From: a virus
Length of the DNA stretch: 38,394 nucleotides
Virus record (IMG/VR): IMGVR_UViG_3300028840_001730
Span: 1-38,394 of that record
Direction: 5' to 3' (one strand)
The notes under the pieces are model-generated. The model worked only from the letters and a program-made list of their open reading frames with translations, searched no databases and was not told where the DNA came from. Each line of letters begins with the position of its first letter. Positions within the stretch are counted from its first letter, which is position 1. Of this stretch, positions 1 through 38,394 are shown in pieces. The position numbers and the translations under genes were made by a program.

Positions 1-16
1 CAAGGAGGGGGAATAA

Positions 17-190
17 ATGATTGAGAAACGGTGTGATGTTTGTGGAAGACATGGTGCTCGTGTGTCGGTTGGGTTAGACAGCCAATGGCATGATTTGTGT
101 GAGGAATGTTATTACGCAGTAGAGGAGTTATTGATTAAACGCGGCGCGATGGATTCGTATGAATATTCCAAGCACAAGGAGGGGGAGTAG
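17..190 (+). CDS. Small zinc-ribbon-like protein (57 aa)
   Basis: Seen: an ATG preceded by CAAGGAGGGGG (bases 1-11) opens a 57-residue frame. Two CxxC pairs lie at residues 6-9 (CDVC) and 28-31 (CEEC), followed by a short helix-like segment. Spacing of about 20 residues between the pairs fits a single zinc-binding ribbon or treble-clef knuckle. Small proteins like this are common in phage early regions and often bind nucleic acid or a host protein, but no specific family is recognised. The next gene starts at the base after its stop, so it belongs to the same transcript. The stop is fused to the ribosome site of the next gene (AGGAGGGGGAG-TAG). Confidence 0.75.
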   Translation: MIEKRCDVCGRHGARVSVGLDSQWHDLCEECYYAVEELLIKRGAMDSYEYSKHKEGE

Positions 191-373
191 ATGAAAGTAA
201 TTAAGGTTGAAATATCGGGACACGAAGAATATTATTTCCAGCCGATTAATGAAATTGCTGGAAGTGCAGAGGCTGAACTGGATGGTGCCGAAGTGGGCGA
301 CTTCGTAAAACTTACGTTGTGTGAAATGAGCGAAGATGAATATAATGCCCTGCCTGAATTTATGGGCTGGTAG
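191..373 (+). CDS. Hypothetical acidic protein (60 aa)
   Basis: Seen: ATG directly after the TAG of the preceding gene, with CACAAGGAGGGGG 8 bases upstream as a strong ribosome site. The product is acidic, with a central E/D/A-rich stretch (about residues 22-40) and a conserved-looking end EFMGW. No cysteine pairs, membrane segment or recognised domain. Its last codons and the downstream ribosome site are duplicated in tandem (see repeat 355-412). Function unknown; called real from the ribosome site and the gapless position in the operon. Confidence 0.65.
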   Translation: MKVIKVEISGHEEYYFQPINEIAGSAEAELDGAEVGDFVKLTLCEMSEDEYNALPEFMGW

Positions 374-412
374 CACAAGGAGGTGAATTTATGGGCTGGT
401 AGCACAAGGAGG
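355..412 (+). repeat. 29-bp tandem duplication carrying a ribosome binding site
   Basis: Bases 355-383 recur at 384-412 (period 29). The unit holds the last codons and stop of the 191-373 gene (Met-Gly-Trp-stop) plus the CACAAGGAGG ribosome site. The second copy therefore encodes an orphan three-codon frame, ATG GGC TGG TAG, before the GTG of the next gene. The AGCACAAGGAGG element also occurs at 171-182, so it is a repeated translation-initiation cassette here. Confidence 0.8.
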
Positions 413-416
413 AGGA

Positions 417-638
417 GTGATAGGAATACTTAAATACAAACTTCCCGAAGAAGAGGAGCAGTTTCGCGGTGCACAAAAAGCCCACGACTTCTATCGGTGC
501 TTGTGGGACATGGATACATACCTACATGATGTATATAAGCATGTAAATCCTGAAGACGCACCCGATGTTGGAATAGTATTTAAAGAATTTAGAGACATAC
601 TTGAAGACCACGGGGTCACCCTAGAAGAATACAGTTGA
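417..638 (+). CDS. Hypothetical protein (73 aa)
   Basis: Seen: GTG start 4 bases after AAGGAGG, a short spacing created by the 29-bp duplication. The 73-residue product is acidic, rich in aromatic residues and largely helical by composition (HDFYRCLWDMDTYLHDVYKH). This pattern of D/E and aromatic residues is often seen in small phage proteins that resemble the helical 'YxxxLWDxDxWLR' type, but I cannot assign a family. A TTG start of the next gene overlaps its stop (TTGA). Confidence 0.65.
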   Translation: MIGILKYKLPEEEEQFRGAQKAHDFYRCLWDMDTYLHDVYKHVNPEDAPDVGIVFKEFRDILEDHGVTLEEYS

Positions 639-772
639 AGTGTGAAAAGTGCGGGAAGAAAACGGATATTATCTGTGAGACAGATTTACAGATAGACAGA
701 CGAAAAAAGCCTAAATACAAACGGTTATGTCAAGGTTGTTACAACGAAGTATATAAGAAGCATTATGGTTAG
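635..772 (+). CDS. Small zinc-ribbon protein (45 aa), TTG start
   Basis: Seen: TTG at 635 overlaps the stop of the upstream gene (TTGA) and opens a 45-residue frame beginning LKCEKCGKK and ending NEVYKKHYG. CxxC pairs are at residues 3-6 and 32-35, typical of a zinc ribbon with a basic linker (RRKKPKYKR). There is no strong ribosome site, so translation is probably by coupling. The last codon and stop (GGT TAG) build a GTTAGGC motif at 768-774. Start codon is an inference; the cysteine pattern makes the frame likely real. Confidence 0.6.
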   Translation: MKCEKCGKKTDIICETDLQIDRRKKPKYKRLCQGCYNEVYKKHYG

Positions 773-781
773 GCGCCGGGG

Positions 782-1246
782 ATGAGATATCAATATGCAA
801 GTTGCACCTGGCCCCCGCAGAGAGTAACAGACCCTTTGTTTGGATTTTACAACAAGTCATTTGAGATATTCAATTTTGGCAGACCCCTTCCTTGCCCAAC
901 AGAGAATGCCTGGAACACAGAGTTTAAAACAGAATGGACAGAAGAACGAGTCCAGGTGTTGATAAAAATGGCGCCTAACTATAAATGGAGTGAAATAGGA
1001 GAGGCAATAGGCGTGACAGCATCGACGGTCAAGAGTAAACATCAAGAACTAGTAAAAAAGGGCCTAACTAAAAAACTAAACAAAACCAAAAGATGGACCC
1101 TAGAAGAAATAACCTATCTATCCGAGCACTATAACGACAGCTACAAGAGCCTAACTAAAAAACTAAACAGAAAATACAACGCCATAGCTTGGAAGATCCG
1201 TGACCTAAAACTCCCAAGAGATGGTTTTACGATATATGAGGATTAA
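782..1246 (+). CDS. Putative DNA-binding protein with two Myb/SANT-like HTH repeats (154 aa)
   Basis: Seen: two similar segments, about residues 50-93 (WTEERVQVLIKM ... KWSEIGEAIGVTASTVKSK) and 101-145 (WTLEEITYLSEHY ... SLTKKLNRKYNAIAWKIRDL). Each has the W-xx-EE opening, a middle helix and a recognition-like helix ending in (V/W)K, the layout of SANT/Myb or GcrA-like HTH repeats. Inferred role: sequence-specific DNA binding and transcription control. The start is uncertain because no spaced ribosome site precedes ATG 782; residues 1-45 look unrelated to the HTH part. The TAA is directly followed by the ATG of the XRE gene. Confidence 0.7.
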   Translation: MRYQYASCTWPPQRVTDPLFGFYNKSFEIFNFGRPLPCPTENAWNTEFKTEWTEERVQVLIKMAPNYKWSEIGEAIGVTASTVKSKHQELVKKGLTKKLNKTKRWTLEEITYLSEHYNDSYKSLTKKLNRKYNAIAWKIRDLKLPRDGFTIYED

Positions 1247-1822
1247 ATGAGGTTCGGTGACGTATTACGATCCGCCCGAGAAACCCTGAACCTGTCACAA
1301 GAAGAGATGGCTCTAGTGACGGGCGCTGAACGGTCTACATATGCAAGGTGGGAACTGTCACAAAGACAGCCTGAGGTAGATCAGAAAAGTGCTGTTCTGA
1401 CCGTGGTCTGTCACAAACTCTGTGAAGAGTTGGTTATCTCTAGGAGAGATACTAGAAGTATTCTAGATATTCTTTCTAGGATAATAAAGAAATATAAGAT
1501 ATCTCTTCGAGATACGGATTCCAAATCAATTGTGACAGCAAAACGGACTAAAAAACCACCCGACCCAGAAGTCAAGCGCCTAAGTAAAAAGTTTGGTGAT
1601 ATGCATGAGTTTTACCGGGGATATAAACCACCTATTAAATATCCTGCTTGGGGAGCGGTAATAAAACGCTTGCGGGCTGGATATACTCCTCGTGCTATTG
1701 AAGGTGTAATGAAAGCTTTCTTTGAAACTCCTGGCAGAACTAAGACAAGCATTTATGACTTTGAGAATGCGTTTGGGAATGTGTATGGGTATTTATATGA
1801 TAAAGCGGAGGGGAAAAGATGA
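1247..1822 (+). CDS. XRE-family HTH regulator fused to a replisome-organiser-like C-terminal region (191 aa)
   Basis: Seen: residues 1-60 form a classic XRE/Cro-CI helix-turn-helix (LRSARETLNLSQEEMALVTG ... RSTYARWELSQRQPE). The middle (65-120) is basic. Residues about 127-188 (YPAWGAVIKRLRAGYTPRAI ... SIYDFENAFGNVYGYL) resemble the small helical C-terminal modules found in some phage replication initiators and replisome organisers; this part is a weak call. Inferred role: regulator or replication-associated DNA-binding protein. ATG is adjacent to the upstream TAA, with no separate ribosome site. The stop overlaps the next start (ATGA). Confidence 0.75.
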   Translation: MRFGDVLRSARETLNLSQEEMALVTGAERSTYARWELSQRQPEVDQKSAVLTVVCHKLCEELVISRRDTRSILDILSRIIKKYKISLRDTDSKSIVTAKRTKKPPDPEVKRLSKKFGDMHEFYRGYKPPIKYPAWGAVIKRLRAGYTPRAIEGVMKAFFETPGRTKTSIYDFENAFGNVYGYLYDKAEGKR

Positions 1823-1986
1823 ATGACCTTCCTGAGCCTAAAAAGAAAAAGAGATGTCCTAAATGTGGCATAACCCTACCCTGGCATACAGAAAGTTGTC
1901 CAACGCTAAAAGAAGAAGTGACTCTAGAAGAGATACTAGATGGGATTGAAGATGACGGACAAAGAGAAGTTGAAGATAGTCTTTAA
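1819..1986 (+). CDS. Small cysteine-containing protein (55 aa)
   Basis: Seen: ATG overlaps the TGA of the XRE gene (ATGA), with GGAGGGG 6 bases upstream. After a basic N-terminus (PKKKKRCPKCG), one CxxC pair (residues 13-16) is followed by a single Cys 11 residues later (SCP), then an acidic tail (EEVTLEEILDGIEDD). The half-ribbon cysteine set could bind zinc in a dimer or complex. No family recognised. Confidence 0.65.
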   Translation: MNDLPEPKKKKRCPKCGITLPWHTESCPTLKEEVTLEEILDGIEDDGQREVEDSL

Positions 1987-2107
1987 AGAGTTAGGCGTCA
2001 AAATCCGCGAGGTGGAAGAGTATCTATATGCAGCCGGGAGAAGATACACTTTCGAGCCTAACGGAGAAATTGACACAATCATAGATTATGGAGGGTGGAA
2101 GAAGTGA
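1952..2107 (+). CDS. Hypothetical protein (51 aa)
   Basis: Seen: frame starting at ATG 1952 inside the 3' end of the previous gene (35-nt overlap) and ending TGA at 2107. Product begins MTDKEKLKIVFKELGVKI and is mixed charge with no cysteine or membrane segment. It contains one motif in each orientation (1990-1996 and 2056-2062). The ribosome site is weak, so this relies on gapless tiling with the next GTG start, which overlaps it by 4 bases. Confidence 0.5.
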   Translation: MTDKEKLKIVFKELGVKIREVEEYLYAAGRRYTFEPNGEIDTIIDYGGWKK

Positions 2108-2259
2108 AAGAAACTCTTTCTGATTGGTGGGCTGAAACAAGTAAGGATATGAGAAAATTACCAGAATATAAACGATGGGCAAGACGAATGACTATCCGTT
2201 TATGGTTTTGGGATAAAATTGAAAAGCATATTATACATATATTTAGGAGAAAAAAATGA
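2104..2259 (+). CDS. Small basic Trp-rich protein (51 aa)
   Basis: Seen: GTG at 2104 with GGAGG 9 bases upstream, overlapping the previous stop. The 51-residue product has six Trp and many Arg/Lys (KRWARRMTIRLWFWDKIEKH), ending RRKK. The C-terminal half could be an amphipathic membrane-associated helix. ATGA overlap with the next gene. No family recognised. Confidence 0.6.
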   Translation: MKETLSDWWAETSKDMRKLPEYKRWARRMTIRLWFWDKIEKHIIHIFRRKK

Positions 2260-2492
2260 AAGACAGAGAACCGGCATTTCCAGGAGCATACTTTTTTAAT
2301 GTACCATTCGGCCCGAACGAAACAAGGAAAGAAAAAGAATATATGCCCGGCATGTCCCTACGAGATTGGTTTGCGGGGATGGCACTTATTGGTGAATTAT
2401 CAGCAGATAGAAATGACAGACTAACAGAAGAAATAATATGTCAACGTGCTTGGAATATGGCCGATGCCATGCTGAAAGAGAGGGAGAAGTGA
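2256..2492 (+). CDS. Conserved phage hypothetical protein of the 'GMSLRDWFAG...ADAMLKERE' type (78 aa)
   Basis: Seen: residues 1-20 MKDREPAFPGAYFF then GMSLRDWFAGMAL (about 32-44) and a C-terminal helix RAWNMADAMLKEREK. Family knowledge: very many phages carry small proteins with this G-(M)-(S/T)-LRD-(W/Y)-FA start of a helix and an A..ADAML..RE end; function unknown. AGGAGAAAAAA lies upstream of ATG. It overlaps both neighbours by 4 bases. Confidence 0.75.
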   Translation: MKDREPAFPGAYFFNVPFGPNETRKEKEYMPGMSLRDWFAGMALIGELSADRNDRLTEEIICQRAWNMADAMLKEREK

Positions 2493-2752
2493 AGAAGATA
2501 ATATTGTTAGGCATTTTAGTTTTAATAGTGTTGGTGGTGTGTGATGTCAATGATGTTCCTGTTCCACCAGACGCAAACTATTGGGTTTCTGTTGGTGTAG
2601 TAAACCAAAATTACAAAAGAGACTTTAGGGGATATGCTTTGGATTTTGAGATTAAAGAAAATACTTTAATTATTACCAAATTAGACGGAACTCTACGCAT
2701 AGTTGGTTTGGATGGAAAAGTAGCAGATATTATCCCATTGGAAGGAAAATGA
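2489..2752 (+). CDS. Putative lipoprotein or membrane-anchored small protein (87 aa)
   Basis: Seen: GTG 2489 overlaps the upstream TGA, with AGAGGGAGA upstream; a longer frame to 2438 lacks a ribosome site and is rejected. Residues 1-19 are VKK followed by a hydrophobic stretch (IILLGILVLIVLVVC), and the LVVC ending could be a lipobox or simply a membrane segment. The rest (DVNDVPVPPDANYWVS ...) looks like a beta-rich extracytoplasmic domain with short strands (TLIITKLDGTLRIVGLDGKV). Inferred: exported or surface-located protein. It lies directly before the sugar genes and overlaps NeuB by 4 bases. Confidence 0.65.
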   Translation: MKKIILLGILVLIVLVVCDVNDVPVPPDANYWVSVGVVNQNYKRDFRGYALDFEIKENTLIITKLDGTLRIVGLDGKVADIIPLEGK

Positions 2753-3600
2753 AATATAAACAGCCAATTGTCATAGCGGAACTCTGCTGCAATCATGCCG
2801 GTGACATGGAAACAGCCAAACGGATGATACGGATGGCCGAGATATGCGGCGTAGATGTATGCAAACTACAAAAAAGAGATATCGAAAGCCAGTGGTCGCT
2901 TCACCCGCATATGTACGACAGTCCACATCCTAATCCTCCTAACGCATTTGGCAAAACCTATCGGGAACATCGGGAGTTTTTAGAGTTTGATGTGACCCAA
3001 CACCGGCGCCTAAAACAATATATCGAACAATACGGTATGGAATACTCTACCTCGGTCTGGGATATTGTATCAGCCCTACAGATTATAGACATAGACCCTT
3101 TATTCATCAAAGTGCCTAGCGCGCATAACACCGATTATCCTTTACTAGATATTCTCAAGAAAAAGTACACAGGAGATATTCATGTATCGTTAGGCATGAC
3201 TACCGAGCAGGAGAGAGAGGAGCTTCAGATTTATTGGGAGGACAGCATGGATAGGATAGTCTTGTACCACTGCACATCGGGGTATCCCGTATATGCTCCG
3301 GACGCCTATCTGCTGGAAATCGAGCGCCTAACAAAAATCCCCTGTAAAGCAATAGGCTTCTCTAATCACCACCCTGACATAAATTTGGATTTTGAAGCCC
3401 AAGCTTTGGGAGCTAGCTGGTTTGAGCATCACGTGACCCTGGACCGATTTGCCAAAGGGACTGATCATTCAGCAGCCTTAGAGTTTGAAGCTCTCCGCAA
3501 TCTAGTCCGAGGGCTAAGAGAAGGATACGAAGCTCTCAAATATAAACCGGTAGAAATGTGTCAGCTAGAGTGGGAGCAGAGAAAGAAGTTAAAGGAGTAA
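2749..3600 (+). CDS. neuB: NeuB-family nonulosonic acid synthase, lacking the C-terminal SAF domain (283 aa)
   Basis: Role (family): condenses phosphoenolpyruvate with a 6-carbon amino sugar to form a 9-carbon nonulosonic acid (sialic, legionaminic or pseudaminic type). Seen: TIM-barrel signatures in order: AELCCNHAGDMETAKRMI (10-27), KLQKRD (39-44), IKVPSAHNTDYPLL (120-133), SLGMT (147-151), LYHCTSGYP (172-180), IGFSNHHP (202-209) and FEHHVTLDRFAKGTDHSA (225-242), the last being the family hallmark. At 283 residues it ends after the barrel; typical NeuB is about 340-350 with an antifreeze-like (SAF) lid domain, which is absent here. ATGA overlap with the previous gene. Exact sugar product cannot be told from sequence. 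Confidence 0.9.
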   Translation: MKYKQPIVIAELCCNHAGDMETAKRMIRMAEICGVDVCKLQKRDIESQWSLHPHMYDSPHPNPPNAFGKTYREHREFLEFDVTQHRRLKQYIEQYGMEYSTSVWDIVSALQIIDIDPLFIKVPSAHNTDYPLLDILKKKYTGDIHVSLGMTTEQEREELQIYWEDSMDRIVLYHCTSGYPVYAPDAYLLEIERLTKIPCKAIGFSNHHPDINLDFEAQALGASWFEHHVTLDRFAKGTDHSAALEFEALRNLVRGLREGYEALKYKPVEMCQLEWEQRKKLKE

Positions 3601-3603
3601 AGA

Positions 3604-3756
3604 ATGGAATGGGCTAGGATTATTGTTAAATTTCTACCATGTGTATTATTAGGAATGTATTTTGGTTTAATAATCAAGCGATGGTGGATGGGATGGGTTA
3701 TAGGAGGACCAATAGTTATTGGATGGATTTTTGTTTGTTATTTGGCATTTGAATGA
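3604..3756 (+). CDS. Small membrane protein, two transmembrane segments (50 aa)
   Basis: Seen: ATG 3604 after AAAGGAG. The product has hydrophobic segments at about residues 6-23 (IIVKFLPCVLLGMYFGLI) and 29-48 (GWVIGGPIVIGWIFVCYLAF), joined by IKRWW. It sits between NeuB and the radical SAM gene, overlapping the latter by 4 bases, so it is translated with the sugar genes. It could anchor a partner at the membrane; no family recognised. Confidence 0.65.
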   Translation: MEWARIIVKFLPCVLLGMYFGLIIKRWWMGWVIGGPIVIGWIFVCYLAFE

Positions 3757-5102
3757 AGATTCTCCTAATTAACCGAGAGTACGACAGCTTTGCCAATTGG
3801 TTCCCTACCAACTTAGCTTATATAGCTGCTTCTCTTAGGAAGCAAGGCCATGAAGTGGAGGTATACGACAATGCCCTTTATCACTGGAGTTACGATAGAC
3901 TCACAAATTATCTTGATAACACAACTTTCGATATCGTTGGTTTTGGCGTTTGCGGCGGCTATTTTGAGTATAAGCAGGCCAAGTTACTCACGGCAGCAAT
4001 TAGCAGAAGTGTTAGGCGTCCTCGGTTTAGGGTCGTTGTTGGGGGTCATCTTTTCTCTCCTGACCCTGACTATTTTCTTGATAAGTGGGACATAGATTAT
4101 GTGGTGAAAGGTGAGGGAGAGGAATTGGGTGGAATGTTGGCTGAAATAGGGACATTTCCTATAAAAGAAAAGACATGGATGCAATTTCCTCTTATTCAAG
4201 ACCTTGATACTATCCCCTTTCCAGCTTATGACTTGTTTGATTTGAATCATTACGTTCTTCACCGTTTCCATGCTCACATGAAGCGGTCTGACCGTGCCTT
4301 GCCGATGATTTCCAGCCGGGGGTGTAAGTTTAATTGCAACTTCTGCTATCGCATGGACAAAGGCCAGCGCCTAAGAAGTCCCTTAAATGTAGTCGAAGAA
4401 ATCCGTTATTTACAAAAAACCTATGACATCAACTATATATCCTTTGCGGATGAATTATTCATGGCCTCAACAGAACGGTCTATGATGATGGCCGATGCGT
4501 TAGGCCCCCTAAATATACGCTGGGATTGCATGGGTAGGTTAAACTACGCCAAACCTGGTGTGTTAAAAGCCATGAAAAGAGCAGGGTGTACCTTCATTAA
4601 CTATGGGATAGAGCAGTTTGATAATCAGGCACTCAAGGCTATGAACAAAGCCCTGACAGAAGAGATGATCGTGAAGGGGGTAGAGAACACGCTGGCCACA
4701 GGGATAAGTCCGGGCCTAAACGTAATTTGGGGTAATGTAGGAGATACATATGAATCATTATGGAAGAGTGTCGATTTTCTTTTGGCATATGATGATCAGG
4801 TTCAATTGCGTACTATCCGACCTGTTACGCCCTATCCCGGAAGTCCTTTATATGATCTCGCCGTTAAAGAAGGGCTTATTAAAGATATTGAAGACTTTTA
4901 CGAGAATAAGCACACTAATTCAGACCTAAGAACCTGCGATTTCATGGGCCTAACAGATGAAGAATTTTACAAAGCACTCAAAGCAGCCAATATCCAGCTA
5001 GCTTCAAATTACTATGAGCAATTAAAGAAGAGAACAATAAAACAAATACATAATCTGTATGATAATCGGGATGCTACATTTAGGGGGTTTAGAGCAGTAT
5101 GA
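3753..5102 (+). CDS. B12-binding-type radical SAM enzyme (449 aa)
   Basis: Seen: an N-terminal Rossmann-like B12-binding domain (residues 1-130: MKILLINREY ... VVVGGHLFSPDPD ... VVKGEGEE) and a radical SAM core starting SSRGCKFNCNFC, with the [4Fe-4S] cysteines C191, C195 and C198 in CxxxCxxC spacing. Further core motifs: ISFADELFMAS (about 225-236) and YGIEQFDNQALKAMNK. The usual DxHxxG cobalamin ligand motif is not evident, so B12 may bind base-off or not at all. Family: such enzymes do methylations, methylthiolations or rearrangements of complex substrates. Inferred: acts on the sugar, its lipid/protein acceptor or a metabolite made by this operon. Overlaps both neighbours by 4 bases. Confidence 0.9.
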   Translation: MKILLINREYDSFANWFPTNLAYIAASLRKQGHEVEVYDNALYHWSYDRLTNYLDNTTFDIVGFGVCGGYFEYKQAKLLTAAISRSVRRPRFRVVVGGHLFSPDPDYFLDKWDIDYVVKGEGEELGGMLAEIGTFPIKEKTWMQFPLIQDLDTIPFPAYDLFDLNHYVLHRFHAHMKRSDRALPMISSRGCKFNCNFCYRMDKGQRLRSPLNVVEEIRYLQKTYDINYISFADELFMASTERSMMMADALGPLNIRWDCMGRLNYAKPGVLKAMKRAGCTFINYGIEQFDNQALKAMNKALTEEMIVKGVENTLATGISPGLNVIWGNVGDTYESLWKSVDFLLAYDDQVQLRTIRPVTPYPGSPLYDLAVKEGLIKDIEDFYENKHTNSDLRTCDFMGLTDEEFYKALKAANIQLASNYYEQLKKRTIKQIHNLYDNRDATFRGFRAV

Positions 5103-5329
5103 AAGTAACGGAAACATTTTGTGATATATGTGGGAAAGGTTTGACTGATGAAGAGTGTTATAGAATTAAGGCTCACCTAATAGATATAGGAATGACCATG
5201 AAGAAAAAGCATTTATTTTTGAAATTCCAAATTGGTAATAACGACCCAGAGATTCCCGATATTTGCAAATCCTGTGGAATGGCTATTGTGGAATTTGTTA
5301 AAGAATGGAAAAAGCAATTTGCTATATAG
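5099..5329 (+). CDS. Small zinc-ribbon protein (76 aa)
   Basis: Seen: ATG overlaps the radical SAM stop by 4 bases. CxxC pairs at residues 8-11 (CDIC) and 56-59 (CKSC) bracket a 45-residue insert with a hydrophobic core (HLFLKFQIGNNDPEIPD). The C-terminus is a charged helix (VEFVKEWKKQF). This is a typical phage treble-clef-like small protein; no function assigned. Confidence 0.7.
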   Translation: MKVTETFCDICGKGLTDEECYRIKAHLIDIGMTMKKKHLFLKFQIGNNDPEIPDICKSCGMAIVEFVKEWKKQFAI

Positions 5330-5338
5330 GAGGGGAAA

Positions 5339-5728
5339 ATGACCAAGAAGACGTATTATAGAATAATAAAAGAAGCAATTAAGAAATCAGAAAATGTGTT
5401 AGGCATGAAATTGTTTCAAAGGTTATTTTTGAAGATAGCATGGAAATGGTTTAAACGATATAGAAAGTTTAAGTTTGAAAATGATTCGATTGCTACGATG
5501 GCGGGCATAATCAGCTATTATCTAATGAGTCTAAGCGGAAGAATGGTGGTTGCTAAAATAGAAATATCAGTATGTAAAGATGGACCTGGGAAAATATATC
5601 AGACTATGAATCGAACTTGTGGTGTAAGAACAGCAAAAAAGATGCTTAATGATGCAGTTATGTCCATAAATGGACAAATACCATCTACCAATCAAAAAGA
5701 CTTTTTAACAAGGGGGGAAAATGTCTAA
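5339..5728 (+). CDS. Hypothetical basic protein (129 aa)
   Basis: Seen: ATG after AGGAGGGGAAA. The N-terminal half is strongly basic and aromatic (KLFQRLFLKIAWKWFKRYRKFKF residues about 24-46), the C-terminal half mixed. No motif recognised. It uses more A/T-ending codons than the enzymes around it. It overlaps the DUF115 gene by 8 bases. Possibly membrane-peripheral through the amphipathic helix, which is inference only. Confidence 0.6.
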   Translation: MTKKTYYRIIKEAIKKSENVLGMKLFQRLFLKIAWKWFKRYRKFKFENDSIATMAGIISYYLMSLSGRMVVAKIEISVCKDGPGKIYQTMNRTCGVRTAKKMLNDAVMSINGQIPSTNQKDFLTRGENV

Positions 5729-7070
5729 CTCACAAGAAAGATTAAATACAATCAGCTTTAATAATGCTGTCCGTAAGTACTGGATTAGAGCGTGGTTGTA
5801 TAATGCAATCAAAAATCATCCCATGCTAGAAAGAAGGTACAAAGAAAAGGGAGACCAGATAGCAGCAGGGACAGAGAAATTAGAACATGCTAAACCAGCG
5901 TTAGTGTTAGGCGCCGGGCCGAGTCTGGATGAGATCGCTACCAAGATACAACACTGGAAGGGTACGGTTTTCGTGCCTAACTCACTTTGTAAATGGGCTG
6001 ATGCTATTGGGAGGCATCCAGACTATGTAGTGGCTATTGATGCCTCACGAGAGATAGGAGATGACCTTTGGGGGCCTCACTATTATGCATCTACTCTTAT
6101 CACCCATCCCTGTGTAGATCCTCACGTTTACGATGTATGGGGAGACAACCCCCTAAAGCTCATCCGTATGTTTGAGCCTGGTAACGAGATTATTAACACG
6201 ATGTATCAAACCCTCTATCCGTGGATAGGTTCATACATCATCAACTCAGGCTGCGTATCTAACTCGATGATTCTCGTGGCTAGCATGCTAGGGTATTCTC
6301 CGATCTATCTGATAGGCCACGATTTTGCGTATCCTGACGGGATTATGCGATTTCAGGACTTTGATTATAGAGGCAACTTCTGCTACTTACCCAAGAAAGC
6401 GAAGAAGATGGTTGATTTTGAGGATGCGTGGGAGCGGCCTCAACTCTTGAAGGCTGATAACGGCTTGTTGACTACCAGAACGATGATCTTCTACAAGCAG
6501 ACCTTCATGTGCAATTGGAAGCTGACCGGCGCCCAACTAGTGAATATGAGTAAGAGTACTATCCTGTCTGAGCTTCCCTTTGCTGAGTTAGACGATGTGT
6601 TAGCTTCACAGTGGGACAAGGAAAAGGCTAAAAAGCTAGCCAGATTACATAAATCAAGAAAAGAGATAGACGAGATTTGCGACAACTATCTTGTACCAAG
6701 GGGGATGTTTGCCAAGTATCATCCAGAGTTAGGCGCGATTTTGGGCATAGAGATTATCGGTGAGATGCCTAACCGAATTGCAGAAGCAGAGAAACAGCTT
6801 GAAGGGATGAAAGAAGGCTACAACACATGGGAGCCGCCTAACAAAGAAAAACCTTATTGGACAAGAAAAGATGTAACCTTAACAAAAACACCAGATTGGG
6901 AGTGGAAAGATGAACCCGATATTAATGACCCAGAGCAGAATCAAGAACAGCCGGTTTCCGCAGAAGATGTTGAAGGAAGTCCACGGCAAGAGCCTCCTGC
7001 AAATCCACCTGGATCGGCTTCAGCCGTTATTGGATACTCAGCCGGAGACAAACCATCCGCTGGCAAATGA
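5721..7070 (+). CDS. DUF115 / Maf-like protein (putative nonulosonate transferase) (449 aa)
   Basis: Role (family): DUF115 (MptE/Maf-like) proteins include the motility accessory factors that move nonulosonic acids from CMP-sugars onto flagellin, and pterin-type pyrophosphokinases. Seen: nucleotide-binding loop ALVLGAGPSLDEIA (residues 60-73), VVAIDAS (103-109), and the hallmark block SGCVSNSMILVASMLGYSP followed by IYLIGHDFAY (about 176-205). Context with NeuB and a cytidylyltransferase favours the Maf-type reading. The last 53 residues (about 397-449) are Pro/Glu/Asp-rich, look disordered, and are read in a different frame across the start of the next gene. Ribosome site AAGGGGGGAAA. Confidence 0.85.
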   Translation: MSNSQERLNTISFNNAVRKYWIRAWLYNAIKNHPMLERRYKEKGDQIAAGTEKLEHAKPALVLGAGPSLDEIATKIQHWKGTVFVPNSLCKWADAIGRHPDYVVAIDASREIGDDLWGPHYYASTLITHPCVDPHVYDVWGDNPLKLIRMFEPGNEIINTMYQTLYPWIGSYIINSGCVSNSMILVASMLGYSPIYLIGHDFAYPDGIMRFQDFDYRGNFCYLPKKAKKMVDFEDAWERPQLLKADNGLLTTRTMIFYKQTFMCNWKLTGAQLVNMSKSTILSELPFAELDDVLASQWDKEKAKKLARLHKSRKEIDEICDNYLVPRGMFAKYHPELGAILGIEIIGEMPNRIAEAEKQLEGMKEGYNTWEPPNKEKPYWTRKDVTLTKTPDWEWKDEPDINDPEQNQEQPVSAEDVEGSPRQEPPANPPGSASAVIGYSAGDKPSAGK

Positions 7071-7680
7071 TCTAATCGTTCTCATCCCCGATGTAGAGGA
7101 AGAGGACCCGCTTGAAGAGGAATGTCGGCGCCTAAACGTAAAATGTTTCCGAGGGAGTGAAGAAGATGTTTTGGACAGATTCTACCAATGCGCCCGAGAA
7201 TATAAGGCCGATCCTATCATACGACTTACTTCGGATGACCCCTTTGCAGATTGGCGAGTTATTGCTAGAGCTATTAACAAGTTCAAACGATTCAATTGTG
7301 ACTACGTATCGAACGAATGGCCTGGACGAGAAACCTATCCGGAAGGACTGGACGTACAAGTAATCAGCTTCAAACTACTAGAGGATATGTGGGAGGAGGC
7401 TAAAGAACCGGCTGAACGAGAGCATGTAGTTCCGTGGATATGGAATCACAAGGATAAGTACTACGTAAAGGAAGAAAGAAACAAGCGGGACTATTCGCAT
7501 TATAGGTGGACCGTCGATTACGCAAGTGACTTAGCTATGGTTTCGGATGTAGTGGGTTATTTTGGAGACAAACCTTTCTTTATGGAAGAGTTGATTCACT
7601 ATTGGCGTTTATATCCCTCAAAGGCAAGAACATTTCGAGATGTACAAAGAAAACAAGGAATAAAGGAAAGTATGAAATGA
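6910..7680 (+). CDS. SpsF/NeuA-like cytidylyltransferase (256 aa)
   Basis: Role (family): transfers a nucleoside monophosphate to a sugar acid, here probably making the CMP-nonulosonate donor. Seen: N-terminal nucleotide-binding signature MTQSRIKNSRFPQKMLKEV (about 6-24), equivalent to the QARxxSxRLPGKxL motif; SDDPFADW (about 108-115) as the metal-binding region; NEWPGRETYPEGLDVQVI; and a C-terminal WTVDYASDLAMV (W-T-(V/L)-D) typical of SpsF-type enzymes. The start overlaps the DUF115 gene by 161 bases in another frame; the signature motif lies inside the overlap, so the start cannot be much later. Overlaps the RNA ligase by 4 bases. Confidence 0.88.
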   Translation: MNPILMTQSRIKNSRFPQKMLKEVHGKSLLQIHLDRLQPLLDTQPETNHPLANDLIVLIPDVEEEDPLEEECRRLNVKCFRGSEEDVLDRFYQCAREYKADPIIRLTSDDPFADWRVIARAINKFKRFNCDYVSNEWPGRETYPEGLDVQVISFKLLEDMWEEAKEPAEREHVVPWIWNHKDKYYVKEERNKRDYSHYRWTVDYASDLAMVSDVVGYFGDKPFFMEELIHYWRLYPSKARTFRDVQRKQGIKESMK

Positions 7681-8294
7681 AAGAGTATAGTAAAATTGAG
7701 TCTTTATTTAATAGGGATGAAAAAACTCATAAATTTAAAGTTGGAGAATTTCGTTTACCAGAATTTCATTACTTAAAAGATAATCAATGGTTATTTACTG
7801 AAAAAGTTGATGGAACAAATATTCGAGTAATGTGGGATGGCGAATCTATTAGAATAGGTGGACGTACTGATAACGCGCAAATACCGACCTTTCTTTATGA
7901 TAGATTAGTAGAACTTTTCCCAAAAGATAAGTTTGGTATTTTTGATTGTCCAGTTTGTTTATATGGAGAAGGATATGGAGCAAAGATTCAAAAAGGAGGA
8001 GGTAATTACAAGTCAGATGGAGTTGATTTTGTTTTATTTGACGTAAAAATAGAGGAATGGTGGTTGAAATGGAATGACATAATGGATGTAGGAGCAAAGT
8101 TGCAAATTGATATTGTTCCTATTGTTGCGATAGGTACATTAGAAGATGCAGTTCAAAGAATTAGGGAAGGAATAAAGTCAGCATGGGGAGATTTCCAAGC
8201 AGAGGGGTTAGTATGTAGGCCTCTAGTGGATTTGATGGCTCGAAACGGAAAGAGAATTATTACTAAGTTAAAAACAAAGGATTTTAATGTATGA
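7677..8294 (+). CDS. RNA ligase, Rnl2-like nucleotidyltransferase (205 aa)
   Basis: Role (family): ATP-dependent joining of RNA ends through a lysyl-AMP intermediate; phage enzymes repair tRNAs cut by host defences. Seen: motif I TEKVDGTN with K43 as the adenylated lysine, motif III-like LYGEGYGAKIQ (95-105) and FVLFDVKI (118-125), motif IV AEGLVCRP (175-182) and motif V KLKTKDF (197-203). The protein stops right after motif V, so it is a bare catalytic domain. Start ATG 7677 gives the ATGA overlap; a longer frame back to 7602 is rejected. Codons are more A/T-rich than in the flanking sugar genes, suggesting separate origin. Confidence 0.88.
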   Translation: MKEYSKIESLFNRDEKTHKFKVGEFRLPEFHYLKDNQWLFTEKVDGTNIRVMWDGESIRIGGRTDNAQIPTFLYDRLVELFPKDKFGIFDCPVCLYGEGYGAKIQKGGGNYKSDGVDFVLFDVKIEEWWLKWNDIMDVGAKLQIDIVPIVAIGTLEDAVQRIREGIKSAWGDFQAEGLVCRPLVDLMARNGKRIITKLKTKDFNV

Positions 8295-9355
8295 GCTACG
8301 TCACCCAACTAGAACAAGAGTTTGCTGCAAGGGTAGGTGCTAAATATGCCATAGCCATGAACTCAGGAACGGCTACACTTCACGCCACTCTATTAGCTAT
8401 GGGAGTAGACAAAGGGGATGAGGTGATTGTTCCGGGGTTAGGCCCCATTATGACTTCGGCAGCGGTGATACAGGCCAGGGCCAAACCCGTATTCTGTGAT
8501 GTTGAGCCTCTTACTTTTACTATGGACTCTAGGGCCTCTCTGACTAAGCTAATCGGGCCTAACACAAAAGCTGTTATCTCTGTATCTCTTTACGGCCTCC
8601 CCTCCCGACTAGATGAGATTCAAGCTATTTGTAACGATCACAACCTATTCCATATCATAGACAATGCTCAGTCAGTTCTATCTACATTCCGGGGGAATCC
8701 TGTAGGGAACTATGCCCTTGCCACTTCCTATTCTTTTGAATCTTCCAAGCATATAAATGTAGGTGAAGGTGGGATAGTGACGGTTAATAATGAGTATTTG
8801 GCCCGGAAGATAAGACAGTATGGGAATCACGGTTTCCGGTGCCTAACTAAACATCCTCCTAAATCAGAACTCCAACAACTAGGATATGAACGACACGACC
8901 TGATAGGCTGGAACTATCGCATGCCAGAACTGGTTGCAGAAAATGCACTAGAACAGGTAAAAGTCCTTAAAGAAATTGTCCAAAGAAGAATAGATGCAGC
9001 CATCATTATCCGTCAAGTATTGAGGGAATATCCCTACTTTTCTCTCCAAGCGGAGCCTAACGATAGAACTAATTCTTACTGGTGTGTGGCTGCCACATAT
9101 CATCCAGGTGCAAGTGATATGACTTGGTCTAAGTTTTATAAGAGGGTAGTTGAGTTAGGCGGCGAAGGGTTTTACTCAGCCTGGCTTCCCCCTTATCAAG
9201 AGCAAGCTATCAACAGCATAGGGGATTGCCCAGGGGCAGAGTTTCTATCTACCCATTTGATGCAATTTCCCAACAACTACACCACAGGGGAAGCTAAGAG
9301 GCAAGCATATATATTAAGGAAAGTATGTGAAGAAATACATCATAACGGGAAGTGA
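8291..9355 (+). CDS. DegT/DnrJ/EryC1-type PLP sugar aminotransferase (354 aa)
   Basis: Role (family): PLP-dependent amination of a keto-sugar nucleotide, as done by PseC and LegC in nonulosonate pathways. Seen: N-terminal MNSGTATLHATLLAMGV (23-39), GDEVIVPGL (42-50), VFCDVEP (67-73), DNAQSVLS (124-131, usually D-x-A-Q) and PLP-lysine region SFESSKHINVGEGG, with K153 as the likely Schiff-base lysine. The substrate-binding end is present (YHPGASDMTWSKFYKRV). Length is near the family norm (about 370). Overlaps the ligase by 4 bases and the SDR gene by 29. Confidence 0.9.
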   Translation: MSYVTQLEQEFAARVGAKYAIAMNSGTATLHATLLAMGVDKGDEVIVPGLGPIMTSAAVIQARAKPVFCDVEPLTFTMDSRASLTKLIGPNTKAVISVSLYGLPSRLDEIQAICNDHNLFHIIDNAQSVLSTFRGNPVGNYALATSYSFESSKHINVGEGGIVTVNNEYLARKIRQYGNHGFRCLTKHPPKSELQQLGYERHDLIGWNYRMPELVAENALEQVKVLKEIVQRRIDAAIIIRQVLREYPYFSLQAEPNDRTNSYWCVAATYHPGASDMTWSKFYKRVVELGGEGFYSAWLPPYQEQAINSIGDCPGAEFLSTHLMQFPNNYTTGEAKRQAYILRKVCEEIHHNGK

Positions 9356-10004
9356 AGGACTTTTAGGGAGTGTAATAGCAGATTATTATGAAAAGAAAGT
9401 ACAAGTTGTCCGAGTAGATAAGAAATTGGGTTATAATCTTACCAAAGTTAAGCAAGTCCAGGCTCTTATCTCAACTAATCCTGATGCTAATGGGCTGGTG
9501 GTTTGCCATGCTATTAACCCCCAGCCTAATGATGATGCTTATACTGTATTCAATCTCCCCCAAAGCAGCTTTGCTCCCTACTTTCAGGTCAACCTACAAA
9601 CAGTGTTTGTACTTGTCCGTGAGTTTGCTGCCGTATGTCAACGTGGTAGCTCGGTGGTTTTATTCGGGAGTACTTACGGTTTGGTCGCGCCACGCCCTTC
9701 GCTCTACCCGCAAGGAACTATCAAGCATCCAGCCTACACGATAACCAAGGCCGGGATTATCGGCATGACCAAGTGGCTTGCTGCCTGGCTGGCGCCTAAC
9801 CATAGAATTAACTGTATCTGTCCTGGTGGAGTAGAAAACAACCAAGACCCTGAGTTTATCAGAAAGTATAGTGAATTAACCCCTATGGGTAGGATGATGA
9901 AAAAGGAGGAGATTATCGGTCCAGTAGATTTCCTACTGTCCAACAACTCCTCCTATATGACAGGCTCGATTTTAGTCGTTGATGGTGGATTTACGGCTGT
10001 TTAA
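9327..10004 (+). CDS. Short-chain dehydrogenase/reductase, PtmA-like (225 aa)
   Basis: Role (family): NAD(P)-dependent oxidoreductase; related SDRs (PtmA) sit in legionaminic/CMP-sugar operons. Seen: TGSEGLLG (7-14) as the glycine-rich cofactor loop, catalytic S115 (FGSTYG), Y137 and K141 (YTITK), then CICPGGVENN and VDGGF near the end. GTG start with AAGGAAAG upstream; it overlaps the aminotransferase by 29 bases. It ends the plus-strand block and overlaps the convergent minus-strand gene by 3-4 bases, with no terminator between. Confidence 0.88.
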   Translation: MKKYIITGSEGLLGSVIADYYEKKVQVVRVDKKLGYNLTKVKQVQALISTNPDANGLVVCHAINPQPNDDAYTVFNLPQSSFAPYFQVNLQTVFVLVREFAAVCQRGSSVVLFGSTYGLVAPRPSLYPQGTIKHPAYTITKAGIIGMTKWLAAWLAPNHRINCICPGGVENNQDPEFIRKYSELTPMGRMMKKEEIIGPVDFLLSNNSSYMTGSILVVDGGFTAV

Positions 10005-10198
10005 AAGAATCCTTCAAATGGCATTTCTATTCGCCCACATTTTGTGCAAGTTGCATTTGGCTTATGTCTAATGCCAGAGATTTCATTAAGCATGATAGAT
10101 TCATCTGCTTTAACAAAGCGCCCACATTCAGGACAAACAGGCACGAATTGGGCGCCACCCTCGTACCGTATACGCCTAATTCCTTCATATTCAAACAT
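10001..10198 (-). CDS. Zinc-ribbon protein (65 aa)
   Basis: Seen: CxxC pairs PVCPECGRF and TCTKCGRI about 29 residues apart, a standard zinc ribbon. The start at 10198 (MFEYEGIRR) is preferred because GGGAG lies 7 bases before it; an ATG 12 bases earlier lacks a site. Last gene of the minus-strand operon; overlaps the HTH gene by 8 bases and ends tail-to-tail with the SDR gene. Confidence 0.75.
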   Translation of the reverse strand: MFEYEGIRRIRYEGGAQFVPVCPECGRFVKADESIMLNEISGIRHKPNATCTKCGRIEMPFEGFF

Positions 10199-10358
10199 TA
10201 TTTCTCCCATGTAATTCTTTCATTATCTCTATCATTTTGAACTGGTCAACTAGATAATCTCTCCCAAACTTCTCGATGCCTAACCGTTGACATACCTTTT
10301 GAACCCATCTATGGGATACCTGAGCTACACTAGCTATTTGTTTGGTTGTGTAAAGCAT
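10191..10358 (-). CDS. Small helix-turn-helix protein (55 aa)
   Basis: Seen: MLYTTKQIASVAQVSHRWVQ followed by KVCQRLGIEKFGRDYLVD, the layout of MerR/excisionase-type winged HTH proteins (T-x-x-(E/Q)-(I/V)-A ... V-x-x-x-x-G). Start at 10358 chosen because its ATG overlaps the TAA of the upstream gene (TAATG); an ATG 18 bases further out is possible. Inferred: DNA-binding regulator. The end lies inside the start region of the zinc-ribbon gene. Confidence 0.72.
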   Translation of the reverse strand: MLYTTKQIASVAQVSHRWVQKVCQRLGIEKFGRDYLVDQFKMIEIMKELHGRNNV

Positions 10359-10507
10359 TATCTTACCCATGTCCATACTTCAAAGAATAAATACCTTTTA
10401 ACACGCCATCCCGGCAAGACAGCACAGCCATTGAACCATCTCCCCCGTGGTTCGTGACAAAACCACATTGGGTTAGTTTCCTTTTTTCCTATCCATTTAA
10501 TCTTCAT
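10358..10507 (-). CDS. Hypothetical small Trp-rich protein (49 aa)
   Basis: Seen: ATG (complement of 10505-10507) follows AGGGGGAAATGACGA and opens a 49-residue frame starting MKIKWIGKKETNPMWFCHE, with five further Trp residues toward the end (FFEVWTWVR). It ends in TAATG overlap with the HTH gene. Missed by length cut-offs; supported by ribosome site and coupling only. Confidence 0.55.
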   Translation of the reverse strand: MKIKWIGKKETNPMWFCHEPRGRWFNGCAVLPGWRVKRYLFFEVWTWVR

Positions 10508-10520
10508 TCGTCATTTCCCC

Positions 10521-10844
10521 CTACACATTAGATTCATAATACAGAAAGTCAAATGCTTGGTTAGGCAGCAAATGGATAGCTGTGTATTTTCCGGCGCCTA
10601 ACTCACATCTTGTCGGATGATACCATTTCCCATTAACCCATGCTGATACTACCATCACGCCAGGATTGACACTCACTATCAGAACACTATCGGGCAGCAC
10701 CAACCCAGCACATACATCGTTGATATAGCAGGCGATGATTTGTTCGGTATGGTTGAAGAACTGTATTTGTGCTGGATCTGCTTCGGGCAGGGTGGTACAC
10801 ATCGCCAGGCTGGCGCCTAACAATAAAACTATTATCCGTTCCAT
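10521..10844 (-). CDS. Putative lipoprotein (107 aa)
   Basis: Seen: signal peptide MERIIVLLLGASLAMC with a lipobox-like LAMC (Cys16), then an exported beta-rich domain with a cysteine pair (IACYINDVCAGLVLP). Compositionally it resembles small domains that bind surface partners. Inferred: anchored to the host envelope, possibly for superinfection exclusion. It carries both motif orientations (10560, 10596, 10815). Overlaps the pentapeptide gene by 13 bases. Confidence 0.72.
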   Translation of the reverse strand: MERIIVLLLGASLAMCTTLPEADPAQIQFFNHTEQIIACYINDVCAGLVLPDSVLIVSVNPGVMVVSAWVNGKWYHPTRCELGAGKYTAIHLLPNQAFDFLYYESNV

Positions 10845-11518
10845 TCTTCTGCCTCTTCTCTAGTAAGAAAGAAGTGTATACCGTGGCTACACTCTACTCT
10901 GATATCAGGATCATAGCTGTCCGGGTAAACTGTTTTGCCAATTTCATACAAAATAGAACCATACCCCGAACCGGCAGATGACTGTGGCTCATTTCCCTGG
11001 ATAGCTAATACAATAGCTGCGCTAGCTCTACATTTTCTTCCTATCAATGATGCTGTACGTTTAGCCCATGCGGGGATAAGCAAATGGATGATTTTACCAT
11101 TTACTTTCTTGTATACTCTCAATTCTCCATGTTGGGGTATTTGAAAATGAGGTAATTTCGCTCCCCCAAGGTTCGCTCCCCGAAGGTCCGCTCTCCCAAG
11201 GTTCGCTCCCTCAAGGTTCGCTCCCCGAAGGTCCGCTCTCCCAAGGTTCGCTCCCTCAAGGTCCGCTCCCCGAAGGTCCGCTCCCCGAAGGTTCGCTCCC
11301 TCAAGGTCCGCTCCCCGAAGGTCCGCTCTCCCAAGGTTCACTCCCTCAAGGTCCGCTCTCCGAAGGTCCGCTCTCCCAAGGTTCGCTCCCTCAAGGTCCG
11401 CTCCCCCAAAGTTCGCTCCCCGAAGGTCCGCTCCCCGAAGGTCCGCTCTTTCTCCCCTACCATTATTTAACCATTTTGCATGATCGTCTAATACTTTCTT
11501 TAGTTCTTCTTTGTTCAT
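10832..11518 (-). CDS. Pentapeptide-repeat protein with DUF5758-like C-terminal domain (228 aa)
   Basis: Seen: after a 20-residue helical lead (MNKEELKKVLDDHAKWLNNG), residues about 23-127 are some 20 tandem pentapeptides of form A(D/N)LxG/R, which fold as a right-handed quadrilateral beta-helix. The C-terminal 100 residues (VYKKVNGKIIHLLIP ... ECSHGIHFFLTREEAEEW) match the domain that commonly follows phage pentapeptide repeats. Role unknown; some pentapeptide proteins mimic DNA and bind gyrase. The repeat is nearly identical at DNA level (15-bp units), so recent expansion or contraction is likely. Confidence 0.85.
   Translation of the reverse strand: MNKEELKKVLDDHAKWLNNGRGERADLRGADLRGANFGGADLEGANLGRADLRRADLEGVNLGRADLRGADLEGANLRGADLRGADLEGANLGRADLRGANLEGANLGRADLRGANLGGAKLPHFQIPQHGELRVYKKVNGKIIHLLIPAWAKRTASLIGRKCRASAAIVLAIQGNEPQSSAGSGYGSILYEIGKTVYPDSYDPDIRVECSHGIHFFLTREEAEEWNG
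11158..11455 (-). repeat. 15-bp tandem repeat array coding the pentapeptides
   Basis: About 20 units of a 15-bp repeat (plus-strand form close to AAGGTCCGCTCCCCG, with TTCGCTCCCTC variants). Period 15 is exact, and variants alternate in a regular three-unit pattern (Leu-Arg-Gly, Leu-Glu-Gly, Leu-Gly-Arg codings). It lies wholly inside the pentapeptide gene. Confidence 0.9.
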
Positions 11519-11715
11519 TTTCCACCGCCTAACACATAAACTTCTTCTATAGGATACATACTTCTATTCCCATTATCATACTTCACGACTACATGACATC
11601 TGCCGTGACAGTAGACAAACCTAGTGACTGTACCGACTTTTTTAGGCCAGGTTAGGACTAGCTGACCATCAAAATAGTCCGGTGGTTCCTTGGTAACTCT
11701 TGAGCCTACTTGCAT
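11515..11715 (-). CDS. Hypothetical SH3-like small protein (66 aa)
   Basis: Seen: ATG (complement 11715) after GATAGGGGGTTAAT. Product MQVGSRVTKEPPDYFDGQLV ... TVTRFVYCHGRCHVVVKYDNG is rich in beta strands with G/V/R at turns, the look of a small SH3/KOW-like barrel. One CxxxC pair (CHGRC). No specific family. Its leader holds the tRNA-like element at 11740-11803. Confidence 0.65.
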   Translation of the reverse strand: MQVGSRVTKEPPDYFDGQLVLTWPKKVGTVTRFVYCHGRCHVVVKYDNGNRSMYPIEEVYVLGGGK

Positions 11716-11739
11716 ATTAACCCCCTATCTTAAGTGTGA

Positions 11740-11803
11740 CGCCTAGTTAGGTCTTGAACCTAAACCTACACCCAGCGGGCGAGCGCTCCATAGTCCCTAG
11801 GCG
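11740..11803 (-). other. tRNA-like structured element without a D-arm
   Basis: Read on the minus strand the 64 nt fold as: 7-bp perfect acceptor-like stem (CGCCTAG with CTAGGCG), 11 unpaired nt in place of a D-arm, a 5-bp stem with two G-U pairs and a 7-nt loop (GCCCGCT), 5-nt variable loop, then a 5-bp T-arm-like hairpin TTAGG-TTCAAGA-CCTAA with the TTCRA loop pattern. Against a working tRNA: no D-arm, C instead of U at position 33, no encoded CCA. It may be a degenerate tRNA, a tRNA mimic or a leader structure; it lies directly before the ribosome site of the 11515-11715 gene. Confidence 0.35.
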
Positions 11804-11937
11804 CCTATATATTCTTCATTCCATCCATATTCTTGATCTTTTCTTGAAACGTATTAATGGCCATGCCAATTTGCGAGACAATAAAACATAGAACCGTTTA
11901 AACACGAAATTGTGCCAACCTATTAATTTGTAATATT
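11804..11937. other. Non-coding gap, nothing clear
   Basis: Between the tRNA-like element and the next minus-strand gene I see only a 19-codon minus-strand frame (MAINTFQEKIKNMDGMKNI) without a ribosome site. No hairpin or promoter of note. Confidence 0.4.
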
Positions 11938-12114
11938 TCATCCCCATCCTCCTGTCATAGTAATATCTATCTCCCTTCTCAGTTCTGCTAGTCGATGGGT
12001 TGTATCAGCTGGGAGATTTTCTTTTTCTATTAGGCGCTGAATCCTGAGCCGGTCGGCGCCTAACCCTAAATACTTCTCTTCTATTCTTCGGTTAAACTCT
12101 TGCCAATCTTCCAT
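11938..12114 (-). CDS. Hypothetical helical protein (58 aa)
   Basis: Seen: MEDWQEFNRRIEEKYLGLGA then RLRIQRLIEKENLPADTTHR, two predicted helices with a turn, ending TMTGGWG. ATG at 12114 overlaps the previous gene's TAA (TAATG) and has AGAAGGAA upstream, so it is preferred over the ATG two codons earlier. No family recognised. Confidence 0.6.
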   Translation of the reverse strand: MEDWQEFNRRIEEKYLGLGADRLRIQRLIEKENLPADTTHRLAELRREIDITMTGGWG

Positions 12115-12269
12115 TACCATTTCCTTCTCTGTGCTATTCCCTTATTCATGGCTTCATGGAAAGCTTTAGCAGATACTCTGTTCTCAACATATAACCGTAT
12201 GGCGGTATGTTGATCACCCTCATATGCTGCTACCTCAATTAGTTTTAAAACCTTTTCTCGTTTTGTCAT
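12114..12269 (-). CDS. Hypothetical helical protein (51 aa)
   Basis: Seen: ATG (complement 12269) with ATAGGGGG 7 bases upstream. Product MTKREKVLKLIEVAAYEGDQ ... NRVSAKAFHEAMNKGIAQRR is fully helical by composition and basic at both ends. It ends in a TAATG overlap with the next gene. Too short for most gene finders; function unknown. Confidence 0.62.
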   Translation of the reverse strand: MTKREKVLKLIEVAAYEGDQHTAIRLYVENRVSAKAFHEAMNKGIAQRRKW

Positions 12270-12276
12270 AACTCAT

Positions 12277-12310
12277 CCCCCTATCCTTTTATTTAGTCCT
12301 GGTGGACTAT
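12277..12310 (-). repeat. Leader repeat, short copy C
   Basis: 34 bp matching the first part of copies A and B (CCCCCTATCC through the TTTATTTAGTCC segment to GGTGGACTAT on the plus strand, one mismatch). It carries the AGGGGG ribosome site and the small AGTCC/GGACT-type hairpin but lacks the larger hairpin. Located just before the start of the 12114-12269 gene. Confidence 0.85.
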
Positions 12311-12320
12311 TGCTTCAAAA

Positions 12321-12482
12321 CTACTCTTCAGTAAGCATCTGAATATTTTTCTTATCTTCTTTTTCGCGAATCTCGTTTTCTTTTTGTTCTCGGATCATGC
12401 AATCCTCACAGATTGCCCATTTCGCTCCACCCTCGGAATAGCTTCCACTTGTCAGTTTTCCGCATCTTGGGCATTCGTGCAT
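12321..12482 (-). CDS. Zinc-ribbon protein (53 aa)
   Basis: Seen: ATG (complement 12482) after GAGGGGGAAAAG. MHECPRCGKLTSG carries CxxC at residues 4-7, and a second pair CEDC is near residues 25-28; a charged helix follows (EQKENEIREKEDKK). A clear small zinc ribbon, probably nucleic acid or protein binding. Confidence 0.7.
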   Translation of the reverse strand: MHECPRCGKLTSGSYSEGGAKWAICEDCMIREQKENEIREKEDKKNIQMLTEE

Positions 12483-12529
12483 CTTTTCCCCCTCATGTAC
12501 TTATTAACCGTTCATTGGCAACGATAGGT

Positions 12530-12742
12530 TTAATCGCAATAGGCCACACTACCGATTTGGGCTAGATTGGATACATGTACTTTGGTCGGTATTTCAGGAT
12601 TATTCCAATCCACTACTGCGATCATGCCGTTTAATTCTGTGACAATTCCCCTTGCCATAGGTATTGGTCCAGTATATGTACCTGTAGACCGTAACCACCT
12701 GCGAGAATAGCCAACCTTGTCACCAATTTTGATGGTATTCAT
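12530..12742 (-). CDS. Hypothetical SH3/KOW-like protein (70 aa)
   Basis: Seen: ATG (complement 12742) with GATAGGGGGATGAT from repeat copy A as ribosome site. MNTIKIGDKVGYSRRWL then TGPIPMARGIVTELNGM and AVVDWNNPEIPTKVHVSNL: alternating strands with a central 'G-(I/V)-V' turn, typical of small phage SH3-like or KOW-like barrels. No enzyme motif. Function unknown. Confidence 0.7.
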   Translation of the reverse strand: MNTIKIGDKVGYSRRWLRSTGTYTGPIPMARGIVTELNGMIAVVDWNNPEIPTKVHVSNLAQIGSVAYCD

Positions 12743-12747
12743 ATCAT

Positions 12748-12826
12748 CCCCCTATCCTTTTATTTAGTCCTAGTGGACTATAGCCTAGGCCCGGAGTTGC
12801 ACCGGGCCTAACAACTGGACTAGGCT
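12748..12826 (-). repeat. Structured leader repeat, copy A (79 bp)
   Basis: Identical to copy B except for two bases. Minus-strand order: outer AGCCTAG, GTTAGGC motif, a 9-bp perfect hairpin (TAGGCCCGG, 7-nt loop TGCAACT, CCGGGCCTA), a smaller hairpin (AGTCC-ACTA-GGACT) and then AAATAAAAGGATAGGGGG, the ribosome site of the 12530-12742 gene. AGCCTAG can instead pair with CTAGGCT after the hairpin, giving a 7-bp acceptor-like stem around a T-arm-like loop. There is no U-tract, so it is not a standard terminator. It overlaps the stop of the upstream gene. Confidence 0.85.
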
Positions 12827-13203
12827 TCAATTACCTCAGACAGAAAAAGTTCATACACTTGGTATAGATAGTCTTTGATATCGTTTCTATCTGATCCGGT
12901 TATTCTCATATCGACGCCTAACACAAATGATGGTTTTACAATCAGTTTGTGGTCGGTCCACCCATCATAGAATCCTGCGTCATTCATGTGATGGTATGAG
13001 AAGTTAAATACTAATCGATCCGGTTTAGACTCAATTAAATCAAGCTCTGTACCAGAATCGATCCCACTACCACTAGGTGCATCATCCATGATTTCTTTAA
13101 GCTTTTCAGTATGCTTGTCAAACCATTCTTTGTTATTGGTCTTAGCGCAGGTTTGCCTTGCATCAAGTATTGACGCAATCACTTCTACTCTTTTCCTGTT
13201 CAT
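12820..13203 (-). CDS. Hypothetical protein (127 aa)
   Basis: Seen: ATG (complement 13203) with GATAGGGGGTTACAG from repeat copy B. N-terminal helices (MNRKRVEVIASILDARQTCA ... HTEKLKEIMDDAPSGSG) precede a mixed alpha/beta part (DRLVFNFSYHHMNDAGFYDG ... DIKDYLYQVYELFLSEV). The middle resembles small phage proteins with an aromatic 'FYDGWTDH' patch; no family assigned. Its stop TAG lies inside repeat copy A. Confidence 0.7.
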   Translation of the reverse strand: MNRKRVEVIASILDARQTCAKTNNKEWFDKHTEKLKEIMDDAPSGSGIDSGTELDLIESKPDRLVFNFSYHHMNDAGFYDGWTDHKLIVKPSFVLGVDMRITGSDRNDIKDYLYQVYELFLSEVIEA

Positions 13204-13209
13204 CTGTAA

Positions 13210-13288
13210 CCCCCTATCCTTTTATTTAGTCCTAGTGGACTATAGCCTAGGCCCGGAGTTGCACGGAGCCTAACAACTGGACTAGGCT
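13210..13288 (-). repeat. Structured leader repeat, copy B (79 bp)
   Basis: Second long copy; 77 of 79 bases match copy A. The two changes (plus strand ACCGGG to ACGGAG) weaken the 9-bp hairpin to a bulged stem but leave the outer pairing, the small hairpin and the AGGGGG ribosome site for the 12820-13203 gene intact. It overlaps the TAG of the first gene of the operon. Confidence 0.85.
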
Positions 13289-13514
13289 AGTCGCGAATAC
13301 CATATTCTTCGCAATAGGCCAAAAAAGCTTGATGCATTAAAAATCCTGTATCGGTTTCGCACCACGATTGGGAGTCTTTGATTTCTGTCGCTATTCCTGC
13401 GAGTAATTTTCCGGTCTTAGCAAAGCGCTCCATTAAAGGGTATTCTTCTCTGCCCATAGCCCATTCACTAGCGAACGAGCGAAAAACTGATTGCGCCCAT
13501 CCAGTACTTCTCAT
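13287..13514 (-). CDS. Hypothetical protein (75 aa), first gene of minus-strand operon
   Basis: Seen: ATG (complement 13514) with GGAGGATGAA upstream. MRSTGWAQSVFRSFASEWAM ... GLLAGIATEIKDSQSWCETD is not used as a claim of identity; the product is helical with a short acidic end (YCEEYGIRD). It is the first gene after the minus-strand promoter, so it should be the earliest product of this unit. No family recognised. Confidence 0.65.
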   Translation of the reverse strand: MRSTGWAQSVFRSFASEWAMGREEYPLMERFAKTGKLLAGIATEIKDSQSWCETDTGFLMHQAFLAYCEEYGIRD

Positions 13515-13530
13515 TTCATCCTCCTATCAA

Positions 13531-13544
13531 TTCGTTTTAACGAA
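13531..13544. promoter_or_regulatory. Candidate operator: perfect 6-2-6 palindrome
   Basis: TTCGTT-TT-AACGAA lies just downstream of the expected start point of the minus-strand promoter and before the first gene's ribosome site. The position suits a repressor site in the initially transcribed region; it could also form a short hairpin in the mRNA. Confidence 0.4.
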
Positions 13545-13555
13545 CATCTATATAG

Positions 13556-13584
13556 ATTGTCGCACAGATAATATCACTTGTCAA
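13556..13584 (-). promoter_or_regulatory. Sigma70-like promoter for the minus-strand operon
   Basis: On the minus strand: -35 TTGACA (complement of 13579-13584), 17-bp spacer, -10 GACAAT (complement of 13556-13561) preceded by TGC, an extended -10 pattern. Predicted start is near 13549, giving a leader of about 35 nt to the ATG at 13514. Confidence 0.6.
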
Positions 13585-13592
13585 GGGATTTA

Positions 13593-13617
13593 TTGAAAAA
13601 ACTTCACTTTTTTTCAA
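13593..13617. promoter_or_regulatory. A/T-rich inverted repeat between the divergent promoters
   Basis: TTGAAAAAA and TTTTTTCAA form a perfect 9-bp inverted repeat around CTTCACT. It lies between the two promoters and could be a regulator site, a curved DNA element or a bidirectional stop for upstream-drifting transcription. Confidence 0.4.
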
Positions 13618-13650
13618 GATGATACTTAACAGATGAGTAGGTGATATATC

Positions 13651-13678
13651 TTGACAATTATAAAGAAATGTGTATAAT
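13651..13678 (+). promoter_or_regulatory. Sigma70 consensus promoter for the structural operon
   Basis: TTGACA (13651-13656), 16-bp spacer, TATAAT (13673-13678): both hexamers match consensus exactly. Predicted start is near 13684-13686, only a few bases before ATG 13689, which implies a (nearly) leaderless transcript for the first gene. Confidence 0.75.
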
Positions 13679-13688
13679 AGTGATGTGA

Positions 13689-14090
13689 ATGCATATGAAT
13701 GTTAATAATACAGCTCTGTTAAACATAAAATTAACATCGCCCCAGGCACGGGTAGCAGCACTTGCACGGCGAGCAATTGCACGAGGGGAATTAGTAAGGC
13801 CAGAGAAATGTAGTATTTGTGGCGAAAAAGGGAATGTTCATGCTCATCATGATGATTATGATAAACCGTTAGATGTGAGATGGGTTTGTAGTTCTTGTCA
13901 TGTAAGAATACATAAAAATAAATCAATAGGAGATTTCCTAGAATGGAGCCATATTCCGCCAATAGAAGAAATAGATGGATTAGAAGTATTTGCAAGAGAT
14001 CTTGAGAGATATACAGCTATTGATTCAGATATAGATGATATTAGGGATTATATAAAAGATATAGAACTAGATGATAATAAGCAATATTGA
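13689..14090 (+). CDS. HNH-like zinc-binding protein (133 aa)
   Basis: Seen: basic N-terminus (ARVAALARRAIARGELVRP) then CSICGEKG (C41, C44), HAHHDDYDKPLDVRWVC (H51, H53, H54) and CSSCHVRIH (C67, C70, H71, H75), followed by an acidic tail. Family: this 'HAHHDDYxKPLDVRWxC' block is widespread in phage genomes and usually annotated as HNH-type or zinc-binding, often near terminase genes, where HNH nucleases assist packaging. ATG 13689 (or 13695) is only a few bases after the predicted transcription start and has no ribosome site. Confidence 0.75.
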   Translation: MHMNVNNTALLNIKLTSPQARVAALARRAIARGELVRPEKCSICGEKGNVHAHHDDYDKPLDVRWVCSSCHVRIHKNKSIGDFLEWSHIPPIEEIDGLEVFARDLERYTAIDSDIDDIRDYIKDIELDDNKQY

Positions 14091-14272
14091 TGTTGAATAA
14101 TGAGCCCCTAAATACTGTAGACGAAAAAGGTCGGTGGACTTCTAAGATAGCCCGCCTAATTTTGCTTATGTATTTGAGAGACTATAAGGAAGAGATCCGG
14201 CGCCTAACTCTAAGAGGATATTTAAAGAAAGTATTACACTACTGGAAATTGAGTAGGAGAATTCCTTCATAG
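14090..14272 (+). CDS. Hypothetical basic protein (60 aa)
   Basis: Seen: ATG 14090 overlaps the preceding TGA (TGATG); no ribosome site, so coupled. The product is basic and helical (RLILLMYLRDYKEEIRRLTL) and carries a GGCGCCTAAC motif at 14199-14208 read as Arg-Leu-Thr. No family recognised. Confidence 0.55.
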   Translation: MLNNEPLNTVDEKGRWTSKIARLILLMYLRDYKEEIRRLTLRGYLKKVLHYWKLSRRIPS

Positions 14273-14288
14273 GAATGAAGGGGATGAT

Positions 14289-14426
14289 ATGCCCGAAGAT
14301 ACGTCTGTAGAAAGATGTTATAAAGAGTTAATAAATAAAGGATATCCTAAAGCTATGGCAGCTAAAATATGTCAATCGCAAACAGGATTATCGCTTAAGA
14401 CAGGAAAGCCACCTAAGAAAGATTAA
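14289..14426 (+). CDS. Small conserved-type phage protein (45 aa)
   Basis: Seen: ATG after AGGGGATGAT; MPEDTSVERCYKELINKGYP then KAMAAKICQSQTGLSLKTGK. The 'KxGYPKxxAxxICxxxTG' pattern occurs in small phage proteins next to terminase or portal genes; function unknown. Ends with TAATG overlap into TerS. Confidence 0.65.
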   Translation: MPEDTSVERCYKELINKGYPKAMAAKICQSQTGLSLKTGKPPKKD

Positions 14427-15049
14427 TGGATCTCACGCCTAAAAGTCAAGGTACTCAAGTATCAACTAGCTCAAGAAAATGCAGTGACGGCAATCCTCGA
14501 GCCAATAATTCGACGCCTAAAAGGAAAAACACTAAGAAAGGCCAGAATCCGGCGCCTAACAAAAAATCCCTTAAACATACCCAACAACTATTCATAGACA
14601 AATACACTGACCCTAACAGCAAAGAAACATACTTAAACGCCACCCAATCATACAAAGCTGCTCACCCTAAAGCAACAACTAAGACAGCTAACGTGGAAGG
14701 ATGCAAGTACCTAACTAACCCAAAGATAATGACCGTGCTTGAACAAGAGCTAGCCGATGCTGGTATGGACAGTAAGGTACTCGCCAACACCCTGGCCGAC
14801 TTAGCGCGGGGGGACAGAAAGACGGTACATGAACAGTATGATGGTAAAGGTAAGCTAATCACCCGGTCTGTCACTTCCACACCGCCTGGCGTACAGGTTA
14901 AGGCGATAGACAAGATACTCAAGGCAACAGGTCATTATGATGCGGCGCACAGTGCTGTGAAGATAGCAGAGCGTAAGGAACTGTTGAAGCTAATAGAGAA
15001 AGGAAGGAAGCGGGGAACCCTGCCCCCGGCCCGGGGGGAGGGGGACTGA
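14426..15049 (+). CDS. terS: Terminase small subunit (207 aa)
   Basis: Role (family): binds the packaging site and regulates the large subunit during DNA packaging. Seen: basic, disordered N-terminus (1-48), then the Terminase_2-like block: TQQLFIDKYTDP, LNATQSYKAAHP, TKTANVEGCKYLTNPKIM and a helical oligomerisation region (VLEQELADAGMD). C-terminus is Lys/Arg-rich. The start is taken at ATG 14426 from the TAATG overlap; the disordered lead makes a later start possible. It is 3 kb away from the large subunit gene. Confidence 0.82.
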   Translation: MDLTPKSQGTQVSTSSRKCSDGNPRANNSTPKRKNTKKGQNPAPNKKSLKHTQQLFIDKYTDPNSKETYLNATQSYKAAHPKATTKTANVEGCKYLTNPKIMTVLEQELADAGMDSKVLANTLADLARGDRKTVHEQYDGKGKLITRSVTSTPPGVQVKAIDKILKATGHYDAAHSAVKIAERKELLKLIEKGRKRGTLPPARGEGD

Positions 15050-15114
15050 GGGCGGCCAGGTGTGTTTATATCACTCATCAGAATACACGGACCATTTTTA
15101 ATGAGGGGGTAGGT

Positions 15115-15291
15115 ATGAGAACAAAGCTTTATGATGTAGACGGTTCCGAGATAGTCCCGTCGGTATGGGAAGACGGAGAAGGAGTACAGATAGGGCCAAT
15201 GGGGGCCAGGGCCAAAGACTGCGACATTTCGCGCCTAAAGAGATTTTGGATCATATTAAAGTACCTTTTTGTATCTAAGCATAGGGGGTAG
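15115..15291 (+). CDS. Hypothetical protein (58 aa)
   Basis: Seen: ATG after GAGGGGGTAGGT. Product MRTKLYDVDGSEIVPSVWED continues with a G-rich turn and a basic end (RLKRFWIILKYLFVSKHRG) that could sit at a membrane. No family. The stop (AGGGGGTAG) doubles as ribosome site for the next gene. Confidence 0.6.
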   Translation: MRTKLYDVDGSEIVPSVWEDGEGVQIGPMGARAKDCDISRLKRFWIILKYLFVSKHRG

Positions 15292-15295
15292 GATT

Positions 15296-15505
15296 ATGTG
15301 GTATCAAGTAGGAAAATGCCAAAATTGTCATGAGTGGGTAAGGGAAAAAGATCCTTTCATGAACTTAGAATGTAACATAAAAGAATATCCAGACCCAAGC
15401 AATCGAGCCTATATGATATTATCCCGCTCCAATCCGGTTATTTACCACAAATGTGAAGAAGGGGTAATTGGCGTATGTCCGGTTTTGTGTTTAAAAGATG
15501 ACTGA
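15296..15505 (+). CDS. Small cysteine-rich zinc-binding protein (69 aa)
   Basis: Seen: ATG 15296 after AGGGGGTAGGATT; a longer frame to 15269 is rejected. MWYQVGKCQNCHEWVREKDP has one CxxCH, and later CEEGVIGVCPVLC supplies three more cysteines. Pattern suits a zinc site or exported disulfide protein; no family. Confidence 0.65.
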   Translation: MWYQVGKCQNCHEWVREKDPFMNLECNIKEYPDPSNRAYMILSRSNPVIYHKCEEGVIGVCPVLCLKDD

Positions 15506-15526
15506 TTTATAACAGGGGGTAGAATT

Positions 15527-15736
15527 ATGGTTATATGGGTTAACCAAGGATGTGCAATATTATCTGGGAAAATAACTGGTGCCTATTGGTTAAAAATCGA
15601 TGACAGATATACGGTTGAACTGCTAGTAGCGGGGAATAGAATACCAACCGGCATTTCGCTAAAAACCGAAAAAGAAGCTATAGCATATATTGAAGATGTA
15701 TTGAAATGGTATAAAAAAGTGCCTAATCATGATTGA
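15527..15736 (+). CDS. Hypothetical protein (69 aa)
   Basis: Seen: ATG after CAGGGGGTAGAATT, the third gene in a row with this ribosome site. Mixed alpha/beta product with a central beta part (WLKIDDRYTVELLVAGNRIP) and a terminal helix (EKEAIAYIEDVLKWYKK). No family. Confidence 0.62.
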   Translation: MVIWVNQGCAILSGKITGAYWLKIDDRYTVELLVAGNRIPTGISLKTEKEAIAYIEDVLKWYKKVPNHD

Positions 15737-15983
15737 TCTTCGGCCTAAAATTGACCAGATAATATTCGACTTACGGGACAGTAACTATGGCCTTGCCGAA
15801 TCGCGCCTATTTGAGTTCCTTGACGACCTAAATGAGCTTCAAAACGAATGTGAGAGCCTCAAGAATAAGTTGGAAAGTCTCAAGAAAAACAGTATTCGAC
15901 TTGCATGTTCAGACGATCCAGCAGCCCAATACAGGCGCCGATATAACATATTAGCCACGGACAATACCGTAAAAGATAAATAA
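15729..15983 (+). CDS. Hypothetical coiled-coil protein (84 aa)
   Basis: Seen: overlaps the previous gene by 8 bases. Residues about 25-50 show a heptad-like pattern (LDDLNELQNECESLKNKLES), indicating a short coiled coil. No enzyme motif. May oligomerise. Confidence 0.62.
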   Translation: MIDLRPKIDQIIFDLRDSNYGLAESRLFEFLDDLNELQNECESLKNKLESLKKNSIRLACSDDPAAQYRRRYNILATDNTVKDK

Positions 15984-15993
15984 GGAGGGGGAG

Positions 15994-16167
15994 ATGAAAA
16001 TTAAACACAAAGCATTTAAAGGGAATCCTGGATTGGTGATTACTCAACCAGGAACAATAGTAGAACATTGTTGTTTTGTCTGCTTTGATGGCATGAAAAA
16101 AGTATCAATCGAAACTCTAATTAGGACAAGTGGACGTTGGCTTGGGGGTATACCGCAACCAGGTTAA
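15994..16167 (+). CDS. Hypothetical protein (57 aa)
   Basis: Seen: strong ribosome site TAAGGAGGGGGAG before ATG 15994. MKIKHKAFKGNPGLVITQPG precedes EHCCFVCFDGMKKVSIETLI; three cysteines (CCxxC) may bind metal. Ends GRWLGGIPQPG. No family. Confidence 0.6.
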   Translation: MKIKHKAFKGNPGLVITQPGTIVEHCCFVCFDGMKKVSIETLIRTSGRWLGGIPQPG

Positions 16168-16183
16168 GTAGAAAGGGGAAAAT

Positions 16184-16381
16184 ATGTCAAAAATAACATT
16201 AAGAATAGGAATTGAATGTGCTCACTGTGGACAGTTTGCAGATACTTATGTATCTGATGAACCTGTTTTCTGGTGTCCCGAATGTGGTGAAGCTACAAAG
16301 ATTGTTTTGGGTGTAAATAAATGGAGAAGTGAAAGAGTTTGGTATCACCGTTTTCCCGAAGACGATAAAAAGGCTAAGTAA
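16184..16381 (+). CDS. Zinc-ribbon protein (65 aa)
   Basis: Seen: ATG after GAAAGGGGAAAAT. CxxC pairs at CAHCG (13-16) and CPECG (31-34) in a compact ribbon, followed by a basic-aromatic tail (KWRSERVWYHRF). Typical small nucleic-acid or protein-binding ribbon. Confidence 0.68.
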   Translation: MSKITLRIGIECAHCGQFADTYVSDEPVFWCPECGEATKIVLGVNKWRSERVWYHRFPEDDKKAK

Positions 16382-16429
16382 TAAAAGGAAAATAATTTAA
16401 AGCGCCGGAGGAGCGCAAAGGACGGTCCG

Positions 16430-17233
16430 ATGAAGGATTTTTGGGTGAAGAATAGGGGGTTGATTGGGTTTATTGCAGTAATATTTATTGTGGCAGTAGT
16501 AGGAGGATTAGCCGGGTATAGTATTGAGGAAATTATAGAACCAAGCCTAACAGATTATGAACAGGCGAAAAACTCGACTGTAATTCTCCTGGGCGGTCAC
16601 AGCCTGGCTAGCGGGGTGATTATCTCACCAGATGGTTATGTCCTGAGTTGCGCTCATGGTGGTATACCAGAAGCTGTGTATAGTCTGGAATACTACGATG
16701 ACATGGACATGCCTCTTATAGTCAAGAGAGATGTTATCACCATTTACCATGATAGAGGGCTGGACCTGTCCATCCATAAAATTGTTGATTGGGAAAACCC
16801 GGACCGTGTCTGGGCATATTCCCCGCTTTCGGCAGATATTGTTGAAATTGGCGAAGATGTATTTTCCATCGGATGTCCGCTAGGCGGGGCCTATTACATT
16901 TCTTGGGGGAAAATAATTTCTGAGAAGTTTTCCTGGGACATCGGCGAAGCCTATTGGCTGCATTCTTGTTCTGCAAACCAAGGCAACTCGGGTGGTCCTC
17001 TGTTCAATATGAAAGGTGAGATTATAGGAATCAACGTATATCTGTACGGTGCTCTACCCACGATGGCCGGATATGTACCCTTGATTGACGGATGTTTGGC
17101 AATTCAGGTAAGTGATTTCATTCCTGCCATAGAGGGAATTATTGCTACCCATCGTTTGTTGCAACTTCAATTAGACGAACATGCGATTGCGGATAAGCGC
17201 ATAAAAAACCTAAACAGGAGTAGGCCGGATTAA
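16430..17233 (+). CDS. Membrane-anchored trypsin-like serine protease, S1C/HtrA type (267 aa)
   Basis: Role (family): peptide-bond hydrolysis by a chymotrypsin-fold protease. Seen: a single N-terminal transmembrane segment (about residues 11-31, LIGFIAVIFIVAVVGGLAGY), then the protease domain with catalytic His76 (LSCAHGG), Asp112 (RGLDLSIHK) and Ser187 (QGNSGGPL), and the oxyanion/GCP loop (FSIGCPLGG). There is no PDZ domain. Inferred topology: catalytic domain outside the cytoplasmic membrane. It is not of a prohead-protease family. It lies among small genes between TerS and TerL; the ribosome site is AAAGGACGGTCCG. C-terminal 45 residues are helical and charged. Confidence 0.85.
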   Translation: MKDFWVKNRGLIGFIAVIFIVAVVGGLAGYSIEEIIEPSLTDYEQAKNSTVILLGGHSLASGVIISPDGYVLSCAHGGIPEAVYSLEYYDDMDMPLIVKRDVITIYHDRGLDLSIHKIVDWENPDRVWAYSPLSADIVEIGEDVFSIGCPLGGAYYISWGKIISEKFSWDIGEAYWLHSCSANQGNSGGPLFNMKGEIIGINVYLYGALPTMAGYVPLIDGCLAIQVSDFIPAIEGIIATHRLLQLQLDEHAIADKRIKNLNRSRPD

Positions 17234-17418
17234 TGAGCAAGTTTAGGAGTACTTTAGCGGAAATGCTGCTGGAAGAGTTAGAAAAGAAAGCAGACATTAC
17301 GCCGAAGCACAGGTATTATCAAACGACGTCCCAAAGGGATAGATTCCATACGGATTTAATATGGACTATTTTACGTTGGATGGACAAAACAGGGATAAAA
17401 CTGGATCTACAGGTCTGA
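17233..17418 (+). CDS. Hypothetical protein (61 aa)
   Basis: Seen: ATG overlaps the protease TAA (TAATG). Helical, charged product (MSKFRSTLAEMLLEELEKKA) with a basic-aromatic second half. No family recognised. Frame overlaps the next candidate gene by 58 bases. Confidence 0.5.
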   Translation: MSKFRSTLAEMLLEELEKKADITPKHRYYQTTSQRDRFHTDLIWTILRWMDKTGIKLDLQV

Positions 17419-17579
17419 CTATATTTGATATATTGTTAGGCCCGAGATTCGTGTATGATCCCACAGAGACAGGCGTTGATGATTGGATGTTATATATCCC
17501 AAAAGGATATATCATAAAAAACGGAGCAGCGGATAATGTACAAAGAGATCCCGGCCAGCGTTACAGCATTCTTCCGTGA
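17361..17579 (+). CDS. Hypothetical protein (72 aa), start uncertain
   Basis: Seen: ATG 17361 without a ribosome site, overlapping its upstream neighbour by 58 bases. The downstream part (TGLTIFDILLGPRFVYDPTE ... WMLYIPKGYIIKNGA) reads like a folded beta-rich protein. Real start may be later. Contains a GTTAGGC at 17435 read as Leu-Gly. Confidence 0.45.
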   Translation: MDYFTLDGQNRDKTGSTGLTIFDILLGPRFVYDPTETGVDDWMLYIPKGYIIKNGAADNVQRDPGQRYSILP

Positions 17580-17688
17580 TTACATCCCTTCAATCCGTTA
17601 TGGACGCCTAACAATAGACTTCATCATTATAAATGGGAAATTGGCTAGAGTAGACAAGACTATTACAGAGCAGACAAAGAATCAATAA
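17536..17688 (+). CDS. Hypothetical protein (50 aa)
   Basis: Seen: ATG 17536 with GGAG 10 bases upstream, overlapping the previous frame by 44 bases. MYKEIPASVTAFFRDYIPSI then GRLTIDFIIINGKLARVDKT. A short alpha/beta product; contains GCCTAAC at 17606 (Arg-Leu-Thr). Not recognised. Confidence 0.5.
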   Translation: MYKEIPASVTAFFRDYIPSIRYGRLTIDFIIINGKLARVDKTITEQTKNQ

Positions 17689-17690
17689 GG

Positions 17691-17880
17691 GTTAGGCCCT
17701 GCCAGGCGTGTAACGATACTGGCGCTTAGGGATTCGAATGGCAGTTCACCCTAAGCGATTTCGGCTCCGCACGGTCAATACTGATCCAGTAACCAGTGGA
17801 TTCCAAAGATAAGACTTTGGGTAATTTGACCCTAACTCCTTTACAATAAAGTACTAAGAAATTTAGTACTTCGCCGACTG
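17691..17880 (+). other. Structured non-coding region upstream of TerL
   Basis: Together with the terminator and leader up to 17974 this is the longest gene-free stretch (286 bases). It begins with GTTAGGC (17691) and holds a 9-bp perfect hairpin CGCTTAGGG/CCCTAAGCG (17723-17731 with 17749-17757, 17-nt loop), a weaker ATCCA/TGGAT stem near 17785-17802, and another 9-bp perfect hairpin AAGTACTAA/TTAGTACTT (17849-17857 with 17863-17871, 5-nt loop). Candidate roles: small structured RNA, mRNA processing site or packaging (pac/cos) region next to terL. Confidence 0.5.
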
Positions 17881-17886
17881 AATGTC

Positions 17887-17925
17887 AGAGGCATTTATCC
17901 TACGGGATAGGTGCCTCTTTTTTTA
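17887..17925 (+). terminator. Rho-independent terminator
   Basis: Stem AGAGGCA (17887-17893) pairs with TGCCTCT (17912-17918), with an inner TATCC/GGATA stem, followed directly by a run of T to 17924. This is the only classic intrinsic terminator found in the window. It would end the transcript of the accessory genes before TerL, or act as a partial stop. Confidence 0.85.
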
Positions 17926-17974
17926 TGTCAATCATTGGATGATATCCAATCTTTAACCAAAGAAATCGGAGCAA

Positions 17975-18121
17975 ATGGACGAAGGAATGATTTCCGAGAA
18001 AAACCTACGCACTTTATTGGATATGCATGCGGAATCTGTATGTCGTGTTGAGAAAGTTGCCAAGGAAGAATTAACAAAACTTATGTCATTTGTAAAAAGA
18101 ATGTTAGATGACAAAAAGTGA
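17975..18121 (+). CDS. Hypothetical small protein (48 aa)
   Basis: Seen: ATG 17975 with GGAG 6 bases upstream; product MDEGMISEKNLRTLLDMHAE followed by a helix KEELTKLMSFVKRMLDDKK. It overlaps TerL by 14 bases, so it is the leader gene of the packaging/head transcript. Function unknown. Confidence 0.58.
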   Translation: MDEGMISEKNLRTLLDMHAESVCRVEKVAKEELTKLMSFVKRMLDDKK

Positions 18122-19652
18122 ACAGCATAAATACAACCAGCTTTTAGAAGCAGTAGAGGGAGACGATATTGAAGCCTCACGTCTCTACATAAAATGGAAA
18201 TGCCTAAACGATCTCTACTATTTAGCCACAGAAGTTCTTGATTGGGACAAGACCAAAGAAGGCAAAAGAAGGATAGACCCCAAGTTCCATAGATGGTTGG
18301 TTGCGCAACTGGACAGGGCAGGAGATAAGCTCATCCTTATCCCCCGTGACCACATGAAATCATCTTTCATAAAACTGAAGATCGTCCAAGAGGTACTTAA
18401 TAATCCGAACATAAGAGTTTTGCTGGTATCGGCCACGAAGCGCCTAGTAGTACAAGAACTAAATGATATCAAGAGAATATTTGCGACAAAAGCCTTGCGT
18501 ACCCTTTTCCCGGAAGTTATTCCTGATCCTGGAAAAGATTATAACGGCTGGGAGAAATGTACTGAACAAGAACTTACGCTCAGACGTGATCCTGAAAGGG
18601 GGTACGTTCCGCAAGGTCCGCAGATACTCGCGGTTGGTGTCGGGGCAAAGATCACAGGATTCCACTTCGAGAAAGCCTACGGTGACGACATAATAGATGA
18701 AAAAAACGTCACCACCGCAGATCAGCTAGCCAAGACAATAGACTGGTGGGGCTATCTACAGCCCATGCTGGATACTCAGTCAGAGATCACTCTAATTGGG
18801 ACTCCCTATCATTATGCTGATTTGTATGCGGTGATTCAACGTGAAAAACTGATTGATTGTATTATTAGGCGCCCAGCTATCCAGAACGGTAAGCCTATTT
18901 ACAGGTATTTCACCAAGAAAGCGCTGGACCGGCGCAAACGGATGATGCGTGATGACTACAAGTTTTCATGCCAATACATGCTTAATCCGACACCCTTGGA
19001 GGAGAAAATATTTCCTCCTCCCCACCCGACGATAGGTGGTTTACCAGCTGACGAGTACAAATATTACATAGCCTGTGATCCAGCGGCTACAACCAAAGAA
19101 TGGAGTGATCATTCAGGTATTGTGGTAGGCGCCCTTTGCCCGGAAAAACGCCTATATATAGTTGAGGCTACAAAAGTCAAGTTATCAGGTGATCGACTGG
19201 CTGATCTATTAATCCAGAAGGTTATCCAATACAACCCCATACGAGTGGGGATAGAGTTAGGCCAGCAGGAACATCTGAAATACATCATCGGCTTGAAGGT
19301 TAATGAGTATAACAGGATTAATCGGACTGCCTTACAGTTTCCGATCTTGCCGGTAAAAACGCCTAGAAACAAAACAAAGGCACAAAAGATAGCAGACACA
19401 TTCGGCGCATTCTGTCGGGCAGGACGATGCAAGATAGTTAACACATGCGTTAGTTTGCTTCAACAAATGGATGTGTACACCGGCAGAGAGGCAGATGAAG
19501 ACGACCTGTTAGATGCAGCTAGCATGTTGTTTGATTGTATCGAGCAATTTGCCATACACAGGGGAATAGAGATTCCAAAAGAAGATCCCAACACAATATT
19601 AGGGATGTTCGCACCCGAGATGCCTAAATACATGGATAAGTTTGTGAGTTAA
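18108..19652 (+). CDS. terL: Terminase large subunit (514 aa)
   Basis: Role (family): ATP-driven DNA packaging motor plus headful/cohesive-end nuclease. Seen: ATPase domain with a variant Walker A IPRDHMKSS (78-86; a PRxHxKSS-type loop), RVLLVSATKR (103-112), Walker B AYGDDIIDE (190-198) and coupling motif LIGTPYH (229-235). The RNase H-like nuclease domain has D324 (YIACDPAATT), E383 (VGIELG) and D469 (DDLLDAASML). Length is normal. The Met in the Walker A loop where Gly is usual is uncommon but seen in related terminases. Overlaps the leader gene by 14 bases. Confidence 0.93.
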   Translation: MTKSEQHKYNQLLEAVEGDDIEASRLYIKWKCLNDLYYLATEVLDWDKTKEGKRRIDPKFHRWLVAQLDRAGDKLILIPRDHMKSSFIKLKIVQEVLNNPNIRVLLVSATKRLVVQELNDIKRIFATKALRTLFPEVIPDPGKDYNGWEKCTEQELTLRRDPERGYVPQGPQILAVGVGAKITGFHFEKAYGDDIIDEKNVTTADQLAKTIDWWGYLQPMLDTQSEITLIGTPYHYADLYAVIQREKLIDCIIRRPAIQNGKPIYRYFTKKALDRRKRMMRDDYKFSCQYMLNPTPLEEKIFPPPHPTIGGLPADEYKYYIACDPAATTKEWSDHSGIVVGALCPEKRLYIVEATKVKLSGDRLADLLIQKVIQYNPIRVGIELGQQEHLKYIIGLKVNEYNRINRTALQFPILPVKTPRNKTKAQKIADTFGAFCRAGRCKIVNTCVSLLQQMDVYTGREADEDDLLDAASMLFDCIEQFAIHRGIEIPKEDPNTILGMFAPEMPKYMDKFVS

Positions 19653-19654
19653 TT

Positions 19655-19906
19655 ATGTTTAATGATCCAGTAGAAAGACAAGCACTATACGAACCCAAGC
19701 GCCTAAAGATGCTTTGGGCTTTAATCAATTCTCAGCGCCAAACACCCCAGCCTAATTTGATGCAAACCAAACGTATGGGACAAAGGGGTAATTTAGATGC
19801 ATTAGCCAAGGGAATGCCCAACAATTTACCAGGACGTCCTTTGAGACAACCGAAGATCGGAGGAACAAGTGGCAATCAGGGAATATCGCTGCGAAACATG
19901 CGGTAA
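19655..19906 (+). CDS. Hypothetical protein between TerL and portal (83 aa)
   Basis: Seen: ATG 2 bases after the TerL stop. Basic, Pro/Gly/Gln-rich and probably disordered (NSQRQTPQPNLMQTKRMGQR). Overlaps the FmdB-like gene by 38 bases. Possibly a minor head protein; no family recognised. Confidence 0.6.
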   Translation: MFNDPVERQALYEPKRLKMLWALINSQRQTPQPNLMQTKRMGQRGNLDALAKGMPNNLPGRPLRQPKIGGTSGNQGISLRNMR

Positions 19907-20207
19907 AAAGACAGAAAAGCTTTATTGGAATGATTATCCAAAAGAGATTACATGCGAATGCGGAGAGAAAGCACATTACATATTTAGTGCGCCGGGAGCA
20001 GTCTGGGTTAACTGGCGACCGGGATACGACGTTGGGTTGGGTCGTCATTTCTCCTCGAAACGGGAAAGGGACAACTATCTCGCTGAGAATAATCTGAGCG
20101 AAGACAGGGATGTGAGTGGACATGAAAGTGCTTCGATGCCCGAAGACAAAGATCACAAGCTGGCATATCTCGCATCCAAAGAGGCCAAACTAAAGAGAGA
20201 TATATGA
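19869..20207 (+). CDS. FmdB-like zinc-ribbon protein (112 aa)
   Basis: Seen: GTG start; REYRCETCGKKTEKLYWNDY then ITCECGEKAHYIFSAP, the FmdB-type ribbon (YRCxxCG ... CxCG). The rest is charged (SSKRERDNYLAENNLSEDRD). Family: FmdB ribbons appear in phages beside terminase and portal genes, with unknown role. Overlaps both neighbours. Confidence 0.78.
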   Translation: MAIREYRCETCGKKTEKLYWNDYPKEITCECGEKAHYIFSAPGAVWVNWRPGYDVGLGRHFSSKRERDNYLAENNLSEDRDVSGHESASMPEDKDHKLAYLASKEAKLKRDI

Positions 20208-22033
20208 AAGACGAGTTTATAAAGAAGTTACAAGCAGAGATAGACCGAGTATGGGAAAGCGAGAGCTATAAAGGTCGTCAGAAAGACATGAACCGTTGGC
20301 TGAAAGAGTATGAAGGCGAATGGTGGAACAAAAAGAAGCTCAAAGACCAAGAATCTCCCATATTCTGTAACTATATCTTTGCCACAGTAGAAACGAACGC
20401 CCCTCTCCTGACGGACAATCGACCTATATGGAGTGTCCGGGCCAGAGAGTCTCACATGCAAGAGTATCTGAACGTTTATAGTAAGGCGCTCGAATATCTG
20501 TGGGATAAGTTAGAACTGGATTGGAAAACATATTTGGCAGTCAAACAGTCTCAGATTTGGCCTGTGGGATTATGGAAGATTCGGTTTGATCCTGATGCGG
20601 AGTTTGGTGGGGAAGTTGCAGTAGAAGTAGACGATCCCCGGACCTTTTTCATCTCTCCTGGCGATACGGACCTGTGGAACTGTCATTACTGTGGAACAGT
20701 CAAACAGCGCACTCTGGCATGGGTGAAATCGAACTATCCCGACAAGTATAAAGATGTCGAGCCTGACGATGATAGCGACAAGAAACTGGACAAGAGCAAG
20801 GCAGAGGATTTTGAGCTTCAAAGTCGAGAGGTGACGATTTACGAGGTTTGGCTGAAAGATGATGCGATTATCGAGCATGTAGTTGACGAGCTTGACGAGT
20901 CGGGTAAACCGACCGGAGAAAAGACCAAGAAAAGAGAAAAGAAATATCCCAACGGTCGATATATTGTCTTTTCCAAGAACAAAGTGAGACTTCAAGATAA
21001 TCCTTCTCCGTTTTCTCATGGCAAACCTTCTTGGATTGCTTTTTACGATTATCAAGTACCCCACTCATTCTGGGGTATTCCCGAACCTCAGCAGATAGAA
21101 AATCTAAACCAAGAGTTTAATGCCCGACTGCAAGATATGGTATGGCATTGTCGCAAGCATTTGCGGCCTAATTATTTAGCCGATGAAGGCTCAGGTTTAG
21201 ATATACCTACCTTGAAAAAAGAACTACCCGAAGGAGACAACGTATTCGCTTGTAACATGTCGGGGGTAGAAAAGCCGCTTAAGCCTGTAGACCCCCCTCC
21301 ATTTGATAAGACACATCAGGACTTAATGGCCGGTATTGGTCAGCTTATTGAAGAGGTATCGGGCGTAACGGACATTTCCAAGGGGATGGCTTCCAAGAAA
21401 CAGAGACAGAGTGCATCTGAGGTAAGTATTCTAATTGAATCTTCCTATACCCGGACTCGTCAGAGAGTACGGAATCTTGAAGCCAGTATCAAACGTGCCG
21501 CCTATTTGATGCTTGAATTGATGCAGCAGTATTATACCGAACCTCGCACGTTTTCGATGAAACGTGACAACGAGATAGAGTTTATGCCCATCAGCAATAG
21601 CCCTTCCTTTTTGCAGGAAGTAAGCAAGCCCGAGCCTCAAATGGGTGAGGCCCCAGAAGACTATGAGCAGCGCCTAACCCAAGATGAAGATTATCAGAAA
21701 ATCATAAAAGAGTTTGGAGACACAGACCAAGTATATGCATCATTTGATATCGAGATTCAAACCAACTCCACTCTACCTATGGACAAGCAGTCTCTTGCTA
21801 ATTTGGCCCTGAGATTGGGTGAAGTGCAGGTGACACCGCTCAGCCCGATTGATATAGAAGCTATTTTAGACATTTTGAGATTTCCAAATAAAGACAAGAT
21901 TTTGAAGAGAAAAAAGCAAGAACAGATGCAAATGCCGGGTCCGGGGCAACCAGCAGGTGTTCCCCCTAACCCGCAAGGTCCTCGGCCACCCGGCGTTCCT
22001 GTTGGAATACAGTTAGGAGGACCCAATGAGTGA
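20204..22033 (+). CDS. Portal protein, P22-like (609 aa)
   Basis: Role (family): dodecameric ring at one capsid vertex through which DNA passes. Seen: N-terminal WLKEYEGEWWNKKKLKDQ and IFATVETNAPLLTDNRPIW; central IPEPQQIENLNQEFNARLQD; the conserved helical part SGVTDISKGMASKKQRQSAS then EVSILIESSYTRTRQRVRNL; and a Pro/Gly/Gln-rich tail (about 580-609) typical of disordered portal ends. Position after TerL and before scaffold and capsid agrees. Overlaps neighbours by 4 and 8 bases. Confidence 0.9.
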   Translation: MKDEFIKKLQAEIDRVWESESYKGRQKDMNRWLKEYEGEWWNKKKLKDQESPIFCNYIFATVETNAPLLTDNRPIWSVRARESHMQEYLNVYSKALEYLWDKLELDWKTYLAVKQSQIWPVGLWKIRFDPDAEFGGEVAVEVDDPRTFFISPGDTDLWNCHYCGTVKQRTLAWVKSNYPDKYKDVEPDDDSDKKLDKSKAEDFELQSREVTIYEVWLKDDAIIEHVVDELDESGKPTGEKTKKREKKYPNGRYIVFSKNKVRLQDNPSPFSHGKPSWIAFYDYQVPHSFWGIPEPQQIENLNQEFNARLQDMVWHCRKHLRPNYLADEGSGLDIPTLKKELPEGDNVFACNMSGVEKPLKPVDPPPFDKTHQDLMAGIGQLIEEVSGVTDISKGMASKKQRQSASEVSILIESSYTRTRQRVRNLEASIKRAAYLMLELMQQYYTEPRTFSMKRDNEIEFMPISNSPSFLQEVSKPEPQMGEAPEDYEQRLTQDEDYQKIIKEFGDTDQVYASFDIEIQTNSTLPMDKQSLANLALRLGEVQVTPLSPIDIEAILDILRFPNKDKILKRKKQEQMQMPGPGQPAGVPPNPQGPRPPGVPVGIQLGGPNE

Positions 22034-22364
22034 TCCTATGCAAACCTTACAGAATAATCGGTCTGTATTTAACCCTGTTGATGCTTCAGTAATGGCGCAA
22101 GAGGGTGAAATCAGCCCGGATATGACGGTAAGAGAATACTTTGCAAAATTAGGCGTTGACGTGGAAGGGCCTGTTTCGCAACTGATTGATATGGCGAAAG
22201 ATCAAATGCAGAAGGCTGATCCACTTAACAAAATGAAGTCTATCGCCGGAGGCCCAACTCCTGGCCCCAAAATGGGACAACCAGGTATAGGACAACCCCC
22301 GCAGATGCCGCAAGGCCGTGCGCCTGAAGCACCTGGTTTGGGTGGACTGATAAAACAACGATAA
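22026..22364 (+). CDS. Hypothetical head-module protein (112 aa)
   Basis: Seen: ATG after TTAGGAGGACCCA inside the portal end. First half folded (DMTVREYFAKLGVDVEGPVS), second half Gly/Pro/Gln/Met-rich and disordered (GPKMGQPGIGQPPQMPQGRA). Position between portal and scaffold suggests a minor head or assembly protein. No family. Confidence 0.65.
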   Translation: MSDPMQTLQNNRSVFNPVDASVMAQEGEISPDMTVREYFAKLGVDVEGPVSQLIDMAKDQMQKADPLNKMKSIAGGPTPGPKMGQPGIGQPPQMPQGRAPEAPGLGGLIKQR

Positions 22365-22374
22365 GGAGCCTTAA

Positions 22375-23139
22375 ATGGCCGATCCACAAGTAGCAGCCCC
22401 GGACCCCGGACAAGCTGCACCAGCCCCAGCTGATACCACTGGACAAGCTGAACCGTTCTTCAAATACGAAGATCAGGTATTTAACACAAGGGAAGATCTC
22501 GAAAAGGCATGGAAGGATAGTTATTTTCGCCAAGAGGACTACACCCAGAAGAGCCAAGCTAACGCTCAACTAAGGAAACAATTTGAGAGCAAAATGAAGG
22601 AGTTGGAGGACCGCGAGAAGAAACATGCGGAGAAAGTGAAGGAATACGAACATTACGATAGGTTCCTTGAGACTAACCCGCATGTGAAGCAACAGCTTCA
22701 GCGCCTACTTCAACAGCCTCAATCTCCCGAAGTTGTATACCAGAGAGCGGAAAGTCTTGTCAACGACAAGACTGGTGAACTGGAAAAGAAACTCCAAGAG
22801 TTCGAGGAATGGAAACATCAACAGGAGATAGACCGGGAAAAGCAAGAAGCTTTTTCCAAACTATCCGGAGAGTATCCAGACTTCGACCCGAATGGGATCG
22901 AGGAGCGCCTAACCAGTTTGCAAGAAGCTAAATTCGAGGACCTTGCACGGATTCTCTACCATGCGGGGAAAGGTGAGCAATCACCCCTGAAGGTAGAGCA
23001 AACGATCACGGACAAACTAAAGAAAAAGGGTGAAACGAAAACACCCGCTTCTCAAGGGTCGCCGCCTAGCGACGAAAAGAAGTTCAAATCTCTTGAAGAA
23101 GCTAGGAATGCGGCTCTGAGAGATTCACAAGGAGGATAG
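22375..23139 (+). CDS. Capsid scaffolding protein (254 aa)
   Basis: Role: guides capsid assembly and leaves or is degraded before packaging. Seen: Ala/Pro-rich lead (1-28), folded segment FFKYEDQVFNTREDLEKAWK, a long charged coiled coil (about 60-165: ESKMKELEDREKKHAEKVKE, ELEKKLQEFEEWKHQQEIDR) and a basic C-terminus. Position directly before the capsid gene with AAGGAGCC ribosome site. No protease domain is attached, so maturation cleavage is not indicated. Confidence 0.85.
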   Translation: MADPQVAAPDPGQAAPAPADTTGQAEPFFKYEDQVFNTREDLEKAWKDSYFRQEDYTQKSQANAQLRKQFESKMKELEDREKKHAEKVKEYEHYDRFLETNPHVKQQLQRLLQQPQSPEVVYQRAESLVNDKTGELEKKLQEFEEWKHQQEIDREKQEAFSKLSGEYPDFDPNGIEERLTSLQEAKFEDLARILYHAGKGEQSPLKVEQTITDKLKKKGETKTPASQGSPPSDEKKFKSLEEARNAALRDSQGG

Positions 23140-23142
23140 TGA

Positions 23143-24087
23143 ATGGCTCTCTCGATTGAAGAGGCAAATGCTGTCTCCCGATATTACTATGATGAGACTC
23201 TAACGCAATCAGCTTATGACGATCATGTTCTGTGGACCAAGATGAAGCAGAACAATCTCGTAAAGGTCAAGGGTGGTACGAAACTGCGCTGGCCCCTGCG
23301 TTACATGCGTCTTGATAAAGCTGATGCTATTGGTGCTCGGGAACAGATTGCTTACGAACAGCTAGAGACGAGAACCGCTGCGGAACTGGATTGGGTATAT
23401 TACCATGCTCAGGCTTTGATTTCGTGGGATGAACGGGTCAAAAACTCTGGCAAACAGCAAGTTGTGGATCTGTTGGCTGATAAAGCGACAGAAATGAAAG
23501 AAGATATGTATTACAGGATGGCGACAGACCTGTGGACCTCCAACCCCAATGGGAAGGGTATTGAAGTCCTTTCAACGATTGTTGGGACTGGAACCTATGG
23601 TGGTTTGGATGATGGTGATGCCTCTACCTGGTACTCTCCGTTTGTCGATGGAACGGCTACTGTGTTGACTCTTTATGGGTCTACTGGTATTTCCAAGCTG
23701 ATTAACGATTGTACCCTCGGTAAGCACCGGCCTACTTTCCATATTACCACTCGGGACTTGTACTCTAAGTTTATGTCCCTGTTTGAAGGTCAGAAAATCT
23801 ACAATGATAACAAACTGGCCGAAGCGGGATTTGACAACTGTAAGTTCCTTGGTGCGACGATTGCTCCCGACTCCTTCACTCCTACGAGTGCTTGGTATGG
23901 GTTGGATATCGATCAGTACGAGTTCTGGGTCCACCCGGACTTTAACTTTAAGCTGAAAGATTGGTTTGAACTGGAACAGGCTGGATTCCCGAATGCTATG
24001 GCACGGGTTATGACTGTCGCTCTGAACCTGACGTGTAAGATGCGCCGAACTTCTGGTAAGTTCACGGCGTTGAATTACGCTAGTTAA
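23143..24087 (+). CDS. Major capsid protein, HK97-fold type (314 aa)
   Basis: Role: forms the icosahedral shell. Seen: directly downstream of scaffold with CAAGGAGGATAGTGA; moderate size; helical spine region with many acidic and aromatic residues (ERVKNSGKQQVVDLLADKAT, EMKEDMYYRMATDLW), and P-domain/A-domain-like parts (STIVGTGTYGG; RPTFHITTRDLYSKFMS). The C-terminal block ends RVMTVALNLTCKMRRTSGKF. There is no N-terminal delta domain. Codon use is biased to frequent codons, as expected for a highly expressed gene, and it has no GCCTAAC motif. Confidence 0.88.
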   Translation: MALSIEEANAVSRYYYDETLTQSAYDDHVLWTKMKQNNLVKVKGGTKLRWPLRYMRLDKADAIGAREQIAYEQLETRTAAELDWVYYHAQALISWDERVKNSGKQQVVDLLADKATEMKEDMYYRMATDLWTSNPNGKGIEVLSTIVGTGTYGGLDDGDASTWYSPFVDGTATVLTLYGSTGISKLINDCTLGKHRPTFHITTRDLYSKFMSLFEGQKIYNDNKLAEAGFDNCKFLGATIAPDSFTPTSAWYGLDIDQYEFWVHPDFNFKLKDWFELEQAGFPNAMARVMTVALNLTCKMRRTSGKFTALNYAS

Positions 24088-24098
24088 GGAGGGATAAC

Positions 24099-24551
24099 AT
24101 GGCTTGGTTGCAAGATAGAAAACGAGGAAGCGCCGGTACCCAGCAGATTAAATGGGATAGTGACGGAACTGGATGGTTGTATGCGTATTCCACCTCGGGT
24201 GCTACGCGGAAGACCAAAATTCGCATTGAGTATGGCCAATATGGATGGTCTGCAACGGCTATTGCGGATACCAGTGATGTCCAACTCTTACAGTATATTG
24301 CTTTTCCCAAGGCTACCTATAGTTCTGGTACTTATGGATGGTATCAGGTTGGTGGATATTGTTCTGATGCGATTATTACTACCACCACAGGTACTGTAGG
24401 TCATGCGGTGAAACTTGCAAGTGATGCGGTTGTAACTACAGGTGCTGCGCCTAGCGGAAATGACAATGAGTTTGGGGTTTTCGAGACTACGGGTTCGACT
24501 GCTACATATGACATTCTCCTGTTCCCTATTCGCATTGACGGTGCTGACTAA
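24099..24551 (+). CDS. Putative capsid decoration/structural protein (150 aa)
   Basis: Seen: TAAGGAGGGATAAC before ATG. Thr/Ser/Gly-rich, beta-rich product with repeated short strands (WLYAYSTSGATRKTKIRIEY; ITTTTGTVGHAVKLASDAV; ILLFPIRIDGAD). Location just after the capsid gene is typical for decoration or head-stabilisation proteins. Many Thr/Ser make it a possible glycosylation target (inference). Confidence 0.68.
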   Translation: MAWLQDRKRGSAGTQQIKWDSDGTGWLYAYSTSGATRKTKIRIEYGQYGWSATAIADTSDVQLLQYIAFPKATYSSGTYGWYQVGGYCSDAIITTTTGTVGHAVKLASDAVVTTGAAPSGNDNEFGVFETTGSTATYDILLFPIRIDGAD

Positions 24552-24556
24552 GGATA

Positions 24557-24583
24557 AGGCTAGCCCCCTCACGGGGGCGGCCT
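24557..24583 (+). terminator. Intergenic hairpin after the decoration gene
   Basis: Stem AGGC-TA-GCCCCC, loop TCAC, GGGGGC-G-GCCT, ending in a GCCTAAC motif (24580-24586). G/C-rich but no T-run, so a weak or factor-dependent terminator or an mRNA-stabilising stem between highly expressed genes. Confidence 0.55.
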
Positions 24584-24602
24584 AACTATAAGGAGGAAAA
24601 AT

Positions 24603-24950
24603 ATGGCATGTACAGTAGTACCTGATGGATACGCTCATAATGCGTATGAATTAAATGCTCATGCAGCCCAAAACCTGAAGATTGTTTACGGTTCATTTGA
24701 TTACGCCGCTACCTATCCTGATGGTGGAGCTACCTTTTCAATATCACAGTTAGCTACTGTGAAAGGTTGTATTATAGAACCTGCGAATGGGTATGTGTAT
24801 CGTTATGTTAGTGGAGTGGTAAAAGCCTATTACGTTGGTGCTCTTGATGCTTCTGCAACTAATACGGTTGCGGAGGCTTTGACGGAAGTTGCGACTGATG
24901 TAAGCATGGCTACGTGTAGTGCAATAACATTCTTCGCATGGGGGTACTAA
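24603..24950 (+). CDS. Small virion structural protein (115 aa)
   Basis: Seen: TAAGGAGGAAAAAT before ATG. Beta-rich product (MACTVVPDGYAHNAYELNAH; GYVYRYVSGVVKAYYVGALD) rich in Ala/Thr/Tyr. Position in the head block suggests a minor capsid or decoration protein. No family recognised. Confidence 0.65.
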   Translation: MACTVVPDGYAHNAYELNAHAAQNLKIVYGSFDYAATYPDGGATFSISQLATVKGCIIEPANGYVYRYVSGVVKAYYVGALDASATNTVAEALTEVATDVSMATCSAITFFAWGY

Positions 24951-24951
24951 C

Positions 24952-25293
24952 ATGGGATTAGGGATCAAAGAGCAAGCTTATTGGTCTACCTATGGGACGA
25001 TTACTACAACGAGTACTACTACGCTCATAGATCCCACTGGTAGCGATTGTGTATACCTGTGTTATGGCGTCATTAATGTGCGAGGCGCATCGACTGGAGA
25101 AACCATTGATCTATGTGCTGCTTCATCGACGACCATCATTTGGTCGGTAGATGCTACGGCAAACAACGTGGGAAACCACGGACTGATCTTTGGCGAGAAA
25201 GGCTGGAGAGTAACATCTGCGGCTGCTCTCTATCTGGTTGTAGATGCTACGCATGATGTGACATTTGCTTTTACAGGATATACGGGAAATTAA
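24952..25293 (+). CDS. Thr-rich virion structural protein (113 aa)
   Basis: Seen: ATG 2 bases after the previous stop region. Opening contains a Thr run (YGTITTTSTTTLIDPTGSD), and the whole product is beta-rich with G-turns. Fits a jelly-roll or Ig-like decoration domain. Ends just before the strong hairpin at 25294-25325. Confidence 0.65.
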   Translation: MGLGIKEQAYWSTYGTITTTSTTTLIDPTGSDCVYLCYGVINVRGASTGETIDLCAASSTTIIWSVDATANNVGNHGLIFGEKGWRVTSAAALYLVVDATHDVTFAFTGYTGN

Positions 25294-25325
25294 TAGTTAG
25301 GCCCTGGCCGTCCGGGGCCTAACTA
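25294..25325 (+). terminator. Long perfect hairpin built from paired GTTAGGC motifs
   Basis: TAGTTAGGCCC (25294-25304) pairs perfectly with GGGCCTAACTA (25315-25325); three more inner pairs (T-G, G-C, G-C) leave the 4-nt loop CCGT. The arms are a GTTAGGC and a GCCTAAC facing each other. No T-run follows (ATCTGAAAAAG), so it may be a factor-dependent stop or RNA-protecting stem. It separates the head proteins from the A/T-rich beta-helix genes. Confidence 0.7.
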
Positions 25326-25346
25326 ATCTGAAAAAGAGAAAAATAG

Positions 25347-25838
25347 ATGGCTGAGTTTTTAGTTTTTATTCGCAATCGTTCAGTAACAACCGATTCTGGG
25401 AATTGGATGGATCAACCAGGGGAATATGAAAGGTTGTGTCTTCGTATAGACCATCCTAGTATCTTGAATAAAGGGCGTTTTTTAACAAAAGAACAAAAAC
25501 TGAAAGCTAAAGAGAAATTAGCTGCAAAATTTGAAGCTGTTGCACGTCCTGGAGATATTATTGATTGTAGACCAGATGGTTATTTTTGTGAACCAGAAGA
25601 GAAAACAGGACACGGATGGGATCACTATAGTTTCGCACTTCTTAAATGCCCTAATATAAATTATCATGAAGCTAAGAAATATAAAACATCATGGATTACT
25701 AGAAATGAAAAGGGGGAAATAACTGTACGCCGGAAACATCGTTATTCTGTAGAGATTCTAAATCTTATAGCTGGGGAAACAAGAGTCATTTCAAATTTAA
25801 TTGACTTTATTATGGACAAGGCTAATGGCGGAACTTAA
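25347..25838 (+). CDS. Hypothetical protein (163 aa)
   Basis: Seen: ATG after AAAAAGAGAAAAAT. Mixed alpha/beta product starting MAEFLVFIRNRSVTTDSGNW, with RPGDIIDCRPDGYFC and a basic segment (YKTSWITRNEKGEITVRRKH). Such 'FLVFxRxR ... PGDII' proteins occur among phage structural genes; function unknown. Codons are more A/T-rich than in the head genes. Overlaps the beta-helix gene by 14 bases. Confidence 0.65.
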   Translation: MAEFLVFIRNRSVTTDSGNWMDQPGEYERLCLRIDHPSILNKGRFLTKEQKLKAKEKLAAKFEAVARPGDIIDCRPDGYFCEPEEKTGHGWDHYSFALLKCPNINYHEAKKYKTSWITRNEKGEITVRRKHRYSVEILNLIAGETRVISNLIDFIMDKANGGT

Positions 25839-26850
25839 ATATTACGTTGATACTGATGTTGTCGGTGGTAGTTCGGATGGTTCGGATTGGGATAATGCGT
25901 ATAGTTCTTTGCAAGCTGCCGAAACCGCAAGAGCGGCCAGTTTAAATGGAGATTGGATTCATTATGTTGTAAGCGGAAGTTCGGCAGATGGTATTACCGT
26001 TATTAACGGCACTACTATGACAACATCCGCAGATTATATTCTAATCGAGGCGGCTTCCGAAACCGGCCATCAAGACAGAGCTGTAGCCGAAGGATGGAAA
26101 ACAGACAGATATAGAATCTCCGGTGCTGATGATAATGCCCTTCTTATACAGGATGATTATGTAAGAGTTAGTGGCCTACAGGTCGAAGTAACCGATATCG
26201 ATGCTGATTATGAATCTCCCATACATGTTTTGGCGATTGCGGCAAGCAATCTTATAAGGATATATGGTTGTAGGCTCAGGGGGAATAATGACGGAACAAA
26301 TAGAAATAGATCACTTACCATCGCAGATGATGACATAGATTTGGAACTGTGGAATACCATCCTGACCGGGTCAGATGGAGCTGCGGGTTCTGTCTCTGTT
26401 TATTTATTTTGTAATACAGCGAAGATTTATAATTGTGTGGTATATGGGGGAACAACGGATGGCATCGCATCAATTGCGGGTACTATAGATGTATATAATA
26501 CAGTTGTTTTTAGTACTGGTGATGATTGGCAGGGTACATTTAATTCAATAAATAACTGCGCTTATGATGATGGAGATTCAACAACTAATGAAGTAGATGA
26601 AACGGGCGGGGTTGGTGATGGTTGGGACGATAATTTTACAAATGCCGCTGGGGGAGATTTCACACTCAAAAGTGGGTCACATTTAATAGGTGAGGGTGCG
26701 GTTGATCCCGGTTCTGGTCTTTTTTCTGATGATATGGATGGGACAACCCGTGGGGCCGCGTGGGATGTAGGAGTATTTGAATATGTGGCAGCGGGTGGTG
26801 GGAGTGCCGTTCCAATTATTTTTCAACAAATGAGATGGCATAGAAATTGA
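25825..26850 (+). CDS. Right-handed beta-helix protein I, putative tailspike/fibre (341 aa)
   Basis: Seen: start ATG 25825 (MAELKYYVDTDVVGGSSDGS) preferred over a TTG at 25801. Strand-turn repeats (LIRIYGCRLRGNN, LELWNTILTGSD, AKIYNCVVYGG, IDVYNTVVFSTG) are typical pectate-lyase-like helix rungs. The end (LIGEGAVDPGSGLFSDDMDG, then DVGVFEYV) matches its neighbour, so the two are tandem paralogues. Inferred role: virion protein binding or cutting surface polysaccharide; catalytic residues cannot be assigned. No GCCTAAC motif. Confidence 0.75.
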   Translation: MAELKYYVDTDVVGGSSDGSDWDNAYSSLQAAETARAASLNGDWIHYVVSGSSADGITVINGTTMTTSADYILIEAASETGHQDRAVAEGWKTDRYRISGADDNALLIQDDYVRVSGLQVEVTDIDADYESPIHVLAIAASNLIRIYGCRLRGNNDGTNRNRSLTIADDDIDLELWNTILTGSDGAAGSVSVYLFCNTAKIYNCVVYGGTTDGIASIAGTIDVYNTVVFSTGDDWQGTFNSINNCAYDDGDSTTNEVDETGGVGDGWDDNFTNAAGGDFTLKSGSHLIGEGAVDPGSGLFSDDMDGTTRGAAWDVGVFEYVAAGGGSAVPIIFQQMRWHRN

Positions 26851-28103
26851 GCAATTATTACATCCGGGATGGAGCTTCAGGTGCTAATGATGGTTCCGAT
26901 TGGACCAACGCCTGGGAAGATATGGATGATATTGTCTGGGGTGAGGGTGGTGTAGAACGCGGTGATACCATTTATATAGCAGATGGGACTTATTTGGGAG
27001 ATACTTTCAATCTTGCTGAGAGTAGTTCTACCTATGTCTATGTAAAAAAGGCGATTTCTACAGATCATGGCACAGATACCGGATGGAGTTCGGGTTACGG
27101 GGATGGGCAAGCAACGTTTACTGGACAGTTTTATTTTACAACGGGATATTGGTACATAGATGGTCAAGAGGGATCGGGCCGTAGTGGACATGGGTTCAAA
27201 ATATATATCTCATCCGGTTCAACGGTTCGATGTGTTTTGGTTAATGATTCTTCTTATGTTGAGTTTTATCATACCGAAATAGAAGGTCCGGGAGAAGATA
27301 ATAGCGACAGTGATGACGATTTAGTTTATATTTATTATGACGCTGATTATTTCAAATTATCTTACTGTTGGATTCATGATACCAATAGAACCTGCTTTTT
27401 CTCTATATATCCGCATCATACAACAATAGAATATTGTGTTTTAGAAAAAAGACATACAAATTCAGAAACCCACGGTTCATTGATATCAATTAATTCATCA
27501 GGTGCGGATGCCGGTACTATTATTAGATATAGCGAGTTTACTAAAAATTATGGCACCGGAATGATTGTAATTAAAGATGCTACGCAAAGTGGATTTGAAA
27601 TATATGGGAACATATTTTACGAAGAGCCGGGAACTTCAAGATACCTTGTTTCAAATGGTATTATTTGCGATACCGGAGGCGATACTACCACAGATGTAAA
27701 AGTTTATAACAATACTTTTGTTAATGTTCAGGATTTGACAGGAAATGCACTTGTAACTTATTGGGATTTCGATTCTGCAACGAATGAGTTTTATAACAAT
27801 ATTTGTTATAACCAGGATAATGCGTACAATACGACGCATGATTATAATTTATGGAATGATAGTGATTTAGCATCTGGAGAAACAAATGGGCAATATTGGT
27901 CTGGCGGAACATCACTTTTTACAGATTATGCAAATGATGATTACACGCTTACTCAAGCTACTGATGCTGGAGATGATACTATAGGTGATGCCTATAACAC
28001 AGACGTGAATGGCAATACTCGCGGTGCAGATGGAACATGGGACCGTGGTGCTTATGAATATGTTAATTCTGGAACAATGAGATTAATTGCAATTATGGTT
28101 TAG
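26847..28103 (+). CDS. Right-handed beta-helix protein II, putative tailspike/fibre (418 aa)
   Basis: Seen: TTG start overlapping the previous stop (TTGA). N-terminus YYIRDGASGANDGSDWTNAW and GDTIYIADGTYLG are standard for beta-helix surface proteins; rungs follow (YVEFYHTEIEGPG, FKLSYCWIHDTN, TTIEYCVLEKRH, FEIYGNIFYEEPG, VKVYNNTFVNVQD). C-terminus NTRGADGTWDRGAYEYV parallels protein I. Role as a glycan-binding or depolymerising tail protein is inferred. Strongly A/T-ending codons. Confidence 0.75.
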   Translation: MSNYYIRDGASGANDGSDWTNAWEDMDDIVWGEGGVERGDTIYIADGTYLGDTFNLAESSSTYVYVKKAISTDHGTDTGWSSGYGDGQATFTGQFYFTTGYWYIDGQEGSGRSGHGFKIYISSGSTVRCVLVNDSSYVEFYHTEIEGPGEDNSDSDDDLVYIYYDADYFKLSYCWIHDTNRTCFFSIYPHHTTIEYCVLEKRHTNSETHGSLISINSSGADAGTIIRYSEFTKNYGTGMIVIKDATQSGFEIYGNIFYEEPGTSRYLVSNGIICDTGGDTTTDVKVYNNTFVNVQDLTGNALVTYWDFDSATNEFYNNICYNQDNAYNTTHDYNLWNDSDLASGETNGQYWSGGTSLFTDYANDDYTLTQATDAGDDTIGDAYNTDVNGNTRGADGTWDRGAYEYVNSGTMRLIAIMV

Positions 28104-28112
28104 GAGATATAA

Positions 28113-28982
28113 ATGGCAAGAGATTTGAAACAAAGTACGACAGCCACGATAGTAGTTGGGCCTATTGTATATGCCACTAATGGATACACTGTTTGGCAAT
28201 CATACGATATTACTACAATGGTTTGTGCTATAGGAAAGGCAGGAGTTGCCCCGGCAGGTCTCACTTTAACCGCTTCGGGTGGTGACAATGATATGACTGA
28301 TGCAGCCAGTATGCCGGGATGGTATGAACTAGAACTTCAGCCCACGAATGTCGGCACATTAGGCCCCATGCGGATTATGTTTGACAACTCTGATATTCTC
28401 CCCTTTTGGGAAGATTTCCATGTTAGGACAGCAAATGCCTATGACACTTTATATAGCACAGACCAGTGGGATGTGAATGTAGCTGCCATTACTGCTTCAA
28501 TTATCACGGCTGCTGCTATTGCCTCTGATGCGATTGCTGCTGCCAAGATAGCTTCCGGTGCTTTGACTTCTGATGTACAGGGTGTTATCGAAACCAATAA
28601 TCTTGACCATTTAATGAAGATTGCCTGTGCCAGCATAACGATGGCTGATGAGGTAGTAACCGATACGGTCATATCCAGAATATTGTCAAGCGGTGATGTA
28701 AGTGCTTATGAATGTACAACCGATTCCCTGCAACCCTTCCGGGATGCACTTGCCACGACCGCCAGCATAGCCGATGCGGTATGGGATGAAGTATTACATG
28801 CTTCCATGACAGGTAGACAAGTTATTGGTATTTTGCTTCCTGCTTTTGCTGCTGGCAAAGCAAGCGGTGCGGGTACAACTGCCATAACCTTTAGAGATGT
28901 AGGTGACGGTTTTAATGCTATAGCGCAGACAGTAGATGCAAGTGGTAACAGGACGGCTGTAGACGTAACGTTCACGGCATAA
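28113..28982 (+). CDS. Tail fibre-like structural protein with Ala-rich coiled segment (289 aa)
   Basis: Seen: N-terminal beta domain (1-125: VVGPIVYATNGYTVWQSYDI ... GWYELELQPTNVGTLGPM) of the type that binds other tail parts; Ala/Ile-rich helical stretch (SIITAAAIASDAIAAAKIAS, about 128-155), likely a trimeric coiled coil; then IADAVWDEVLHASMTGRQVI, commonly seen in phage fibre/baseplate proteins, and a terminal beta domain. Ribosome site TAGGAGATATAA. Confidence 0.72.
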   Translation: MARDLKQSTTATIVVGPIVYATNGYTVWQSYDITTMVCAIGKAGVAPAGLTLTASGGDNDMTDAASMPGWYELELQPTNVGTLGPMRIMFDNSDILPFWEDFHVRTANAYDTLYSTDQWDVNVAAITASIITAAAIASDAIAAAKIASGALTSDVQGVIETNNLDHLMKIACASITMADEVVTDTVISRILSSGDVSAYECTTDSLQPFRDALATTASIADAVWDEVLHASMTGRQVIGILLPAFAAGKASGAGTTAITFRDVGDGFNAIAQTVDASGNRTAVDVTFTA

Positions 28983-28993
28983 TGGAGTAAAAG

Positions 28994-29218
28994 ATGATAA
29001 TTCAGGTTAGTGACAGAGTACGAGTGGAGGATGGATGGAAGAGAGAATCTTTTCCACACGGGAATATCCTTCATAATGCCCCGAGAGTTTGGTATGTGTA
29101 TGAATGGGACAAAGAAAAGAAACGATGGATGCCTAAAGATGTACACGACCGTAGAGAGGCAGCTATCAAGTCTGCTAAGAAAATAAACAGGAGAGGATTA
29201 TATGGCCTTTTTGCATGA
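28994..29218 (+). CDS. Hypothetical basic protein (74 aa)
   Basis: Seen: ATG after GGAGTAAAAG. MIIQVSDRVRVEDGWKRESF; then RVWYVYEWDKEKKRWMPKDV and a basic helix (REAAIKSAKKINRRG). Looks like a small folded domain with a charged tail. Overlaps next gene by 17 bases. No family. Confidence 0.6.
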   Translation: MIIQVSDRVRVEDGWKRESFPHGNILHNAPRVWYVYEWDKEKKRWMPKDVHDRREAAIKSAKKINRRGLYGLFA

Positions 29219-29576
29219 TGACATATTAGATAAGGCACTCCAAGAAATAGAAGACTATGGCGAGAGAGTGGATATCTGTTCCACTGAACCAGCTAATTAC
29301 ACCGAAGCGGTCAGCACGTATAGTTTGGGCAATAAAACAAGCCCGACTTATACAGGCCCAGCAAATGGCGACACAAGTGGGCGCAAAACTACGATAGATG
29401 CCGTAAGTGATGGAACTGTAACCGCAAGCGGAACGGCTGTTGCATGGGCCGTATCGAGAACGACTGCTACCACGATCTTAATAGCTGCTGCTTCTTTGAG
29501 TACAGCTGAACCTGTAGCTTCCGGGAACACCTTTACCTTATCGGGTTTTGACATAGAAATACCTGACGCCACGTAA
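29202..29576 (+). CDS. Conserved-type phage structural protein (124 aa)
   Basis: Seen: ribosome site CAGGAGAGGATTAT. MAFLHDDILDKALQEIEDYG then RVDICSTEPANYTEAVSTYSLG, a pattern common in small phage neck/tail-region proteins ('DxxLDxALxxI ... CSxEPxxYxEAxxTYxLG'), followed by a Thr/Ala-rich beta domain. Inferred minor structural component. Confidence 0.7.
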   Translation: MAFLHDDILDKALQEIEDYGERVDICSTEPANYTEAVSTYSLGNKTSPTYTGPANGDTSGRKTTIDAVSDGTVTASGTAVAWAVSRTTATTILIAAASLSTAEPVASGNTFTLSGFDIEIPDAT

Positions 29577-29585
29577 GGGGGCCAA

Positions 29586-29996
29586 ATGTCCCAAGAAGTA
29601 GGCGCACTTCCACAAAGATCATTACCGGATAGGTCTTGGCCTGATCGTTCACTACCATATTCTCCTGATACCGGACTATCGCCTGTAGAGATAGCTACCG
29701 GCGCGCCAGCACTCGAAACACCTACTCTGGGCCAAACAAATGCTTTAGTAGCTGTAGAGATAGCCACCGGAGCACCTACCCTAGAAACGCCTACTCTTGG
29801 TGAAACTGAAAAAGCGTTACTCCCCCTAGATTTGACAGTGGGAGTGCCTAGTTTAGAAACCCCAACACTAGGTGGAACAATAGCAATTGTACCAAAGGAC
29901 TTAACGGTAGGTATACCAGTACTTTCAGAAGCTATTCTCGATGGAGAGCTTTGGAAACCTAGAAATGGATATTATCGAATCATATATACAGGATAG
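29586..29996 (+). CDS. Structural protein with four 23-24-residue internal repeats (136 aa)
   Basis: Seen: repeats of form (V/L)(E/D)(I/L)(A/T)(T/V)G(A/V/I)P-x-LETPTLG starting near residues 33, 56, 80 and 104 (VEIATGAPALETPTLG, VEIATGAPTLETPTLG, LDLTVGVPSLETPTLG, KDLTVGIPVLSEAILD). Family: phage tail/neck proteins often carry such beta-solenoid-like repeats with a 'LxTGAPxLxTPxLG' core. Ends NGYYRIIYTG. Function unknown; likely structural. Confidence 0.72.
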   Translation: MSQEVGALPQRSLPDRSWPDRSLPYSPDTGLSPVEIATGAPALETPTLGQTNALVAVEIATGAPTLETPTLGETEKALLPLDLTVGVPSLETPTLGGTIAIVPKDLTVGIPVLSEAILDGELWKPRNGYYRIIYTG

Positions 29997-29999
29997 ATT

Positions 30000-30965
30000 A
30001 TGACGTTAGGACAAAGTATTACAAAAGTACGGGAATTATCTCGAACCAACACGACCGGGGCCAGTGATACGGCTATTATGCAGCTTATCAACGAGGGCCA
30101 GCGGGAGTTTGCTAAAGATGTGTTCGGGATGATGAAGGAGGATTATCTGACGATAACTCCTCTTTTTGACATACAGACAGACTTTGCGTTTTCTTTGGCG
30201 CTTAATGGTGGGACTGCTACCGATGTGTGTATCACAGCTACTGACTTTATCAACGCCACGGCAGGGACGGTAGCTACTCAACTCGTCACAGCTTTGACCG
30301 CTCAGGCTGCGACGTGTACGATCTCATGGGCCTCGGCTACTTGGTATTTTACGATTACCTTTGGGGCCACTGTTACTACGGCTGTATTTTCGGCGCCTAC
30401 CACCCCTGCTTACATAGATGCTGTTCCTCTTATCATGGGCGAAGAGGCCAGTTATACGGCGCCTACCTGTACTGGTTCTTTCCCCGAAGACTGTGCTGTA
30501 GAAGCAAGCCTACCCACCGATCTACTGTATCTCTATCACGTCGAATGGGACGGAAACGCCCTCTCCCCCGCACCCCCGGATATGTTTTGGTCGCCTAACT
30601 ACGAAGGGACTCCTGGACACTACATGGTCTATGACAAAAAGCTACGTCTATTCCCTTCACCCACCCAACAGAAAAGACTCCACCTTATTTATAAATATTT
30701 CCCCTCCGATTGGACAGATGTTTCCCAAACCGCCTCTTCCATACAATATGATACCGAATGGCATATGGCTCCTGTTTATTTTGCCGCTGCACTCCAAGCG
30801 GAGATGAACTTTGAGGACAAGATAGCCCAACGCCTACATGCAAGATATATAGATCAGGTACGGAAGTATAACAGGTTACAGTGCAATCAAAACCCACAGA
30901 TGTTTCCCAAACATCCACCCGTACCACAAATCAGCGTAACATGGGCAACGTGTAGTACGAGTTAG
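30000..30965 (+). CDS. Head-tail adaptor-like protein (321 aa)
   Basis: Seen: helical start typical of neck adaptors (VRELSRTNTTGASDTAIMQL then INEGQREFAKDVFGM), a Thr/Ala-rich inserted beta domain (about 65-165), then VEWDGNALSPAPPDMFW, YMVYDKKLRLFPSP, RLHLIYKYFPSDWTD and a helical end (AQRLHARYIDQVRKYNRLQC). This layout is that of phage connector/adaptor proteins (P22 gp4 or T7 gp11 type). Inferred: sits below the portal ring. Confidence 0.72.
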   Translation: MTLGQSITKVRELSRTNTTGASDTAIMQLINEGQREFAKDVFGMMKEDYLTITPLFDIQTDFAFSLALNGGTATDVCITATDFINATAGTVATQLVTALTAQAATCTISWASATWYFTITFGATVTTAVFSAPTTPAYIDAVPLIMGEEASYTAPTCTGSFPEDCAVEASLPTDLLYLYHVEWDGNALSPAPPDMFWSPNYEGTPGHYMVYDKKLRLFPSPTQQKRLHLIYKYFPSDWTDVSQTASSIQYDTEWHMAPVYFAAALQAEMNFEDKIAQRLHARYIDQVRKYNRLQCNQNPQMFPKHPPVPQISVTWATCSTS

Positions 30966-31030
30966 TTTATGTATTATAGAATTGATATTATGGTACACAA
31001 AATAATTATCGTATCAGGGATGACACACAA

Positions 31031-32995
31031 ATGAGGCAAGCCGTATTAACACCGGGACAAGGAGGTTACTACACCAACGTAGACTCCGAGCACCTAAAAC
31101 CCTACGATCTTCTGACTGCCCAAAACTGTTATTGGGATGGTCATTTAAGAAAGCGTAATGGAATTGGTGTATATGCTACTAATTCTTGGGCCACAGCTGA
31201 TGTTGTCCAAGGATATCACAGACTTTACGTGTCCACTGATACGGCTTGGTATGCGGTAATGGCCGTTGATGACGGATCGACAGTTATCTTCTATTATAGT
31301 ACATCTACCGGCGCTACAGCCATAGACACTTCCTATACATGGACCACCGGCAATGAAGTAGAAATGGATTCTATGGATGGAGAGGTTATAGCCGTTAATG
31401 GTACAGATAAACCGGCATATATATATCATGATGGGTCAGGCTGGGTTATAGATGATTTAGAGATTTACGATACCAGAACAAGGGCTACTACTAATTGGTT
31501 TGCAGGATATTTAGATGCAAGTGGCGTGGCGGCCAGTGTCACTACCGGATACATAGACGATTCGACCGATGCCAGAGATGAAGGTACAGACGACTTTGAT
31601 CTGAACCAGAACGTTGCCAGTGATGGTATATGGGTAGCATGTGACTACACCTTCAATCGGCTCTATTTGTATGGGGTTGATACTTTGGCCTCAGATTTGG
31701 TGCTTAACTATGAGTATTATAAAGGTAGTGGCACATGGGGTACATGCTCTATGGTTACTTCCCTTTCTCTTGATGTCGCCACCGGCACTTTAACTGTAGA
31801 GTGGAACTATCCCACCGATTGGGCTGTAGCAGATTCGAGCCTAAGTACTGATCAATTGGATAACCGTTATGTATTTCGGATGTACTTTACTACTAATCCT
31901 TCGGCCACGACCGTATGTGACTATCTTGATGTTGCTCACACCCAATACCTAACTCAGATATTTGATGACGAACGACCGAGAACAGTTCGGGTTCATAAGA
32001 ATCACTTCTTTTTAGGCTTTGAAAATACACTGAATCATTCTCCCTATCATCAGGCTACAGGATGGAGAGCGGGAGATGTGTATTATTTTGAAGAGGGTGG
32101 TACGCGTATAAACGCTCTCGAACCTCATGGTGAGTATTTAGCTGTAGTAAAAGATGGTGGGATACATGGTGTATTTGGTAATTCATTTGCCAATTTCTAT
32201 CAAAAGTATCTAACCAAAGGGGGGACAATATCAGGCCGGTCGGTTATAGCTAAAGGTACTAATTTGTTCATGGCTAATAAGGACGGTATTTACCGATGGG
32301 ACGGAACTGAGCGTCTAAAGATAAGCAAACATATCCAAGATGACTATGATTCTCTTGTAGCTTCTAATGTAGCTATGGATATTGCGGGTGAAAAAGTGAT
32401 CGCAATAGATTATCAAGGTTGGATATATATATCTTTTCCTTCTAATTCGACTACTCTGATATTTGACCCGGACACTTGCAGAATAGATGATTTCGGAGAT
32501 GGACGGGTTAGTTTCTATAAGTTTGACAACTACCGAGCGGATATTTTTTCTTATCATAATGGAGCTGGGGATAACGGATATTTGATTGCTGTAGCTAATT
32601 TCGCACCACCCATGTTACAGAGATGTAATAGTGCGGTTTATGAGACGTATGATAATATATCGGCCACGGTTGCTATAGACATGCAAATGCAGACCCCCTA
32701 TTTCCCGATGGAAAACTTTGAAGAAGCAAAGCACTATGGCCGGGTTAAGCCTAAGTTGGGTGAAGTAGCCTCCCCAACTAATGCGGCCTGTGTGTTCACT
32801 ATATATGGTCAGGATGGCACGTCTTCAGCAGTCACTACCTTTACAGTGGCTACAGGTAGTGGGTGGTGGTCTACAGACGTGTCCATCCCCTATGAATTAG
32901 ATGGAAAAGCAATAGGGTTTAAGATTCAACACAATCAGATAAGCGCCTTTAAGGTAGCGGGATTGTCGTTGGATTATGAACCGAGGAGTTTTTAA
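31031..32995 (+). CDS. Large tail hub/nozzle-like beta-propeller protein (654 aa)
   Basis: Seen: N-terminus GQGGYYTNVDSEHLKPYDLL then TAQNCYWDGHLRKRNG, the conserved opening of tail nozzle/stabilisation proteins of short-tailed phages ('GGxxTxxxxxxLxxxxxxxxxNxxxDGxLRKRxG'). The body has repeated beta-sheet segments (TAWYAVMAVDDGSTVIFYYS; GIHGVFGNSFANFYQKYLTK; DGIYRWDGTERLKISKHIQD) consistent with a propeller. Follows the adaptor, as expected for a podovirus tail. Ends at the ATG of the next gene. Confidence 0.75.
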   Translation: MRQAVLTPGQGGYYTNVDSEHLKPYDLLTAQNCYWDGHLRKRNGIGVYATNSWATADVVQGYHRLYVSTDTAWYAVMAVDDGSTVIFYYSTSTGATAIDTSYTWTTGNEVEMDSMDGEVIAVNGTDKPAYIYHDGSGWVIDDLEIYDTRTRATTNWFAGYLDASGVAASVTTGYIDDSTDARDEGTDDFDLNQNVASDGIWVACDYTFNRLYLYGVDTLASDLVLNYEYYKGSGTWGTCSMVTSLSLDVATGTLTVEWNYPTDWAVADSSLSTDQLDNRYVFRMYFTTNPSATTVCDYLDVAHTQYLTQIFDDERPRTVRVHKNHFFLGFENTLNHSPYHQATGWRAGDVYYFEEGGTRINALEPHGEYLAVVKDGGIHGVFGNSFANFYQKYLTKGGTISGRSVIAKGTNLFMANKDGIYRWDGTERLKISKHIQDDYDSLVASNVAMDIAGEKVIAIDYQGWIYISFPSNSTTLIFDPDTCRIDDFGDGRVSFYKFDNYRADIFSYHNGAGDNGYLIAVANFAPPMLQRCNSAVYETYDNISATVAIDMQMQTPYFPMENFEEAKHYGRVKPKLGEVASPTNAACVFTIYGQDGTSSAVTTFTVATGSGWWSTDVSIPYELDGKAIGFKIQHNQISAFKVAGLSLDYEPRSF

Positions 32996-34314
32996 TGACA
33001 GTTTTTACACGACCCAAGGATAGAAAGCCAAAATATACAGATCCTACTTGGGAGTACAATCCTTCCGAGCAAAACTTTCCCGGGCAAGGTGTCACTGGTG
33101 GTATTACGGGGGGGATTCCCCAATTAAGTGATTATCCGGAATTAGAAAATCCACAGATTTATGATGTTTGGACAGGTCAGCAAATGGCTGATTGGTGGGC
33201 TCAGCAAGGTAACCAAGGGAATTGGTGGGATCAGTATCAAAGCATTCTAAACCCGGAAGGTGTAGAGGATTTCGACTATGGTGTTTATAGCGGAACTCCT
33301 GTTGCACAGGTTTGGAGTTATAAAGACACTCCTGAAGAATATAATATAAAGAAGGTTTACCCGGAAGCCTATCAATTGCACCAGCTTCGCACTGAATCTC
33401 CCCAAGATTGGTGGAGAGAACAAGGATACGATTATCAGGATATAGCCGAGAGTCAACCTTACCGGGGACTTCAGGGGTTGATCGAACAATGGCAAAGTCC
33501 GGAACAAACCCAAACTGATATAGAAGGGGCGGGTGGATATGCGGCTCAAGCCCTCGGGTTTGGGTCTCGACAGGAAATGACCGATGCCCTGTCGAGCCTA
33601 AATCAGCGCCTAACACAAATAGATTTCTCAGGAGAATTGTCAGAAGACCAGAAAAGAGCCTTAGCTCTTGATGTACAGAATGTACGTCGAGAAAACATGA
33701 TGATGATAGAAGCTATAGCAGCAGAAGGTCGTCACGCAGCAGCTTTTTATAAAGCAGATGAATTATCCAGCCAGATAGCAGACATATACATTCAGGGCAA
33801 ACTGAAGTATATGGAAAGCAATCTGCTTCGCTCTCAGGTAGAGTTTGACGCCTACCAAAGACAATACGAAAGCATGGTTTCTCTTGGGGCAGAGGGAGCG
33901 GAACAGTATTTGGACATGCTTTACAACAACAGAGCACAAGCTTTGCAAGGATATGCCACAGAGATATCGGCTCTTGTTACCCAAAACGCTCAGTATATAG
34001 ATTTGTATAAACAGCATGTCAACCAAGTGTATCAATCCATTATGGCAGATATAGGTTTTGACGAGCATACTATGGAGATGGCCCAAGAGGCTTATGAACA
34101 ATATGTAACTCCATATTTAGATCAATTTACAATGAAACTTCAATCTCATGAGGCTTGGTTAGCTGGAGAGCAGCTTGAAGAAAGTGGAGGACTTGATTTG
34201 GGTGGAGCTTTAATGGGAGCAGGGACGGGAGCCGCAATAGGAACCAGTATTGCCGGTACTATCGGTGCAATTATCGGGGCTATAGGTGGGGGATTAATCG
34301 GTTTATTTACATAG
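32995..34314 (+). CDS. Internal virion/ejection protein with Gly-zipper C-terminus (439 aa)
   Basis: Seen: Trp/Gln/Tyr-rich N-terminal part (1-160: WTGQQMADWWAQQGNQGNWW), long helical middle (185-385: QVEFDAYQRQYESMVSLGAE) and a hydrophobic glycine-rich end at about 398-437 with repeating GxxxG spacing (GGALMGAGTGAAIGTSIAGT). Such ends insert into membranes. Inferred: ejected with the DNA and helps cross the envelope, like the internal proteins of short-tailed phages. TAATG overlap with the upstream gene. Confidence 0.7.
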   Translation: MTVFTRPKDRKPKYTDPTWEYNPSEQNFPGQGVTGGITGGIPQLSDYPELENPQIYDVWTGQQMADWWAQQGNQGNWWDQYQSILNPEGVEDFDYGVYSGTPVAQVWSYKDTPEEYNIKKVYPEAYQLHQLRTESPQDWWREQGYDYQDIAESQPYRGLQGLIEQWQSPEQTQTDIEGAGGYAAQALGFGSRQEMTDALSSLNQRLTQIDFSGELSEDQKRALALDVQNVRRENMMMIEAIAAEGRHAAAFYKADELSSQIADIYIQGKLKYMESNLLRSQVEFDAYQRQYESMVSLGAEGAEQYLDMLYNNRAQALQGYATEISALVTQNAQYIDLYKQHVNQVYQSIMADIGFDEHTMEMAQEAYEQYVTPYLDQFTMKLQSHEAWLAGEQLEESGGLDLGGALMGAGTGAAIGTSIAGTIGAIIGAIGGGLIGLFT

Positions 34315-34323
34315 GAGAATAAG

Positions 34324-35358
34324 ATGAGTTGGACAGAAGCAAACATAGCAAGACGCCGGAATATTGCCGACATAACTGGCAATATTTCTCGTACAGCTGG
34401 GGATATTGCCGCTCTACGCGAAGCCCGTAAGAATCGACGTACGCAGATGTTTGGGAATCTTACCAATACTCTGATGGAGTTTGGACAGCGCAAGCATGAA
34501 AAAGAGATGCAAGCTGAACGGCTGGAATCTGCCGAAAGAATGCCTGGATTGTATGAAGAGGCTGAATATAAAGGCAAAATGCGGGAGCTTGAGCCAGGTG
34601 GATATTTAGACCAGAAGGCTCAAAAAGAACTTGATGCAGAGGTAGCCAGGGTAAAAGCGTTAGGTCCTGTTGAGTTGGAACAGGAAATAGATAGAATCAA
34701 ACGCCTAGCGGAAGAGAATGAAGCTATTTTACGCACACAATACAACATTCCCGAGGATTACCCGGTACAACAGTGGATCGCAGAATTTGAGTCAAAGCTA
34801 AGACAGAAAGAACAAGCAGCTGGTCGAGCACAACAGAATGTTTTTGCTGGTGGGGGTGAAGCTGCCGCCCAGAGACAGGCATTACAAGAAGCTTTTTTGC
34901 AAGAACGTGAAGATTATTGGTTGATGTATGCCCCTAAGAATAAAATGGGAGAAGTGGAAGATATGTCTCTACCCGATGAGTTTTGGGATAATTTCAGGGC
35001 AAGTATGATTGGGGCTGGTTATCCTCCAGAACTTGTTGATAGTTTTATTGCCGGTAAGAGATATGAAACCAAGACAGACAAAGACATGGGAATCGGGGCT
35101 GCTGAAACCGAATTGTCACCAGAGCCGGTGGACCCTGCCATGAGGGGTTTACAGAATATGGCTAAAAAAGCTGGCTCTGCATCTAATATGTCTTTTCAGG
35201 ACCGTACTATTGTCTCTCGAATACTTGACCAAATACAACAAAACCCTCCTAGCCCCGGATCGGCAGATTATAATAAGATCATTCAACAATTACAGGAGTT
35301 AATTCAGAAATACGCTGGCACAAGAGAGTTTGGATTCCAACCACTTCAAGGCTTCTAA
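34324..35358 (+). CDS. Internal virion protein, helical (344 aa)
   Basis: Seen: ribosome site AGGAGAATAAG. Strongly helical, charged product: ARRRNIADITGNISRTAGDI, LMEFGQRKHEKEMQAERLES, EQEIDRIKRLAEENEAILRT; a loop region with DNFRASMIGAGYPPELVDSF; helical end with IIQQLQELIQKYAGT. Located between two other internal proteins, so a second ejection-type component is the best guess. No enzymatic motif. Confidence 0.65.
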   Translation: MSWTEANIARRRNIADITGNISRTAGDIAALREARKNRRTQMFGNLTNTLMEFGQRKHEKEMQAERLESAERMPGLYEEAEYKGKMRELEPGGYLDQKAQKELDAEVARVKALGPVELEQEIDRIKRLAEENEAILRTQYNIPEDYPVQQWIAEFESKLRQKEQAAGRAQQNVFAGGGEAAAQRQALQEAFLQEREDYWLMYAPKNKMGEVEDMSLPDEFWDNFRASMIGAGYPPELVDSFIAGKRYETKTDKDMGIGAAETELSPEPVDPAMRGLQNMAKKAGSASNMSFQDRTIVSRILDQIQQNPPSPGSADYNKIIQQLQELIQKYAGTREFGFQPLQGF

Positions 35359-35370
35359 GTGGAGCATTAA

Positions 35371-38300
35371 ATGAATTATATCAGCCCCGTATCTAAAATA
35401 CAGGCCCAGATACGGAGATACTCGCAATCGAATCTTCCCGCACTTGGCAAGGGATTAACCCCGGCGCAGAAAGACCTTTACCCCTACGTCCAAGCTGAAA
35501 AGGCCAAACGAGAAAAACGCATAAACTGGCTCAAACCTATAGAGATGATCTTCGATCTTCTCCAAAGGGGGCAGTATGTCACGGCTAATACGGCAGAACA
35601 AATTACCCGGAATGTGCGAGAAGGAGCGCCTGTATTAAAAGGGGTAGGCCGCGAAGCCTTAGAGGGCCTAACTGGAAAAGAAAAGGGCGATTGGGAAAAT
35701 GTATTATGGGGAGGAAAAGATGTAGGGGGAGAAGAGTTTGAAGGGTTATTCCCGGGAGTAAGCAAGGAAAGATTAGAAAAACCCGTCTTGGGCGAATGGG
35801 CTAGAGGTAAGCCTGTAGTCGGGGCAACACCTCGGGGCCTAACTGGATTTGCTGCTAACGTGCTATTGGACCCACTTACCTATGTGAGTTTCGGATCGGC
35901 GAGTGCTGCCAAGTCTGCTGCTACTCGATATGCAGATGACGTAGTAAAGATAGCCATGAAGCAGTTTGCCAAGAACCCTGAAGTCTTGGCTAAACTCGCA
36001 AGAGAAGGCGGGGAGAAAGTTGTAAAGGATTTTGTCGCTTCCTCTGCTACCGATTTACCAAAAGCTCTTAATCTGCTTCAAAAGCATGTAGGCAAAGATA
36101 TGGCCCGACACATGGATAAGGTTGTCCGGGCCGCGAAGAAAGAAGCTTTACGTACACCATCAAAAGAACTCGGCGAGAAGATGCTCAAACAAGTGGGTGA
36201 GCTTCGTTCTGTTGCCTCCGAGCAGGTAGAAAAAGGAACAGCCAGAAAGATAGCTCAAGTAGGAAAGAAATATGCTGATTATAGAGAAGGCGGGGGCCTA
36301 ACTGAACTCATAGAAAAAGAAGTAGGTAAGTATGTCTCCGAGAAAACAGCTACTACCGGATTAAGGTATTTAGATGATTTAGCCAAATCTATAGAAGCTG
36401 GACGATACGGCGGGGCTGGTACTCGTACCGCTCGATTTATGCGGAAAGAATTTGCTACGGGTGAACGCTATCCCCAGATACTTCGGGCATGGGATAAGTT
36501 GGGTAAGTGGTGGACTGAGGAAAGCAAGCTAGGTGGGTATTTTACCGATGCCTGGTGGTCCATCATGAACAAGGGGGTAGTGGGTAAACTCAAAAAGCTG
36601 TTCAATATCCGTAATCCATATCAAGATATTCTTGCCAAGATTACTTTAGAAGCCAGATCGGCCACAGACAACACAATCCCCAAAATACAGAACGGTCTGA
36701 TAGAACTGTTCAAGCCTCTTGATGAGAACGACCTTCATGCCGTGCGGGAAATTATGATTACAGGACAGGGACAAGCTATTGATTTTCGCAAGATGGCTGT
36801 TGATATGGGCGTACCCGCAGATCGCATAGATGTAATAACACAGACCATCGCAGGAATAAACCGCCTAACTAGAGAATGGCAGCAACGATTAGAAGGATTA
36901 GTAGCCGAGGGTTTGATTCGAGATGTTGGTATAATCAATAACTATCTTCCTATTAGAAGAGGGGGAACGGGTTTTTATAAACAAGCTCAAACGGCTATAT
37001 CAGGTAGGCGTCCGGGGTTTATCCTCCCTCGTGAGACCACATTCCCTGAACAATTTGCTTCTGAGGCCGCCAAACTTCGGTTTATCTTTCCTGAGATCAC
37101 AGAAGAGTCTGCTACTGCCTTAGTGAAAGCGGGTGCGGGAGATGTAGAGACTGATCTATTCCAGATGCTAATGGGTCGCGGCATGGCTCAGGCCCGCCTA
37201 GAACAGAGATGTTCTATCATCAGACAGTTCAGGGAAATGGGATTTAATCTTACCGATGCTGCAAAGATGGATGATGAGATAGCTAGGGTGATGGTGAATG
37301 ATGCCACTGTATTACAGCAGTTTGGGCTAAGATCAGTACCCGACGAAGCGTTAGAAGGGCTGCTGTTCGACAAAGAAACGGCTGACATTCTGGAACGAGT
37401 CATAAAGATGACCGATAGTGACGAGTCTTTAAATATCTTCTGGAATGCGTTTGGCTCGTTTACCGCTTGGTGGAAGGCATGGGCAACCGCCTCACCAGGT
37501 TTCCATTTTCGTAACCATTATAGCAACAACGTGACCGGATTCAAAAAGCATGGTATCGAATGGTTAAATGCCAGGGGAAACTTTGAAGCGTGGGCAGGGA
37601 CGGTAGCGGCGTTAAACAAGAAAGATGCTTTCAAGAAACTGGTAGGGGAGGGAGTAGACCCTGCCACGGCGAATGCTGTGTTGATGAAAAAGTATGGGGG
37701 GCAGACCATAGAAGAACTAGCTGACTATGCTGCTCGAACGGGAGTGATAGCTAGGCACGTGATGGGGTTTGATGCGCCTAAAACATTAGATGAGATTATG
37801 AAGAAAGGGGACATGTTTAAAAAGCTCAACCCCATGAGCAAGCAATTCGCTCCCCTTCAGGGCAGTTATCAACTATCTCAATATGTAGAAAATGTCTCCC
37901 GTTTTCATTCTTTCTTGCTCGATTACAAGAGGGCTGTCAAACAGGGTGCCAGTCCTGAATCGGCTATGGAATGGGCCAAGTTGGAAGCTAAGAAATGGTT
38001 TATCGACTATTCGGACCTTTCCGCATTCGAGCAGAAGATATTAAAGAAGGCAATTCCTTTTTATACCTGGCTTAGAAAGAATATAGCGAATCAGATTCAA
38101 GGTATGTTCGATTTCCGCGAGATGTATGCCATGCTCCCGAAAGCTATTAAGCCAGGTGTAGATGTGGCACAAAGCGACATTCCTGCCTGGATGCGTGATA
38201 CAGGATATATTCCGGTTTCCGAAGAGGAAGATGGCGAGATTAGGATGTTCTGGCCCAACTTGCCCCACTTGGACCTGAACAAAATCCCCCTTCAGTTCCA

Positions 38301-38394
38301 GATGACCGAAGCGGGTATCCCCGTACCTCGATGGGGAGGGGATGAGATATTGCGGGATGTTATATCTAATGCCCATCCTCTGATTAAGACTGCT
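35371..38394 (+). CDS. Giant internal virion/ejection protein, 3' end beyond window (at least 1008 aa)
   Basis: Seen: ATG 35371 opens a frame without a stop to the last base (1008 codons). Mostly helical and charged. Recognisable phage signature blocks: SPGFHFRNHYSNNVTGF (about residue 711-727) and WFIDYSDLSAFEQKILKKAI followed by PFYTWLRKNI (about 877-907), both typical of very large virion or polyvalent proteins carried inside short-tailed phage heads. Region 600-700 is also helical. Four GCCTAAC motifs occur at its 5' half, unlike the upstream structural genes. Inferred: largest component ejected with DNA. GGAG lies 7 bases before the ATG (GGAGCATTAAATG). Confidence 0.85.
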   Translation, partial: MNYISPVSKIQAQIRRYSQSNLPALGKGLTPAQKDLYPYVQAEKAKREKRINWLKPIEMIFDLLQRGQYVTANTAEQITRNVREGAPVLKGVGREALEGLTGKEKGDWENVLWGGKDVGGEEFEGLFPGVSKERLEKPVLGEWARGKPVVGATPRGLTGFAANVLLDPLTYVSFGSASAAKSAATRYADDVVKIAMKQFAKNPEVLAKLAREGGEKVVKDFVASSATDLPKALNLLQKHVGKDMARHMDKVVRAAKKEALRTPSKELGEKMLKQVGELRSVASEQVEKGTARKIAQVGKKYADYREGGGLTELIEKEVGKYVSEKTATTGLRYLDDLAKSIEAGRYGGAGTRTARFMRKEFATGERYPQILRAWDKLGKWWTEESKLGGYFTDAWWSIMNKGVVGKLKKLFNIRNPYQDILAKITLEARSATDNTIPKIQNGLIELFKPLDENDLHAVREIMITGQGQAIDFRKMAVDMGVPADRIDVITQTIAGINRLTREWQQRLEGLVAEGLIRDVGIINNYLPIRRGGTGFYKQAQTAISGRRPGFILPRETTFPEQFASEAAKLRFIFPEITEESATALVKAGAGDVETDLFQMLMGRGMAQARLEQRCSIIRQFREMGFNLTDAAKMDDEIARVMVNDATVLQQFGLRSVPDEALEGLLFDKETADILERVIKMTDSDESLNIFWNAFGSFTAWWKAWATASPGFHFRNHYSNNVTGFKKHGIEWLNARGNFEAWAGTVAALNKKDAFKKLVGEGVDPATANAVLMKKYGGQTIEELADYAARTGVIARHVMGFDAPKTLDEIMKKGDMFKKLNPMSKQFAPLQGSYQLSQYVENVSRFHSFLLDYKRAVKQGASPESAMEWAKLEAKKWFIDYSDLSAFEQKILKKAIPFYTWLRKNIANQIQGMFDFREMYAMLPKAIKPGVDVAQSDIPAWMRDTGYIPVSEEEDGEIRMFWPNLPHLDLNKIPLQFQMTEAGIPVPRWGGDEILRDVISNAHPLIKTA

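Follow-up and report, generated by a model that had tools for sequence, protein, structure and literature searches.

A phage-borne operon predicted to make a CMP-activated KDN-type nonulosonic acid and to encode a transferase for it

In Bacteroides thetaiotaomicron, a CMP-KDN pathway comprising the synthase BT1714, a phosphatase and a CMP-Kdn synthetase has been described (PMC6200933 and references therein), and a KDN-9-P synthase is known to use mannose-6-phosphate (Man-6-P) and PEP as its substrates (PMC6200933). Among phages, the Acinetobacter prophage proteins EpaA/EpaB, one a fusion with CTP_transf_3 and the other an SDR of the adh_short_C2 type, turn pseudaminic acid into 8-epipseudaminic acid in the host capsule (PMC12053666). 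Prior knowledge of nonulosonate chemistry in phages is one of tweaking a host-made sugar, and the open-access papers searched describe no KDN-type synthase encoded by a phage. In contrast, the locus described here would represent a near-complete viral pathway, with a synthase, an activating enzyme and a Maf-fold transferase.

We analysed a stretch of 38,394 nucleotides (IMG/VR record IMGVR_UViG_3300028840_001730, hereafter the window). Judging from sequence comparisons and structure models, we consider it probable, at roughly 0.55, that an operon of this phage lineage specifies a short route to a KDN-type nonulosonic acid in CMP-activated form, together with a transferase for it.

The operon and its phage context

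The contig belongs to an uncultured phage, whose TerS, TerL, portal and major head protein match PHROGs; these terminase, portal and capsid genes agree with the original prediction, which had placed the operon inside a phage genome. The operon runs along the plus strand from 2749 to 10004 and contains seven family-assigned genes and two small ORFs without a family, most of which overlap or abut their neighbours, making coupling plausible. It opens with a barrel-only, KDN-9-P-synthase-like NeuB-family protein of 283 aa (2749–3600; PF03102, 7.7e-49), followed by a B12-binding radical-SAM enzyme (3753–5102; PF04055, 1.7e-17; PF02310, 6.4e-13), a small ORF with no family match (5099–5329) and an equally unassigned ORF of 129 aa (5339–5728). 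The putative glycosyltransferase, a DUF115/MptE-like protein with a stand-alone Maf/sialyltransferase-fold domain and a low-complexity tail (5721–7070; PF01973, 6.9e-13), is overlapped over 161 nt by the gene of a SpsF/NeuA-type cytidylyltransferase (CTP_transf_3; 6910–7680; PF02348, 8.9e-15). An Rnl2-like RNA ligase with a KVDGTN motif (7674–8294; PF09414, 6.9e-16; phrog_548, 7.3e-22), a DegT/DnrJ/EryC1/StrS sugar aminotransferase (8291–9355; PF01041, 4.7e-69) and a short-chain dehydrogenase/reductase (SDR) with a GTG start and S115/Y137/K141 (9327–10004; PF13561, adh_short_C2, 9.1e-26) complete the operon. The five families named in the original prediction, NeuB, SpsF-type cytidylyltransferase, DegT, SDR and Maf-like DUF115, are recovered by Pfam at their plus-strand places; the radical-SAM gene, the RNA ligase and the two small ORFs had been absent from it. 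A search of PHROGs v4 gave no family for the NeuB, SpsF, DUF115 or radical-SAM proteins, leaving the module largely invisible to routine phage annotation.

A related phage, L005, with a TerL about 80% identical, keeps the operon in the same block order and in synteny with its terminase. Its main module proteins are 54–73% identical to those of the window (DUF115, 66%), and its DUF115 and SpsF genes overlap by the same 161 nt. The 129-aa ORF is matched by a 30% identical homologue in the corresponding position of L005, no counterpart of the smaller ORF was seen there, and the RNA ligase, inserted in the operon but outside the conserved module, is missing from the L005 operon. This conservation, the overlap included, marks the operon as a property of the phage. 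A host island, which the original prediction had named as the finding that would speak against it if located at a prophage edge, was rejected on the same synteny.

A barrel-only synthase and a Maf-fold partner

The window NeuB ends after its barrel and lacks the C-terminal SAF (antifreeze-like) domain with Arg314, the residue by which NeuB positions the N-acetyl group (PMC6795526). The PEP and metal residues are all present in the window NeuB and in 14 viral relatives (Nm numbering E25, K53, Q55, K129, S132, S213, H215, E234, H236 and D247). At the position of Glu134, the alignment places His126 of the window protein; none of the barrel-only enzymes, bacterial (76/76) or viral (15/15), carries Glu there, and Glu or Asp occurs at this position only among the long, SAF-bearing rows. 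The NCBIfam equivalog cut-offs are missed by a wide gap, for NeuB with 142 against 400 bits and for PseI with 108 against 340 bits. In the tree, the window NeuB nests within a bacterial barrel-only clade of 33 rows (support 100), which is called KDN-type by its gene context, the tree having been built without the BT1714 sequence. A NeuA-type synthetase and/or a HAD protein lies near NeuB in 61 of 80 sampled bacterial loci of its closest relatives, and the nearest solved relative of the HADs tested beside clade NeuBs is 3e81/3e84/3e8m, with KdsC behind. These structures we take to be the KDN-9-P phosphatase of B. thetaiotaomicron.

The missing SAF domain and Glu134, together with a clade that sits beside CMP-synthetases and KDN-9-P-phosphatase-like HADs, make it likely that the product is a KDN-type nonulosonate formed from Man-6-P and PEP, subsequently aminated by SDR and DegT and CMP-activated. 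NeuB would first condense Man-6-P with PEP to KDN-9-phosphate, as its clade, its gene neighbourhood and the lack of SAF and Glu134 suggest, and the phosphate would then be removed by a phosphatase of the host or of the unsequenced part of the genome. The SDR may oxidise a hydroxyl, the ketone may be transaminated by DegT to give an amino-KDN-like acid, and SpsF would make the CMP sugar for transfer to an acceptor by the Maf-fold DUF115 protein. From Man-6-P and PEP, no nucleotide-sugar dehydratase would be necessary; a PseB/LegB-type UDP-sugar dehydratase, a hydrolase and an N-acetyltransferase were not found among the scanned ORFs of the window, an incomplete contig fragment with some small ORFs outside the scan. 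The original prediction of a phage-encoded nonulosonate pathway with a Maf-like protein holds up, but a sialic, legionaminic or pseudaminic product finds no support in a SAF-less NeuB grouping with synthases that neighbour KDN-9-P-phosphatase-like HADs, and the expected need for host NDP-sugar intermediates falls away if Man-6-P and PEP suffice, as they would for synthases of this clade. No phosphatase was found in this fragment, just as had been noted; a KdsC/KDN-type HAD is present in a cellular relative of the module (L185), and several phage modules contain another small HAD-like gene.

The remaining enzymes have their nearest solved relatives in 6oew (SpsF, 1.2e-26), 6uh2 (SDR, 1.9e-27) and AprD4, 6fd2 (radical SAM, 1.8e-21). 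The PLP lysine of DegT, K153, lies within SFxxxK and is invariant in the 15 alignment rows of the module subfamily. The radical-SAM enzyme possesses both the CxxxCxxC motif (residues 191–198) and a B12-binding domain, from which cobalamin use is predicted; its gene is conserved in L005, L008, L010, L015 and L017, and it probably tailors the sugar by methylation or deoxygenation. The module hints at a radical-SAM tailoring step for nonulosonates, as well as at a route to them that bypasses nucleotide-sugar dehydratases.

For the DUF115 protein, a structure model of the trimmed core, built with fifteen sequences, reached pLDDT 78.6, the low-complexity tail falling outside the confident model. 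As the original prediction of a Maf-like protein had implied, the best structural match is Maf 5mu5, whose central domain superimposes on the model over 239 residues (Z 21.1, rmsd 3.1; Foldseek 2.3e-9).

Recurrence in other viruses

At least ten further contigs of viral origin, unrelated ones and a marine cyanophage among them, also carry DegT, SpsF, NeuB and SDR, the loci having been found by profile queries from DegT and SDR. The association is not a chance one: SpsF lies beside DegT in 17/18 module-type viral DegT loci against 1/54 other viral DegT loci (Fisher 2e-14), NeuB in 12/18 against 1/54, and SDR in 11/18 against 0/54, loci that are not phylogenetically independent. In two unrelated phages such genes sit amid head genes: in L008 the module comes immediately after a P22-like portal and coat gene pair, and in L011 it lies between TerL and portal. 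The huge phage L003 carries a barrel-only NeuB beside GT29-type proteins. The NeuBs of other phage modules form a separate clade, about 31% identical to the window NeuB, and different phages may therefore make different products. Scanning viral contigs with single NeuB, SpsF or DUF115 sequences, whose peptide patterns were too specific, gave no matches, nor did tblastn of DUF115 and SpsF against the annotated phage collection. One NeuB match, FPLJ01000048, was rejected because this phage-labelled record is a capsule contig from a bacterium. As terminase markers, PF03237 and phrog_2 perform poorly on these contigs; viral nature therefore rests on IMG/VR and on genes read or matched in L005, L008, L011, L012 and L086, and mainly on IMG/VR for L007, L009, L010, L016, L018, L020 and L087.

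Among sampled bacterial genomes, strong module-type DegT was found in 2/296 of the L105 phylum (4 at E up to 1e-80) and, at E up to 1e-90, in 0/298 and 1/398 of two further phyla; search depths differ, so no enrichment in viruses over bacteria is claimed. Two of the three strong bacterial matches lie in PseB-type loci (L186, L190).

The same gene set in unrelated phages suggests that a range of bacterial viruses sugar-coat their own particles or the infected cell. Tentatively, unrelated tailed phages may even share a mobile module that makes an amino-KDN-type nonulosonic acid from Man-6-P and PEP, in some cases with a B12 radical-SAM alteration, and that uses a stand-alone Maf-fold transferase to place it on their own capsid or tail proteins.

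Alternative readings and comparison with known systems

Phages and hosts frequently exchange sugar genes, and the operon might be a passenger or a set of host genes acquired by accident and now in decay. This is extremely unlikely given the synteny in a diverged relative, where module genes show dN of 0.19–0.38 with saturated dS, indicating purifying selection, and given that all frames are open. A canonical sialic, legionaminic or pseudaminic pathway borrowing early host NDP-sugar intermediates would explain why the best named models are NeuB and PseC/LegC-type profiles, and SDR and cytidylyltransferase suit such loci; the NeuB features set out above and its place in the KDN-type clade nevertheless render it fairly improbable. 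It is also unlikely, if worth keeping in view, that two separate sugars are made, KDN-9-P by NeuB and a different activated amino sugar by SpsF, DegT and SDR. NeuB does stand apart from that block, which is absent from most bacterial loci of its closest relatives (64/80 with NeuB only), and the other phage modules carry a NeuB of a different type; on the other hand, NeuB of either type is kept in those 12 of 18 loci, several of the others being short fragments, and both blocks follow the same order in L005.

As to the last step, the DUF115 protein could be an MptE-like pterin diphosphokinase, after which its Pfam family is named, and archaeal HPPK ranks second among its structural matches (Z 13.7). 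We regard this as very unlikely, since Maf is clearly closer, GT42 and GT29 sialyltransferases follow (Z about 9; CstII about 9.8), MptE-like genes accompany the sugar module in 6/15 viral records and one relative weakly matches CST-I. A realistic possibility, somewhat short of even odds, is that the same pathway serves the host surface, where repainted glycans or flagella would keep out competing phages or help to escape recognition. The proven capsule effect of EpaA/EpaB (PMC12053666) speaks for it, as does the cyanophage module, which forms part of a long run of glycan genes that includes epimerases and methyltransferases. Against it, no flippase, polymerase or membrane-anchored transferase was recognised in the window, L008 and L011 have the module within their head gene clusters, and a partner with the Maf fold points to a protein acceptor in the cytoplasm. 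In the window itself, the operon lies upstream of the head genes with minus-strand genes in between, a position that gives no hint of a virion role. Counting the placement in L008 and L011, we find a virion protein slightly more likely as acceptor than a host surface glycan. If true, a near-complete pathway common to unrelated phages and twice embedded in head genes would make sialylation-like virion decoration directly testable.

For the preferred KDN-type pathway, the B. thetaiotaomicron system is the nearest parallel, in that the closest bacterial relatives of the window NeuB are barrel-only and have a CMP-synthetase and a KDN-9-P-phosphatase-like HAD as neighbours. The window set differs in being phage-borne, in its SpsF-type rather than NeuA-type cytidylyltransferase, and in adding SDR, DegT, radical SAM and a Maf-fold protein, with the phosphatase not seen in the fragment. 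EpaA/EpaB share phage-encoded CTP_transf_3 and adh_short_C2 SDR domains and a nonulosonate substrate, but modify only a host-made sugar, without synthase, aminotransferase or transferase. Maf flagellin glycosyltransferases (5mu5; PMC11339370) share the central domain fold and the GxGPSL motif region, whereas only Maf 239–514 is matched by the DUF115 model and no flagellin gene was recognised near the phage operon. The cyanophage Marine virus AG-345-L05 (MH319754), an unannotated record, carries the same four enzymes in one operon (SDR-SpsF-DegT-NeuB-HAD-like-DUF115-like); its NeuB, SDR and DegT are 33–38% and its SpsF 23% identical to those of the window, and it differs in a NeuB of another clade, a small HAD-like gene and no radical SAM found adjacent.

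A sugar operon carried by a tailed phage

The window is a linear IMG/VR virus record of 38,394 bases, probably a fragment, whose rightmost gene continues past the right end. It encodes the small and large terminase subunits, a portal and a major head protein, and therefore belongs to a tailed phage. The operon, at 2749-10004 on the plus strand, comprises NeuB, a B12-binding radical-SAM enzyme, two small unknown ORFs, a DUF115/MptE-like protein, an SpsF-type cytidylyltransferase, an RNA ligase, a DegT aminotransferase and an SDR. From the radical-SAM gene onward, adjacent genes abut or overlap, an arrangement that resembles translationally coupled operons. All five families named in the original prediction (NeuB, SpsF-type, DegT, SDR and DUF115/Maf-like) were confirmed, the radical-SAM and RNA-ligase genes having been overlooked there. 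The ligase gene, which is Rnl2-like (7674-8294), overlaps its neighbours at both start and stop. Beside the operon, on the minus strand at 10832-11518, a pentapeptide-repeat-like protein (ADLRGADL repeats) was recognized from reading of the sequence.

Terminase identity to the window is 75-81% in a related phage, L005 (IMGVR_UViG_3300033149_003571), which shares the gene order NeuB, radical SAM, 129-aa ORF, DUF115, SpsF, DegT, SDR. Compared with the window operon, that of L005 has no RNA ligase and no 76-aa ORF; a PAPS-reductase-like gene, as read from the sequence, lies between its NeuB and radical-SAM genes (1925-2589). The module proteins of the two phages are 54-73% identical, except for the 129-aa ORF (30%), and the genes show dN of 0.19-0.38 with saturated dS, i.e., they are under purifying selection. 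The overlap of DUF115 with SpsF is exactly 161 nt long in each phage (window 6910-7070; L005 7196-7356); in the window it links the low-complexity tail of DUF115 to the SpsF start. Because L005 keeps the order and the exact overlap, and the two modules have diverged under purifying selection, an origin as a host island at the edge of a prophage, which the original prediction had itself named as grounds for refutation, is unlikely, and on these comparisons we regard the operon as a property of the phage lineage.

Recurrence of the module

Searches with DegT and SDR profiles placed DegT, SpsF, NeuB and SDR together in L005 and in the further loci L007, L009, L010, L011, L012, L016, L018, L020 (with the near-identical L021), L086 and L087, as well as in the cyanophage Marine virus AG-345-L05. 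SpsF lies beside 17 of 18 module-type viral DegT loci vs 1 of 54 other viral DegT loci, an association far above the level for the latter, and DUF115/MptE-like proteins occur in 6/15 module-bearing viral records. The L011 module is flanked by TerL and an SPP1-like portal gene. In L008, P22-like portal and coat genes (5.1e-154 and 9.3e-28) are directly followed by a module (5912-14672) with three radical-SAM-type and two DUF115-type genes, in which no SDR was detected. A stretch of L185 (4367-13873), a genome from the same phylum as the uncultured spirochaete record L105, holds radical SAM, a KDN/KdsC-type HAD, DegT, NeuB and SpsF, and is the cellular counterpart of the module seen in phages.

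A probable KDN-type rather than Neu/Leg/Pse-type product

Every viral module NeuB is barrel-only, i.e., without the C-terminal SAF (antifreeze-like) domain, and all 15 viral proteins keep those catalytic and PEP residues that were checked. We take Glu134 and Asp247 (Neisseria NeuB numbering) to be ManNAc contacts. At the Glu134 position the viral proteins carry His, Cys, Leu, Met or Lys (Glu in 0/15) and 76 bacterial barrel-only relatives carry Cys, Ser or His, Glu or Asp being confined to the longer-protein set. The N-acetyl group of ManNAc is positioned in Neisseria NeuB by Arg314, a residue of the antifreeze-like domain; synthases of the KDO8P type have no such domain (PMC6795526). The window and L005 NeuBs nest, with support of 100, inside a bacterial barrel-only clade widespread in Bacteroidota, Lachnospiraceae and others, apart from other phage-module NeuBs. 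A NeuA-type cytidylyltransferase and/or HAD phosphatase, often fused, lies within four genes in 61/80 clade loci. The nearest solved relative of this HAD is 3e81/3e84/3e8m (6e-43), ahead of KdsC; it bears the depositor's name acylneuraminate cytidylyltransferase and is presumably the KDN-9-phosphate phosphatase of B. thetaiotaomicron. The KDN-9-P synthase of P. parvum, whose bacterial counterpart is B. thetaiotaomicron BT1714, accepts with PEP only Man-6-P among the sugars tested (PMC6200933). Given the barrel-only clade, the HAD/NeuA-type neighbours and this use of Man-6-P, the best reading of the window NeuB, from a comparison that left out BT1714 itself, is a putative KDN-9-P synthase; a KDN-type product is accordingly favoured over the Neu/Leg/Pse-type sugar first proposed.

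KdnB/KdnA oxidize and transaminate Kdo at C8, and NtdC/NtdA perform a comparable oxidation and transamination on a glucose phosphate. Working analogously, the phage SDR and DegT would exchange a hydroxyl of KDN, or of a KDN precursor, for an amine. The radical-SAM enzyme, whose nearest solved relative is the sugar diol-dehydratase AprD4 (1.8e-21), occurs in some modules but not in others and therefore looks like an optional tailoring enzyme.

Proposed transfer of the sugar and its possible acceptor

A DUF115 model built from the trimmed core and fifteen relatives (pLDDT 78.6, pTM 0.83) aligned in VIA-align with Maf 5mu5 at Z 21.1 (239 residues, rmsd 3.1; Maf residues 239-514 only), with archaeal HPPK at 13.7, SteA at about 10, CstII and Cst-I at 9-10 and mammalian sialyltransferases at about 9. 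Fold alone is no proof of activity; together with the gene neighbours, it makes a putative nonulosonate transferase most likely. In the huge uncultured phage L003 (LR756508), a barrel-only NeuB lies among four proteins with a GT29-type sialylmotif (9914-10813, 9247-9879, 11978-14068). The sole one scanned (11978-12661) matches PF00777 (7.9e-32), which hints independently that barrel-only NeuBs of viruses feed sialyltransferase-type enzymes.

As for the acceptor, we lean slightly towards the virion, since two unrelated phages (L008 and L011) have the module amid their head genes and the transferase has a Maf fold; in bacteria, Maf-type transferases are cytoplasmic and act on protein. Modification of the host surface is an alternative of only slightly lower probability, favoured by known phage precedents, which target the capsule, and by the AG-345-L05 module, which lies within a long glycan gene block.

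Among phage systems, Acinetobacter prophages encode EpaB, an SDR of the adh_short_C2 type, which acts together with EpaA, a CTP_transf_3/aldo-keto-reductase fusion, in the C8 epimerisation of pseudaminic acid (PMC12053666). The individual parts of the present operon are ordinary and their combination is unusual. We infer all its biochemical steps, and on that footing it would represent a new variety of glycan modification by phage enzymes, with a sugar of the KDN type in place of a Neu/Leg/Pse-type one.

Follow-up and report, generated by a model that had tools for sequence, protein, structure and literature searches.

A probable gene-start linker duplicated within a minus-strand operon of small genes in an uncultivated phage

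Results

Genes and features of the locus

The window analysed here is a 38,394-bp IMG/VR virus record whose terminase, portal and head families have matches in tailed phages; relatives of its terminase among named phages are less than 35% identical. A minus-strand operon of small genes, most of which lack a family match, starts at a likely TTGACA promoter near 13584. Three of its gene starts, and probably a fourth, are preceded by related sequence elements, which we label C1 to C4 (Table 1).

Table 1 Positions of the element copies, the operon genes and the promoters in the window.
Feature	Position	Strand	Remarks
C1	13210-13288	-	full 79-nt linker upstream of the 127-aa gene; 5' end overlapped by the stop codon of the 75-aa gene
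C2	12748-12826	-	full 79-nt linker upstream of the 70-aa gene; stop codon of gene 12820-13203 inside
C3	12277-12313	-	37-nt partial copy, 3' half only (6-bp hairpin and AATAAAAGGATAGGGGG); upstream of the 51-aa gene
C4	about 11717-11805	-	divergent fourth member; upstream of gene 11515-11715
75-aa gene	13287-13514	-	first gene of the operon; without a linker element of its own
127-aa gene	12820-13203	-	between C1 and C2, cassette-like
70-aa gene	12530-12742	-	downstream of C2
51-aa gene	12114-12269	-	downstream of C3
Gene after C4	11515-11715	-	downstream of C4
Likely operon promoter	13556-13584	-	TTGACA, 17 nt, GACAAT; sequence pattern only
Consensus promoter	13651-13678	+	divergent from the minus-operon promoter

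Several further features were observed around this operon. A 25-bp near-match, GATATTATCTGTGNGACA, lies at 658-682 (plus) and 13558-13582 (minus), close to where each of the two early transcription units begins and in mirrored orientation, and is possibly a shared promoter or operator. The 5' leader of the minus operon contains TTCGTTAAAACGAA at 13531-13544, and the matching place in the relative L006 (6510-6523, minus) reads TTCGCCAAGGCGAA; this pair possibly represents a compensated 5' hairpin. Further into the minus strand, 15-bp tandem repeats (11112-11501) fall within the ORF 10832-11518, which encodes a pentapeptide-repeat protein with a DUF5758 C-terminus. Two products of the early plus operon (3753-9355), a B12-binding radical SAM protein and a protein of the aminotransferase family, make up a metabolic load that is unusual for a phage.

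The copies and their placement

The initial annotation had reported two 79-bp copies with 77 of 79 positions identical, and we confirmed these as C1 and C2, both on the minus strand. The short copy that it gave as 34 bp also exists, its length being 37 nt (35/37 identical), so that the reported figure was close. C1, C2 and C3 each end, as had been claimed, in the AGGGGG ribosome site of the next gene, at a spacing of 5-7 nt from the ATGs at 13203, 12742 and 12269, respectively. The longest exact repeat in the window measures 55 nt, as opposed to 13-16 nt in order-3 Markov sequences, which excludes chance and identifies the copies as real duplications.

The placement of the long copies is exact from stop to start: C1 and C2 both span everything between the stop codon of the gene before and the ribosome site. 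Since they begin in or beside the stop codon of the preceding gene, each copy amounts to nearly the entire intergenic gap. Together, copy identity and placement support the view that the element is duplicated and fixed at gene starts. The accompanying suggestion of a mobile element found no such support beyond this operon: exact 25- and 18-mers gave no copies in unrelated places among IMG/VR viral contigs, and searches of phages and plasmids gave none either.

On the minus strand, C2 reads AGCCTAG-TCCAGTTGT-TAGGCCCGG-TGCAACT-CCGGGCCTA-GGCTA-TAGTCC-ACTA-GGACTA-AATAAAAGGATAGGGGG, and every copy supplies the ribosome site GGATAGGGGG. The part common to C1, C2 and C3 includes a 6-bp hairpin, TAGTCC-ACYA-GGACTA, which was absent from the initial annotation, as were the overlap of C1 and C2 with the upstream stop codon and the divergent copy C4. 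We also considered an intrinsic terminator and rejected it: the stems are followed by AATAAAAGG, a G+C stem with a T run is missing, and no terminator was called at the element.

Searching both strands of the window, we found GATAGGGG at just four sites, all of them gene starts of the minus operon, corresponding to C1-C4. The next-best window match of a covariance model built from C1-C3 lies at 11717-11783 (rough E 0.023). At this place C4 presents a stem CGCCTAG/CTAGGCG around the hairpin TTAGG-TTCAAGA-CCTAA, followed by the ribosome site GATAGGGGG, and shares the ending GATAGGGGGTTA with C1. We regard C4 as a probable, though divergent, member of the element family.

Relatives of the phage and homologues of the linked genes

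A terminase search yielded three related IMG/VR contigs (L004, G002 and G003), and a capsid search gave the same three. L004 encodes the same terminase and capsid proteins as the window, with the linker region outside its coverage. G002 and G003 are syntenic with the window, have a terminase protein about 80% identical to that of the window, and show about 97% identity over most of the stretches that the two have in common. The element is absent from G001-G003, including the relatives' syntenic operon; in G003 the minus operon carries mostly different genes. Exact 25- and 18-mers of the leader had no match in IMG/VR viral contigs, and none was found in phage or plasmid records.

Relatives of the 127-aa protein were present in one viral contig and eleven phage records, at 28-51% identity. 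They are scattered over phages of Sphingobium, Brevundimonas, Achromobacter, Ruegeria and others, and this sporadic spread is typical of accessory genes. The 51%-identical homologue resides on an unrelated contig (L010) without such a leader, indicating that gene and linker are separable. No relatives of the 75-aa and 70-aa proteins were found in the viral contig and phage record searches. A strain pair with and without the 127-aa gene was likewise not found, and recombination between C1 and C2 was not seen.

Start-associated repeats elsewhere in the phage group

The same architecture recurs with other sequences. A 142-aa gene of G003 lies between two 32-nt copies of TCACAAAGAAGCCAAGCGGGTAAAGGAGYAGG, which match at 31/32 positions and are unrelated in sequence to C1-C3; each copy carries a ribosome site just 5' of a start codon (L008, 15409 and 15880). 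The sister G002 is without that three-gene block of G003, the junction falling exactly at ATGAAA start codons. The difference between the two contigs comprises three genes and its boundaries do not coincide with the 32-nt repeats, which counts against a cassette model.

In the window itself, the early plus operon contains a start-associated repeat different from the linker, GCACAAGGAGG, at 172, 373 and 402. Part of this recurrence is a perfect 29-bp tandem duplication (355-412) that covers the last codons of a gene and a ribosome site. The repeats of G003 and of the plus operon suggest that this phage group habitually duplicates gene junctions along with the start signals they contain, a different sequence being involved each time.

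Discussion

A duplicated gene-start linker

Based on these observations, we consider it likely that the element is an intercistronic gene-start linker duplicated within one operon of small phage genes. Each copy would provide a strong ribosome site 5-7 nt 5' of the start codon, while one or two small hairpins ahead of it would take up the space left after the preceding stop codon. These hairpins may be passive, spacing the cistrons and keeping the ribosome site free of upstream structure, and perhaps they also slow exonucleases. Identical linkers would further allow linker-plus-gene cassettes to be gained, lost or duplicated by recombination, and the 462-bp C1-gene-C2 unit may be one such cassette. 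The habit of gene-junction duplication in this phage group makes a passive linker joining modular genes the best reading of the element. The near-identity of C1 and C2 could also reflect a very recent duplication without function.

The closest published case is that of the start-associated sequences (SAS) and their extended forms (ESAS) in Cluster K mycobacteriophages, ribosome-site repeats that lie 3-7 nt before the starts of non-structural genes and whose function is unknown (PLoS One 2011, PMC3203893). There are 11-19 SAS copies per genome, in the non-structural half, with a 13-bp consensus, GGGATAGGAGCCC, that is conserved across subclusters; some are extended upstream by an inverted repeat (the 17-bp pair of ESAS), and the upstream stop codon may fall inside (PMC3203893). 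Our linker is similarly a ribosome-site repeat, 5-7 nt from its starts as compared with 3-7 nt for SAS and likewise in a single orientation, all copies lying on the minus strand; it serves unrelated small genes and may include the upstream stop codon. As in ESAS, an inverted repeat lies directly upstream, namely the 6-4-6 dyad in C1-C3 and a larger hairpin in C1 and C2.

On the other hand, the linker copies read AAGGATAGGGGG, with only GGATAGG in common with GGGATAGGAGCCC. They number three clear copies and one divergent copy in one operon of a window that is possibly an incomplete genome, their flank extends up to 79 nt with two hairpins instead of the 17-bp inverted-repeat pair, and they belong to an unrelated phage group, in whose examined members the linker was not found. 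Thus, the architecture agrees while consensus and copy number disagree, suggesting that the linker works like SAS/ESAS and is not a member of that family.

Intercistronic hairpins are also carried by other phage and bacterial operons, in the form of REP-like mRNA-stabilising hairpins and T7-type processing hairpins. These resemble the linker in being small G+C-rich hairpins between a stop codon and the next ribosome site. However, the linker hairpins are not REP by sequence, and with 6-11 bp their stems fall short of the usual length of RNase III sites.

If the linker reading holds, the assembly of early operons from units of one small accessory gene and its linker also occurs outside the mycobacteriophages, in an uncultivated phage group, and the repeated start signal in such units offers a concrete way for genes to be acquired or lost precisely at their boundaries. 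It also raises the question of whether repeated start signals are merely strong ribosome sites or the targets of a common regulator.

Operator, switch and tRNA-like alternatives

One alternative is that a phage regulator uses the dyad TAGTCC-ACYA-GGACTA as its DNA operator, a role also proposed for the ESAS inverted repeats, whose authors favour DNA binding (PMC3203893). The perfect 6-4-6 dyad is kept in three copies with the loop as its sole variable part, which is consistent with such a role; the same invariance of the stem, however, leaves DNA and RNA readings indistinguishable. The dyad hexamer does not occur in the region of the operon promoter (13556-13678) and the promoter search marked no site at the copies, so we regard an operator as unlikely.

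Another alternative concerns the folding of the RNA. The initial annotation had proposed translational control through two alternative folds of the long copies. Both folds exist on paper, but the 9-bp hairpin, formed by TAGGCCCGG and CCGGGCCTA, is perfect in C2 only: the C1 version has one U-G pair and one C x C mismatch. Both copies retain the complete outer stem AGCCTAG/CTAGGCT. Compared with shuffled sequences, C2 folds more stably (z -3.2) while C1 does no better (z -1.2).

A translational switch would require the 5' arm CCTAGTCC to pair either with CTAGGC, giving the outer stem and a free ribosome site, or with GGATAGGG, hiding the site, perhaps under the control of a phage protein or ligand. 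In agreement with this, the ribosome site is engaged by GUCC-GGAU and CCU-GGG pairings in the lowest-energy fold of C2, and only about 0.1 kcal/mol separates the outer-stem fold of C1 from its site-hiding fold. In C2, by contrast, the outer-stem fold lies about 6 kcal/mol above the minimum (the two are about equal in C1), which does not describe a balanced switch. The predicted accessibility of AGGGGG is at or above that obtained with shuffled upstream sequence, and C3 stands at the same kind of gene start without the whole 5' arm. Moreover, both differences between C1 and C2 fall within the 5' arm of the 9-bp hairpin, where they do not compensate each other and one breaks a pair. Translational control through alternative folds is therefore not borne out, given these uncompensated differences, the C1 stability and a ribosome site that is not predicted to be hidden, and the searches of IMG/VR, phage and plasmid records gave no homologue of the element in which the two folds might be seen to covary; we judge a switch improbable, and the evidence for a structured control element is weak. 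Similarly little probability attaches, in our assessment, to a plug-and-play model whereby newly acquired accessory genes each receive a copy of a structured ribosome-site module (outer stem, hairpin and dyad) at their start and so come under common post-transcriptional control.

Finally, the likeness of one hairpin to a tRNA T-arm, also pointed out in the initial annotation, was not significant against controls. ARAGORN at normal stringency and Rfam gave no tRNA or RNA family at the element; relaxed ARAGORN called 18 'tRNAs' across the window, and a stem-loop descriptor matched 7 places in the window, compared with 0-7 in random sequence. With these results at chance level, we rejected a tRNA or tRNA-like element. 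A mimic of the tRNA acceptor/T-arm minihelix, serving to bring in RNase P or Z for intergenic cleavage of the mRNA, is accordingly very improbable: in C2 and C4 the outer 7-bp stem does adjoin a hairpin with a 7-nt loop (TGCAACT and TTCAAGA) despite different stem sequences, but the CCA end is absent and C3 is without the stem.

The GTTAGGC motif

C1 and C2 each contain one GTTAGGC, a word with 51 occurrences in the window, where an order-2 model predicts about 3 (about 17-fold enrichment), and with the extended form GTTAGGCGCC. It is enriched on both strands, in genes and gaps, in genes of both directions and in several frames. In most pieces of G002 and G003 (L005-L009), GTTAGGC or overlapping forms also rank among the top words. 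Most aligned sites are not common to the window and G003, suggesting that the density of the motif is kept while single sites turn over. The late-gene gaps 24552-24602 and 25294-25346 carry GTTAGGC-type hairpins, and L005 and L006 have hairpins in the same places with changed sequence and retained pairing. The presence of the word in the leader and in these two late-gene hairpins indicates that the 9-bp hairpin may be one case of a phage-wide habit.

Dispersed motifs of the HIP1 type in cyanobacteria (PMC6604393, PMC3025956) are alike in that a short word is strongly over-represented on either strand, within genes as well as between them. They differ in that the word is another one and GTTAGGC is not a full palindrome; in addition, the host of the phage was not identified by searches with the capsid protein or the motif-hairpin pattern. 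Since the linker copies merely contain GTTAGGC, this likeness is a side matter.

The form GTTAGGC is that of integron attC core sites. We observed 18 copies of the word in L023, an 8-kb Gemmatimonadaceae contig from a G+C-rich genome, and because of the shared form these copies are perhaps an attC array.
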